Shown piece by piece: positions 1 to 64,000 of a DNA stretch of 64,000 nucleotides. The notes beneath the pieces were generated by a model that was given only the letters and a program-made list of their open reading frames with translations, was not told the origin of the DNA and did not search any database. The position numbers and the translations under genes were made by a program. The stretch is from Zea mays. Its lineage: Eukaryota > Streptophyta > Magnoliopsida > Poales > Poaceae. Each line of letters starts with the position of its first letter. The stretch's first letter is position 1. The stretch covers positions 293,830,200 to 293,894,199 of the forward strand of contig NC_050096.1 of NCBI RefSeq assembly GCF_902167145.1, given 5' to 3'.

Positions 1-853
1 CAACGGTCGTCTCCGCGCCAACGGCTCTCTGCCGCGCATTTAATGCGCCGTCTGCGCGCGCAGAAGTCAGAATCGCCCATGCTGGCACACCGGACATCAA
101 ACAGTACCTGTCCGGTGTGCACCGGACACCCAGGCGGGCCCACAAGTCAGAAGCTCCAACGGTCAGAATCCAACGGCAGTGATGACGTGGCAGGGGGCAC
201 CAGACTGTCCGGTGTGCACCGGACTGTCCGGTGCGCCATCAAACAGACAGCCTCCCAACGGCCACATTTGGTGGTTGGGGCTATAAATACCCCAACCACC
301 CCACCATTCATGGCATCCAAGTTTTCCACTTCTCAACTACTACAAGAGCTCTAGCATTCAATTCTAGACACACCAAAGAGATCAAATCCTCTCCAATTCC
401 ACACAAAGCCCTAGTGACTAGTGAGAGTGATTTGCCGTGTTCATTTGAGCTCTTGCGCTTGGATTGCTTCTTTTCTTTCTCACTTGTTCTTGAGATCACA
501 ACTCCATTGTAATCAAGGCAAGAGGCACCAATTGTGTGGTGGCCCTTGCGGGGAAGTTTTGTTCCCGGCTTTGATTTGAGAAGAGAAGCTCACTCGGTCC
601 GAGGGACCATTTGAGAGAGGGAAGGGTTGAAAGAGACCCGGCCTTTGTGGCCTCCTCAACGGGGAGTAGGTTTGCAAGAACCGAACCTCGGTAAAACAAA
701 TCTCCGTGTCTCACTTGCTTATTCGCTTGGAATTTGTTTTGCGCCCTCTCTCGCGGACTCGTTTATATTTCTAACACTAACCCGGCTTGTAGTTGTGTTT
801 ATATTTGTAAATTTCAGTTTCGCCCTATTCACCCCCCCTCTAGGCGACTATCA
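1..853 (+). mobile_element. Opie-like Copia LTR, 3' part, truncated by window edge
   Basis: The segment contains several accggactgtccggtg motifs, then a TATA box (ctataaatac at 281), then a transcribed leader, and ends with the pyrimidine-rich ttcaccccccctctag block and a terminal tatca at 853. This layout (repeated GC palindromes, TATA, CT-rich end, CA terminus) matches maize Opie/Ji-type Copia LTRs. No Met-initiator primer site follows at 854, so this is either the 3' LTR of an element lying to the left or a solo LTR. The 5' end and its target duplication are outside the window. The overlapping short ORFs are not credible genes. Confidence 0.8.
281..288 (+). promoter_or_regulatory. TATA box of Opie-like LTR
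   Basis: The sequence ctataaatac follows a GC-rich, accggac-repeat upstream region and precedes an AT/CT-rich leader. Copia LTRs start their genomic RNA about 30 bases downstream of such a box. Inferred from motif and position only. Confidence 0.6.
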
Positions 854-1135
854 GAACCGCTGCCACAGGCGCGCTGGTATGCCATTTATTTGATTAGTGC
901 CACATTGGCTGTTGAGAGTGATAGAACATGGCTTATAAGCGCAGCTGTGTATCTTATGTTGCTCACTGAGAGAGATGGAACGGATCGTGGCTTATAAACC
1001 TGTGTATGTATTGTTCATTTTGTTGCGCGGGATACACGGTCGGCCGGTGGAGGCAGAATAGCCACTGGCAGAACGTGTCGGAGGCAGAACACGTCAGAGG
1101 CAGACTACTATTGCGTTCTTAATAAGTAGTAGAGA
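854..1135 (-). mobile_element. Helitron 5' terminus, interrupted by the Opie-like LTR
   Basis: Read on the minus strand from 1135, the sequence begins TCTCTACTACTTATTAAG, preceded by A. This is the usual 5' end of maize Helitrons, which insert between A and T. The same start occurs on the plus strand at 44612, and both continue with a similar TAGTCTnCC stretch. The Helitron runs leftward and is cut by the Opie-like LTR ending at 853, so its body and CTRR 3' end are not visible. No helicase or replication-initiator coding was seen in the short visible piece. Confidence 0.6.
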
Positions 1136-1235
1136 TATATATAGAGCAATAGAGCATTATGCACATGATTTTCTTAGCCGTAAGATGTAAAAAAAAGGAA
1201 TGACTCAGTTCACATTCCTCCTTTTCTCTTCATTT

Positions 1236-1450
1236 AGGTCAGGTTTGTTTCCTTCCCAGATTATATAATTTGGATTATAATAAAAAGGTAAAAGGGTAAA
1301 ATATCACTTTGAGATCACAAATAAACTTAAATAAGCTACCAATGATAGCTTATTTCAACTTATTTGTGGTTCCAACATGATATTTTACCCTCCTACCTTT
1401 ACATCATAATCCAACATATATAATCTACGAGGGAAAACAAACTTACCCTT
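1236..1450. mobile_element. Fold-back MITE
   Basis: The sequence from aggtcaggtttgtttcc on the left is repeated in inverted orientation at the right end (ggaaaacaaacttaccc side). Pairing extends through ttggattat and ggtaaaa blocks toward a central loop near 1340. The whole segment can therefore fold back on itself, as short non-autonomous MITEs do. A further inverted copy of the centre lies just outside at 1465-1500. Target duplications are not clear. Confidence 0.5.
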
Positions 1451-1507
1451 AACACACGTCGTAACAACAAAAATAAGTTGAAGTAAGCTATCATTGGGAG
1501 CCTGCTT

Positions 1508-3335
1508 CCGGAGGATCACGTTCTGCCAAAGAGCATGTACGAGGCACAAAAACTCCTTCATGCACTCAAGATGACGTATGAGCAGATACATGCTTGTACG
1601 AAGGGCTGCGTACTATTTTAGGAAAGAATACACGGAGGCAAAGTACTGTCCCAAGTGTAAATCGTCTAGGTTTATGGAGGTAGACTGGTGATGGACAGAA
1701 GAGGCAGCTCGACATTCCCTTGACAATCCTACGACACCTTCCGTTCATACCGAGGATCCAGCGTTTATACATGACCGAGGAATCCGCGAAACAGATGACA
1801 TGGCACAAAAATAGAAAACAATACAATCCTGACAAGATGGTGCACGCATCCGATGGTGAAGCATGGAAACTCTTTGATGTCATTCACCGTGAGAAAGCTG
1901 AAGAGGCTCGTAATGTACGTGTTGCGCTGGCCACACATGGGTTCAACCCCTATGGAATGAGCGCTGCCCCATACACATGTTGGCCCGTGTTTGTTATCCC
2001 AATCAATCTTCCCCCCGCTGTGTGCTTTCAAAGGCAGAATATATTCGTGTCTTGATAATTCTCGGACACCCAGGGAATAAAATGTGCGTGTACATGGAGC
2101 CTTTGATTGATGAATTGGTACATGCTTGGGAGGAAGGGGTATGGACGTATGACTGAGCTACGAAGACAAACTTTAGAATGCATGTTTGGTACCAGTACTC
2201 CATGCATGACTTACCGGCGTATGGGCTATTCTGCGCCTGGTGTGTTCACGGTAAGTTCCCATGCCCAGTTTGCAAGAAAGCTTTTAGGTTCATTTGGTTG
2301 AAAAAGGGTGGCAAATATTCGTCCTTCAATAAACATCGACAATTTCTCCCTCCCGCCCATCCATTCCGCCTAGACATCAAGAACTTTACGAAAGGTGTCG
2401 TAGTGATAGACCGCCCACCTGCAACAATGACTGGTGCCGAAATTCGTCAACAGATAAATGGGCTCGTGGCCAATACAGAAGGTGGTTTTGTGGGATATGG
2501 TGAGCAGCATATGTGGACACATAAGTCGGGCTTGACTCAGCTCCTCTATTATGACGACCTGCTCCTTCCACACAATATTGATGTGATGCACACTGAAAAG
2601 AATGTTGACGAGGCACTTTGGGCAACAATTATGGACATTCCTGATAAGTCAAAGGATAACGTAAAGGCAAGAGTGGATCTGGCAGCGTTATGTGATAGAC
2701 CAAACCAATAGATGAAGCCGCCAAGTGGTGGAAAGACATGGAGAAGGCCTAAGGCCGATTTCGTCCTAAGCAGGGCCTAGCGGAAGGAAGTACTTCAGTG
2801 GATCAAGATGTTGATGTTCCCTGATGGGTATGCAGCTAACATGAGTAGGGGGTGAACTTATCTACTCTACGAGTCTTAGGGATGAAGAGTCATAACTTCC
2901 ACATATGGATTGAATGGATTCTTCCTACGATGGTTTGAGGCTTTGTCCCTGAGCATGTCTGGCTAGCGCTTTCAGAGTTGAGCTACTTCTTTCGTCAACT
3001 TTGTGCAAAAGAGTTATCTCGGACCGTGGTTGCAGACTTGGAAAGATTGGCACCCATGTTACTATGTAAGCTTGAGAAGATATTTCCACCCGACTTCTTC
3101 AATCCAATGCAGCATTTGATTCTTCATCTCCCCTATGAGGCACGAATGGGGGGGCCGTGCAGGGACGTTGGTGCTATCCAATCGAGAGATGTCTAAAGAC
3201 TATTCGAAAGAAATGTAGAAATAAATGCAAAATCGATGCTTTCATTGCAGAGGCATACATTCTAGAGGAGAGAACGCCAAGATAGGAGGGAACACCAAGA
3301 GATGGAGGCGAGGATGGAGGTAGAGCAGGAGGCTC
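1508..3335 (+). pseudogene. TNP2-like CACTA transposase, degenerate
   Basis: Several frames carry successive pieces of a plant TNP2-type transposase. About 1508-1690 encodes a cysteine-rich CPKCKSSRF region. 1720-2055 encodes LTILRHLPFIPRIQRLYM through PYTCWPVFVIPINLPP. 2178-2711 holds the DLPAYGLF, HGKFPCPVCK, HNIDVMHTEKN and ARVDLAALCDRP motifs typical of the Transposase_21 family. 2978-3196 encodes LSYFFRQLCAKE and HLILHLPYEARMGGP, typical of the adjoining DUF4218 region. The pieces lie in the order expected for one gene but in different frames with intervening stops, so no intact product is possible. The protein normally binds transposon ends and cuts them. Confidence 0.85.
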
Positions 3336-3839
3336 GCCTGGCAGATCAGCAGAGGATGGCGGAGATGTTTCAATACATGCAGAGCCTTGGCACCGCACAG
3401 GGTTTCACTCCGCCACCTCCATTGTTCCCTATAATTGACCCTACACTGTTCCATACTCCTGTGAGTATCAAAATTGTAGTTAGATGTTGGTAATGCATCT
3501 GGTATAATACATGCAATATGGGGCGGCATCCAACAACCCTCATGGATCGCCCAGCCCATCGTCGCACCACTCTAGCCGCCCACCTCGATGAGAGTTATGT
3601 TCTTAGTGTTGAGACTTCAGAACTTGTGTTGAATACTTATGTTTGTGTTGGATACTTATGTCAGAGCTTGACACTTATGAGACTTATGGTCTTGATACTA
3701 ATGTTTGTGTTGATAACTTGGATATTTATGTTTGTGTTGGATATTTATGTCTGTGATGATATCTGTGATGTATATATGTGATGTATATGTGATATCTTTT
3801 GTTTCTTTGGATGTAATAGAAAAAACAAATAAAAAAGGT

Positions 3840-4290
3840 GTATACTGGTCACTTTGCCGAGTGTTACACTCGTCAAAGAGGTTCTTTGCCGAGTGTTAGG
3901 GCCATAGCACTCGGCAAAGAACCAATACCTGGGCACCAGTATAACTTCTTTGCCAAGTGCTCTGGCCCTGGTACTCGGCAAAGAACCTGACAAAGGGAAC
4001 CCATAGGTGGATCCTTTGCCGAGTGTTGGTCGGTAGACAATCGGCAAAGACATCGTCTCCGTCACCCCGGCGCCGTGACGACCGCTTTTCTTTGCCGAGT
4101 ATCGACTGACACTCGACAAAGTCTTTGCCAAGTGCCCGATAAAAAAGTACTCGACAAAGAAGCATTTGCCGATGTAGTGTTCGTCAAGCCCTCTTTGTCC
4201 AGTGTGACACTCGGGAAAGACTTTTTCGAGTGTTTTTCTGGGTTTGCCGAGTGCTTCAGACACTCGACAAAGCGCCCGATTCCGGTAGTG
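3840..4290. repeat. CACTA subterminal repeat block
   Basis: At least a dozen copies of ctttgccgagtg or its complement cactcggcaaag occur in both orientations, spaced 20-60 bases. Such motifs are the transposase-binding sites next to CACTA ends. The block stops exactly at the ggtagtg terminus. Confidence 0.85.
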
Positions 4291-4755
4291 GTTATATAAA
4301 TAGTGCTATTCGAGATTAATTTAGAGGGGGGGATGAAACGCACACAACGATATTAACTAGTTAATTGTACTATCGAGTAACTAATTTAGTGGTTCAATAT
4401 GGAGGGCACAAAAATATAGATGGTGTAGGCAGTGGTGGGTCCATAAACAGAACAAATATCCCTAAATTGGGGTGGTAATGGATCATGATTCAATTGTTTC
4501 TTCACAATAAATGAGAGCCTTTAATTACTTTTAGTTCAAAAATGAATAAGAATTGAGCCCGATCCTAATTCGATTTTGATCCTTAAATTTTATAGCGTAA
4601 AATCTAGAGTCCATTACTACCTCTGGCCCTAAACGGCTAAAACCTAGAAATCTCGTGGGTGGTATAATAAAAGATATAATACATACTGTTAAATAATATA
4701 ATATAATGATATCAATTCCATCGTGTACAGTAGAATAATGTGTGTTTCAAACACT
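4291..4755. other. AT-rich intergenic sequence, no gene seen
   Basis: The stretch is AT-rich with short low-complexity runs. No ORF, RNA or clear transposon end was recognised. Confidence 0.6.
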
Positions 4756-4902
4756 TAAGGCTTTATTCGGTTATTCCCATTATATATGGATTGGATGAGA
4801 TTGGAATTTTTTTTTTAAAAAAAAGTTTGACTTATTTGTGATTTAAACCCACCCAATCTCACTCAATCTACATGGACTGAGAGCTAACCGAACAATCCTT
4901 AA
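4756..4902. mobile_element. Tourist-like (PIF/Harbinger) MITE
   Basis: The ends are imperfect inverted repeats: aaggctttattcggtta on the left against the complement of taaccgaacaatcctt on the right. TTA/TAA trinucleotides sit at the boundaries. Length is about 145 bases with an A/T-rich centre. The ggcnttnttcggtta type of end is common in maize Tourist elements. Confidence 0.65.
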
Positions 4903-5929
4903 AGGATAATATAGCAGGTTTCATCTGCTTACTTCTAAGATAGGAAATCCTGTAGGACTCGTAACGTTATTTGCAACGTACTTTAGGCTAACTCATAGAA
5001 CTAATAGTTAGCTAGCTAATAAATTGTTAGATGGAACAGACCAACTAATTATTAATTGACTAACTATTAGCTATGCCTCTTTGGAATCTATCGTTAATAG
5101 ATTAGTTGATGTTTGTTTGGAACCTCTAAAGCTAAGCTAACTGACAAATTGTTACGGAGTTGAACCAGTTAATAAACTAATTATTAACTGCGGGTTAACT
5201 AATAATTAGCTAAAAATGTTTGGAACCTGCTGCACTGGTAATTTTAACAACTAATTATTAGCTTTGCTCTAAAGGTTCTAAATAGAGCCTTATAGCAATA
5301 CATAGGAACAATACCGGGAACGTTACCTAGTTAATTATGGTAGCAATAGCAATATAGATGCGTCTCCAACAGGAAGCCAGGAACAATACGTAGTGTTCAC
5401 TGTTCATGGATTGATAGAAAAATAATGACTGGGGTGTTCCTGGAGACAAACAATCGCAGGTGAAATGCTGATCCACTTGAAATGCTCAGTTTATGCTGAT
5501 CTAGGCTGGCAGGCGTGTGTGGCTGTTTAGATCCGGTAACTGCTGACATTCTGCATCTTGTATCATTAGAACGGAGGCCCAAACTCCACGCCTGGGCTAC
5601 ACCCGCCTCCGTACAGCCCTAAACGGAAGCCCATTCGAATACTATGCATGATTAGCCGAGCAGCCGCCAGGACGCACAATACGGTGCATGATTTAGCGGA
5701 CAGTGTGATACAGGCCGGCAGAGTCAGCAGCTACGTGGTAAGCGTGGGCTAGCAGCCCAGCACAATCCGATACAGTTCCTTTGTTGCTCGTAGGTCGTAG
5801 CTTAATTCGATCATTGGTTGCCCAGTCCAATCTGGTTTTAAGCATAAAATCTATTTTACAAAATGTTTTATCTAGCTAGACAAAATAAGACTGCAAAATG
5901 AGTCTGTCATTCCTGATTCTAGCATTTTC
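4903..5929. other. AT-rich intergenic region with short palindromes
   Basis: Between about 4985 and 5290 the motifs taactattagct, actaattattagc and tttggaacct recur in both orientations, as in decayed MITEs nested in each other. From 5300 to 5929 nothing coding was seen; short ORFs on either strand have no recognisable domain. Confidence 0.45.
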
Positions 5930-6200
5930 ATTCTCTATTCTCCCTTTTTCATTCTCATTTCTCATTCCTGGTTGTGACATTCCCATTATCTATTCTCCCT
6001 TTTTTCATTCTCATTCCTCGTTCTATCGCTAGCTGGCGTTCTCACTCCCTTCCTTTCCCATTCCCCGTCGTCTCTCTCGTGCATTCTCACTCCCTTCCTT
6101 TCCCATTCCCCGTACTCTCTCTCTTCCTTTCCCATTCCCCGTCCTCTCTCTCTTCCTTTCCCATTCCCCGTCCTCTCTCTCGCGCGCCCACTGCCATTCC
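5930..6200 (+). repeat. Imperfect CT-rich tandem repeats
   Basis: Two related arrays lie here. The first repeats a cattctcattcctngttctn type unit (about 5930-6030). The second repeats a cctttcccattccccgt unit with ctctctc spacers (about 6050-6190). The apparent ORFs on both strands are products of this simple sequence. Confidence 0.75.
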
Positions 6201-6254
6201 CATTCCCGCCCTTTTCCATTCCCATGGTTCTGCTACCAGCCGATAAAATGGCTA

Positions 6255-6345
6255 AAAAGGGACGCTTATAGGAATCGAACTGTGACCAACACACATCCAA
6301 CTAAACCTGCCCCTTCTAACCAATAGCACTATTGTTCTTTCTTGT
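6255..6345 (-). other. tRNA-like (SINE-head-like) sequence
   Basis: On the minus strand the segment contains attggttagaag, resembling a D-arm/A-box. About 35 bases later comes cagttcgattcc, an exact match to the polymerase III B-box consensus GTTCGANNC. A closed acceptor stem could not be drawn, so it is not a functional tRNA; a decayed tRNA or the head of a tRNA-derived SINE is the more likely origin. Confidence 0.35.
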
Positions 6346-6370
6346 TGTACTAAGGAGCTTTCATCTATTT

Positions 6371-6844
6371 ACTAGGTGAATGCATGTGCGTTGAGTGAAC
6401 ATGTTATTATAAGAAATTATTGAAATTAAAAAAAAAATCTAATTTCCATTTTATATTTTTGTTATCATCTTTTAAAGTTAAGAATTTTTACATAAACCTT
6501 ACACACCGAACAAATCCACCATTTACATTAAAATGCAATGCTTAACGACCACTGAAATAATCTGCTCTTGTAACCTAAAGTAACCAAAATTGGGCAATGA
6601 TCAGCGACCACCTTGTGCTAAGGTAGAAGAATAACAAGCAAAAATTTATAATACATGATATCATATATTGCATCTGAGTACGAGCACATGGAAATCCACC
6701 AAATATGTTTGTTACAAGGAAACAAAACGAAAAACTTTAAAAGATGATAACAAGAACATAAAATGGAAATTATAATTTTTTAAATTTCAATATATCTTAT
6801 TATAATATGCTCACTTCGTAGCAACATACAGGCGTTCACCTAGT
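6371..6844. mobile_element. 474-bp element with about 110-bp terminal inverted repeats
   Basis: The first 110 bases (starting actaggtgaa and running to ttttaaagtt near 6480) recur as the reverse complement at 6732-6844 (aactttaaaag to ttcacctagt). The unique middle of about 250 bases encodes nothing obvious. Long inverted ends of this size are typical of Mutator-like non-autonomous elements or fold-back elements. The 9 bases on each side do not match, so a target duplication cannot be shown. Confidence 0.65.
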
Positions 6845-7074
6845 GGGTACATAAAGCCATATACATGCCTACTAGAGAAAAAATGCTTCATACACATACC
6901 CATTATCCATCGCGTGTACAAAATTATACCATACCCATACTCACTGTGGATAGCGGGTACCCATACCCACTAACATTACTATAGACATGATCACTTGAAT
7001 CGCAAAAGTAAGTATCAAATACAAAACGTTGAAACCACATACCTTATCAATATTGAAAGATGCTACAATAATAT
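6845..7074. other. Flank rich in tacccat motifs, split by Gypsy element A
   Basis: The motifs acccatacc, gggtaccc and similar recur here and again at 28545-28715, on the other side of element A. The two parts probably belonged to one older repeat cut by the insertion. No coding sequence was seen. Confidence 0.45.
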
Positions 7075-7079
7075 ATTAT
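7075..7079. repeat. Target-site duplication of Gypsy element A (left)
   Basis: The five bases attat directly precede the LTR start at 7080 and are repeated at 28383-28387 directly after the other LTR. Confidence 0.9.
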
Positions 7080-8557
7080 TGTCGACGTTTCGACCCCGGG
7101 GGTCCCTGGACCGACGAGTAAATTGTCGCCGCGTGTCCCAGCCCAGATGGGTCGGTGCGAGACGGAGCACGAAGGGGGGAGAAAAGGAGACAGGCAAAAG
7201 GGGAAACCCGCGGCCTTCGTGTTGTCCTGCGCCCAGGTCGGGTGCGCTTGCAGTAGGGAGTTACAAGCGTCCGCGTGGGAGAGAGCGAGAGCCTTATACG
7301 CGCCGACCCATTCTCCCGTGCGGCCAACCTTCCCGTACAAGAGCCCTGGACCTTCCTTTTATAGGCGTAAGGAGAGGGCCCAGGTGTACAATGGGAGATG
7401 TAGTAGTGTGCTAACGTGTCTAGCAGAGAGGAGCTAGAGCCCTAAGTACATGCCGTCGTGGCAGCCAGAGAGGTTTTTGGTACCCTGTTCATGTGATGTC
7501 GTGGCCGTCGGAGGAGCGCTGGAGCCTTGCGGAAGGACAGCTGTCGGGGTTGTCGAGTCCTTGCTGACGTCTCCTTGCTTCCGTAAGGGGCTGAGAGCCG
7601 CCGTCGTCATGGAGCACGCGGGGCGCCATCATTATTTGTTTACCGGGGCGAGCCAGATGGGACGCCGGTCTTATCCCCCGTAGCCTGAGCGAGCTAGGGG
7701 TAGGGTAATGATGGCCCCTCCTGTGACGTGGTCGGTCCGAGCACTGGGTCGGGCGAGGCGGAGGCTCCTCCGAGGTCGAGGTCGAGTCTGTCTTCCGAGG
7801 TCGAGTCTGAGCCCCGGGTCGGGCGAGGCGGAGACCGTCGTCCGAGGCCAAGGCTGAGTCCAAGCCCTGGGCTCGGGCGAGCCCGAGTTCGTTGTCTTCC
7901 AGAGCCGAGGCTGAGTCCGAGCCCTGGGGTCGGGCGAGGCGGAGTTCGTCGTCTTCCGAGGCCGAGGCTGAGTCCGAGCCCTAGGGTCGGGCGAGGCGGA
8001 GTTCGTCGTCTTCCGGGGCCGAGGCTGAGTCCGAGCCCTGGGGTCGGGCGAGGCAAAGCTTCCTATGGCGCCCAAGGCCGGACTTGGCTGCTGTCAGCCT
8101 CACTCTGTCGAGTGGCACAGCAGTCGGAGCGACGCAGACGGCGCTGTCTTCTTGTCAGGTCGGTCAGTGGAGCGGCGAAGTGACTGCGGTCACTTCGGCT
8201 CTGTCGACTGAAGAGCGCTCGTCAGGATAAGGTGTCAGGCGATCCTTGCATTAAATGCTCCTGCGATACGGTCGGTCGGCGTGGCGATCTGGCCAAGGTT
8301 GCTTCTCGGTGAAGACTGGACCTCGGGCGAGCCGAAGGTGTGTCCGTTGCTTGAGGGGGCCCTCGGGCGAGGCGTGAATCCTCCGGGGTCGGCTGCCCTT
8401 GCCCGAGGCTGGGCTCGGGCGAGGCGAGATCGTGTCCCTTGAGTGGACTAAGCCTTGACCTTAATCGCACCCATCAGGCCTTTGCAGCTTTGTGCTGATG
8501 GGGGTCACCAGCTGAGATTAGGAGTCTTGGGGGTACCCCTAATTATGGTCCCCGACA
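7080..8557 (-). repeat. 3' LTR of Gypsy element A
   Basis: It begins tgtcgacgtttcg on the plus strand and ends ggtccccgaca; on the coding strand it starts TGTCGGGGACC. Between about 7795 and 8060 it holds tandem 57-base-type units (gagtccgagccctgggg core). It is 65 bases shorter than the 5' LTR (1478 against 1543), mainly from repeat-unit number. Plus-strand ORFs across these repeats are compositional. Confidence 0.9.
7357..7363 (-). promoter_or_regulatory. TATA box in 3' LTR of element A
   Basis: The complement of ttttata gives TATAAAA, preceded by cttacgcc and followed by a GGAAGG leader. The same box is at 27118-27124 in the other LTR. Confidence 0.55.
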
Positions 8558-8571
8558 GTAGCCCCCGAGCC
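8558..8571 (-). promoter_or_regulatory. Polypurine tract of Gypsy element A
   Basis: On the coding strand GGCTCGGGGGCTAC abuts the 3' LTR start. This is the position of the primer for plus-strand DNA synthesis. The identical tract lies at 49532-49545 in element B. Confidence 0.75.
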
Positions 8572-9284
8572 TCGAAGGGAGTGTTGATACTCGCTTGGAG
8601 GCTTTTGTCGCACTTTTTTGCAAGGGGACCGGCCTTTCTCGATTGCATTTCGTTCCGGTGGGTGCGCGCGAGCGCACCAGCCGGGTGTAGCCCCCGAGGC
8701 CTCGGAGGAGTGGTTTGACTCCTTCGAGGTCTTAGCGCGTTTCATGATGCTTCGGCCGGTCTGGTTGTTCCCTCATGCGAACTGGTCGTAGCCCGGGTGC
8801 ACAGTCGAGTCCCAAGTTCTCGGGCTGGTATGTTGATGCTGTCAACGGTTCGGCCGGAGCCGGGTTTGCGAGAGCAGCCCCCGAGCCTCCGCACAGAGCG
8901 AGAGGACGGTCAAGGACAGACTCGGCTTTTTACATACGCCCCTGCGTCGCCTTTCCGCAAGGAGGAGGGAGGGGAAAGCGCCATGCTGCCCTCGGAGGGT
9001 GCCGAACATGGTGTCTCCAGTGAGTTGCTAACGAGTAATCCAAGTGGACGCCCGTGCCCCATTCGTTAGGGTCAGCTAGTGGCCCGGAGGCGCGCTCCAA
9101 AAGTACCTGCGGGTGATTTGCCGGACCCGGTCCCCTTTTGACGGGGTCCGAGGGCTCGATGCCTCCCTCTGGTGGGATTCCGTTACAAAATCGTTCCCAT
9201 CGGTCTCGAAAATGTACTAGGGTACCTCGGGAGCGTAGCCCGAGCCTTGGTTATGTATCGAACGTACCCAGGGTCATCCCTCGC

Positions 9285-9510
9285 TCTGCGTCTGAGGCGG
9301 CTGTCGAACCCTTCGGGGGCCAGCCTACGAACCCCTGATCAGTAGTGGGAGCGGAGCCCGAGTGGCCTGAGGCGGCCGTTGAACCCTTCCGAGGGGGCAG
9401 CCTTCGAACCTCTGACCAGTAGTGGGCGCGGAGCCCGAGTGCTCTGAGGCGGCTGTTGAACCCTTCCGAGGGGCCAGCCTCCGAACCTCTGATCAGTAGG
9501 GGGGCTCGGG
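9285..9510. repeat. Three tandem units of about 75 bases
   Basis: Each unit contains ctgaggcgg, gaacccttc, a G-run, ccagcct, cgaacc, ctgatcagtagtggg and gagcccgag. The corresponding array in element B is at 50250-50460. Confidence 0.7.
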
Positions 9511-9842
9511 GCCCGCTTCCTTCGCGGAGAAGAATCCCTTTCGGAGTATCCCCTTTCCCGGTCCCTGTAGCAAGAGAGAGAAAGAGGAAGTGGAAAAGGA
9601 TATGAAATCGAACGACGTGGCGCACCTTTTTTGACACGGTCATCATGGCGGAGGTGAAGCGTCGCCTGCTTCGCCTGCCAAAGGTGCCGCCTGTCCTGCC
9701 GCAGAGTTAATACGACGGGACGAGTGGTTCGCGGGGCGGCCGTTGTGCGTGCGCGAGCCGTTCGAGGAACGGGCGTCTCGCTTTGAGTTTTGAATCTCGC
9801 GGCGGGTTCGGGCGAAGTGTTGAACGGGTCTCGCCTGGGCCT

Positions 9843-9850
9843 TTATATAT
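9843..9850 (+). promoter_or_regulatory. Antisense TATA box inside Gypsy element A
   Basis: The sequence tttatatatt stands out in GC-rich surroundings, on the strand opposite to gag-pol. It lies about 140 bases before the ATG at 9984. Element B has a similar cctttaaaagg box at a comparable place (51309). Promoter function is inferred. Confidence 0.45.
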
Positions 9851-9983
9851 TCGGGAAAGGGACCGGTGACAGTTCTTTACTCTGCTGCTCGCCTCCCACT
9901 TAGGTTTTCGCAACCCGAGGGAATAGCCAGAGAAAGGAAACCGCGCACCCAGTCCTCTCCGCCGCCACCTCTTCTGCTTGGTG

Positions 9984-10250
9984 ATGGCCAACCGGGTGAC
10001 CATTATTTCGCCGCGTGACCCATGGCCTTTCTCCATCGTCACGGCGGATGACCTGGAGGCCCTTGTTGATGATGGTTTGCTCCGTCCTCTCTCCGGTGTG
10101 GAGGTTGTTCATACCCGCGGGGGCGGAACCGGAGTTCCGTTTGTAATGGCACCTTGAATGCCGGTGTCTGTTCATTGTGGCTGTCGAGGCCTGAACATGT
10201 ATGTATTTTTTGGCACGGAGCCTGGTTTTTTCCTCATTTCGAGCACTAGG
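9984..10250 (+). pseudogene. Antisense ORF remnant, putative gypsy-type transposon protein N-terminus
   Basis: My own translation from 9984 gives 88 residues starting MANRVTIISPRDPWPF and continuing DDLEALVDDGLLRPLSG. This start resembles the N-terminus of the plant family annotated as putative gypsy type transposon (Transposase_28, PF04195), whose members I recall as antisense ORFs of Tat-like elements. After PLSG the reading changes to a short unrelated tail, so the body of the usually several-hundred-residue protein appears deleted. The assignment rests on memory of the family start and should be tested by a profile search. Confidence 0.45.
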
Positions 10251-10304
10251 ACTCGTCTGTCGGCTAACTGAACCGCTTAACCAAGTGTGAGTCGCCTCGT
10301 GCGA

Positions 10305-11232
10305 AGGTGACGAGTGAGGTATCCGTATCCCGGAGGCGTAGGAGTCCCTCGGCTCGGTCGGCCTTGCCGCCCGAGGCTTCTCTTGCTTAGTTAAAGGAAC
10401 CCTCGGCCGCTCTTCGATGAGCCAGAGCCGGAGGCAGCGGTGTCAGTGTGGACGGAGGCAGAGTTGGCTCGAAAAGAAGATTTTGTCGGCCGGAGCCTGG
10501 CCGAGCCATCCACTGGTGGGACCAGCGCCGGAGTCGAGTTGCCGAGGTCACGAGCCGGGCTGGTGTCCTCGGGGGACAGCTGGCTGAGGCTTCGGGGTGG
10601 CCGGCCGAGCCATCTGCTCGGGCCGGGTTCATGGAGATGACCCTGGCGGCGATGACCCGGGCGCGGTGCTGACGTCGTCCTTCGGAGCGGAGATCCTCCG
10701 ACCGTGTTGCCGTCCGAGGCTCGGTCGGACTTCGCCGAAGGTGGAGTTGACGTCGAGGGTGCTGCTGCTCCCCCTCCGTCAAGGTCCGAGCCTGCAGGAT
10801 CGGTTTATCTTGTAGTGTGCATATGTTTTTCGCGGCCGCCGAGGCCCAAACATACTGTCGTCGCATTGTAAAACTGTGTTTCTTTTCCTCTTGTTTCGAG
10901 TATCTGGACTTATTTGTCGGTAATAGAATTGTTTGTCCGAGCGAGAGTTACTTTTCACGGAAGGTGATGAGTGAGGTATCCGTATCCCAGAGGCGTAGGA
11001 GTCCCTCGGCTCGATCGGTCTTGCCGCTTACGTGTACTCTTACTCGTCCGTAGGATTCTGCTATCGATTTAGTCGAGAAGGCACGAAAAATCGTTTCGTC
11101 AGAAGAGTTTTCGAGCATTAAGACTTGTTCGGTCAGCGGAATCGCTTATCCGAGCGTGAGTTACTTATCGCAGAAGGTGATGAGTGAGGTATCCGTATCC
11201 TGGAGGCGTAGGAGTTCCTCGGCTCGGTCAGC
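10305..11232. repeat. Three dispersed copies of a conserved block of about 60-110 bases
   Basis: Copies start near 10305, 10966 and 11171. Each has gagtgaggtatccgtatcc, then ggaggcgtaggag and cctcggctcg; two are preceded by a cgagcgagagttact-type stretch. The same three-copy layout is in element B at 52271, 52869 and 53088. Confidence 0.75.
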
Positions 11233-11460
11233 CTTGGCTGCTTACGTGTACTCCGTCGTTTTCAGGATCCCACTTTCGAAGTAGTCGAAAATCACGAAAG
11301 ACGTTCTGGCAGAAAGACCTTTTCCAAGGAAAATTTTGACGCAGAGGGGGTTCCCCCCTTCTAGCCCCCGAGGGAGGGTCGGGCTTTGCCGAGGCAAGGC
11401 TGACCCTTCCTTGATGAGACTTCGTATGTAAACGAGGTGTATGAACGGCTTGAAAACATC

Positions 11461-12899
11461 TTAAGGGTAGAAGCGACGTAGCTGTTGGATGTTCCAAGCG
11501 TTGCTGTAGACCTCGCCTTGACTGTTGGCCAGCTTGTTGTCCCGGGCTTCAGAACCTTGGCGATGACGAACGGCCCTTCCCAGGGAGGCGTGAGCTTGTG
11601 CTGCCCTCGGGCGTCTTGTCGCAGCCGAAGCACCAAGTCGCCCACCTGGAGGTCTCGGGACCGAACCCCTCGGGCGTGGTAGCGTCGCAGGGACTGCTGA
11701 TACCGCGCTGAGTGTAGTAAGGCCATGTCCCGAGCCTCTTCCAGCTGGTCCAGTGAGTCTTCTCGGTTGGTTCGATTGATTCGGTCGTCGTACGCCCTCG
11801 TCCTCGGGGAATCGTATTCTAAGTCTATGGGCAAGATGGCCTCGGCCCCATAGACTAGAAAGAACGGTGTGAAGCCCGTGGCTCGACTCGGCGTTGTCCT
11901 CAGGCTCCAGACCACCGAGGGGAGTTCCTTCATCCATCGCCTGCCGAACTTGTTGAGGTCGTTGTTGATCCGTGGCTTGAGCCCTTGCAGAATCATGCCG
12001 TTGGCACGTTCTACCTGCCCATTCGTCATGGGGTGAGCCACGGCGGCCCAGTCCACCCGGATGTGGTGATCCTCGCAGAAGTCCAGGAACTTTCTGCCGG
12101 TGAACTGGGTGTCGTTGTCGGTGATGATGGAGTTCAGGACCCCAAAGCGATGGATGATGTTGGTGAAGAACGCCACCGCCTGTTCGGACCTGATGCTGTT
12201 TAGGGGTCGGACCTTGATCCACTTGGAGAATTTGTCGATGGCGACCAGTAGGTGCGTGTAGCCCCCAGGTGCCTTCTGCAAGGGACCGACGAGGTCCAGG
12301 CCCCACACAGCAAACAGCCAGGTGATGGGTATTGTCTGCAGAGCCTGAGCGGGCAGGTGGGTCTGCCTTGCGTAGAATTGACACCCTTGGCAGGTGCGGA
12401 CAATTCTAGTGGCGTCGGCCACCGCGGTTGGCCAGTAGAAACCTTGTCGGAAAGCGTTTCCAACAAGGGCTCGAGGCGCTGCATGATGACAGCAAGCCCC
12501 CGAGTGTATTTCTTGTAAGAGCTCCTGGCCTTTGGCGATGGATATGCATCGCTGGAGGATGCCTGAGGGGCTACGGTGGTAGAGCTCCTTCCCGTCCCTC
12601 ACCAAGACGAATGACTTGGCGCGCCGCGTCAGTCGCCGAGCTTCGTCTCGGTCGAGGGGCAGCTCTCCTCGGTGGAGATATTGCAGGTACGGGGTCTGCC
12701 AGTCTCGATTAGGCGGGACCCCATTCCGCTCTTCCTCGACGCGCAGTGCCTCACCCTCGGGGGCCGAGGGTGCCTCGGGCTGAGCCAAGGACGCCTCGGG
12801 CTGGGTCGAGGCCTTCTTGGGCTCGGGCGTGTCGTCGGTCTTGACTGAGGGTTGATGTAGGTCTCGGGAGAAGACATCCGGGGGAACCGTTGTCCGCCC
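11461..12899 (-). pseudogene. Integrase of Gypsy element A
   Basis: The open part 11361-12788 contains a zinc-binding H2C2 region (IHSGACCHHAAPRALVG, then RTCQGCQFY), and the catalytic core with WGLDLVGP, an IITDNDTQF aspartate and a QVERANG glutamate. The C-terminal region has VGDLVLRLRQDARGQHKL. Compared with element B, a one-base difference near 11540 shifts the frame, so the natural C-terminus ending in LRRFYP (stop at 11461) is read in another frame. A UAG at 12900-12902 separates it from RNase H. The enzyme would insert element DNA into the genome; this copy is broken. Confidence 0.85.
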
Positions 12900-13709
12900 C
12901 TAGGCTATCTTAGCCAGCTCGTCCGCAGTCTCGTTGTATCGTCGGGCGACGTGGTTGAGCTCGAGCCCGTAGAACTTGTCTTCCAGGCGTCGAACCTCGT
13001 CGCAGTAGGCTTCCATCTTCGGGTCGCGGTAGTGGGAGTTCTTCATGACTTGGTCGATGACAAGCTGCGAGTCACCGCGTGCGTCGAGGCGTCGGACCCC
13101 TAGCTTGATGGCGATGCGCAACCCGTTGACCAGAGCCTCATACTCAGCCACGTTGTTGGACGCCGGGAAATGGAGGCGCAACACGTAGCGGAGGTGCTTC
13201 CCGAGGGGCGAGATGAAGAGCAGGCCCGCGCCCGCCCCTGTTTTCATCAGCGACCCGTCGAAAAACATGGTCTAGAGTTCCGGTTGGATCGGAACTGCTG
13301 AAAGCTGGGTGTCGACCCATTCAGCCACAAAGTCCGCCAAGACTTGGGACTTGATGGCCTTCCGAGGGGCGAACGAGATTGTAACGCCCATGATTTCCAC
13401 CGCCCACTTAGCAATCCTACCCGAGGCCTCTCGGCACTGGATGATCTCCCCCAGGGGGAAGGATGACACCACAGTCACCGGATGAGACTCGAAGTAGTGT
13501 CACAACTTTCGCCGCGTCAGAATCACCGCATACAACAACTTCTGAATTTGGGGGTAGCGGATCTTGGTCTCGGACAGTACCTCACTGATGAAGTAGACCG
13601 GCCTCTAGATGGGCAATGCATGCCCTTCCCCTTGTCTCTCAACCACGATCGCGGCGCTGACCACCTGAGTGGTAGCGGCGACGTAGGTCAAGAGGGCTTC
13701 TCCGGCAGC
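12900..13709 (-). pseudogene. Dual RNase H region of Gypsy element A
   Basis: The C-terminal part of the RT-linked RNase H (VVSSFPLGEIIQCREASGR, 13272-13478) is followed by a second RNase H-like domain. That domain has MFFDGSL, NVAEYEAL, DARGDS and NETADELA motifs (12900-13268). Two UAG codons interrupt the single frame: 13272-13274 just before the second domain, and 12900-12902 after it. A 13-base G-run at 13710-13722 shifts the frame relative to RT. The two RNase H domains are the hallmark of the Tat lineage. Confidence 0.85.
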
Positions 13710-13722
13710 GGGGGGGGGGGGG

Positions 13723-14716
13723 CCACCAAGATGGGCGCATTCGTGAGGAGCGCCTTCAGGTTCCCGAGGGCTTCCTCGGCCTCGGGGGTCCAAGTGAAGC
13801 ACTCGGCCTTTCTTAAGAGGCGGTACAGAGGTAGGCCTCTTTCGCCGAGGCGCGAGATGAAACGGCTCAGAGCCGCAAGGCATCCCATGACCCTCTGTAC
13901 GCCTTTCAAGTCTTTGATGGGGCCCATGTTGGTGATGGCCACAATTTTCTTCGGGTTGGCCTCGATGCCCCGCTCGGAGACGATGAACCCCAAGAGCATG
14001 CCTCGGGGGACTCCGAAGACACACTTCTCGGGATTGAGTTTCATGCCTTTCGCCTTGAGACACCGGAATGTCGTTTCAAGGTCGGAGAGGAGGTTGGAGG
14101 CTTTCCTCGTCTTGACTATGATGTCATCGACGTAAGCCTCGACCGTTCGACCAATGTGCTCGCCAAACACGTGGTTCATGCACCTTTGGTATGTCTCACC
14201 CGCATTCCTCAAACCAAATGGCATAGTAACGTAGCAGTACATGCCAAAAGGTGTGATGAAAGAAGTCACGAGCTGGTCGGACTCTTTCATCCTGATTTGG
14301 TGATACCCTGAGTAGGCATCGAGGAAAGACAGGGTTTTGCACCCAGCAGTGGAATCCACGATTTGATCGATGCGAGGTAGAGGGTAGGGAACCTTCAGAC
14401 ATGCTTTGTTTAGACCAGTGTAGTCTACACACATCCGCCATTTCCCTCCTTTCTTTCTCACAAGCACAGGGTTGGCAAGCCATTCGGGATGGAATACCTC
14501 TTTGATGAACCCTGCAGCCATTAGCTTGTGGATCTCCTCGCCTATGGCTCTACGCTTTTCTTCGTCGAATCAGCACAGAGGCTGCTTCACGGGTCGGGAT
14601 CCAGCTTGGATATCCAGCGAGTGCTCGGCGACATCCCTCGGTATGCCAGGCATGTCCGAGGGACTCCACGCGAAAACTTCGGCGTTTGCGTGGAGAAAGT
14701 CGATGAGCACAACTTC
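13723..14716 (-). pseudogene. Reverse transcriptase of Gypsy element A
   Basis: The open stretch 13688-14521 carries FIKEVFHPEWLANPVLVRKK, WRMCVDYTGLNKAC, the SFLDAYSGYHQI block, MPFGLRNAGETYQR and the catalytic VEAYVDDIIVK. Upstream in the same frame lies the DVFAW-type start region, cut by a UGA at 14570-14572 where element B has an arginine codon. The frame ends at a G-run (13710-13722) that is absent from element B. It would copy RNA into DNA; here it is inactivated. Confidence 0.88.
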
Positions 14717-14849
14717 CTATTTGGGGTCAAGCTCGGAGCCAATCCGGATCTGCTTGGAGGCATCGTTGCTGGGGTCGAGAGGGACGGACTTAACCGTCTC
14801 TGCTGGCTCGAAGTTGTCGGCATGGCGCTTCACGTCTGGCGCCTCTTTG
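14717..14849 (-). pseudogene. C-terminal end of gag-protease polyprotein of element A, left of the Copia insertion
   Basis: On the minus strand this encodes the linker after protease, reading APDVKRHADNFEPAE and ending SELDPK followed by UAG at 14717-14719. Element B has the same DPK-UAG arrangement at 56672-56674. The rest of gag-protease lies beyond the Copia element at 23688-26779. Confidence 0.8.
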
Positions 14850-14854
14850 GAGAG

Positions 14855-16082
14855 TGAAAGGGAAATGTGCCCTTGGGCCATTTCTAAGTGTTTTGGTGAT
14901 TTAGTGTCCAACACAAGTGCCTAAGTGTCAAATGGTGGACAAAGTACAAATCAAGTAAAAAGGTATGTTTCTAGACTTAGTACATTGTTTTATGGACTGA
15001 TGTATTGTGTCTAAGTGCTGGAAACAGGAGAAATCAAATTGGAAAAGAGATGGCTTTGTTCAGCCAAAGTCTGCTCAGTCTGGGTGCACCGGACTGTCCG
15101 GTGGTGCACCGGACTGTGTCCGGTGCGCCAGGCTGGCTCAGGCGAACTTGCTGTTCTCGGGAAATAATTAACGGCGTACGGCTATAATTCACCGGACTAT
15201 CTGGTGTGCACCGGACTGTCCGGTGAGCCAATGGTCGGCCGGGCCAACGGTCGGCCGCGGAATCCGCGCGTGACACGTGGCAAGAGCCAACGGTCAGAAG
15301 GGGCACCGGACAGTGTCCGGTGCGCCAACGGCTCTCAAGTACCAACGGTTGGCTTCGCCAAATAAGGAAATAGATCCGCACCGGACAGTGTCCGGTGGTG
15401 CACCGGACTGTCCGGTGCGCCAGGCGACAGAAGGCAAGAATTGCCTTCCTGGAATGCATCCAACGGCTCCATCTGCCTTGGGGCTATAAAAGGGACCCCT
15501 AGGCGCATGGAGGCGTACACCAAGCATCCTTTGAGCATTGTTGATCACTCACACTCCATTCTTGCGCACTTGTTCGACATTCTTAGTGATTTGAGCTTCG
15601 TTCTAGTGTGAAACTTGTGATAGTCTCTTGAGCTCAAGTCTGGGTCTTGTGTGTGCGTATTTGCTGTGATCTTTGTGTCTTGTGTGAGTTGCTCATCCCT
15701 CCCTTACTCCGTGCTTCTTTGAGAACATCAAAGTGTAAGGGCGAGAGGCTCCAAGTTGTGGAGATTCCTCGCGAACGGGATAAAGAAAAGAAAAGCAAAA
15801 CTCCGTGGTATTCAAGTGGGTCTTTGGACCGCTTGAGAGGGGTTGATTGCAACCCTCGTCCGTTGGGATGCCACAACGTGGAAGTAGGCAAGTGTTGTAC
15901 TTGGCCGAACCACGGGATAAACCACTGTGTCCATCTGTGTTGATTCTCTTGTGGTTATTGTGATTCGCTAAGACTCTTCTCTAGCCACTTGGCATTACTG
16001 TGCTAACGCTTAACCAAGTTTTTGTGGCATTAAGTTCAAGTTTTACAGGATCACCTATTCACCCCCCCTCTAGGTGCTCTCA
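14855..16082 (+). repeat. 5' LTR of nested Copia element
   Basis: Length is 1228 bases, with several accggactgtccggtg palindromes, a TATA box at about 15483 (ctataaaagg) and a terminal CT-rich block. It is longer than the 3' LTR (1181). One difference near 15590-15640 is a stretch missing from the 3' LTR; another is a ggtcggccgggccaac duplication near 15235. Confidence 0.92.
15483..15491 (+). promoter_or_regulatory. TATA box of Copia LTR
   Basis: The sequence ctataaaaggg lies after the accggac repeats and before the leader. The same box is at about 23134 in the 3' LTR. Promoter role inferred from position. Confidence 0.6.
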
Positions 16083-16084
16083 AT

Positions 16085-16096
16085 TGGTATCAGAGC
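16085..16096 (+). promoter_or_regulatory. Primer-binding site (initiator Met tRNA)
   Basis: TGGTATCAGAGC, complementary to the 3' end of plant initiator methionine tRNA, starts two bases after the 5' LTR. This is the standard minus-strand primer site of plant Copia elements. Confidence 0.93.
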
Positions 16097-16132
16097 CGTT
16101 CTCTTCAAGAAAGGGACTAATCGCCCGAAGAG

Positions 16133-18510
16133 ATGGATCCTAAGGGAAAGGGGATTGTGATCAATGATAAGGAGAAGGAGTCCTTCGTCAACGAGCCTAA
16201 TGATGACAAGCCTACCGACTCAGGCTCGGGCCACAAACGCAAAGATGGGAAGAAGAAGATAAGGCGCATCAAGGAGATCGTCTACTACGACGACAACGAT
16301 GAGTCCACTTCTTCCCAAAAGGACAACGACGACAACGACTACGACAAAAGAAAGACAGTTAATTCGAACTTTTATTTCGATTACTCTCGTATTCCGCATA
16401 GCTCAAATGCACATTTGCTTTCCATCCCTCTTGGCAAACCTCCACACTTTGATGGAGAGGACTACGGATTTTGGAGTCACAAAATGCGTAGTCACCTGTT
16501 CTCTCTCCATCCAAGTATATGGGAGATTGTTGAGAATGGAATGAAATTTGATAGCTCGGATAGTCCTGTATTTATTAATGAACAGATTCATAAAAATGCA
16601 CAAGCTACTACTGTGTTGTTAGCCTCTTTGTGCAGGGACGAGTATCATAAGGTGAGCGGCTTGGACAATGCCAAGCAGATCTGGGACACCCTCAAGATCT
16701 CTCATGAGGGGAACGACGTCACCTTGCTCACCAAAATGGAGTTGGTAGAGGGCGAGCTCGGGAGATTTGCAATGATAAGGGGCGAGGAGCCAACCCAAAC
16801 ATACAACCGGCTCAAGACCCTCATCAACAAAATAAGGAGCTACGGAAGCACGCGATGGACGGACCACGATGTCGTTCGCCTAATGCTAAGGTCCTTTACC
16901 GTCCTTGATCCACATCTTGTGAATAATATTCGTGAGAATCCTAGGTACACGAAGATGACGCCCGAGGAGATCCTTGGAAAGTTCGTAAGCGGGCGAATGA
17001 TGATCAAGGAGGCGAGATATGTGGACGACGCGTTGAACGGTCCAATCCATGAGCCTCAACCCATTGCTCTCAAGGCATCAAGGAGCAAGGAGGCACTACC
17101 TAGCAAGGTAGCGCAAGTTGAGGCGGCCAGGCTCAATGATGAAGAGATGGCCCTCATCATCAAGCGCTTCAAGACGGTGCTAAAGGGACGCAAGGAGCAT
17201 CCCAAAAAGACCAAGACGAAGGGGAAGCGCTCATGCTTCAAATGTGGTAAGATTGGTCATTTTATCGCTAACTGTCCCGATAATGATAGTGACCAGGAAC
17301 AAGGGAACAAGAGGGAAAAGAAGAAGAATTACAAGAAGGCCAAGGGCGAGGCACACCTTGGAAAGGAGTGGGATTCAGATTGCTCCTCTTCCGACTCCGA
17401 CAATGAAGGACTCGCCGCCACCGCCTTCAACAAATCGGCCCTCTTCCCCAACGAGCATCACACTTGCCTCATGGCAAGGGAAAAGAAAGTAAGCGCTCGT
17501 AATACTAGTACTTATGCTTCTTCAAGTGAGGATGAGTCTAGTGATGATGAAATAGATTATTCATGTTTATTCAAGGGTTTAGATAGAACCAAAATTGATA
17601 AGATAAATGAATTGATTGATGCTTTAAATGATAAGAATAGATTATTAGAAAAGCAAGAGGACATTTTATATGAAGAGCATGATAAATTTGTTAGTGCGCA
17701 AAATTCTCTTGCTCTAGAAATTAAAAGGAATGAAATGCTTTCTTGTGAACTATCTACGTGTCATGAAACCATTTCTACTTTAAGAGGTGTTAATGATGAT
17801 TTAAATGCTAAACTAGAAGTAGCAAATAAATCTAACTCTTATGTAGAACATGTCATGATTTGCAATAGGGGTAAAGATTTCGATATTGAGGCTTGCAGTG
17901 AACACATAGCTTCTATTGCAAAGTTAAATGATGAAATGGCTAGTCTTAATGCCCAACTTAAGACTAGCAAAAGTGAATTTGATAAGCTAAATTTGCAAGG
18001 GATGCCTATACGATTGGTAGACACCCCTCAATTAAGGATGGACTTGGCTTCAAGAGGGAAGCCAAGAACTTAACAAGCCATAAGGCTCCCATTCCCGCCA
18101 AGGAAAAAGGGAAGGCCCCTATGGCTAGTAGTGCTAAAAAGAACCATGCCTTTATGTATCATGATAGGAGACATTCTAGAAATGTCTATAGAAGTTATGA
18201 TATTTTTGATTCATATGCTATGTTTGCTTCTAGTTCTTCCTATATGCATGATAGAGATATGTCTAGGAGAAATGTTGTTCATCATATGCCTAGGAGAAAT
18301 GGTGTTAATGTTCCTAGGAAAATTAATGAACCTTCTACAGTATATCATGCTTGCAATGCTTCATTTGCTATTTGTAGAAAGAATAAGAAGGTAATTGCTA
18401 AGAAGTTAGGGGCAAGATGCAAGGGAGATAGAACTTGCATTTGGGTCCCTAAAGCCATTGTGACTAACCTTGTAGGACCCAACAAGAGTTGGGTACCTAA
18501 AACCCAAGCC
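16133..18510 (+). pseudogene. Copia gag polyprotein
   Basis: The ORF from the ATG at 16133 gives 646 residues. An acidic and basic N-terminal tail is followed by a UBN2/Retrotran_gag-type region (PHFDGEDYGFWSHKM through LTKMELVEGEL), then a CCHC zinc knuckle (CFKCGKIGHFIANC, residues about 365-378) and a coiled C-terminal half. The frame is lost near 17990 at an A-run. The expected continuation (FKREAKNLTSHKAP, then ASSAKKNHAFMYHDRRH) is read in a different frame up to 18513. Gag would form the cytoplasmic particle that packages the RNA. The long gag with extended C-terminus is typical of the SIRE clade. Confidence 0.88.
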
Positions 18511-18514
18511 TAAA

Positions 18515-21202
18515 TTTGCCTTGCAGGTTTATGCATCCGGGGGTTCAAGCTAGATCATCGACAGCGGATGCACAAACCACATGACGGGGGAGAAGAAGAT
18601 GTTCACCTCCTACGTCAAGAACAAGGATCCCCAAGATTCAATCATATTCGGTGATGGGAACCAAGGCAAGGTGAAAGGCTTAGGCAGGATTGCAATCTCA
18701 AATGAGCACTCTATTTCTAATGTGTTTTTAGTTGAGTCACTTGGATATAATTTGTTATCTGTTAGTCAATTATGCAATATGGGATATAATTGTTTATTCA
18801 CAAATATAGATGTGTCTGTCTTTAGAAGGTGTGATGGTTCACTAGCTTTTAAGGGTGTACTAGACGGCAAACTTTATTTAGTTGATTTTGCAAAAGAGGA
18901 GGCCGGTCTAGATGCATGCTTAATTGCTAAGACTTGCATGGGCTGGTTGTGGCATCGCCGTTTAGCACATGTGGGGATGAAGAACCTTAACAAGCTTCTA
19001 AAGGGAGAACACGTGATAGGTTTAACTAACGTGCATTTTGAAAAAGATAGACCTTGTGCAGCTTGTCAAGCAGGTAAACAAGTGGGAGGAGTGCATCACA
19101 GCAAGAATGTGATGACAACATCAAGACCCCTGGAGCTGCTACATATGGACCTCTTCGGACCCGTCGCCTATCTAAGTATAGGAGGAAGTAAGTATGGTCT
19201 AGTTATTGTTGATGACTTTTCCCGCTTCACTTGGGTGTTCTTTTTGCAGGATAAGTCTAAAACCCAAGGAACCCTCAAGCGCTTCCTAAGGAGAGCTCAA
19301 AATGAGTTTGAGCTCAAGGTGAAGAAGATAAGGAGCGACAACGGGTCCGAGTTCAAGAACCTTCAAGTGGAGGAGTACCTTGAGGAGGAAGGGATCAAGC
19401 ACGAGTTCTCCGCTCCCTACACACCACAGCAAAATGGTGTGGTAGAGAGGAAGAACAGGACGCTAATTGACATGGCGAGGACGATGCTTGGAGAGTTCAA
19501 GACCCCCGAGCGCTTTTGGTCGGAAGCCGTGAACACGGCTTGCCACGCCATCAACCGGGTCTACCTTCATCGCCTCCTCAAGAAGACTTCGTATGAGCTA
19601 CTAACCGGTAACAAACCCAATGTTTCGTATTTCCGAGTTTTTGGGAGTAAATGCTACATTCTAGTGAAGAAGGGTAGAAATTCTAAATTTGCTCCCAAAG
19701 TTGTAGAAGGGTTTCTGCTAGGTTATGATTCAAATACAAAGGCGTATAGGGTCTTCAACAAATCATCGGGTTTGGTTGAAGTCTCTAGCGATGTTGTATT
19801 TGATGAGGCTAATGGCTCTCCAAGAGAGCAAGTTGTTGATCTTGATGATGTAGATGAAGAAGATGTTCCGACGGCCGCAATACGAACCATGGTGATTGGT
19901 GATGTGCGACCACAGGAACAAAAGAAGCAAGATCAACCTTCTTCCTCAACAATAGTGCATCCCCCAACTCAAGACGATGAACAGGAGGCGTGTGATCAAG
20001 GGGGAGCACAAAATGATCATGTGATGGAGGAAGAAGCACAACCGACACCTCCAACCCAAGTTCGAGCGACGATTCAAAGGGATCATCCCGTCGACCAGAT
20101 TTTGGGTGACATTAGCAAGGGAGTAACTACTCGGTCTCGATTAGTTAATTTTTGTGAGCATTACTCCTTTGTATCTTCTATTGAGCCTTTCAGGGTAGAG
20201 GAGGCCTTGCTAGATCCGGACTGGGTGTTGGCCATGCAAGAGAAGCTCAACAACTTCAAAAGGAATGAAGTTTGGACACTGGTGCCTCGTCCTAAGCAAA
20301 ATGTTGTGGGAACCAAGTGGGTGTTCCGCAACAAACACGACGAGCACGGGGTGGTGACAAGGAACAAGGCTCGACTTGTGGCAAAAGGTTATGCCCAAGT
20401 CGCAGGTTTGGACTTTGAGGAGACTTTTGCTCCTGTGGCTAGGCTAGAGTCCATTCGTATCTTGCTAGCATATGCCGCTCACCATTCTTTCAGGTTGTTC
20501 CAAATGGATGTGAAGAGCGCTTTCCTCAACGGGCCAATCAAGGAGGAGGTGTACGTAGAGCAAACCCCTGGCTTCGAGGATGAACGGTACCCCGACCACG
20601 TGTGTAAGCTCTCTAAGGCGCTCTATGGACTTAAGCAAGCCCCAAGAGCATGGTATGAATGCCTTAGAGACTTTTTAATTGCTAATGCTTTCAAGGTTGG
20701 GAAAGCCGATCCAACTCTCTTTACTAAGACTTGCGATGGTGATCTTTTTGTGTGCCAAATTTATGTCGATGACATAATATTTGGTTCCACTAACCAAAAG
20801 TCTTGTGAAGAGTTTAGCAGGGTGATGACACAGAAATTCGAGATGTCGATGATGGGCGAGTTGAACTACTTCCTTGGGTTCCAAGTGAAGCAACTCAAGG
20901 ACGGCACCTTCATCTCCCAAACGAAGTACACGCAAGACTTGCTAAAGCGGTTTGGGATGAAGGACGCCAAGCCCGCAAAGACTCCGATGGGGACCGATGG
21001 ACACACCGACCTCAACAAAGGAGGTAAGTCCGTTGATCAAAAGGCATACCGGTCAATGATAGGGTCTTTACTTTATTTATGTGCTAGTAGACCGGATATT
21101 ATGCTCAGCGTATGCATGTGTGCTAGATTTCAATCCGATCCTAAGGAGTGTCACTTAGTGGCGGTGAAGCGAATCTTTAGATATTTAGTCGCTACGCCTT
21201 GA
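18515..21202 (+). pseudogene. Copia pol: protease motif, integrase and reverse transcriptase
   Basis: The aspartic protease signature [12 protein letters not shown] starts at 18554 but is directly preceded by UAG at 18551-18553. The open part from 18581 gives 873 residues. It contains GAG-pre-integrase ([13 protein letters not shown]), the integrase core ([33 protein letters not shown]), then a Copia RT with [43 protein letters not shown] and catalytic [14 protein letters not shown] at 21200-21202 ends the frame before RNase H. The gag frame must change to reach pol near 18505. Integrase before RT identifies Copia. Confidence 0.9.
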
Positions 21203-21715
21203 TTCGGGATCTGGTATCCAAAGGGGTCTACTTTTGACTTGATTGGATATTCAGATTCCGACTATGCCGGATGTAAGGTCGATAGGAAGAGTACATCAGG
21301 GACGTGCCAATTCTTAGGAAGGTCCCTGGTGTCATGGAATTCTAAGAAACAAACTTCCGTTGCCCTATCCACCGCTGAGGCCGAGTACGTTGCCGCAGGA
21401 CAATGTTGCACGCAACTACTTTGGATGAGGCAAACCCTCAGGGACTTTGGCTACAATTTGAGCAAAGTCCCACTCCTATGTGATAATGAGAGTGCTATCC
21501 GCATGGCGGATAACCCTGTTGAATACAGCCGCACAAAGCACATAGACAACCGGCATCACTTTTTGAGAGACCACCAGCAAAAGGGAGATATCGAAGTGTT
21601 TCATGTTAGCACCGAGAACCAGCTAGCCGATATCTTTACCAAGCCTCTAGATGAGAAGACCTTTTGCAGGTTGCGTAGTGAGCTCAATGTCTTAGATTCG
21701 CGGAACCTGGATTGA
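21203..21715 (+). pseudogene. Copia RNase H
   Basis: This lies in the same frame as RT, after the UGA at 21200. It encodes GYSDSDYAGCKVDRKSTSG, SLVSWNSKKQTSVALSTAEA, LLCDNESAIRMADNP and HIDNRHHFLRDH, ending at 21715 after ADIFTKPLDE. Key acidic residues (DSDYAG aspartates, AEAEY glutamate, CDNESA aspartate) are present, so the domain itself is intact but cannot be made as part of the polyprotein without readthrough. Confidence 0.9.
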
Positions 21716-22490
21716 TTTATAGCATACATGTGTTTTATGCCTTGATCATGTTCCTTAAGCATTATGTTGTTTACTTATGGTGCTCAAGTTGTACAAGCAC
21801 TCCGCAGACCTCACAAGTCCATTTGCAAGTGATGCACACATTTAGGGGGAGATGTGTTACAACTTGACCCTTTGAGACTAACCATGTGCTTGAGTTTGCT
21901 TGATTTAGTCTCGAAGGAGGATTGAAAGGGAAAAGGTGAACTTGGACCATGCCAGACTTCCACTGCACTCCGATGAGAGGGTAACTTATTCCAAGTTCAT
22001 CTCTTATACTCTTATTGCCTTTTAGTCTTAGTTGAAGATTTTGGTGAGGCAATGGGGTTAAGGGGGCAAAATTGATCCCATTTTGGTGCTTGATGCCAAA
22101 GGGGGAGAAAATAAGGCCAAAGCAATAAATGGATCAGCTACCACTTGAGCATTTTTGAAAAAGTAGAGTTAGAGTTTTTGTTTGTCAAAATACTCTTGTT
22201 TGCATCTTATTGTCAAAAATTGTCTCTTGCGGGGAGAAGGCTTAATTATGGGAAAAGGGGGAGTTTTTGAATCCTTGATCAATTTCTCGTGAAATATCTC
22301 TCTTTATGTTTCAACATGTGTGTTTGACTTAGAGATAGGAAATTGAGTTTGATTTGCAAAAACAAACCAAGTGGTGGCAAAGAATGATCCATATATGCCA
22401 AATCTGATTCAAAACAAATTTGAGTTCTTATTTGAATTGATTTTGTACTTGTTCTACTTGCTTTATGTTGTGTTGGCATAAATCACCAAA
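21716..22490 (+). other. Copia 3' untranslated internal region
   Basis: No plausible ORF was found. The motif gggggaga recurs at about 21845, 22080, 22256 and 22493; only the last abuts the LTR. SIRE-clade relatives may carry an env-like ORF here, but none is present. Confidence 0.7.
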
Positions 22491-22501
22491 AAGGGGGAGA
22501 T
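22491..22501 (+). promoter_or_regulatory. Polypurine tract of Copia element
   Basis: AAGGGGGAGAT ends directly before the 3' LTR start TGAAAGGG. It primes plus-strand synthesis in LTR elements. Confidence 0.88.
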
Positions 22502-23682
22502 TGAAAGGGAAATGTGCCCTTGGGCCATTTCTAAGTGTTTTGGTGATTTAGTGTCCAACACAAGTGCCTAAGTGTCAAATGGTGGACAAAGTACAAATCA
22601 AGTAAAAAGGTATGTTTCTAGACTTAGTACATTGTTTTATGGACTGATGTATTGTGTCTAAGTGCTGGAAACAGGAGAAATCAAATTGGAAAAGAGATGG
22701 CTTTGTTCAGCCAAAGTCTGCTCAGTCTGGGTGCACCGGACTGTCCGGTGGTGCACCGGACAGTGTCCGGTGCGCCAGGCTGGCTCAGGCGAACTTGCTG
22801 TTCTTGGGAAATAATTAACGGCGTACGGCTATAATTCACCGGACTGTCCGGTGTGCACCGGACTGTCCGGTGAGCCAACGGTCGGCCGCGGAATCCGCGC
22901 GTGACACGTGGCAAGAGCCAACGGTCAGAAGGGGCACCGGACTGTCCGGTGTGCACCGAACAATGTCCGGTGCGCCAACGGCTCTCAAGTACCAACGGTT
23001 GGCTTTGCCAAATAAGGAAGGAGATCCGCACCAAACAGTGTCCGGTGGTGCACCGGACTGTCCGGTGCGCCAGGCGACAGAAGGCAAGAATTGCCTTCCT
23101 GGAATGCATCCAACGGCTCCTAGCTGCCTTGGGGCTATAAAAGGGACCCCTAGGCGCATGGAGGCGTACACCAAGCATCCTTTGAGCATTGTTGATCACT
23201 CACACTCCATTCTTGCGCACTTGTTCGACATTCTTAGTGATGGGTCTTGTGTGTGCGTATTTGCTGTGATCTTTGTGTCTTGTGTGAGTTGCTCATCCCT
23301 CCCTTACTCCGTGCTTCTTTGAGAACATCAAAGTGTAAGGGCGAGAGGCTCCAAGTTGTGGAGATTCCTCGCGAATGGGATAAAGAAAAGAAAAGCAAAA
23401 CTCCGTGGTATTCAAGTGGGTCTTTGGACCGCTTGAGAGGGGTTGATTGCAACCCTCGTCCGTTGGGACGCCACAACGCGGAAGTAGGCAAGTGTTGTAC
23501 TTGGCCGAACCACGGGATAAACCACTGTGTCCATTTGTGTTGATTCTCTTGTGGTTATTGTGATTCGCTAAGACTCTTCTCTAGCCACTTGGCATTACTG
23601 TGCTAACGCTTAACCAAGTTTTTGTGGCATTAAGTTCAAGTTTTACAGGATCACCTATTCACCCCCCCTCTAGGTGCTCTCA
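22502..23682 (+). repeat. 3' LTR of nested Copia element
   Basis: Length is 1181 bases, matching the 5' LTR except for scattered substitutions and two main length differences. It ends CTCTCA and is followed by gagag at 23683. Confidence 0.92.
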
Positions 23683-23687
23683 GAGAG

Positions 23688-26600
23688 GCTCTCCAGGTCG
23701 GTGATGAGGGCCTCGGCGTACTCCACGCACTCCACGTCGCATTCGTACGCGTGTTGGTACGTGGGGCCGACGGTGATGACCCCGTTGGGGCTTGACATCT
23801 TGAGTTTAAGGTAGGTGTAGTTGGGGACGGCCATGAACTTGGCGTAGCATGGCCTCTCCAGCACTGCGTGGTAGGTTCCTCGGAACCCGACCACCTCGAA
23901 CGTGAGGGTTTCCCTTCGGAAGTTGGAGGGAGTCCCGAAGCAGACGAGCAGATCGAGTTGCCCGAGGGGCTGGACGCGTTTCCCGGGGATGATCCCGTGA
24001 AAAGGCGCTGTGCCTGCCCGGACGTGGACAGATCGATCCGCAGGAGCCCGAGGGTCTCGGCATAGATGATGTTGAGGCTGCTGCCTCCGTCCATGAGGAC
24101 CTTGGTGAGCCTGACGTTGCCGATGATGGGTCGACAACGAGTGGATATTTCCCCGGGCTCGGCACGCGATCGGGGTGGTCGCCCTGGTCGAAGGTGATGG
24201 GCTTGTCGAACCAGTCTAGGTAGACTGGTGCCGCCACCTTTACCGAGCAGACCTCCCGACGCTCTTGTTTGCGGTGCCGAGCCGAGGCATTCGCCACCGG
24301 CCCGCCGTAGATCATGAAGCGGTCGTGGACCTCGGGAACTCCTCTGCCTTGTGATCCTCCTTCTTGTCGTTGTTGTGGGCCCTGCCACCCTCCGCAGGTG
24401 GCCCGGCCTTGTGAAAAAGTGGCGCCGAAGCATGACGCACTCCTCAAGGGTGTGCTTGACGGACCCCTGATGATAGGGGCACGGCTCCTTGAGCATCTTG
24501 TCGACGAGATTGGCACCTCTGGGAGGTTTCCGAGGGTTCTTGTACTCAGCGGCGGCGACAAGGTCCACGTCGGCGGCGTCGCGTTTCGCTTGCGACTTCT
24601 TCTTGCCTTTCTTCTTGGTGTCGCGCTGAGTGGACGCCTCGAGGACATCTTCCGGCTGGCGGCCCTGGGGCTGCTTGTCCTTCCGGAAGATGGCCTCAAC
24701 CGCCTCCTGGCCAGAGGCGAACTTGGTGGCGATGTCCATCAGCTCGCTCGCCCTGGTGGGGGTCTTGCGACCCAGCTTGCTCACCAGGTCGCGGCAGGTG
24801 GTGCCGGCGAGGAACGCGCCGATGACATCCGAGTCGGTGACGTTGGGCAGCTCGGTGCGCTGCTTCGAGAATCGCCGGATGTAGTCCCGGAGAGACTCTC
24901 CCGGCTGCTGGCGGCAGCTTCGGAGATCCCAAGAGTTCCCAGGGCGCACGTACGTGCCCTGGAAGTTGCTGGCGAAGGCTTGGACCAGGTCGTCCCAGTT
25001 GGAGATCTGCCCCGGAGGCAGGTGCTCCAGCCAGGCACGAGCGGTGTCGGAGAGGAACAGGGGGAGGTTGCGGATGATGAGGTTGTCATCGTCCGTTCCA
25101 CCCAGTTGGCAGGCCAGCCGGTAGTCCGCGAGCCACAGTTCCGGCCTCGTTTCCCCCGAGTACTTCGTGATAGTAGTCGGGGTTCGGAACCGGGTCGGGA
25201 ACGGCGCCCGTCGTATGGCCCGGCTGAAAGCCTGCGGACCGGGTGGTTCGGGCGAGGGACTCTGATCCTCCCCGCTGTCGTAGCGTCCCCCACGCCTGGG
25301 GTGGTAGCCTCGACGCACCTTCTCGTCGAGGTGGGCTCGACGGTTGCGGTGGTGGTGCTCGTTGCCGAGGCGCCCCGGGGCCGCAGGCGCTGTGTTGCGC
25401 GTGCGCCCGGTGTGGACCGAGGCTTCCCGCATGAATCGGGAAGTCGCGACGCGATGCTCCGAGGGGTACCCCTGCCTTCGGGAGGCAGAGCTTTCGGCCC
25501 GTCGGACCGCGGCATCCTCCAGGAGGTTCTTGAGCTCTCCCTGGATACGCCGCCCTTCGGTGGTTGATGGTTCCGGCATCGCACGGAGAAGTATTGCTGC
25601 TGCAGCCAGGTTCCGGCCGACCCCACTGGAAGCCGGTGGCGGCCTTGCCCTGACGTCGTCGGTAATGCGGAGCTGGATGCCCTGGGGCAGATGACGCGCT
25701 TCTCCGGCCGGAGCTCGGTCTGCCCATTCCTGCCCGATGTTCCGCCGGAACTACTCAAGTGTTCCTGCTCCCTCGTCAAGCCTGGCCTGCACCTCGTGGA
25801 TTTGCTCGAGCTGTGCGTCCTAACCCCCCGCATGGATTGGGACCACAGCTAGCTCCTGAAGGATGTCAACGCGAGGCGCAGGCCTAGGGGGATCGCCGTT
25901 TTTCGGCATACCAAGATGGTTGCCTTCGCCGGGACCCCCTAGATCGACGTGGAAACACTCACGACTTGGGCCGCAGTCCTCGTCGCCGAGGCTACGGCTA
26001 CCATCGGAACAATCGGAGAGGCAATAGTCGCATGCGGTCATGAAGTCCCGTATGGCACTAGGGTTAGCGAGCCCGGAGAAATCCCAACAAAAGTTGGGCT
26101 CGTCATCTTCCTCGGAACCCGAGGGTCCGTAGGTCGAGACGGCCGTTAGCCGGTCCCAGGGTGACCGCATATGATACCCCGGAGGGTTTGTATGTGCCTT
26201 TACGAAAGCGTCCACCGAAGCGGGGTCGCTCGGTGGGTCGCAGCTGGATCTAAAAGGCACGAGATGGGAACCGGTCGGTACCTCTTGGTCGACAGGCGGT
26301 GACGAAGTCGCGTCAGGGGCGGACTGCACCGTCGTCTCAGGTACGAGGGCGTCGCCTAGCAAGTCCTTCGCGAGCGTGCTGGCGTCGTTTGTCTGCTTGG
26401 AGTTGGCGCGTTGCGGGGAAACGGCGCTCGTCTTCGTCTCAGACGCGAGGTCGACGCCCGACGTGTCCCCCGTTGGGGCGCTGGCGCCGTCGACTCGCTC
26501 GACAGTCGACGAGGTGTCGCCTCCTGCTTGGCCATGGTTGCCCCGCCTCCTCCTCCGTCGGCGGGGAAGGTGACGGGACAAACCCGAATGTTGTTCTTCC

Positions 26601-26779
26601 ACCACGTGGGGAAGACGTCGTTGATTCCGCCGCCGGCGGGCGGGCTGTCGGCCGCCATTGTCGCTGTCGCACGACGGAGGAAGGAGTGTCATGTCGTAGC
26701 CGCCGTCGAGGGACATGAACTCAAGACTCCCGAAACGGAGCACCGTCCCGGGTTGGAAAGGTTGCTGGAGACTACCCAT
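23688..26779 (-). pseudogene. gag-protease polyprotein of Gypsy element A, right of the Copia insertion
   Basis: The ATG at 26779 starts MGSLQQPFQPGTVLRFG, the same start as element B. One frame holds 25820-26779, a UAG near 25820, a second UAG near 25755, then 24420-25579. The gag domain lies in that last stretch (TKYSGETRPELWLADY, LPPGQISNWDDLVQAF, RQQPGESLRDYIRRFSKQ) with a zinc-like CPYH-H-C block. Near 24415 a length change shifts the frame. The protease core (AETL region, FHGIIPGKRVQPLG, TFEVVGFRGTYHAVL) is readable at 23690-24137 in another frame. Breaks exclude an intact product. Confidence 0.88.
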
Positions 26780-26819
26780 TTGGAGCTTGACGGGAAGCTG
26801 TTCGTCAACACGCAGCAGG

Positions 26820-26837
26820 CCCCTACCTGGCGCGTCA
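26820..26837 (-). promoter_or_regulatory. Primer-binding site of Gypsy element A
   Basis: Two bases after the 5' LTR the coding strand reads TGACGCGCCAGGTAGGGG. Element B has TGGCGCGCCAGGTAGGGG, so this copy has one substitution in the TGG that pairs with the tRNA CCA end. The tRNA was not identified with certainty. Confidence 0.7.
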
Positions 26838-26839
26838 AC

Positions 26840-28382
26840 TGTCGGTGTTTCGACCCCGGGGGGTCCCTAGACCGACGAGTAAATTGTCGCTGCGTGTCCC
26901 AGCCCAGATGGGTCGGCGCGAGACGGAGCACGAAGGGGGGAGAAAAGGAGACAGGCAAAAGGGGAAACCCGCGACCTTCGTGTTGTCCTGCGCCCAGGTC
27001 GGGTGCGCTTGCAGTAGGGGGTTACAAGCGTCTGCGTGGGAGAGAGCGAGAGCCTTATACGCGCCGGCCCGTTCTCCCGCGCGGCCAACCTTCCCGTACA
27101 AGAGCCCTGGACCTTCCTTTTATAGGCGTAAGGAGAGGGCCCAGGTGTACAATGGGAGATGTAGCGGTGTGCTAACGTGTCTAGCAGAGAGGAGCTAGAG
27201 CCCTAAGTACATGCCGTCGTGGTAGCCGGAGAGGTTTTTGGCACCCTGTTCATGTGATGTCGTGGCCGTCGGAGGAGCGCTGGAGCCTTGCGGAAGGACA
27301 GCTGTCGGGGCTGTCGAGTCCTTGTTGACGTCTCCTTGCTTCCATAAGGGGCTGAGAGCCGCCGTCGTCATGGAGCACGCGGGGCGCCATCATTATTTGT
27401 TTACCGGGGCGAGCCAGATGGGACGCCGGTCTTGTCCCCCGTAGCCTGAGCGAGCTAGGGTAGGGTAATGATGGCCCCTCCTGTGACGTGGTCGGTCCGA
27501 GCACTGGGTCGGGTGAGGCGGAGGCTCCTCCGAGGTCGAGGTCGAGTCTGTCTTCCGAGGTCGAGGTCGAGGTCGAGTCCGAGCCCCGGGTCGGGCGAGG
27601 CGGAGACCGTCGTTCGAGGCCAAGGCTGAGTCCGAGCCCTGGGCTCGGGCGAGGCGGAGTTCGTCGTCTTCCAGAGCCGAGGCTGAGTCCGAACCCTGGG
27701 GTCGGGCGAGGCGGAGTTCGTCGTCTTCCGAGGCCGAGGCTGAGTCCGAGCCCTGGGGTCGGGCGAGGCGGAGTTCGTCGTCTTCCGGGGCCGAGGCTGA
27801 GTCCGAGCCCTGGGGTTGGGCGAGGCGGAGTCCATCGTCCGAGGCCGAGACGGGAGCCGAGCCCTGGGGTCGGGCGAGGCGGAGCTTCCTATGGCGCCCG
27901 AGGCCGGACTTGGCTGCTGTCAGCCTCACTCTATCGAGTGGCACAGCAGTCGGAGCGACGCAGGCGGCGCTGTCTTCTTGTCAGGTCGGTCAGTGGAGCG
28001 GCGAAGTGACTGCGGTCACTTCGGCTCTGTCGACTGAAGAGCGCTCGTCAGGATAAGATGTCAGGCGATCCTTGCATTAAATGCTCCTGCGATACGGTCG
28101 GTCGGCGTGGCGATCTGGCCAAGGTTGCTTCTCGGCGAAGACTGGGTCTCGGGCGAGCCGAAGGTGTGTCCGTTGCTTGAGAGGGCCCTCGGGCGAGGCG
28201 TGAATCCTCCGGGGTCGGCTGCCCTTGCCCGAGGCTGGGCTCGGGCGAGGCGAGATCGTGTCCCTTTAGTGGACTGAGCCTTGACCTTAATCGCACCCAT
28301 CAGGCCTTTGCAGCTTTGTGCTGATGGGGGTCACCAGCTGAGATTAGGAGTCTTGGGGTACCCCTAATTATGGTCCCCGACA
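26840..28382 (-). repeat. 5' LTR of Gypsy element A
   Basis: Plus-strand start tgtcggtgtttcg, end ggtccccgaca, length 1543. It contains the 57-base-type repeats at about 27560-27890 and a TATA box on the minus strand at 27118-27124. It is followed by the duplication attat. Confidence 0.92.
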
Positions 28383-28387
28383 ATTAT

Positions 28388-28933
28388 CTTTGTGCCAGCA
28401 TGACAAATTCATCGAACCCAACATAAATTTATCACAAAGTCGACAACATTCACAATTAAATGTCAACATCATACAAGCCCATGTATGAGAGAGAACAAGC
28501 TCCTTAATTCGAACTCACATGTCATATGTTAATGAGTTTTCTATTGGGTAGCGGGCATGGGACAAGAGAAAACATACTCATGCCCACCATACTGGATGGA
28601 TGTAACGAATGACCCAGTAAAATACCTATGGGTATAAAAAATCGTCATACCCATGTCCTAATAGGGGTTTTACCCATTGGGTATCGAGATTCAGGTACCC
28701 ATTGCCATCCTTATTGCCATCGCCACATGTGTGTTATTTTGACTAGGTGAGTAAGAATATGAGTTTAGAACCAACAATCATTGTTCGAATCCAAATTTAT
28801 GCATATTTTTAACATATTTAGTATTTAAATGTGAGGGAGCGCAACGATGGTGGAAACTATGGAACCAGAAAATATGGTGATTAAGTATAGTAGAAAAATA
28901 TTCGTTGTAATCATAATCATGTGAGATTAAGAA
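28388..28933. other. AT-rich flank, right side of element A insertion
   Basis: tacccat and gggtac motifs at 28545-28715 match the left flank at 6845-7000; on the minus strand they begin ggcaatgggtacc, a pattern common at hAT-type MITE ends. No coding was seen. Confidence 0.45.
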
Positions 28934-29093
28934 GGTCTTTGGTTTCTAGGGACTAATTAGTTTCTCTATTTATTTCATTTTAATCTCTAAAGCTAAATAC
29001 GAAAACTATAGTTTCTGTATTCGATAATTTAGTGATTAAAATGAAATATAATAGAGAGACTAAAAATTAGGCCCTAAAAACCAAACACCCCTA
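28934..29093. mobile_element. 160-bp MITE
   Basis: The left end ggtctttggtttctagggactaatt pairs imperfectly with the right end aattaggccctaaaaaccaaacacc read in reverse. The centre is AT-rich with gattaaaatgaaat-type inverted blocks. Target duplications are unclear. Confidence 0.6.
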
Positions 29094-29099
29094 GGATTA

Positions 29100-29690
29100 T
29101 TCTTAAAGTTCTTCGGATGTCAAGCTAACAATGCTTTTGTAAAATCATCTACAACTTGACCTTCCAAAATACTAACTCAATTTTAAAGTTTTATTACTTT
29201 TTCTTTAACAAAATGACAATCAATTGCAATATGTTTTGTTGTAGCACAAAAATTTGGATTAGCATATAAATATTTGGCACCAATAGTATCACATCAACGT
29301 TGAGCAGCTTTTGGACTCTAAATTCCTAATTCCCGAAGAAGAGTTTGCACCTACATCGCCTTGAATGTAAGTATGTAACATTAGCAATATCTTTATATTC
29401 TAACTTGATCTATAGTATACATTGAAATAGTTGCATGTTTGCGAGCATTCCATGACACAAGATCTGAACCCGATAAGTTAACAAATCCCTCCATAGATCT
29501 TCTGTCATATATACTGTTAATCTAATCTACATTCGAGAAGGCATTTATAACCAATCCAAGATCAGATTTGACTTATGAATTTTAAGCCCTAATTGTGTAC
29601 GCTATTTTAAATACCTGAGTGTTCTTTTAATTGCCACTAGTGTGCCTTCGTGGGAGCGTGTAGAAATTAACAATCTTTATTCACCGAGAA
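29100..29690 (-). pseudogene. Degenerate Copia RT/RNase H relic
   Basis: On the minus strand the order of recognisable pieces is VAIKRTLRYLK, LGLKIHKSNL, then [22 protein letters not shown] and [15 protein letters not shown], ending in a DDFTKALL-like stretch near 29120. These are the conserved blocks of a Copia RNase H C-terminus in the right order. Stops and length changes lie between them, and no LTRs were found nearby. It is an old fragment unrelated to the nested Ji-like copy. Confidence 0.75.
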
Positions 29691-30476
29691 GGATATATCA
29701 TGTCCATGTTACTAAAAGACATGTTTTTATCACCATTACATAAAACCAATAATCAAACTATAGATCATATTCATTTATTTGAGCAACTAGCAAATCGACC
29801 CCACATGAAAAAAAACATAGGCTTTATGGCATAAAATAACAATTTATAGAAATATTCTTAACTGCTCACCAAAATAGATACATGCAATTTAAGAGTAGTT
29901 GCACTTGCACTGCAGCCTACAGGAGATTGGGTACAAGAAAAAAAATCATGTTATACTTGTCTTAGAGCAACTCTAGGAGACTCTCTATATTCTTTCAAAT
30001 ATATATAGATGGAGGTTTTTTTAAAAAAAAACACCCTCCAACAACTTATCTAAATAACTTATCTAAATGACTATTTAAATATAAACATCTTCTATTCCGG
30101 GTTTCTCGCTAGCTAAATATAGAAAACGTGAATGACTTTTTAGAGTGCAAATAAGATATAGAAAGTCAATTGAGAATTGAAAAGATATAGAAAGTGGTTT
30201 TTATGTAAAAGACTTTCTAAATGATAATTTAGACTGAAATTTAGAGTTTCCTACATGTCCTGTTCGCCAAAGGGTGGGCATCCTTTGCTTTATTTTTATT
30301 TGTTTATAGTTTTGAAAATCGTGTCACTGTGGACCGAGTGACCGACATGACATCAATGACTTGGTTGAAACCGCAACCCTCACTGCTGATAACGAATTAC
30401 TGAAAAATCTACAGAATCCAAATTCAAGAGTGAATCACCGCTCATACCTACTGTTTGGCACTTAGCCAGGGCCGGC
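29691..30476. other. AT-rich intergenic sequence
   Basis: No gene was recognised. Around 29965-30250, ttagagcaactct and paired tctaaatgac-like blocks suggest a decayed MITE of the gagcaactcc type seen intact at 39556. Confidence 0.45.
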
Positions 30477-31169
30477 CCTAAGTTGGGGGCAAGGTGGGCG
30501 GCCACATATGTACCAAGTATATAATGTATATTATAGATTTTTATTATCTAGTTCTATTTTAGTTACCATTTGATAGTTTCGTTAGCTATTTATTAACCGC
30601 AACTTGTTGGAAATCTAATAAATGAATAGATGAGCCTCCCGTAATCGTAGAGACAATAAGTCGTCGCAAACTGCTAATGCGATACGACGACGCGCTAAGT
30701 GTGTTTTCGTTAGATGCATGTAGCCATAGTGTATAGTGTACTAGTCCTTATATTATATGTATGTGTATTTTTTTCGATCGCACATTATTTTGTATAGGGT
30801 CCAAAACTTAAAAAATTTGTCCTAAACTCTTATCTTACCTTGGCACCAAGTGATTAAAAGGCGAAGGTAAGAGATTTTTTGGATGCAGTATTGTCTGCTA
30901 TAGTAATTTTCGAGCATGCAAAACGGGTGGATATGCTAATGTTTCTATTGCATATCAAATCTTATTTGTTTGGTCTATTTGTCCAAAAAAAATTGAAAAC
31001 TAAAATTATTGGAAACTATTTAAGATAAGCAATTGTGTGTCCATAAGTTTCTATATATAAATATATATATATATATATTATACACAAAAACATATATACA
31101 TATATGGAGATGGGAGGGGCCTCAATATTAATTTTTCGCTCAGGGCCTCGAAAATACCAGGATCGGCTC
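30477..31169. mobile_element. hAT-like non-autonomous element
   Basis: The left end cagggccggccctaag pairs with the complement of the right end (cagggcctcgaaaataccaggatcggctctg). Such CAGGGCCGGCCC termini are typical of plant hAT elements. An eight-base duplication is not clean because the right end is directly abutted, and probably trimmed, by the LTR element starting at 31170. The interior is AT-rich without transposase. Confidence 0.6.
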
Positions 31170-31793
31170 TGTTAGGCGTTGATTTGGGCGCCAAACACTA
31201 GAACGAACCACCTAGCAGTGCTCTCTGTGGAGGCGCAGACAGTCCGTGGCACAGTGACGGAAGGTCCATGACCTGGACGACCTGGACGCAGGAGCGATTC
31301 CTCCTCTGCGTATGTCCGGACAGTTCATGCCTGGGGCTTGGACGGTCCACGATGGTGCAGAGGGTCATCTTCTTCACATCAGTTCTAGATCCTAGGGTGT
31401 GTCTTAGTGTCGGCAGACTATCTAAGACACCTCTAGTCGACGTAGAGTCTAAGAGAGGTGAAAATTCAAGGTAGAGTGAGGCTAAACTAGGGCTAAACTA
31501 GAGCTACTCCTAATGCATAAGGTGAAAACAATAAGTAGAGTTAATTGGATCGATTGTGGGGGGTTTAATCGGCCATAGCCCTTCATCTATATAAAGTGGA
31601 AGTTTGGACCTGTTACAAGTCGGTTCTCGAGTTAATCCCGCGGGTTTAGCTAACAAATCCCGCAAGAAATTCGGAACCGTAACTAATTTTGCGCACCCGC
31701 GGACGGTCCGCGCTACCATAGCGGATCGTCCAGACCGCCGACAGTTTGACCTATAGGGCCGGACAGTCCGGCTGCCCAAAAGTGTGTTCAACA
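31170..31793 (-). repeat. 3' LTR of gag-only element
   Basis: Plus-strand start tgttaggcgttgatttgggc, end gtgtgttcaaca. It aligns over its length with 34526-35183, with many substitutions, so the element is old. It contains several ggacagtccg/ggacggtcc motifs. Confidence 0.75.
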
Positions 31794-32007
31794 TATGCCC
31801 CTACCTTTTGTTGGAGGTTGACGAACCAAAAGCATATGCACTAAGCCTAATACAAGTCATCGGCTTTTCAGTCTGATAGGGTGATCATTCAATAGAGCTC
31901 TAATGCATAAAGGCCGTTTTGGATTGCATCTTTCTCGGCCATGACCATCTGATCAAAGGATCAAAAGGTAAAGAATGGAGGTGCCCCTGCCTGAATAGGC
32001 AAATGGA

Positions 32008-34464
32008 CTACCATGGGTTCATTGTCGTACAATTCCACATTTGAATAGGACAATATAGCGACGATGAATAGGCGGGTGGAAAGTATCCTGGCATCGCCGG
32101 ATGAATAGACGATTCTTGCTGCGTCGTCTTTCGAGCTGTTTTATTTGACCATTTTGTTTTAGCAGGTGATCGTGGTTTCTTTGTTTGCTGATCACGTAGA
32201 ACGGTATTTTTGCGAACGTATTTGGAGAGCAATTGATTAAAAGTAGGGTCGGCTTTGACCAGACGACCATGTATGTTATATGTGCTTTGCTCCCGCGTCT
32301 CCTTTTTCGCTTTGTGTAGAGGTTGACGCCTCTGGTCGTGGGGAGACTGTTCAGCTGAGTCAGTCGGACAGTCCGTGATGCTTAAGTCAGGGAGCAACGC
32401 TCTGCTGCTCAATTGAGCTGGCCCCTCGGCGCCTCCGGACTTGCTAGTCTTCTTGTCCGGAGCCTTCCGAGCAATCCCTCATTGCGATACGTTTGATGTA
32501 GGAGGATCACCAATGATGATGCTTTTGCCTTTATCGGCCATTTCTGGCCGAACCAAGACTTTTTTTATTGTGGGTTCTATTGTATTGACAGGAAATAGTT
32601 GTGTCCACTTGCATCTCCTGAAAAACCAACTGGTCCTCATTTATGGTCAACTGTATCTGTCGATAAAAACATTACAATCATTGGTGGCATGGAAAAAAAG
32701 AATTATGCCACTTGCAAGAAGCACATCTCTTTAATTCATCCATAGGAGGAATAGTATGTATTAATTTAATGTTACCATTTCTTACTAGCTCATCAAATTA
32801 TTTATCGCATTTGGCGACATTAAAAGTACATTTAACTTCTTCTTTTTTATTCTTTTGAACCGGATGCAAAGAAGAACATACAAAAGATTTGGCCTTCGTT
32901 GGCCAAATAAGCTCATGTATATACATCTGCGGATTCATCATCTAAACTATCATGCTCTACTAGATGTATAGTACGCGCAACCGATTTTAATGCCTCTTTA
33001 CATCGGCTTTCACATGGCAAAGCCCATAGATGTAGCTGAGCTATTGAAAAGAATTGAATGCCATCTATTTTGTCTCTTAAGTAGGATAGCAACCCATTAA
33101 AAGCCATCCCTGCTAGCTCTCTGCCTGTGACATGGATTCGAAAGCATCGATTTCTAGTGTCCCAGAACCTCCGAATATAATCATTAACCGATTCTTCGCG
33201 TCCATATCGGATTGAGTCTAAATCAGCCAACCCTAATTCATATTCCTCGGAAAATAAATGCTCATGAAATTTACTCTCTAAATCATTACAGAAATTAATG
33301 AAATTAGGAGATAGGGCAATGTACCATGCAAAAGTGGTACCAGTAAAAGATAAAGAAAATAAATAAACACGAAAGACTTCCCCATCGGCCAATTCGCCTA
33401 GGTGTGCTAGAAACTGGCTTACATGTTCATGTGTGCTTTTACCACTTTCACCAAAAAAAACTTAGAAAACTCTGGTATCCTTGCCCCTTGTGGGTACAGA
33501 ACAGTGTCAAACCAGTGATCATATGTCTTTTGATATGACTGCCCTACTCTAGCTACACTAACTCCGAGCCTATCTCAAAATAGTTCAGCTATCTCTTCCC
33601 GAATTTTCTCCATTGCGCCTAGTGGCAGACCACCGGACCTTGGCTGTGGAGCTCATTCAGTCGGGCGTTGCTATATCGACCTTCTTGCCATGACCGATTG
33701 ATAATGTTGATCGTCCTATGGTTTAAATATATAAGGGCGGAACGTACTGATGTTGTGGTCTGTAATAAATTGGTGCATACTGTGCACCAGTAGGTTCTAC
33801 GTATATGTATCTAGGGTGTCTGGTTGTGTTTGCTACTATTGGATTGCCACACAATGGTCCTGATGCAGCCCCGGGCTGTCTGGCAGGGAAAGCCAGATGG
33901 TCCGCGTAAGGGTTGTATTGTCTAGGAAAAAGCTCGGATGATCCGATTGTGTCCAAGGGCATCGATCTGCCAAGTAGGGACGACGATGGTCGTACTTGCC
34001 CTGGATATCAGTTCATCGGCAACCATATAATGGTTGGGGCTGCGAATCCCCATTTGTTACCGATGTACTAGACATAGATATCCTATTGCTGGTTTCATAT
34101 GATGGGAAACTAGGAGCAACATATTTCTCCAACAAATGTGTTAATTTTCTAATTGATTCTTCTAACCCTCTAATCTGTTGTTTCATTTGATTCTGCTGCT
34201 GATCTACATACTTTTAATAGATTAGATGTCATCGGGGTTACTTATGTTGCGAATTTGAAGCAAAGATAGAAGATATACGACGTCAGTCTCTCCAAGTTTG
34301 ACAACCATATGGTGGCGATCCACCGTGTATTGTGACAAGAATTTCTCTTTTGCTTGACCCATGTAGTATTTGTATTGTTGTTGCTCATCGACCGTTAGAC
34401 TTTCAACATTCGGCTTCAGTATATTGTTTGCGGAGATATCGGTGTGATCCTTAGAACCGACCAT
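32008..34464 (-). pseudogene. gag-like polyprotein of the gag-only element
   Basis: Three separated open pieces lie in order on the minus strand. 34222-34464 gives an N-terminal piece (MVGSKDHTDISANNIL). 32913-33392 is a Retrotrans_gag-type domain with GTTFAWYIALSPNFI, NDLESKFHEHLF and REESVNDYIRRFWDTRNRC. 32008-32412 is a basic C-terminal piece (KPRSPAKTKWSNKTARK, then SSLYCPIQMWN). Stops between them make it a pseudogene. The C-terminal part lacks a clear zinc knuckle. Confidence 0.7.
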
Positions 34465-34525
34465 TTGAGGGCCTGATTTTTAGTAGATCTAGACAACTAA
34501 TCCCTAGCGGAGTCACCAAAAAGTG

Positions 34526-35183
34526 TGTTGGTGCCGATCTGGGGGCCAAACATTAGAACGAACCACCTGATGGTGCTCTCAGTGGAGGCGCGGACGGTCC
34601 GCGGCATAGGGCCGGACGGTCTGGGACCTGGGCTCAGGAGCGACTCCTCCTCTGTCTACGTTCGGACGGTCCGCGCCTGAGGCTCAGACGGTCCACGATG
34701 GCGCAGAGGCTCGTCTTCTTCGCAGCAGACCTAGATCTCACCTCCCGGAAGAGACCCCCCCCCCCCCCCGTCAGGGAGGAGAGATCCTAGGGTATGTCTT
34801 GGCTTCGGCAGACCACCCAAGACGCCTCTAGTCAACATAGAGTCGAAGAGAGGCAAAGATTTGAGGTAGAGGGAGGTTAAACAAGGGCTAAACTAGAGCT
34901 ACTCTTAATGCATAAAGTAAAAACGATAAGTAGAGTTGATTGAATCGATTGTGGGGGGTTCAATCGGTCGTAGCCCTTCATCTATATAAAGGGTGCGGTC
35001 TGGACCCATTACAAGTCCGTTCTTGAGTTAATCCCACGGATTTAGCTAAGTACGACAAAAATAAAGGACCCTAACTGATTCTACTCACGCGGACGGTCCA
35101 CGCTGCCGCCGCGGACCGTCTAGAACATGGACAGTCTGGCCTATAGGGCTAGACAGTTCGACTGCCCAAAAGTGTGTACAACA
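34526..35183 (-). repeat. 5' LTR of gag-only element
   Basis: Plus-strand start tgttggtgccgatctggg, end gtgtgtacaaca, 658 bases. It contains a 16-base C-run near 34754 and repeated ggacggtccgcg motifs. Confidence 0.75.
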
Positions 35184-35237
35184 CGTACCTACTGAGAAGC
35201 CACCGAATTTCTTTATTATTAAAGACGGACAGAAACG

Positions 35238-36230
35238 ATGCCTATAAGGCTATCCACGTCAGCCCAAATATTTCTGAGCCTTAGATTTTCAATCAACGAC
35301 CACGATACAGTCTTGTGTCCATGTAATTTCATGCATCACTACGCTCCTTTCGTTCTCAACGCCTCGATCCTTCCGGTCAATACTTTTCAGCTCCACGCGA
35401 CACGATGCTTCCAGACTAATCGGTCGTCTCTTCTCCCTCCTAGGCTTTTGCTACTGGCCACCACTATGCTTCACCTCGTTCTGATGGTCGTCGTGGCTCC
35501 AGGCGCCGTCCTGCGGCCTCACCTCTCTCTCCCTTTCCTCCCAACGTATCCCCAGTCTATCTATCATCTCTGCCTCAGCCTCCGACAACGCCGCTGATCA
35601 CCACCTCTGCAGCAACAGGCGCCACCACCTTCGCATGCGACATCTGGATCTTCGAACCCACCTCCATCAAGGAGCACCACCCCTCATGCTCCAATGGCAT
35701 CGCCTCCGACACGCTGTCTCCCCCGCCTCGTGGCTCCCCATTGGCTCTTGCCTCCCCCAACCTCGCCAGCGCCTCCGCCTACTGTTTCAGTGGTGTCGCC
35801 TCCGACCCACCGCCTACCCCAACTCGCAGTTCGCCATTGCCACCCGCATCTCCCCCAAAGCTCGTGAATGCTGCCCTCGGAGGAGCTCAGATCGGCGGCG
35901 GGCTCGGGAGGCCCACGCTAGCGTGGATGGGATACGAACTCCAGCTTCCTCCTTTTTCTTGTACATCAATTGCAGTACTCCAGTACCTATGTATTCTTGC
36001 AAACTTTTTACAGGTCCTTCGATCGACACTGCCTATGAAAGCGTCAACGCCTTAGATGCCTGGTTCAGCTTCCTCCTTTTTCCTGTACCCCCTCTCAAAC
36101 ATTGTCGTGGTGCTGGCGTGGGCTGCCGCAGGAGCCCCATCAACCTCCCCCTAAAACGCCACCGCCGTGCCGACGTGTGCCATAGCGCCAACCCTTCCAT
36201 CCCCCCTCAAACGTAGTTGCAGTGCCGGTG
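35238..36230 (+). other. CT-rich segment with overlapping ORFs, function unknown
   Basis: Plus-strand ORFs of 119, 193 and 104 residues overlap in all three frames, rich in Pro, Arg, Ser and Leu, with no recognised domain. Base composition (C-rich, GC about 55 percent) differs sharply from the AT-rich flanks. It may be a captured exon or 5' leader of a host gene. Confidence 0.35.
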
Positions 36231-36994
36231 TGAGTCGCGACTCTCCATTCACTTTAATGTCATTGAAATGCTCATCTTATCTATATTTGATTCTACATGT
36301 TCACCACGATGGGCGGATATATATCCAATCTCCCAAAGATTTCAACACCGACGATAGCAGGTACATCCATCTAAACCCTATCCTCTGTTTACTATTTATC
36401 TATTTATTTATCCCCACATTTTCTTATTACCCTTGCTGCATTGTCATAAATAATGTATGTTAATCACATCTACTTATCTACTACCTACGTCACATGATTA
36501 CAAACGAATTATACACATTAAAAATTAGATTCTACTAAATGTACATTGTCGCCTACATACAAATTCAATATGCAAAGCAACGATAATTTTGGCTAAGAAT
36601 GTCACCATTGTGGTCAGGAAGGTACATGTGTACACATCACTGATTTTGTTGCAACTTTGCTATTAATAAAATACATAAAAACGATGTTTTAAACCTCATG
36701 TGTTGGCTCTGTCAATAAGTAGTGGAGATAGTGGATACTAAAAACTACACTTTTTCACTGGAAAGTGGGAGGCATCGCAAGTGTTTATGTTTTATGCTCA
36801 TACGATCTCTGCGTATGTTCTGTGACTCAGCATTCCAAATTTACATATAAAACCATCTTCGCAGACCAGAGGATGATATAAAACATTGGTCCAAGATACC
36901 ATCATTTATGTCTCTTCTGTTAATTGATTACCTAACTTGGTGTTGTTCGCCATCTTGAATGTATTGATGATTTGTTTTTATTCCCTTTCTTTAG

Positions 36995-37057
36995 AGTCAG
37001 ATGGAGACAGATGGTGGTGAATCTCTGGACTTTAGCAACTATCCTTATATATTTATG
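36995..37057 (+). other. Exon-like fragment 1 in Helitron
   Basis: A pyrimidine-rich tract and ttag acceptor end at 36994. The next 63 bases are open in one frame (SQMETDGGESLDFSNYPYIF) and end at ATG before gtatgg. No family was recognised. Confidence 0.35.
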
Positions 37058-37134
37058 GTATGGGATTAGTTTTCATGTTCATTTGTTCATGTATAAGTGT
37101 TTTATTTACCATTTCTCTAATGCTCCATGTAGAG

Positions 37135-37275
37135 ATGGAAAAACAATATTTTGACAATGTTGTTCACTGTGGGTTAACCATCGTTGGTTTCTACGACGTC
37201 TATTATGGAAAAAGCAATATTTAGTCAATGTTGGAGTTCACTGTGGGTTAACCATCGCTGCTTTCTACCATGTCT
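37135..37275 (+). repeat. Tandem duplication of about 71 bases
   Basis: Two copies share atggaaaaa, caatattt, caatgttg and ttcactgtgggttaaccatcg. The first copy is preceded by an acceptor-like catgtag. Confidence 0.6.
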
Positions 37276-37360
37276 ACTTTCATGTAGCGACGGCTCCAAT
37301 AGTGAATTTTATTATGATATATATAGTAGGTAATGAATATTTTTCTGTGATTTGTTTGTT

Positions 37361-37551
37361 GCGAATAGTAATGGTATTGAGTCGAATTCATTAATGGAGA
37401 AGGTGGGCTGGTATCAACACTTCCTTTTTCTCTTTATGTGCAGTTCATTTCAGAAACTGCGAATAATACTGGTATCGAATCGAATGCATTAATGGAGAAG
37501 GTAAGCTGGTGTAAACACTTATTTTTCTCTTAATGTGCAGTTCATTTTAGA
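37361..37551 (+). repeat. 98-bp tandem duplication spanning an exon-intron junction
   Basis: Copies start gcgaata at 37361 and 37459 and share cattaatggagaaggt and ttaatgtgcagttcatt-type blocks. The second copy forms a clean exon candidate at 37444-37500 (57 bases, open, FISETANNTGIESNALMEK) between a tgtgcag acceptor and a gtaagc donor. Confidence 0.65.
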
Positions 37552-37763
37552 AGTTCGGATTGAAGTGTACCAATGTTAAAAATTCGGGCTCACTTTCTGT
37601 TAGCATATAGTGTGTCCCTAATGTTGTTGTATCAAAAGAAATGAATGGTTTGTTTATGTAACCGTTTGTTTTTAGCTAGACTAAGCAAATTGCCACTTTG
37701 CACCTTATCTTAAACCCTATTTTTGGGAAAACGGTAAAAATGTATCCAACAGCTCCCTACTTA

Positions 37764-38086
37764 GGCCCCCTTTGGCAGGGCTGTCTCGGTGGCTCTTTTT
37801 CTGGCTCTTCGTGAAGCTGTACCAAACGGTCTTAAAAACGGCTCCTCACCGAGAGCCATCAAAGAGCCAGAGCCATTTTACTATTGGGAGCCGAAGCACG
37901 AGAAAAACAAGCTTCTACCGGCTCCTTCTATCCGGCACACAATAAGGTTTCACGAAATTACAGTCTCTGCCACCGTCTCCTCTATGAGAAGCTGTTTTGT
38001 CAAATGAATTACAAAACGGCTATGGCTCCTCTAGAGAAACCAAGAAGCCAGAGCCGAAGCCGTTAGAAACCCTGCCAAAGGAGGCC
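37764..38086. mobile_element. 323-bp Tourist-like (PIF/Harbinger) MITE
   Basis: The left end ggccccctttggcaggg is the inverted partner of the right end ccctgccaaaggaggcc. TTA occurs directly on both sides (37761-37763, 38087-38089), the usual PIF/Harbinger duplication. The interior has ggctcttt/aaagagcc inverted blocks and no credible gene. Confidence 0.85.
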
Positions 38087-38089
38087 TTA

Positions 38090-38745
38090 ATCTCCCAATC
38101 TTCTCCAAGGTGCAAAATGCCGCCCTTACTGCGAACATTTTCGCCAAGGGTTGTCCTCCCAATATTCCTTCTCTCTGTCCCGAGCCACAAATCAGTTTCG
38201 CGCCACCGCTTGGAGTTCGCGGGCTATCTTCCCCCACGAACGAGCGCCGCGGCGCCGCCGCAACGAGCGTTTTCTCTTTTCCGGACAAAACGAATGTACT
38301 ACGTAGTAACCGGCCAGCCACCTCTACCACGTGGGCGCGCTGGATCCCGACGCCGACCTTTCTTCTGCTACTCGCAGGGTCCTGACTCCTGACGAAGCAG
38401 CCGAAGTTGGACTTGGTTGAGGACTTGAGTAGTACATACTGCAGAGAAGCTCCAGATGCTGGTGCTGTTGGAATTTCTGTTTACTAGAGGCTGTTTACTA
38501 GGGGTATTTAATCTACGGAATAAATGACATATTATCAGGTTTAACAGATTTTTTTAGAAAAATCTAAAAGAAACTATTGGATTACATATTTTCTTTAAAG
38601 GACAAAATCTCTCAGGGTATATATATGAGCTGTTGGAGATGCTCTAAACACCTTATCTTTTCTAAAATCTACCTTTCAAATCTGGTGCATGGTCAATGGT
38701 ATTCACTATATAATCGCCTCCATCTCTAATATGCACCATATATTG
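38090..38745 (+). other. GC-rich then AT-rich segment inside Helitron, unknown
   Basis: 38100-38400 is GC-rich with a 131-residue plus-strand ORF that begins inside the MITE (37997-38392) and has no recognised domain; it could be a captured 5' exon. 38400-38745 shows nothing coding. Confidence 0.35.
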
Positions 38746-38789
38746 TTACCGTCACAGTAGTCGCGCGCAAGGCGCGCGCACTGCACTAG

Positions 38790-39552
38790 TACAAATTCAA
38801 AGAGTGAATATAGCGAATGTAGAGCATATCCAACAGACTTTCTAAATTTCACTTTCTAAATTCTCATTTGGCCCATCATTTACATAAAAACTATTTTCTA
38901 TAGCTTTCTAATAGTCTCTTGGAGTTGCTTAGAACCAGCAAGGTTTCTACATACTCTGTCCCCAAAAAATGTCTTATTCATGCTTTTCAAGAAATCAAAT
39001 ATTTTAGTTTTAACTAAATATACATATATATCTATAATTATCAGTATTTATAAAATATATTTATGTATATTATTTGATATATTTTTATAATATTTTTAGA
39101 TATACAAAAATCATTACCATTTTTTACAAGTCAAATTAAACTAGTTAGTTGTCTGCATCATTACGATTTCTATATATTATATAGACATTGCTTAAATGAG
39201 ATAGTTATTCAAAGACGATCATCCAAACTCATATATTAGTTAAGTGTGAATGACGAAGTATGTGGTGTGTGGTCAGATAAGATGAAGTTTTCTCTCTTGT
39301 TTTTTCTCTCGCTAAACTATATAGACTAAATAGGTTGTGCCTAGTGAGCCGCTATAAAATACGACTTATTTAATAGTGTCACGACCCGGTCCGATACGAT
39401 TTAAATGCACTCGTACCATCTTCTCAACACGTGGTGTCAGTCTAGTGGGACACGTTTTTATTTTAAATTTGTTAGTATATACATTTACAATACTTATCAT
39501 TTATATAGCACAAATCAATAAGTGGTGCACAAATTAATAAGTGATGTAGTGG
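38790..39552. other. AT-rich intergenic with MITE remnants
   Basis: About 38822-38938 has imperfect gagcatatccaacag and ttggagttgctt inverted ends. About 38955-39140 opens with tactctgtccccaaaaaatg, similar to Stowaway-type starts. Nothing coding was found. Confidence 0.5.
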
Positions 39553-39555
39553 TTA

Positions 39556-39909
39556 GAGCAACTCCAGTAGTTCTCTAAAAGACTTCCTAAATCAATAATT
39601 TAGATAGTTAACATGAAAAATATTCTCCAACAGTTCTTTAAATGAACTTTCTAAATTTAACAACTTGTCATCTAACCTCATTTTCTCTCTACATTTGGCA
39701 ACCATTTAACAACTTCCTAAACAAAAATGTTAACTGCATTATATAGTTTTTGTGACTTATTTTTTATGTGGATAAATACAAAACAAAATTACAACATATA
39801 TTTAGAAAACTATTGGAGAACTCACATTTTTTTACTCCAAAAGCCATTTAGCAACTTCTTAAATCTGTGATTTAGAGAGCTAAAATTTACATAACTATTG
39901 GAGTTGCTC
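39556..39909. mobile_element. 354-bp Tourist-like MITE
   Basis: The left end gagcaactccagtag pairs with the complement of the right end ctattggagttgctc. TTA occurs on both sides (39553-39555, 39910-39912). The interior is AT-rich with paired ctaaat blocks. Confidence 0.85.
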
Positions 39910-39998
39910 TTAGGAGGTGGTGGTAGTTTGTTTCTTGCAAAATGAGTTTAAATCCTAGGGTAATTTTTCGTGAGGAGGGGTGACTTATGAAGGAAGAA

Positions 39999-40154
39999 AC
40001 TCTATCTTACAGGGTTCTTTTGGATTGACGGATTATTTCTGGAATTCTGTGTTTTCCTGTGTTTTTGAACTAATACACTCTATCTTACAGGGTTCTTTTG
40101 GATTGAAGGATTATTTCTGGAATTCTGTGTTTTCCTGTGTTTTTGAACTAATAC
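39999..40154 (+). repeat. 78-bp tandem duplication
   Basis: Two copies of a unit starting actctatcttacagggttc and ending ttttgaactaatac differ by one or two bases. The unit is a multiple of three, which leaves an ORF of 72 codons (39980-40198) repeating 26 residues. No domain was recognised. Confidence 0.85.
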
Positions 40155-40559
40155 CTGTAAAATTCTATAGCTCCTGTGAAATTTCTACGAACCCATAGTA
40201 GTAGAGATAGAGACTGAGAAGAGATTTAAGAAAATGTAACCAGACTCTTGAAGAAGGCATTCTGAAATCTAGATTCTCTTTCCATCATGATTTCCTTTTA
40301 TATAAAATAAGCAATATAAGAGAGTTTTATGTAAATATAGGTTTTATCTAGAATTCAAATTCCAAATTCTTCATAATTCAGTTAAACTAATTACGAAACA
40401 AGTATTTCTTTCATTTTAAGGGAAAGAAAAACAAAAAATATTATGAAGTAAAACGATCCATTCGTTTTTGTAGTTTAATAAATATTTTTAAACTAGTAAT
40501 TAGATGTCAGAATTCTTTGATTCACATTTTGAAAGGATCTCTTAAAACGGAAGACTCTG
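40155..40559. other. AT-rich sequence, nothing recognised
   Basis: Low-complexity A/T-rich DNA; no ORF, RNA or repeat end was recognised. Confidence 0.5.
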
Positions 40560-41330
40560 GCTTGTCATTGGACCACGTCACCTTGTTTTTCTAGCCACAA
40601 AAGATACAAATACTCAGTAAAGAAGTCATTGTTTCTCTAGTCACCGGATTTTGATTCTATCGTGTCCGATAAAAAACTACTTAACAAAGAAACTACTAAT
40701 AATGTACAAATTTGATTGTGTCATGTCCATAATAAAAAAAACTCGACAAATAAATACTCGTTAAAGAAGTCATTGTTTCTCTAGTCATCGGATTTTGATT
40801 CTATCGTGTCCGATAAAAAATAATCGACAAAGAAACTACTATCGTACAATTTTTATTGTGTCATACCCGATAATAAAAATACTCGACAAAGAAATCATTG
40901 TCGATATACAATTCACCGAAATTTTGGTATTTAGTCACTCGGTAAAGTCTTTTTGATAAAGTATTTTTCACCATGTGTTTGAAATTTTGGTATTTAGAGT
41001 CACTCGGTAAAGTCTTTTTGATAAAGTATTTTTCGCCATGTGTTTTTTAGTCTTTGTCGAGGGACTGACTCGGTAAATTCTTTTCCACTAAGACTTTGTT
41101 CGTTTCTGTCGGATTGCATCTGGAATCGTTTCAGCTAATCAAAGTTTATATAAATTAGAGAAACGGTTAGAAATCATTGAAACAATCCGGTTAGGAATCA
41201 TTCCAACCACCAATCCAACACAAACGAACAAGGGCTTAAGTGTTTTACACTCGATAGTCTTTTTCACCATGTGTTAAGTGACTAAAACACACTCGGCATC
41301 ATGTATCTTATACCTGTCCAAAAGCGACAT
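40560..41330. repeat. Decayed CACTA-like subterminal repeats
   Basis: Motifs such as actcgacaaa, actcggtaaagtc, tttgtcgag and gataaaaa recur in both orientations, as mutated relatives of the ctttgccgagtg motif at 3840-4290. Two long direct copies (tttctctagtca to cgataaaaaa) start near 40629 and 40771, and two more (gaaattttggtatttag to ccatgtgtt) near 40918 and 40981. A small MITE interrupts at 41092. No terminal CACTA was found. Confidence 0.6.
41092..41236. mobile_element. Tourist-like MITE
   Basis: The left end gactttgttcgtttctgtcggattg pairs with the reverse of caatccaacacaaacgaacaagggct; TAA/TTA sits at both boundaries. About 145 bases long. Confidence 0.65.
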
Positions 41331-41758
41331 CGAGCTTTTTAGAGCGTCTATTCTTAATTTTAGAATATTTTAATGAGAGAAACTTAAAAATCTAGAAATA
41401 TATTATTATTATATATTTTTTTAATTCCTTTCAGAAAGATATAATAATAGTTTTTTTAGAACAATATTTTTTATGGAATGGAAGGCAGCACGACTGTCTT
41501 TACATTTTCCAAGAGCAGACAGGATGTCTCAAGTCTCAACAACGTTATTTCACCTGCATAGGTAGGTAGGTAGATTACATACTCCCGTACGGCCGGGCGT
41601 CACCCTCCACTGGACGTACATACTACTGTTCATACGTAACGCGACGCCGGCGAGCCATCACCTACTTTATTCCACTTCTTAACCTCACCACCGGGGTGGC
41701 CGCGACCGTCGAGGTCTCGAGGCCGATGAGCGGCCGCTACATCTCAAGCATGCACTAC

Positions 41759-43422
41759 TTACACCGACGAGACCCTGTGGCTCTGGGGCCCGCGCAGGAA
41801 GACGGCGTCCTTCTGTGCTCCTATGACACGGTCCACCTGCTGCTCCTCGTCCGCCCCGAACGCCAGCAGCTTCGCCGGCCTATCCATCTTCTGAAGCGCG
41901 CTGTTCGTGCCCGCGAGGAACACCTTATCGTCGAAGCTGGCGTTCACTTCGAAGCAGAGGACGGCGAGGTTCTTGTCTTCGCCGGCGACCAGCGCGGTCG
42001 GGTGCCCCGCCGGGATCACGATGACGGAGCCCTCTCTGATGCGGGATTTCACCTGCCTGTAGCTCCTCGACTTTTGCCCACCGCCACCGCCTTGCTCCTC
42101 TTCCCGCTCCTCCTCTTCCTCTCGGCCGTGCCCACGCTCCCGGCGCGGCGACGACCGGCCGCCGGAGACGTGCGGGCACGCCATCTCGAAGTAGCCCTGG
42201 CCCTTGAGGACGATAGCTATCTTGTTGGCGCGGGTGTTGTAGCTCGGCGCCATCATAGAACCCTGCACGCGCACGCATGCCAGTATCAGAATTCAGAAAG
42301 CATCCGTTGCGGCTGTCTCGTTTCGTTTCGTTTCGGCGGCTGAAATTGTAAAATAAAATGCGTGTGCTAGCTTACGCGGGCGATGTTTGCCAGGCCGACG
42401 TCCATGTCGAGCAGCCGGAGGTGCGGGCACTCGTCGCCGGTGATCTCGTAGTGCCTGCCGTGGCTGTTGGAATGGGTCGGCTTCTTGTCCGTGAGGCTGG
42501 ACGGCTTGATCTCCCACTTGGAAGAAGAAGAACCCGAGTCGCCACCCTCGCTGCGGCTGCTGCGGCCACCACGTGAGCAGGACCTGCTCAGCTCCCGGAT
42601 CTGTTCCTCGGACGCCGTCGTGATCTCCCCCTTGCTCTGCTTCTCGAACACTTTCTCCCACTCCTCCCGGCGAGTCTAGGACACATGCATGGTCGTGTTC
42701 AAATCTGGGTTAGTTTGCTAGCTAGCTAGCGAAAAATCGATGCAGAAGAGAAGAAACCCGGCCGTGAGGACGATGAAGGGCATGCATACGTTGAACGACG
42801 CCTGGATAACGTCGTCGCTGAAGACGCTGAGGAAGGACTCGGGGCTCTCGCCTCCGATGGGGAAGAACTCCTGCCGAAATCACGAAGAGAACAGAAGTTT
42901 CCGTCACCTCCATCTATTTGCATGCAAGATTAAAGCACGAGAAGCAAAGCAAACCTCGAAGCGTCCAGACGTGGAGACGACGGGGCTGAGGAGCATGACG
43001 ACGCGGAACCACTCCGACTGGTGCGTGTTGGCCGAGTACACGACGGCGCCCGCGGGGATGACCATGACGTCGCCCTCCCTGACGCAGAACGACTCCCTCT
43101 TCCCGCCGCGGAGCAGCACGATGACGCCCTCGCCTTCCTTCACGAACATCACCTCGTCGGCATCGTAGTGGCTGGGCTGCAGGAACGCGCGCGGCGCGGC
43201 CTCCAGCTCGGCGACGCGGTAGTTGCCGACGGCGTCCTCCAGCAGCTCGTGGGTGAACCGTTCCAGCACCCTGAACCGGCCCTGCCGGGAGCGCGTCCAG
43301 TGCCGGAAACTCTCCTCGCCGTAGTGGTACGGCCTGCCTGAGCCCGATTCCGTGTCCGTTTGCCACGCGAGCGCGAGCGAGAAGCACAGGGAGACCAGGA
43401 GGAGAAGCACCGGGACTTTCAT
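41759..43422 (-). CDS. Vicilin-like 7S seed globulin (double cupin), four exons
   Basis: Exons on the minus strand are 43422-42955, 42870-42790, 42675-42376 and 42262-41759, all phase 0 with GT-AG introns of 84, 114 and 113 bases, giving 450 residues. Residues 1-19 (MKVPVLLLLVSLCFSLALA) form a signal peptide. The N-terminal cupin has AFLQPSHYDADEVMFVKEGEG and GDVMVIPAGAVVYSANT. The C-terminal cupin has GSMMAPSYNTRANKIAIVLKG and GSVIVIPAGHPTALVAGEDK. Between strands lies a Glu/Arg-rich loop (GREEEEEREEEQGGGGG). Family members are embryo and aleurone storage proteins of vacuolar protein bodies; it resembles maize globulin-2 as I recall it. It is the only intact host gene seen; paralogue identity is unproven. 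Confidence 0.88.
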
Positions 43423-43507
43423 GGCGCCCGTCGTCTGTGGTAACTAGTGTGGTGTACGTGCGAGTGCGAGTGTGCGTTCGATGCGAGGGTTCGAGGCGAG
43501 CTGCAGC

Positions 43508-43514
43508 GTATATG
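43508..43514 (-). promoter_or_regulatory. TATA box of globulin gene
   Basis: On the minus strand TTCATATACGC lies about 88 bases before the start codon at 43422, in otherwise GC-rich sequence. Position and isolation support it as the core promoter. Confidence 0.55.
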
Positions 43515-43681
43515 AAGAGGTGGCGCGGCGAGGGTCGCAGCCATGCGCGCCGCCAGGTGGAGGCCGGGCCGCGTACGTGGCGGAGCGAACTAGCGAAGGC
43601 GATGTGGAGCGCGCGCGCGCTGCTGTGCTGCCGCACTCGGCCGCATCCGTGCAGCTGCCGCCGTGTGCTTGCGTGCGTGCG

Positions 43682-43687
43682 TGCATG
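43682..43687 (-). promoter_or_regulatory. RY (CATGCA) seed element upstream of globulin gene
   Basis: The minus strand reads TAGCATGCACGCACG about 170 bases upstream of the TATA box. CATGCA is the core bound by B3 factors of the VP1/ABI3/FUS3 group in seed storage promoters, which fits the product. Function is inferred. Confidence 0.45.
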
Positions 43688-43885
43688 CTAGCTCGCTGCT
43701 GGGATGCCTGCGGCGAAGCGACAGCGGTGATTGGGGTGGGGACAACACGGAGCAGATGGAGCTGCACGTAGCGACGCGGGGCTGTTTCAGAGAACTTTTT
43801 TCCAAAGATCTCCGAGAAACTGGATTCTTAAAAAAATAGCTGTTACGACATTTTTTTATACCATTTATGTGCTAAAGAAGATAAA

Positions 43886-44199
43886 GTCGTTGTTTGTTTC
43901 GGCTTTTCGCAGCTTCTTGCTACCAAAAGCTGTTGCAGACTACGAAACACTCAGCTTTTCAGCCAGTTTCTATAAAATTCGTTTATATAAAAATCATTCA
44001 AAATCAACATAAACATATAATCGGTTGAGTCGTCGCAATAGTAGTAATTCGTCACTTTATAGATCCTGAGCCACATGGACAACTTTATCTTTATCTGCAC
44101 GTAATCCTAATAATACTCAGATTCTCTATACAGCCAGATTCTCTCCGCGGCTAAATTCTCAGAAAAGCTGGTCAGAAAAAAGCTGAAACACACGGGCCC
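43886..44199. mobile_element. MITE of about 314 bases
   Basis: The left end gtcgttgtttgtttcggctttt pairs with the reverse of aaaagctgaaacacacgggccc. Inner agctggt/accaaaagct blocks also pair. It lies in the 5' flank of the globulin gene. Confidence 0.55.
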
Positions 44200-44316
44200 A
44201 AAGGAGTCTACGCGGAGCATCATATTTATCCTATCATCGATAGATTCTATATTTACATGTGATTTTTACATAAACGATTCTAACAAAAAAATAGACTATG
44301 AAAAGCAAAACATTTA

Positions 44317-44550
44317 GGACGTGTTTGGTTGCAAATTCAGTTGATCCGGCATGAGCTGCTCCTGTGTGAGGTCGTCCGTTGTTTTTCTGGGAGTAAATCG
44401 ATGCTGCATAATTGTACTTCTAACCAGCGCTACATAGAGCATCTGATGTCGGACGACACAGATCTATGATGTAAACCAAACAAATATATTAGGTTCAGAT
44501 ATAGGATCGGATGATTCCGGACGCCGTTGTCCGGCAAACCAAACACGTTG
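44317..44550. mobile_element. 234-bp Tourist-like MITE
   Basis: The left end ggacgtgtttggttg pairs with the complement of the right end caaaccaaacacgttg. TTA flanks both sides (44314-44316, 44551-44553). The interior includes gatccggc/ggatcgga-type paired blocks. Confidence 0.75.
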
Positions 44551-44611
44551 TTACCTAGCAGAAGCTGATTTCGACGACTCGAAACTAGCTAAAAGCGGCC
44601 TGCTGAACAAA

Positions 44612-45822
44612 TCTCTACTACTTATTAAGACGGTAAGGGTAGTCTACCATTTTCTGTTAGGGTAGTCTACCATTTTCTGTTATGCCTTTTTTCATTTTCC
44701 TGTTTGCCCTTATCCCTGTTATGGCTCAAAAAATGAAATCTGCAAGAATTGTGAATCGACCTCAAGACCTGCTAGATAAGAGACAACATACATCTTATTT
44801 TGATGTTATAGTAGAAAATATGAGAGTTATTAAAAGTAAGGTATGGCTGATGCCACACTAAGCCATAATGGCTCTTCCACCGCTGCTGTCCGGCAAACCA
44901 TCACATTCTGTGACGCGGGACGTCGAGCAACTCCTGACTTGGGGCACTCCGGTCCCATGTGACAAAATCCCCCATTCCCATTCAGCCATTCCTATCGTGC
45001 AAGCTATCACACACTCCGGACGTTGGGCCCACATTGCAGACTACGGGCGCCCACATGACAGCCACCATTAGTTTTGCACACATCGGACCCACGTCTGCTC
45101 GCGCAAAAAGTTGCCTCAATTTGACACTGGCAGGAGCATTTGACCACGATTGCTTTCTCTGAAGAAGGAAGACTTATAAGCCGGTAGAAGCTATGTTGGC
45201 TGGCCGGCATGGTCATAAAAATGTGCAAGCCGTGACGACGACATAGGTCGTGTGGGTTGTGTTTCTTTGGTGCGGCCCAAGTAGCTGCCAGAAGGCCGCA
45301 CGCTTCTTACCCTGACCTAGCTTGGCTTTAGGGTCAGTCTCCCTTGCTTTCTCTACCCAGCGAGCCCTCGCCCTTGCCCTCTAGCTCTTCCTGCTAGCGT
45401 CGTCTCCGTCCCGGGCTCTCCTGTTCATCGTCGATCTCAGCCATCTCAGGAGCACCCGCTCACTCCCAGACGCCCACGCAAAGGAATCCCCCACGATCTC
45501 CCTCCAAACTACCCACTCCCTCCACAATCTCCCCCTCTAGCTCATGATCCCTCCGCCCGCCCCCACCCCCCCCCCCCCCCCGCCTGCCACGCCCACGGGC
45601 GCAACAAGCCAACAACCCACACTCGGCTCCGCTACCTCGATCCGTCACCATAAATCCGCTACCTCCTCCTCGAGTCCTGCTTGATCGCCCCATGCTCGAC
45701 CGGTCGACCGGACGGAAGGGTAGCCCAAACCGTGACCACAACGCGATGTGCGACGAGTGAGGAAGGTGGCGGGGGTTGCGACCAACGACGGAGAGCCACA
45801 CAAAGAAGCCCGTCGGCGATGT
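44612..45822 (+). mobile_element. Helitron 5' end and promoter-like captured segment
   Basis: TCTCTACTACTTATTAAGACGG begins at 44612 after an A, the maize Helitron 5' signature. A duplicated gggtagtctaccattttctgtta follows. From about 44860 the sequence becomes GC-rich, has a TATA-like acttataagcc at 45171 and a CT-rich leader-like stretch to 45540, then a 14-base-class C-run at about 45565. No protein domain was recognised in ORFs on either strand. The 3' CTRR end was not found; it may lie beyond 64000, since the solo LTR at 45823 interrupts this segment. Confidence 0.5.
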
Positions 45823-46330
45823 TGTAGCATCCCAAAAATTCAAATCTTGGAATTTTCTCAAACTCGCTCTAAATTCAAAATGAATTTCAAATTTCATTTC
45901 AAAATGTTTGTTTGCGAGTTGATATCAACAAATAAAGTATGGTGGTCTATATTCTCTCTAAAATCCTCCTCAAAATATCCTACAAATATTTCCCCAGTGA
46001 TCCCCCTCAAATTGTTTCCAGAAATACTGCCCAGATATTTCCCTAGTGATCCCCTTCAAGTTCTTTCCAGAAATACTGCCCAAATATTCCACCGATATAT
46101 CTCCAGATATTTTCCTCTTAAGAAATACCTTCAGAATCATTTTTCAAGTCCCCACAAATATTTTCTCCATAACTTTCCTCATGCTCATACGTATACGTAT
46201 GCCTCCGGTGTCATACGTTGAGCTCTACAAGCTAATTACACTCATATAAGACAAATCCATGCTAATCTCCCACTAATCCTCTCATCCTCCCACTAATCCT
46301 CTCATCCCTCCCCCTAATCCCCCACCATGG

Positions 46331-46339
46331 CTATAAATA
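46331..46339 (+). promoter_or_regulatory. TATA box of the solo LTR
   Basis: ctataaatag lies about 510 bases into the LTR, after an AT-rich upstream part and before a CT-rich leader. Confidence 0.6.
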
Positions 46340-46449
46340 GAGGGGCAAGGGCCTCCTCTCATCCCACCCCAAGCCATTTCATGGCAACTCTCTTCCCCCC
46401 CCCACACACACCCACTCCATGTTCCACAAAAGCACACACTAGCACAAGG

Positions 46450-47180
46450 ATCGTTCGGTCGTTCTTCGATCGTTCGTCCCCCTGTTCTTAGTTTGTTCGT
46501 TCATTCGTCCGATCGTTCGATCGTTCGTCCGATCGTTCATGGTCCGTTCGTCCGATCGTTCGATCGTTCGTCCGTTCGTTCGTCCAAATAATCTTTTTCC
46601 TGCCGTTATGTTGCCGAAATTCCGATCGTTCGTTCATTCGATCATTCGATCGTTCATCGTTCGTTCATAGTTCCTATTCATCGTTCATCGTTCGTTCATA
46701 GTCCCTATTCATCGTTCTTCCAGATAATCTTTGTCCTGCCGTTATGCTGCTGAAATTCCGATCGTTCGTTCGTCCGATCATTCGATCGTTCGTCCGTTCG
46801 TTCGTCCAAATAATCTTTCCCCTGTCGTTATGCTGCCGAAATTCTGATCGTTCGTTCGTTCGATCATTCGATCGTTCATCGTTCGTTCATAGTTCCTATT
46901 CATCGTTCATCGTTCGTTCATAGTCCCTATTCATCGTTCTTCCAGATAATCTTTGTCCTGCCGTTATGCTGCCGAAATTCCGATCGTTCGTTCGTCCGAT
47001 CATTCGATCATTCGTCCGTTCGTTCATAGTTCCTATTCATCGTTCATCGTTCGTTCATCATCACTATTCATCGTTCATACGAACTATTCACCATCACTAT
47101 TCACCATTACTATTCATCATTGCTACTATTCATCGACACTATTCACCATCGTTACTATTTATTGTTACTATTCATCGATC
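46450..47180 (+). repeat. cgttcgatcgttcg repeat array in the solo LTR leader
   Basis: Dozens of cgttcg, cgatcgttcg and ttcatcgttcg units are organised in larger blocks. The motif ataatctttntcctgccgttatg followed by ctgccgaaattc occurs near 46590, 46730, 46810 and 46950, each followed by the same pattern of short units. The end of the array drifts to ctattcatc/ctattcacc repeats. Confidence 0.85.
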
Positions 47181-47902
47181 GTCCGATCACCCCAAATTTC
47201 AACTACTCATCCATCATGTTGTCCAGTCCACCTAAGACCAGCCAGACCCATATTCCAGTCATACGAACTCCGGTGACTGTGATTTTCCTTCTAGTGGGAA
47301 CTTCCCATCTGGTCACCCATCCCAGGTTTCTCCAAGTTGAGCACGCTTAACTTTGAGATTCCTGCGAACCAGGCTCCCAAACTCAGATTCCAATAATTCT
47401 TGTTTCTAAATTATTATCGAATTATTCTCTATCCAACCATGTCATCCCTTAAGCATGGTTCATATTCTAGAAACTCCCAAAATACTCTTGTCCCATATTC
47501 TGCCTATAACTCTCCTGTTCATACTAAGTCAGACGATTCATTCATCACTATTCTCACCAACAGTGAACTTCACTGTGCTACACCACATACACTCAGCTAT
47601 AAATACTCCCAGCTACCCTCTCCCTCTTCACACACACTCAACACCCTCAGCCAAGGCAAACACCCCACCCACTCAGTTACTTCGCTCTGCCGGCTACATG
47701 CATAATGTCGCTTCGCCTCCAGTCCACCCTCCTGGTAAGCACCTCCGCTCCACCACCAGTAATATCACAACACCACATGACACAGATTCTACTCAAGACT
47801 CTACCCATCCATATATCGCTATTCTGACCACTATACTAAATATTTGTTGGTATACTTGCTGGTTTGTATGTTTGCTTGCTCATGTTGCATAGTTATCGGA
47901 GC
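47181..47902 (+). other. Middle of solo LTR, no gene
   Basis: Ordinary LTR sequence up to the element B insertion. Small ORFs at 47400-47892 overlap in different frames and show no domain. Confidence 0.6.
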
Positions 47903-47907
47903 GTTCG
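47903..47907. repeat. Target-site duplication of element B (left)
   Basis: gttcg precedes the LTR at 47908 and is repeated at 61719-61723 after the right LTR. Confidence 0.92.
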
Positions 47908-49531
47908 TGTCGGCGTTTCGAGACAGGGGGGTCCCTAAGCCGACGAGTGAGTGTGCTGCGTGCCCCAGCCCAGATGGGTCGAGCGCGTGGGCGAGCGCGA
48001 AGGGGGGAGAGGCGAGGCGGCCGGAGCCGAGCGTGAGAGAGGTGGAAGTCCCGCGGCCTTCGTGTTCGTCCCGCGCCCAGGTCAGGTGCGCTTGCAGTAG
48101 GGGGGTTACAAGCGTCCACGCGGGTGAGGGAAGCGAGCGGCCCCAAGAGAGCGCATGTCCCGTCCTCGGTCCCGCGCGGCCAACCTTCTCTGAGAAGGCC
48201 CTGGTCCTTCCTTTTATAGTCGTAAGGAGAGGATCCAGGTGTACAATGGGGATGTAGCAGAGTGCTACGTGTCTAGCGGAGGGAGAGCTAGCGCCCTAGG
48301 TACATGCCAATGTGGCAGCCGGAGAGATCTGGGCACCCTGCTGGCGTGATGTCGTGGCTGTTGGAGGTGCGGCGGAGCCTGATGGAGGGACAGCTGTTGG
48401 AGCGGTCGAGTCCCTGCTGACGTTGTCCTGCTTCCGTAAGAGAGCTAGGGGCCGCCGTCGTCATAGAGCCTGTGGAGCGCCATCATTGCCTCTCTGGCGG
48501 AGCTGGCCGGATGAGACGCCGGTCTTGTTCTCCGTGACCCGAGTCGATTCGGGGTGGGATGATGATGGCGCCTCCTGTTGACGTGGCGGTCTGTGCCCTA
48601 GGCAGGGCGACGTGGGGTTTCCTCCGAAGCCGAGGTTGAGTCTGCCTTCTGTTGCCGTGGCCGAGCCCGAGCCAAGGGGTCGGTCGAGGCGGAAGTCGTT
48701 CGGCCGAGGCCAGGGCGGAGTCCGAGCCCTGGGGTCGGGCGAGGCGGAGTTTCGTCGTCTTCCGGGTCTTAGCCCGAGTCCGAGCCCTGGGGTCGGGCGG
48801 AGCGGAGTTCGCCGTCTTCCGGGTCTTAGCCCGAGTCCGAGCCCTGGGGTCGGGCGGAGCGGAGTTCGCCGTCTTCCGGGTCTTAGCCCGAGTCCGAGCC
48901 CTTGGGTCGGGCGGAGCGGAGTTCGCCGTCTTCCGGGTCTTAGCCCGAGTCCGAGCCCTGGGGTCGGGCGGAGCGGAGTTCGCCGTCTTCCGGGTCTTAG
49001 CCCGAGTCCGAGCCCTGGGGTCGGGCGGAGCGGAGTTCGCCGTGGCGCCTTTGTCGAGGCCTGACTGCCTGTCAGACCTACTCTGTCGAGTGGCGCTGCA
49101 GTCGGAGTGGCGCAGGCGGCGCTGTCCTTCTGTCAGACTGGCCAGTGGAGCGGTGGAGTGACGGCGGTCACCTCGGCTCTGCCGGAGGCGCGTGTCAGGA
49201 TAGAGGTGTCAGGCCTCCTGTGCGTTAAATGCCCCTGCAATTTGGTCAGTCGGTGTGGTGATTTAGTCAAGGTTGCTTCTGAGCGAAGCCAAGGCCTTGG
49301 GCGAGCCGGTGATGTGTCCGCCATAAAAAGGGGGCCTCGGGCGAGACGGAAGTCTCTCGAGGTCGGCTGCCTTCGGCCGAGGCTAGGCTCGGGTGAAGCG
49401 TGATCGAGTCACTCGTGTGGACTGATCCCTGACTTAATCATGCCCATCAGGCCTTTGCAGCTTTATGCTGATGGGGGTTACCAGCTGAGAATTAGGCGTC
49501 TTGAGGGTACCCCTAATTATGGTCCCCGACA
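47908..49531 (-). repeat. 3' LTR of Gypsy element B
   Basis: 1624 bases. It carries five 57-base tandem units at 48766-49043, and a minus-strand TATA box at 48212-48218. Confidence 0.94.
48766..49043. repeat. 57-bp tandem repeat, 5 units
   Basis: Units begin gtcttagcccgagtccgagc and end gttcgccgtcttccgg; the last lacks the final seven bases. One unit has cccttgggtcgg instead of ccctggggtcgg. Because 57 is divisible by three, long plus-strand ORFs run across it in two frames. Confidence 0.95.
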
Positions 49532-49545
49532 GTAGCCCCCGAGCC
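49532..49545 (-). promoter_or_regulatory. Polypurine tract of Gypsy element B
   Basis: GGCTCGGGGGCTAC on the coding strand directly precedes the 3' LTR start TGTCGGGG. Confidence 0.8.
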
Positions 49546-51308
49546 TCGAAGGGAGTGTTAGCACTCGCTTGGAGGCTTTTGTCGCACTTTTTTGCAAGGG
49601 GACCAGCCTTTCTCGGTTGCATTTCGTTCCGGTGGGTGCGCGCGAGCGCACCCGCCGGGTGTAGCCCCCGAGGCCTCGGAGGAGTGGTTACACTCCTTCG
49701 AGGTCTTAATACTTTGGCTGGTCTGGTCGTTCCCTCATGCGAACTGGCCGTAGCCCGGGTGCACGGTCGGGGCCCAAGCTCTCGGGCTGGTATGTTGACG
49801 CTGTCAACGATTTGGCCGGAGCCGGTTTTTGCGAGAGCAGCCCCCGAGCCTCTGCACAGGGCGAGAGGACGATCAGGGACAGACTCGGCTTTTTACATAC
49901 GCCCCTTCGTCGCCTTTCCGCAAGGAGGAGGGGGGGAGTGCGCCATGTTACCCTCGATGGGCACCGAACATGGTGTCTCCGGTGAGCTGCAAGCGGGTAA
50001 TCCGAGTGGACGTCCGTGCCCCGTTCGTTGGGGGTCGGCTAGGGGCCCAGAGGCACGCCCAAAAGTACCTGCGGGTGATTTGCCGGACCCGGTCCCCTGG
50101 CGACGGGGTCCGAGGGCTCGATGCCTCCCTCCGATGGGATTCCGTTACAAGATCGTTCCCACTGGTCTCGGAAATGTCCTAGGGTACCTCGGGAGCGCAG
50201 CCCGAGCCTCGGTTATGTATCGAACGTACCCCTGGTCATCCCTCGCTCGGTGTCTGAGGCGACTGTGAACCCTTCGGGGGCCAGCCTTCGAACCCCTGAT
50301 CAGTAATGGGCGCGGAGCCCGAGTAGCCTGAGGCGGCCATGAAGCCCTTCGGGGGGCTGGCCTTCGAACCCCTGACCAGTAGTGGTGTCGGGCCCACGCG
50401 ATCTGAGGCGACTGTTGAACCCTCGGGGGGCCAGCCTTCGAACCCCTGATCAGTAATGGGGGGCTCGGAGCCCGGTTCCTTCGCGGAGAAGGATCCCTTT
50501 CGGGGTATCCCCCTTTCCCGGTCCCTGTTGCAAGAGATAGAGAAAGAGGAAAACGGAAAAGGATACGAAATCGGACGACGTGGCGTACCTTTTCTGACGC
50601 GGTTATTACGGCGAAGGTGAAGCGTCGCGCGCTCCTCCTGCCAGAAGCGCCGCGTGTCTCGCCGTGGAGTTAATGCGGCGGGGCGAGTGGTTGGCGAGGC
50701 GGTCGTTGCGCGTGCGCGATTCGTTCGAGGAACGGGTCACGGGCGCACCGTCTTCACGCCGTGGGAGGAGGCTCTCTTGCTGCCCCAGGATGAGACGTGA
50801 GCCTGGCTGACGACGTGACTGCTGCGCCCGCCTGCCTGCCACCGCCATCACTGCTGGCCCACTTTCGGTCGCTTTGACCAACGCGCCAGGCTAGCGCTGC
50901 TGGGTCGCCTCGAGTCGCGGCATAGGCTCCGCAACCGAAGAGGCGCGACGGTGGCGCAAGTGGCGGTGCAGTTGCTTGCATGCAGCAACTGGCGCGCCGG
51001 TTGCTTGACGCGTGGGCCCGGGCTTCCAAGCTGGCGTGTCAGAAGTCGGAGAAGCGCGTCCACCTGGCGCGGTTGCATGCCGTCTGCATGGCTGCCCGCC
51101 CCTTCCGCCCGTTGGTCTGGGCAAAAGTGGGGGGTCGCTTGTAACCGCTGGACAGTCATGCGCACCACGCGCGGCGGTTTGGCTTCTTCTGCCCTGAGCT
51201 GGTTTGCATGACATGCGGGACCCAGCCCCCGAGTCGCAGGGGAGGGCCTTGGAGCGTGTTGGAGAAGACTCAGCCCGCGGCGTCTGGGGGCGCACGTAGG
51301 GAGAGTTG

Positions 51309-51316
51309 CCTTTAAA
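51309..51316 (+). promoter_or_regulatory. Antisense TATA-like box in element B
   Basis: gcctttaaaagg stands in GC-rich sequence about 35 bases before the ATG at 51346 and opposite to the gag-pol strand. Element A has a TATA box in the equivalent region (9843). Confidence 0.4.
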
Positions 51317-51345
51317 AGGAGGGAGACTCCTTTCGGAAGGCAACC

Positions 51346-51696
51346 ATGTCTTCTTCCTCCCTTATGCGTCGTGTCTTTCCATCTTCCAAGCCCCCGGATG
51401 GGGGATATCCGCCGCCTTTCCGCCTCCTCGTTGGAGGAGCGCAACCCCATGGGAGTTGGTACCTCTCAGCCATCGTTCGGCTTCAAGGATTTTCATCATG
51501 CAGCCCGGCTGCTCCCCTCCACCGGCGGTCACCCGAGATGGTGACCTCCGGCTTGATGGTGGGGGAAAGCGAGCCGGGCTGCGGCCTCTGCCCCTCCCTC
51601 AGCCTCAAGGATTTTCATCACCAGGGCTGGGGAGGGGAGTGCGCCGAGTTGAGGTCAGCCCCCGTGTGGGCGGCGGCCCGCTCCTTCGCTCAGTGA
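51346..51696 (+). CDS. Antisense ORF in 3' region of element B, unknown
   Basis: 116 residues starting MSSSSLMRRVFPSSKPPDGG, Ser/Pro/Gly-rich, with no recognised domain. A second overlapping frame is open over 211 codons (51306-51941), and a third (51905-52159) ends in TGVPFVMALRMPVCLF. Its TGVPF segment aligns with the end of the antisense remnant in element A. Which frame, if any, is translated cannot be told from sequence. Confidence 0.3.
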   Translation: MSSSSLMRRVFPSSKPPDGGYPPPFRLLVGGAQPHGSWYLSAIVRLQGFSSCSPAAPLHRRSPEMVTSGLMVGESEPGCGLCPSLSLKDFHHQGWGGECAELRSAPVWAAARSFAQ

Positions 51697-53379
51697 TGGG
51701 GGGGAGGAGCGGTTGTTGTCCGTGGCGCTGGCAACTGCAGCGTGCCCGGTCTTCAAACGCGAGTGGCTTCGGAGCCGCTCGCGGCGCCGGCGTCCGCCAC
51801 GGCAGCTGGAAGAGGTTCTTCCGCCGGCACGATAGCCGGAGCCGGCCACGGACTGACCTCCAACTCTACGGCCTTCTGTCCGTCCTTGCCTCACGAGTTT
51901 TGTCGTGGGCGGGGGCCTCCTGGCAGCAGCATCCGCCCTAGGGTCAGTGCTGCCGCTGTTCGACCCCCCGGAGCAGAAGTCGTCGTCGTCGCCGCTGCTG
52001 GAGCAGGTGACGGCGCGCCGTTCGTCGGCCTTCCGTTGCTCCGCAGGCCTTCCCCCTCGGAGTGGGGTTGTTCGTACCTACGGAGGGGGAACCGGAGTTC
52101 CGTTCGTAATGGCACTTCGAATGCCAGTGTGTTTGTTCATTGCGGCTGTCGGGGCCTGAACATGTATGTAATTTCGGCACGGAGCCGTGTTTTTTCCTCA
52201 TTCTCGAGCACTAAGTCTCGCCTGTTGGTTATCTGAACCGCTTTACCAAGCATGAGTCGCCCCGTGTCAAGGTGACGAGTGAGGTATCCGTATCCCGGAG
52301 GCGTAGGAATCCCTCGGCCCGTTCGGCCTTGTTGTCTGGGGCTCCTTTAGCTTAGTCAAAGAGACCCCTCGGCTGCCCTTCGATGAGCCGAGGCCAGGGG
52401 TAGCGATATCAGTATGAACAGAGGCGGAGTTGGCTCGAGAATGGGAACCTGGTTGGCCGAAGCCTAGTCGTGTTGTCCGTCAGCGGAGCCGACGCCAAAG
52501 TCGATCCGCCGAGGCCTCGGGTCGGGCTGGCGCCCTTGGAAGCCGGTTGGCCGAGTCCCCAGGGGTAACCGGCCGAGCCGCCTGCTCGGGCCAGATTCCC
52601 GGAGGGGTCCCTGGACCGCGCCGCCGTCCGAGGCTGGGTCGGACATAGCTGAAGACGTCGTCGATGCCGAGGGTGCCGTCGCCTCCCTTCAGCGTGAAGA
52701 CCCGAGCCTGCAGGATCAGATCGTCTTGTAGCGTGTGCCTTCTGCGGCCGCCGAGGCCAGAAAACACACCCTCGCCATGCTTGCGAAGCTGCGTCTTTTT
52801 TCCTCTTGTTTCGAGCATCTGGACTCTGTCGGTAACAGGGATGTTTGTGTGAGCGAGAGTTGCTTCTCGCGGAAGGGACGAGTGAGGTATCCGTATCCCA
52901 GAGGCGTGGGAATCCCTCGGCTCGGTCGGCCTTGCCGCTTACGCGTACTTTCACCCGTTCATGAGGCCCTGTCCCCGACTTAGTCGAGAAAGCTTGAAGG
53001 ACTGCTTCAGCAGGAGAGCTTCCGAACGTGAAGACTTGTTCGGTCCACGGAGTCGCTTTATCCGAGCGCGAGTTACTTATCGCAGAAGGTGATGAGTGAG
53101 GTATCCGTATCCCGGAGGCGTAGGAGTCCCTCGGCTCGGTCAGCCTTGGCTGCTTACGTGTACCTCGTCGTTTCCAGGATCCGCTTTCCGAAGTAGTCAA
53201 GAAGCACGAAAGTAATCCTGCTAGAAAGAGATCCTTTTTCGAGGAAAAATTCGACGCAGAGGGGGTCTCTCCCCTTTTAGTCCCCGAGGGAGGGTCGGGC
53301 TTTGCCGGGGCTAGGCCGACCCTTCCTTGACGACTAAACTTTGCGTAGGTGCGAGGTATATGAACAACTTGGAAACATC

Positions 53380-54845
53380 TTAAGGGTAGAAGCGACGTAG
53401 CTGTTTGATGTTCCAAGCGTTGCCGTAGATCTCGCCTTGATTGCTGGCCAGCTTGTATGTTCCGGGCTTCAGAACTTTGGCGATGACGAATGGCCCTTCC
53501 CAGGGGGGCGTGAGCTTGTGCCTCCCTCGGGCGTCTTGTCGCAGCCGAAGCACCAGGTCGCCCACCTGGAGTTCTCGGGACCGGACCCCTCGGGCGTGGT
53601 AGCGTCGCAGGGACTGTTGGTACCGCGCCGAGTGTAGTAAGGCCCTGTCCCGAGCTTCCTCCAACTGGTCCAGCGATTCCTCTCGGCTGGCTTGGTTGCT
53701 TTGTTCGGTGTAGGCCCTCGCCCTTGGGGAGCCGTATTCCAGGTCAGTGGGCAAGATAGCTTCAGCCCCGTAGACCAGGAAAAACGGCGTGAAGCCCGTG
53801 GCACGACTCGGCGTCGTCCTTAGGCTCCAGACCACCGAGGGGAGTTCCTTCATCCATCGCCTGCCGAACTTGTTGAGGTCGTTGTAGATCCGAGGCTTGA
53901 GCCCTTGTAGAATCATGCCGTTGGCACGCTCTACCTGCCCATTCGACATGGGATGAGCCACGGCGGCCCAGTCCACCCGGATATGGTGATCTTCGCAAAA
54001 ATCCAAGAATTTTTTGCCGGTGAACTGGGTGCCATTGTCGGTGATGATGGAGTTCGGGACCCCGAAGCGATGGATGATGTTGGTGAAGAATGCCACCGCC
54101 TGCTCGGACCTGATGCTGTTCAGGGGTCGGACCTCGATCCACTTGGAGAATTTGTCGATGGCGACCAGCAGGTGCGTGTAGCCCCCGGGCGCCTTCTGCA
54201 AGGGACCGACGAGGTCCAGACCCCATACAGCGAAGGGCCAGGTGATGGGTATTGTCTGCAGAGCCTGAGCGGGCAGGTGTGTCCGCTTCGCATAGAATTG
54301 GCACCCTTCGCAGGTGCGGACAATTCTAGTGGCGTCAGCCACCGCCGTTGGCCAGTAGAAGCCTTGCCGGAAGGCATTTCCAACAAGGGCTCGGGGTGCT
54401 GCGTGATGGCCACAAGCCCCCGAGTGTACTTCTTGCAGCAGTTCCCGACCTTCGGCGATGGGGATGCATCGCTGGAGGATGCCCGAGGGGCTGCGATGGT
54501 AGAGTTCCTCTTCGTCGCCCAGCAAGACGAATGACTTGGCGCGTCGCGCTACCCGCCGAGCCTCGACTTGGTCGAGGGGTAGCTCTCCTCGACGGAGATA
54601 TTGCAGGTATGGGGCCTGCCAATCTTGGTCTGGCGTGGCCCCGCTCTGCCCTTCCTCGACGTTCAACGCCCCGCCCTCGGGGGCCGAGGGTACCTCGGGC
54701 TGAGCCGAGGGTACCTTGGGCTGAGCCGAGGATACCTCGGGCTGAGCCGAGGGTACCTCGGGCTGAGCCGAGGGTACCTCAGGCTCGGGCGCGTCGTCGA
54801 GCTTGACGGAGGGTTGATGCAGATCCCGGGAGAAGACGTCCGAGG
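53380..54845 (-). pseudogene. Integrase of Gypsy element B
   Basis: Open from 54666 (428 residues). It has a zinc region (EVHSGACGHHAAPRALVG, RTCEGCQFY), a core with WGLDLVGP, SIITDNGTQF and NGQVERANG, and a C-terminus with VGDLVLRLRQDARGRHKL ending LRRFYP at 53380. All expected catalytic residues are present. It is out of frame with the preceding RNase H because of one extra base in a C-run on the coding strand near 54845, compared with element A. The domain itself appears intact. Confidence 0.87.
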
Positions 54846-56671
54846 GGGACTGTCGTTCGCCCCGAGGCTATCTTGGCCAGCTCGTCTGTGGTTTCGTTGT
54901 AGCGCCGAGCGATGTGGTTGAGCTCGAGCCCGAAGAACTTGTCTTCCAGGCGCCGAACCTCGTCGCAGTAGGCCTCCATCTTCGGGTCGCGGCAGTGGGA
55001 GTTCTTCATGACTTGGTCGATGATGAGCCGCGAATCACCGCGGGCGTCGAGGCGTCTGACCCCTAGCTCGATGGCGATCCGCAATCCGTTGACCAGAGCT
55101 TCATACTCGGCCACATTGTTGGACGCCGGGAAGTGGAGGCGCAGCACGTAGCGCAAGTGCTTTCCGAGGGGCGAGATGAAGAGAAGGCCCGCACCGGCCC
55201 CCGTCTTCATCAGCGACCCGTCGAAAAACATGGTCCAGAGCTCCGGTTGGATCGGAGTCGTTGGTAGTTGGTAGTCGACCCATTCAGCCACGAAATCCGC
55301 CAACACTTGGGACTTGATGGCCTTTCGAGGGGCGAACGAGATCGTTTCGCCCATGATCTCCACTGCCCACTTTGCGATCCTGCCCGAGGCCTCTCGGCAC
55401 TGGATGATCTCCCCCAGGGGGAAGGATGACACCACAGTTACCGGATGGGACTCGAAGTAGTGTCGTAGCTTCCGCCTCGTCAGGATCACAGCATACAGCA
55501 GCTTTTGAACTTGTGGGTAGCGGATCTTAGTCTCGGACAGCACTTCGCTGATGAAGTAGACCGGCCTCTGAACGGGCAATGTATGCCCTTCCTCCTGCCT
55601 TTCGACCACAATCGCGGCGCTAACCACCTGAGTGGTCGCGGCGACGTAGACCAAGAGGGTTTCTCCGTCCGCCGGCGGCACCAAGACTGGCGCCTTTGTA
55701 AGGAGCGCCTTCAGGTTGCCGAGGGCTTCCTCGGCCTCAGGGGTCCAAACGAAACACTCGGCCTTCCTTAAGAGGCGGTACAGAGGCAGACCTCTTTCGC
55801 CGAGGCGTGAGATGAAGCGGCTCAGGGCCGCGAGGCATCCCATGACCCTCTGTACCCCTTTTAAGTCCTTGATGGGCCCCATGCTGGTGATGGCCGCAAT
55901 CTTCTCCGGGTTGGCCTCGATGCCTCGCTCAGAGACGATGAACCCTAGGAGCATGCCTCGGGGCACCCCGAAGACACACTTCTCAGGATTAAGCTTGACT
56001 CCTTTCGCCTTGAGACACCGGAATGTCACTTCAAGGTCGGAGAGGAGGTTGGGAGCCTTCCGTGTCTTGACCACGATGTCATCGACGTAGGCCTCGACTG
56101 TGCGACCGATGTGTTCGCCGAACACATGGTTCATGCACCGCTGGTACGTCGCGCCTGCATTCCTCAGGCCGAACGGCATGGTGACGTATCAGTACATGTC
56201 GAACGGCGTGATGAAAGAAGTCGCGAGCTGGTCGGACTCTTTCATCCGGATCTGGTGATACCCCGAGTAGGCATCGAGGAAGGACAGGGTTTCGCACCCA
56301 GCAGTGGAATCCACGATTTGGTCGATGCGAGGCAGAGGGTAGGGAACCTTCGAACATGCTTTGTTGAGACCAGTGTAGTCTACACACATCCGCCATTTCC
56401 CCCCTTTCTTCCTCACAAGCACAGGGTTGGCAAGCCATTCGGGATGGAATACCTCTTTGATGAACCCTGCCACCATTAGCTTGTGGATCTCTTCGCCAAT
56501 CGCTCTGCGCTTCTCCTCGTCGAATCGGCGCAGAGGCTGCCTGACGGGTCGGGCTCCGGCCCGAATATCCAGCGAGTGCTCGGCGACATCCCTCGGTATG
56601 TCGGGCATGTCCGAGGGACTCCACGCAAAGACGTCGGCGTTTGCGCGGAGAAAGTCGACGAGCACTGCTTC
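54846..56671 (-). pseudogene. Reverse transcriptase and dual RNase H of Gypsy element B
   Basis: The region 56189-56665 carries ANADVFAWSPSDMP, WRMCVDYTGLNKAC and SFLDAYSGYHQI, then UGA at 56189-56191 where element A has a cysteine codon. The frame reopens at 56179 with MPFGLRNAGATYQR, the catalytic VEAYVDDIVVK, an RT-linked RNase H (VVSAAIVVERQ, RKLRHYFESHPV) and the second RNase H (MFFDGSL, NVAEYEAL, DARGDS, NETTDELA). One stop is thus the only break inside this region before the frameshift near 54845. Confidence 0.9.
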
Positions 56672-56674
56672 CTA
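56672..56674 (-). other. In-frame UAG between protease and RT
   Basis: The codon context on the coding strand is CCC AAA TAG GAA. The frame continues open into RT. Element A has the same context at 14717-14719. It could be a readthrough stop or an inherited mutation of a glutamine codon. Confidence 0.85.
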
Positions 56675-59600
56675 TTTGGGGTCGAGCCCGGAACCGATCC
56701 AGATCTGCTTGGTGGTGTCGCCGCTGGGGTCGAGGGGGACGGCCTTGACCGTCTCCGCTGGCTCGAAGTTGCCGGCATGGCGCTTCACGTCTGGGACCTC
56801 CTTGGAGAGGTTCTCCAGGTCGGCGACGAGGGCCTCGGACTCGGCGAGGGCCTCGGCGTACTCCACGCACTCCACGTCGCATTCGAACGCGTGTTTGTAC
56901 GTGGGGCCGACGGTGATGACCCCGTTGGGGCCCGGCATCTTGAGCTTCAGGTAGGTGTAGTTGGGGACGACCATGAACTTCGTGTAGCATGGCCTCCCTA
57001 ACACGGCGTGGTAGGTTCCTCGGAACCCGACCACTTCGAACGTCAGGGTCTCCCTTCGGAAGTTGGAGGGTGTCCCGAAGCAGACTGGGAGGTCGAGTCG
57101 CCCGAGGGGCTGGACGCGCTTCCCAGGGATGATCCCGTGGAAGGGCGCAGCACCTGCTCGGACGGAGGACGGATCGACGCGCAGAAGCTTGAGGGTCTCG
57201 GCGTAGATGATGTTGAGGCAGCTGCCCCCGTCCATCAGGACCTTGGTGAGCCTGACATCGCCGACAACGGGGTCGACGACGAGCGGGTATTTCCCCGGGC
57301 TCGGCACATGGTCGGGGCGGTCGGCCCGGTCGAAAGTGATGGGCTTGTCGGACCAGTCTAGGTAGACTGGCGCCGCCACCTTCACCGAGCAGACCTCCCG
57401 GCGCTCTTGCTTGCGGTGCCGAGCCGAGGTATTCGCCGCATGCCCTCCATAGATCATGAAGCAGTCGCGGACCTCGGGGAACCCCCCTGCTGGGTGTTCT
57501 TCGTTCTTGTCGTCGTCGTGGGCCCTGCCACCCTTGGCGGGTGGCCCGACCCTGTGGAAATGACGCCGAAGCATAACGCACTCCTCGAGGGTGTGCTTGA
57601 CGGGCCCCTGATGGTAGGGGCACGGCTCCTTGAGCATCTTGTCGAAGAGGTTTGCACCTCCGGGGGGCTTCCGAGGGTTCTTATACTCGGCGGCAGCGAC
57701 AAGGTCCGCGTCTGCGGCGTCGCGTTTCGATTGCGACTTCTTCTTGCCTTTCTTCTTGGCGCCGCGCGGAGCAGACGCCTCGGGAGCTTCTTCCGACGGG
57801 CGGCCCTGGGGCTGCTTGTCCTTTCGGAAGATAGCCCCGACCGCCTCCTGGCCGGACGCGAACTTGGTGGCGATGTCCATCAGCTCGCTCGCCCTGGTGG
57901 GGGTTTTGCGACCCAGCTTGCTCACCAGGTCGCGGCAAGTGGTGCCGGCGAGGAACGCGCCGATGACATCCGAGTCGGTGATGTTGGGCAGCTCGGTGCG
58001 CTGCTTCGAGAATCGCCGGATGTAGTCCCGGAGCGACTCCCCCGGCTGTTGCCGGCAGCTTCGAAGGTCCCAGGAGTTCCCGGGGCGCACGTATGTGCCC
58101 TGGAAATTGCCAGCGAAGGCTTGGACCAAGTCGTCCCAGTTGGAAATCTGCCCCGGAGGCAGGTGCTCCAACCAGGCGCGAGCAGTGTCGGAGAGGAACA
58201 GGGGGAGGTTGCGGATGACGAGGTTGTCGTCGTCCGTTCCGCCCAGTTGGCAGGCAAGGCGGTAGTCCGCGAGCCACAGTTCCGGTCTCGTTTCCCCCGA
58301 GTACTTTGTGATAGTAGTCGGGGGTCGGAACCGGGTCGGGAATGGCGCCCGTCGGATGGCCCGACTGAAGGCCTGCGGACCGGGTGGTTCGGGCGAAGGA
58401 CTCCGATCCTCCCCGCTGTCGCAGCGCCCCCCACGCCTGGGGTGGTAGCCTTGGCACACCCTTTCGTCGAGGTGAGCCCGACGGTCGCGTCGATGCTGCT
58501 CGTTGCCGAGGTGGCCCGGGGCCGCAGGCGCGGTGTTGCGCGTGCGCCCGGTGTAGACCGAGGCCTCCCGCATGAATCGGGAAGTCGCGGCATGAGGTTC
58601 CGAGGGATATCCTTGCCTCCGGGATGCAGTGCTCTCGGCCCGCCGGGCCGCAGCGCCTTCCAGGAGATTCTTGAGTTCTCCCTGTATTCGCCGCCCCTCG
58701 GTGGTTGACGGTTCCGGCATCGCGCGGATGAGCATCGCTGCGGTCGCCAGGTTCTGACCGACCCCGCTGGATGCGGGCGGCGGTCTGATCCTGACGTTGT
58801 TGGCGACGCGGTGCTGGAGACCTTGGGGCAGATGACGTATTTCTCCGGCTAGGGGTTGGCCCACCCATGCCTGTCCGGCGTCCCGACGGATCGGCTCAAG
58901 CGCCCCTGTTCCCTCGTTGAGCCTGGCCTGCGCCTCGCGGACTTGCTCGAGTTGTGGGTCGTAACCCCCCGCCGGAGCGGGGACCACAGCTAGCTCCCGT
59001 GGGATGTCGGCGCGAGGCACCGGCCTAGGGAGATCACCATCCTCCGGCATGCCAAGATGGTTGCCTTCGGTGGGATCCCCTAGCTCGATGTGGAAACATT
59101 CGCGGCTTGGGCCGCAGCTCTCGTCACCGAGGCTGCGGCTTCCGTCGGAACGGTCGGATAGACAGTAGTCACATGCGGTCATGAAGTCCCGCATGGCACT
59201 GGGGTTGCCATGTCCGGAGAAATCCCAACCGATGCTGGGATCGTCATCTTCCTCGGACCCGGAGGGCCCGTAGGTCGAGACGTCCGTCAGTCGGTCCCAA
59301 GGCGACCGCATACAGAACCTCAGTGGGGTTGCACTCGCCTCAATGAGAGCGCCCGCCAAAACGAGGTCGTTTGGCAGGTTGAGGCCGAGTCGAAATGACG
59401 CAAGATGGGAGTTAGTCGTTACCTTTTGGTCGACGTGGAGCGACGTAGTCACATCGGGGACTGGTTGCGCCGTCATCTCTGGTTCGAGGGCGACGTCCTG
59501 CAGGCTTTCCGCGAGCGCGCCGGCGTCGTCTTCTTGCTCGGGGTCAGCGTGCCGCGGGGGGACGGCGCTTGCCTCCGTCTCGAACGCGAGGTCGACGTCC

Positions 59601-59920
59601 GGCGTGCCTTCCGTCGGGGCGTCGGGGGCGTCGATTCGCTCGACGGCCGGCGAAGCGTGGCCTCCCGTCTGGCCTTGACGGCCCCGCCTCCTCCTCCGTT
59701 GGCGGGGGAGAGAACGGAGCGAGCCCGAATGTTGCCCTTCCACCACGCGGGGTAGACGTCGTCGATTCCGCCGCCGGCGGGCGGGTTGTCGGCCGCCATT
59801 GTCGTAGTCGCGCGGCGGTGGAAGAAGTGTCATGTCATAGCTGCCGTCGAAGGACATGAACTCAAGAGTCCCGAAACGAAGCACCGTCCCGGGCCGGAGA
59901 GGTTGCTGGAGACTGCCCAT
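56672..59920 (-). CDS. gag-protease polyprotein of Gypsy element B
   Basis: A complete 1082-residue frame from the ATG at 59920. The N-terminal 400 residues are charged and Pro-rich. The gag capsid-like domain lies at about residues 530-700 (TKYSGETRPELWLADY, LPPGQISNWDDLVQAF, RQQPGESLRDYIRRFSKQ). A CPYH-H-C metal-binding-like block is at about 770 (CPYHQGPVKHTLEEC). The protease has VLMDGGSCLNIIYAE at about 897, with DGGS in place of the usual DSG/DTG, as in other Tat elements. It ends in DPK followed by UAG. The protein would form particles and process the polyprotein. RT follows in the same frame after the UAG. Confidence 0.9.
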   Translation of the reverse strand: MGSLQQPLRPGTVLRFGTLEFMSFDGSYDMTLLPPPRDYDNGGRQPARRRRNRRRLPRVVEGQHSGSLRSLPRQRRRRRGRQGQTGGHASPAVERIDAPDAPTEGTPDVDLAFETEASAVPPRHADPEQEDDAGALAESLQDVALEPEMTAQPVPDVTTSLHVDQKVTTNSHLASFRLGLNLPNDLVLAGALIEASATPLRFCMRSPWDRLTDVSTYGPSGSEEDDDPSIGWDFSGHGNPSAMRDFMTACDYCLSDRSDGSRSLGDESCGPSRECFHIELGDPTEGNHLGMPEDGDLPRPVPRADIPRELAVVPAPAGGYDPQLEQVREAQARLNEGTGALEPIRRDAGQAWVGQPLAGEIRHLPQGLQHRVANNVRIRPPPASSGVGQNLATAAMLIRAMPEPSTTEGRRIQGELKNLLEGAAARRAESTASRRQGYPSEPHAATSRFMREASVYTGRTRNTAPAAPGHLGNEQHRRDRRAHLDERVCQGYHPRRGGRCDSGEDRSPSPEPPGPQAFSRAIRRAPFPTRFRPPTTITKYSGETRPELWLADYRLACQLGGTDDDNLVIRNLPLFLSDTARAWLEHLPPGQISNWDDLVQAFAGNFQGTYVRPGNSWDLRSCRQQPGESLRDYIRRFSKQRTELPNITDSDVIGAFLAGTTCRDLVSKLGRKTPTRASELMDIATKFASGQEAVGAIFRKDKQPQGRPSEEAPEASAPRGAKKKGKKKSQSKRDAADADLVAAAEYKNPRKPPGGANLFDKMLKEPCPYHQGPVKHTLEECVMLRRHFHRVGPPAKGGRAHDDDKNEEHPAGGFPEVRDCFMIYGGHAANTSARHRKQERREVCSVKVAAPVYLDWSDKPITFDRADRPDHVPSPGKYPLVVDPVVGDVRLTKVLMDGGSCLNIIYAETLKLLRVDPSSVRAGAAPFHGIIPGKRVQPLGRLDLPVCFGTPSNFRRETLTFEVVGFRGTYHAVLGRPCYTKFMVVPNYTYLKLKMPGPNGVITVGPTYKHAFECDVECVEYAEALAESEALVADLENLSKEVPDVKRHAGNFEPAETVKAVPLDPSGDTTKQIWIGSGLDPK

Positions 59921-59960
59921 CTGGAGCTTGACGGGGAGCTGTTCGTCAGCACGCAGCAGG

Positions 59961-59978
59961 CCCCTACCTGGCGCGCCA
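59961..59978 (-). promoter_or_regulatory. Primer-binding site of Gypsy element B
   Basis: TGGCGCGCCAGGTAGGGG begins two bases after the 5' LTR on the coding strand. The TGG start fits pairing with a tRNA CCA end; the tRNA was not identified. Confidence 0.8.
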
Positions 59979-59980
59979 AC

Positions 59981-61718
59981 TGTCGGCGTTTCGAGACAGG
60001 GGGGTCCCTAAGCCGACGAGTGAGTGTGCTGCGTGCCCCAGCCCAGATGGGTCGAGCGCGTGGGCGAGCGCGAAGGGGGGAGAGGCGAGGCGGCCGGAGT
60101 CGAGCGTGAGAGAGGTGGAAGTCCCGCGGCCTTCGTGTTCGTCCCGCGCCCAGGTCAGGTGCGCTTGCAGTAGGGGGGTTACAAGCGTCCACGCGGGTGA
60201 GGGAAGCGAGCGGCCCCAAGAGAGCGCCTGTCCCGTCCTCGGTCCCGCGCGGCCAACCTTCTCTGAGAAGGCCCTGGTCCTTCCTTTTATAGTCGTAAGG
60301 AGAGGATCCAGGTGTACAATGGGGATGTAGCAGAGTGCTACGTGTCTAGCGGAGGGAGAGCTAGCGCCCTAGGTACATGCCAATGTGGCAGCCGGAGAGA
60401 TCTGGGCACCCTACTGGCGTGATGTCGTGGCTGTTGGAGGTGCGGCGGAGCCTGATGGAGGGACAGCTGTTGGAGCGGTCGAGTCCCTGCTGACGTTGTC
60501 CTGCTTCCGTAAGAGAGCTAGGGGCCACCGTCGTCATAGAGCCTGTGGAGCGCCATCATTGCCTCTCTGGCGGAGCTGGCCGGATGAGACGCCGGTCTTG
60601 TTCTCCGTGACCCGAGTCGATTCGGGGTGGGATGATGATGGCGCCTCCTGTTGACGTGGCGGTCTGTGCCCTAGGCAGGGCGACGTGGGGTTTCCTCCGA
60701 AGCCGAGGTTGAGTCTGCCTTCTGTTGCCGTGGCCGAGCCCGAGCCAAGGGGTCGGTCGAGGCGGAAGTCGTTCGGCCGAGGCCAGGGCGGAGTCCGAGC
60801 CCTGGGGTCGGGCGAGGCGGAGTTTCGTCGTCTTCCGGGTCTTAGCCCGAGTCCGAGCCCTGGGGTCGGGCGGAGCGGAGTTCGCCGTCTTCCGGGTCTT
60901 AGCCCGAGTCCGAGCCCTGGGGTCGGGCGGAGCGGAGTTCGCCGTCTTCCGGGTCTTAGCCCGAGTCCGAGCCCTGGGGTCGGGCGGAGCGGAGTTCGCC
61001 GTCTTCCGGGTCTTAGCCCGAGTCCGAGCCCTGGGGTCGGGCGGAGCGGAGTTCGCCGTCTTCCGGGTCTTAGCCCGAGTCCGAGCCCTGGGGTCGGGCG
61101 GAGCGGAGTTCGCCGTCTTCCGGGTCTTAGCCCGAGTCCGAGCCCTGGGGTCGGGCGGAGCGGAGTTCGCCGTCTTCCGGGTCTTAGCCCGAGTCCGAGC
61201 CCTGGGGTCGGGCGGAGCGGAGTTCGCCGTGGCGCCTTTGTCGAGGCCTGACTGCCTGTCAGACCTACTCTGTCGAGTGGCGCTGCAGTCGGAGTGGCGC
61301 AGGCGGCGCTGTCCTTCTGTCAGACTGGCCAGTGGAGCGGTGGAGTGACGGCGGTCACCTCGGCTCTGCCGGAGGCGCGTGTCAGGATAGAGGTGTCAGG
61401 CCTCCTGTGCGTTAAATGCCCCTGCAATTTGGTCAGTCGGTGTGGTGATTTAGTCAAGGTTGCTTCTGAGCGAAGCCAAGGCCTTGGGCGAGCTGGTGAT
61501 GTGTCCGCCATAAAAAGGGGGCCTCGGGCGAGACGGAAGTCTCTCGAGGTCGGCTGCCTTCGGCCGAGGCTAGGCTCGGGTGAAGCGTGATCGAGTCACT
61601 CGTGTGGACTGATCCCTGACTTAATCATGCCCATCAGGCCTTTGCAGCTTTATGCTGATGGGGGTTACCAGCTGAGAATTAGGCGTCTTGAGGGTACCCC
61701 TAATTATGGTCCCCGACA
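59981..61718 (-). repeat. 5' LTR of Gypsy element B
   Basis: 1738 bases, identical in layout to the 3' LTR but with seven 57-base units (60839-61230). The 114-base length difference is exactly two units. Minus-strand TATA box at 60285-60291. Confidence 0.94.
60839..61230. repeat. 57-bp tandem repeat, 7 units
   Basis: Same unit as at 48766-49043; all seven copies look identical by eye, the last lacking seven bases. Confidence 0.95.
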
Positions 61719-61723
61719 GTTCG

Positions 61724-63177
61724 TGTCGTCTCGCGGAGGCCAGATCTGCAAGTCTACGCCAGGCGGTGGAGCCAGAAGCCAGTTCCGCGAGCTCTCCTTC
61801 CCCCTTCGCCGGATAAGCACGGCAAGCTCACTGGATCCCTTTGATGCATAAATTACCTATGATTTTTCAACCACAACCCTCAGCCTGTTATTTTATGCAT
61901 GATATGATTTTGAGACAAGTTATTATGGCCACCCAGCCGCTTGCCGCAATCAATCCTGGATATATTTGTTCCAAATGATTTGAGAAAAGGTGTGAGTTTT
62001 CAAAAGAAAATGCTTTTCAAAATGTGTATAATGAAGGGTTTTCACCCTTATCACCTTTGAGTAGGGATGATCAGGGACTCCCTGGTTTAGGGGAGGGCCT
62101 AAGGTGATGGCTTAGCTGGTTTAGGCGTGAGCAGAAGGATTGTCCCCTCTTATAAGGACCGGTTTGTCATCTTTCACTACCTGTACTCATGATAAGTACA
62201 ACCACTCGAGACTGTGTGGGCAGTCACTCAATCTGAACTCGTACGGTCCAACCCCAGGGTTATGAAGGCTGGGGAGCACCGGGAGGATAAGGAGGGGGAA
62301 TGTTTTGTCCAATTTGGACATGGCGGTGGACTGACTCCTTCCGGTATAACCGTTAAGGTTAGGACGTGCGAGGAAAGAAAGGGATTCGGATTCGGATCTC
62401 ATTGATCATGAGATCGCAGAGCCGGACTAGTGGGTAAAGTGTACACCTCTGCGCAGAGTTTGAAAACCTATTCGAATAGTTTGTGTCCACAGGAATGGAC
62501 GAGTCTGGTGTGGTATGGCAATAAGTGTTTGTTTTCAAAAAAGAGATGTGTTTGAGAAAAGTGGTTTTTAAAAGGTCCGGCGGTTGAGCCGTGAGCTATG
62601 GTGGACGGGAAGTCCAGTAGCTATTTTTGAAAATGAAAACCAGTGGGAAACTGCTGAGATACCTGGATGGTTTAGTCCAGGGGGTTTTGTTCTAATATTG
62701 AAAAAACTTCCTGCTCCTTTTGGAGAGGATGCGCTTTGCAAAATACAAAATGTTTTTCAAAACAACCCTGCATAAAATATTGTTGTTTCTACAAAATACC
62801 CTGAGCTCCACATATTCCATGCATTATATCTGATTTCCCCATTCCGCGGGTGAAGGTGGGCTGCTGAGTACGTTTGTACTCACCCTTGCTTATTTGTTGT
62901 TTTTCAGAAAAGGAGATCGGGTAAGAGTTATGACTGTTCCCAACCTTGCCTGTGGCTGTTCGACCGCTGATTTGCTTTGCTGCGTATATCGGGCTGCTTC
63001 AGCCCCACTCTGATGATATGTCCCGAGTTGTGGATCAACTCTTAAAGTTGATCGCCACCTTTATAGGTTTGTCTCATTTAAGCATATCTGGAATCATCTG
63101 ATGTATAAATGTGTTTACTAGCCTCCTGGGACTAGTAATTGTATCACATTTGAGTCCCAGAGGATTGGGGCGCTTCA
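61724..63177 (+). other. Right part of solo LTR
   Basis: Continuation of the LTR interrupted at 47907; no coding. Ends GGCGCTTCA, followed by gatgt. Confidence 0.75.
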
Positions 63178-64000
63178 GATGTTTTCCTCAAGGTTCGCTC
63201 GCTCATTCCTTCCTTCCTTGTGCTATTGGCGTGTGATCCTAGCTAGCGCTCTCTTGATTTCATCCTTATCCACGTGAATCCTGGATCACACTGCATGCAG
63301 ATCGGATTACTGGAAGGCCAGACCAGCTGCTCGCATTCACTCGTGCACGGTGTGGGAGCTGAGAGCTCCGTTCCTATGGTCGGGCCCCACCTCTTTTGGG
63401 TCCTTGTGTAGATACGCAGAGGTAGTGTCCCCTAATTTGTTTGTCATGTCCCCTAATTTGTTTGTCAGAGCTACTTGAGGATGTCAATGAGGTATGGCTC
63501 CGCTGGTTCATCAGTATTCAGTAATTACAAGGCATTATGAGTTAGCATGCTCCCTCCTGCTAAGCTAGCTAAATGTGGTTATCAGGTCTCAATAAGTATC
63601 CATTTTTAAAAGTATAAATTGTTATAGCCATACATGCAAGTCTTTATTTTGGAAATAACCAAAGGTTCTGAACCTGCATTGTGCTAACTCGTCAATCATT
63701 CCTGAAATGCGATTCCTTTTTTCATTCAGAGTTCGGTTGGACAAATTAAGATGGATTGAGATCTTAGTTGTTAAGGTAGAAGCAAAAGCACCACCACTGA
63801 ATCATGTACTTTAAACGGTGATAGCAGCAGTTGCGGTCTTCGATATCTTAGTGTGTTACTTGGTGATAGCAGCAGCTGCGATCTCCAATATTCTAGGGCA
63901 TGTTTGCCTCCCTCTTCTAAACTTAGAGATCTAAAAGCTTTAGAATGTTTTAGCTTTCTTTTGATGTCCAAATCTCTAATGTAAGGTGGGCTAAAGGTTA
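63178..64000. other. Flank of solo LTR with small repeats
   Basis: A tgtcccctaatttgtttgtca unit of about 21 bases is duplicated near 63427-63470. A unit of about 43 bases (ggtgatagcagcagntgcg to tcttag) is duplicated at about 63818-63896. The last 100 bases look like the start of a hAT- or Tourist-type MITE (cctcttctaaactt and agctttag blocks) that continues past the window. No gene was recognised. Confidence 0.5.

What the first reader, a model, noticed from the sequence alone, without database searches (positions are those of the whole stretch)
14717..14719. The same in-frame UAG separates protease from RT in two different Gypsy copies
Seen directly: element A (14717-14719) and element B (56672-56674) both have CCC AAA TAG GAA on the coding strand, with the frame open into RT beyond. 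The copies differ in LTR sequence and age, so the stop is older than both insertions and has been propagated. Other Tat-type proteins, as I recall them, have glutamine here. A UAG at a glutamine position between gag-protease and pol is where retroviruses such as murine leukaemia virus use readthrough, though there it lies between gag and protease. It could set the gag-to-pol ratio in this plant family.
Basis: partly seen in the sequence, partly recalled or inferred. Interest (0 to 1): 0.75.

Follow-up and report, generated by a model that had tools for sequence, protein, structure and literature searches.

The report
Conserved leaky stop before reverse transcriptase
A family of plant jumping genes carries a stop signal in the middle of its one long gene, kept in place across distant relatives, which probably lets ribosomes make much shell protein and protease but only a little copying enzyme.

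Summary
On the minus strand, both Ty3/gypsy copies carry CCC AAA TAG GAA between the protease region and RT (A 14717-14719, B 56672-56674). Downstream of the stop they differ by dS 0.44 with dN/dS about 0.10, so pol evolved as a working gene behind the UAG. In protein searches 70 of 120 listed gag-pro relatives end exactly at this codon, and in a search scoring only the RT side 31 of 35 informative metagenome ORFs begin just after it, 33 more being uninformative. Twenty relatives with a substituted sense residue there show only Q, L, K, Y, S or W, all one step from UAG, so these sense codons look like decay of UAG. Eight single-frame relatives, one of them a grass record, carry L, G, A or I, not glutamine. 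The context fits type III viral readthrough. Both copies predict a similar RNA fold 6 nt downstream, but controls make it weak evidence. Conclusion: probable programmed UAG readthrough making Gag-Pro and Gag-Pro-Pol; not measured. Readthrough is already cited as a candidate for rice RIRE2; the depth of conservation is the addition.

The parts
56672..56674 (-). In-frame UAG of copy B, context CCC AAA UAG GAA
14717..14719 (-). In-frame UAG of copy A, same context
56675..60007 (-). Copy B gag-pro frame, 1111 codons stop to stop; the Met giving the 633-aa form common in relatives is at 58573; Retrotrans_gag in Pfam; protease assigned only by the motif MDGGS near 57232 (motif recalled, no Pfam hit)
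56192..56671 (-). Copy B start of RT directly after the UAG (RVT_1, first part)
56189..56191 (-). Second in-frame stop in copy B, inside RT; copy A and the database relatives looked at have a sense codon here, so read as damage
54782..56188 (-). Copy B rest of RT and two RNase H-like domains (RT_RNaseH_2, RVT_3)
53383..54867 (-). Copy B integrase frame (Integrase_H2C2, rve)
56571..56669 (-). Predicted three-way RNA fold 3' of the UAG in copy B (core helix begins 6 nt after the UAG); weak evidence
14616..14714 (-). Similar predicted fold in copy A; 32 base pairs shared by the two predictions
13691..14716 (-). Copy A RT after the UAG, with an extra in-frame stop at 14570-14572
14855..23682 (+). 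Copia LTR element nested in copy A, flanked by GAGAG repeats; it separates A's gag-pro half (23683 upward) from its RT
47908..61718 (-). Whole span of element B, LTR to LTR, flanked by GTTCG repeats
   Evidence: ends and repeats read by eye
7080..28382 (-). Whole span of element A with its nested insert, flanked by ATTAT repeats
   Evidence: ends and repeats read by eye

Best explanation
The UAG is a programmed readthrough site of a Tat-type (Retand-like) Ty3/gypsy retrotransposon lineage, by its relatives a lineage of grasses. Most ribosomes stop at it and release Gag-Pro. A minority insert an amino acid, helped by the AAA-UAG-G context and possibly by an RNA fold beginning 6 nt downstream, and go on to make Gag-Pro-RT-RNaseH-IN. 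The effect is an excess of shell protein and protease over replication enzymes. Shown here: the UAG in two copies, a stop at the same place in many relatives, selection on pol behind it. Inferred: UAG as the codon in the other relatives, that readthrough happens, the amino acid used, the role of the fold.
For: Pol downstream of the UAG is under strong purifying selection between A and B: dS 0.441, dN 0.043, ratio 0.097 over 622 codons, although both lineages carry the stop. 70 of 120 listed gag-pro relatives (147 found) end exactly at the site, down to 39% identity to the query; 69 of the 70 have Lys last. Of 120 listed hits (1199 found) to a query spanning the site, 82 start within 3 codons after it, 12 end at it, 24 continue and 2 start further down; spanning proteins rank first in that list. 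In a search that scores only the RT side, 68 of 120 listed hits are metagenome ORF calls: 31 start just after the site, 4 continue, 33 are uninformative. The 20 substituted sense residues (Q8 L4 K3 Y3 S1 W1) are all one-step neighbours of UAG; tested on 19 of them, TAG explains 19, TAA 18, CAG 14, TGA 6 (the 20th, a Q, found). A protein motif (IGxxL ... LxxFLxxNxxxFAW) continues on both sides of the stop and is uninterrupted in single-frame relatives, so the fused product is what selection seems to see. Type III readthrough is described as UAG with a 3' G or purine-rich octamer and 3' RNA structure, and adenosines at -1 and -2 stimulate readthrough, in yeast (PMC3542737, passages); the site has A at -1 and -2 and G at +4. 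Both copies fold into a similar three-way structure, z -3.4 and -4.5 against dinucleotide shuffles.
Against: No readthrough was measured. DNA is in hand for two copies only; the other stops are inferred from where predicted proteins end or begin, and most of those proteins come from unnamed metagenome sources. The stop is not in every grass relative: a Lolium record reads through with Leu (P0272). The RNA fold is not outstanding: ten of 230 windows in B score lower and six of 124 in A; against codon-resampled controls 1 of 100 (B) and 5 of 100 (A) fold as well, and at least 8 of 109 windows in B and 3 of 30 in A do better. Of five A/B differences at positions paired in B's three-way fold, two keep the pair, three break it and none is compensatory. 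Low synonymous change in the first 35 codons (4 against a mean near 8) is matched by 10 of 86 windows, itself included. GAA after the UAG is not the tobamovirus hexamer CAR-YYA. Neither window copy is intact.
Confidence: 0.75

Rival explanations
1. The UAG is the 3' end of a short intron: the AG of UAG is a splice acceptor, and splicing joins gag-pro to RT, as the intron between PROT and RT does in Ogre elements.
For: In Ogre the PROT-RT region is an intron spliced from a subset of transcripts (PMC6317226, passage). A maize database protein (P0002) joins ...FEPAET to EAVLVEF; set against copy B this equals, by my count, a 78-nt intron ending at the UAG. Rice and Digitaria models also lose residues here. 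TAG|G is an acceptable acceptor (recalled).
Against: The frame upstream of the UAG has no stop and keeps a conserved protein motif right up to it; dN/dS over the last 45 codons is 0.26, on only 9 synonymous and 9 nonsynonymous differences. Gaps in different gene models begin and end at different places and some would be only about 30-57 nt long by my count, as if gene finders were dodging a stop. I saw no common donor position in the proteins, by eye. No transcript was examined.
Confidence: 0.12
2. Pol is made by reinitiation or internal entry after the UAG, for instance at the AUG 22 codons downstream (DMP(G/D)IPRD).
For: An in-frame AUG is the 22nd codon after the stop in both copies, and some database ORF calls start there.
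Against: The 21 codons between the UAG and that AUG encode a conserved stretch: 12 of the 21 residues are invariant in a four-sequence alignment, and the stretch belongs to a motif shared with single-frame relatives. Translation starting later would not protect it.
Confidence: 0.08
3. The stop is a dead mutation spread by a non-autonomous subfamily that borrows Pol from other elements.
For: Both window copies have further stops and A has frameshifts. Retand clusters lacking coding domains exist (PMC11963269, passages).
Against: dN/dS near 0.1 on pol behind the stop; a stop at the same codon in relatives only 39-57% identical to B in gag-pro; ORFs that start just after the site reach 1081-1084 aa with integrase (P0233, P0231), while no sense-residue ORF of the 20 extends more than 403 residues past the site.
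Confidence: 0.04

Closest known systems
RIRE2 and other Retand-lineage (Tat) elements
   Same: Rice gag-pol records are 62-68% identical in RT to metagenome relative P0233. RIRE2 is cited as a plant readthrough candidate (PMC2754532, passage and reference list; the 1999 paper is not held and was not read). In a 2025 survey 59% of Retand clusters have gag and pol in one ORF and the rest in two, with 29% single for what the passage calls Liliaceae and 83% in eudicots (PMC11963269, passage).
   Different: The passages seen do not say that the separator is an in-frame UAG at the protease/RT border, that it is conserved, or that a 3' fold may be present.
Type III viral UAG readthrough (gammaretroviruses, Tombusviridae, luteoviruses)
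   Same: UAG, G at +4, A at -1 and -2, predicted RNA structure close downstream, polymerase made as an extension (PMC3542737, passages).
   Different: Here protease lies upstream of the stop; in murine leukaemia virus it lies downstream (recalled). The predicted fold is a three-way junction, not a pseudoknot; +5 and +6 are AA. Long-range pairing was not looked for.
Ogre elements (Tat clade)
   Different: Ogre has a spliced region averaging 274 bp between the ORFs; here there is one stop codon in a continuous coding frame.
Sirevirus gag/pol arrangement
   Different: Copia, not gypsy; [quoted passage not shown]

Membership tests
Type III UAG readthrough signal | UAG stop with in-frame continuation | tested here: met
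Type III UAG readthrough signal | 3'-adjacent G or purine-rich octamer | tested here: met
   G at +4 in both copies, then A, A, G; 6 (B) and 5 (A) purines of 8
Type III UAG readthrough signal | 3' RNA structure starting near 8 nt | tested here: inconclusive
   Predicted in both copies at 6 nt, z -3.4/-4.5, but other windows fold as well and no change between A and B is compensatory
Type III UAG readthrough signal | Measured readthrough product | not testable with these tools
   needs a reporter or ribosome profiling
Tat clade / Retand lineage | Gag - protease - RT - RH - second RNase H - INT order | tested here: met
   Pfam: Retrotrans_gag, RVT_1, RT_RNaseH_2, RVT_3, Integrase_H2C2, rve in order; protease by motif only; reading RVT_3 as the second RNase H is mine
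Tat clade / Retand lineage | Placement by RT phylogeny with labelled references | not tested
   No labelled reference tree was built; only closeness to maize, rice, Digitaria and Panicum records
Tat clade / Retand lineage | Antisense ORF with Transposase_28 between pol and 3' LTR (97% of clusters in PMC11963269; 23% of Retand elements in PMC6317226) | tested here: not met
   No Pfam match in 13 of the 17 + strand ORFs of 60 aa or more in that region of B. The element is therefore called Retand-like, not filed as Retand
Ogre-type PROT/RT intron | Spliced spacer between two separate ORFs | tested here: not met
   Frame is continuous apart from one UAG, with purifying selection on both sides; splicing itself was not testable

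The most novel reading that the evidence does not exclude
A large set of Ty3/gypsy families of grasses has used a single UAG at the protease/RT border as a programmed readthrough switch since before those families split, with Lys-UAG-Glu and a 3' three-way RNA fold as its signal. It would be a widespread nuclear-encoded case of type III readthrough that plant gene annotation hides by inventing mini-introns.
Probability: 0.4. Interest if true: 0.65.

Novelty: new member of a known kind. Interest (0 to 1): 0.5.

Why it matters
How plant LTR retrotransposons with one frame balance Gag against Pol is, as far as I know, largely unsettled. A stop kept at one codon across divergent families, with pol under selection behind it, makes the question directly testable with a short reporter. 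As of 2009 all experimentally verified plant readthrough cases were viral (PMC2754532, passage). It also warns that database polyproteins for these elements appear to be spliced around the stop and may misstate the coding sequence.

Tried and rejected
Looked for more DNA copies and found none: viral contigs by RT piece, by DNA pattern and by P0163, genome contigs twice, plasmids by DNA (no match) and by protein (7 distant records under 60% identity, no use here). Rfam gave no match at 56400-56800. The PDB search only confirmed RT homology: 4 sequences, the best a reverse transcriptase/RNase H and the Ty3 polyprotein.

Rejected: glutamine as ancestral residue (codon-neighbour test; single-frame relatives). 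Rejected: chance recurrence of a random nonsense mutation. Downgraded: the RNA fold, since other windows fold as well and no compensatory change is seen.

Rows set aside: 27 of 147 hits, 1079 of 1199 and 4630 of 4750 were not listed by the tool and so not classified. In one search, 20 listed proteins lacked the tail, 24 aligned only up to a point before the site, 3 ended within 3 residues and 3 continued; none of these is counted as ending at the site. In one search my script put P0194 among those that end; one search showed that it continues with Q, and it is counted so here. P0215 ends at the site with T in place of K. P0002, P0127, P0136 and P0139 continue but have gaps at the site and give no residue. 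One search printed a wrong residue for P0135 (regex hit elsewhere); searches show Y. The motif pattern missed two records that run ungapped through the site, P0241 (I) and P0295 (G); one search shows them.

Full report
What is there. The window holds two Ty3/gypsy elements of one family on the minus strand. Element B runs 61718 to 47908 with GTTCG target repeats; its LTR pieces are 99.3-99.6% identical by BLAST, 98.3% in an alignment that includes flanks. Element A runs 28382 to 7080 with ATTAT target repeats, LTRs about 94-96% identical, and is split by a Copia element at 14855-23682 flanked by GAGAG. The A and B LTRs share about 78-80% identity. Pfam gives Retrotrans_gag upstream of the stop and RVT_1, RT_RNaseH_2, RVT_3, Integrase_H2C2 and rve downstream; protease is assigned only from the motif MDGGS, which I recall as the Tat-type active site.

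The stop. Both copies read CCC AAA TAG GAA in the gag-pol frame, at 56672-56674 and 14717-14719. In B the frame is open for 1111 codons before it and 160 after it; in A the 45 codons up to the insert are open. Both copies are also damaged: B has a second in-frame stop at 56189-56191 and A one at 14570-14572 plus frameshifts.

It is not a random lesion. Between A and B, pol downstream of the UAG has dS 0.441 and dN 0.043 (ratio 0.097, 622 codons); a gag-pro part has ratio 0.166 (498 codons); the 45 codons before the stop have 0.26. So both lineages seem to have spent most of their divergence as working elements with a UAG between protease and RT.

Breadth. A search with the gag-pro frame found 147 proteins, 120 listed. 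Of the 120, 70 end exactly at the site, 3 within 3 residues, 3 continue, 24 align only to a point before it and 20 lack the tail; 69 of the 70 end in Lys. Identity to the query among those ending there goes down to 39% (P0117). Linked at 70% identity the 70 fall into 5 groups, at 90% into 20. Because that query ends at the stop, I also searched with P0038, a natural protein that spans the site: 1199 found, 120 listed; 82 start within 3 codons after the site, 2 start further down, 12 end at it and 24 continue. Proteins that span the site rank first in that list. A third search scored only the RT side and so ranks both states alike: 4750 found, 120 listed. Among 68 metagenome ORF calls, 31 start within 3 codons after the site, 4 continue and 33 start too far down to tell.

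Annotated plant records. Of 52 listed in that third search, 49 continue upstream, 1 starts just after the site (Panicum, P0266) and 2 start further down. A motif pattern found 5 that read ungapped through the site and by eye there are two more: Camelina I, Tasmannia A, three Tanacetum G, Lolium L, Daucus L. With the metagenome protein P0289 (L) that makes eight single-frame relatives, none with Q. Lolium is a grass, so the stop is not universal in grasses. Most of the rest are rice gag-pol models in which the stretch around the site is missing, with breakpoints that vary between models. I read this as gene finders avoiding a stop; I have no rice DNA to prove it.

Which stop. Proteins do not show the codon. 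But 20 listed ORFs have a plain substitution to a sense residue at the site: Q 8, L 4, K 3, Y 3, S 1, W 1. On the first 19, TAG is the only codon that reaches all in one step; TAA reaches 18, CAG 14, TGA 6. TAA is thus excluded only by the single W. Some of these proteins may share ancestry, so this is an argument from kinds as much as from counts. Two more have lost the stop by short in-frame gaps (P0127, P0136). None of the 20 extends more than 403 residues past the site, while ORFs that start just after it reach 1081-1084 residues with integrase; contig ends may have cut some of the 20. The sense codons look like decay of UAG.

Mechanism. A motif runs across the stop (IGxxLDPK | ExxLxxFLRxNxxxFAW) and matches an uninterrupted motif in single-frame relatives, which argues for a fused product. 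AAA-UAG-G meets the description of type III readthrough in Firth and Brierley 2012 (PMC3542737, passages): UAG, a 3' G or purine-rich octamer, 3' RNA structure, and a stimulatory effect, in yeast, of adenosines at -1 and -2. In both copies the RNA after the UAG is predicted to fold into a three-way junction whose core helix starts 6 nt downstream (z -3.4 and -4.5; 32 base pairs in common). Controls temper this. Sliding windows place it eleventh of 230 in B and seventh of 124 in A, third when the two copies are summed over 124 shared offsets. On codon-resampled controls 1 of 100 and 5 of 100 fold as well, and at least 8 of 109 windows in B and 3 of 30 in A do better. Synonymous change in the first 35 codons is low (4) but 10 of 86 windows, itself included, are as low. 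Of five A/B differences at positions paired in B's three-way fold, two keep the pair, three break it and none is compensatory.

Rivals. Splicing is the serious one, since Ogre, in the same clade, has an intron exactly here (PMC6317226, passage) and a maize record (P0002) can be read as a 78-nt intron ending at this UAG (my count). Against it stand the open, conserved frame up to the stop and the lack, by eye, of a common donor. Reinitiation at the AUG 22 codons down does not explain conservation of the codons between. A dead mutation is disfavoured by selection and depth.

Against what is known. A passage in PMC11963269 says that many Retand clusters, most of those it calls Liliaceae, have gag and pol in two ORFs; a passage in PMC2754532 cites RIRE2 of rice as a readthrough candidate and says that all verified plant cases were then viral. 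I did not read the RIRE2 paper or the 2003 survey by Gao and colleagues (not held). Retand membership is not established here: no labelled tree, and no antisense Transposase_28 in 13 of 17 ORFs scanned. The literature searches (capped listings) listed no paper whose title or shown abstract describes this UAG, its conservation or a 3' fold; that is not proof of absence. I therefore file it as a new member of a known kind, with the conservation, the UAG inference and the annotation artefact as the additions.

Noticed in passing
14855-23682: A Copia element nested in element A has its pol frame (18554-21202, RVT_2, rve) ended by an in-frame TGA followed at once by 170 open codons in the same frame (21203-21715); could be damage or an arrangement worth checking in relatives.
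   Followed up: partly
P0268-P0326 (database proteins): Rice gag-pol gene models drop varying short stretches around the stop position, some equivalent by my count to introns of only about 30-57 nt, so the deposited polyproteins seem to hide the stop.
   Followed up: partly
48654-49043 and 60727-61230; 7795-8054; 27559-27909: Tandem repeats of roughly 57 bp inside the LTRs of both elements; the array is longer in one LTR of B than in the other.
   Followed up: no
32916-33461: Minus-strand fragment with Retrotrans_gag, about 33% identical to B's gag over 102 aa: a relic of another gypsy element.
   Followed up: no
2157-2708: Fragment matching Pfam Transposase_21 (tnp2; CACTA type, recalled).
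   Followed up: no
56675-60007: B's gag-pro frame is open for 478 codons upstream of the Met that gives the common 633-aa form; relatives of 876-1055 aa that end at the same stop suggest that part may be coding too.
   Followed up: no
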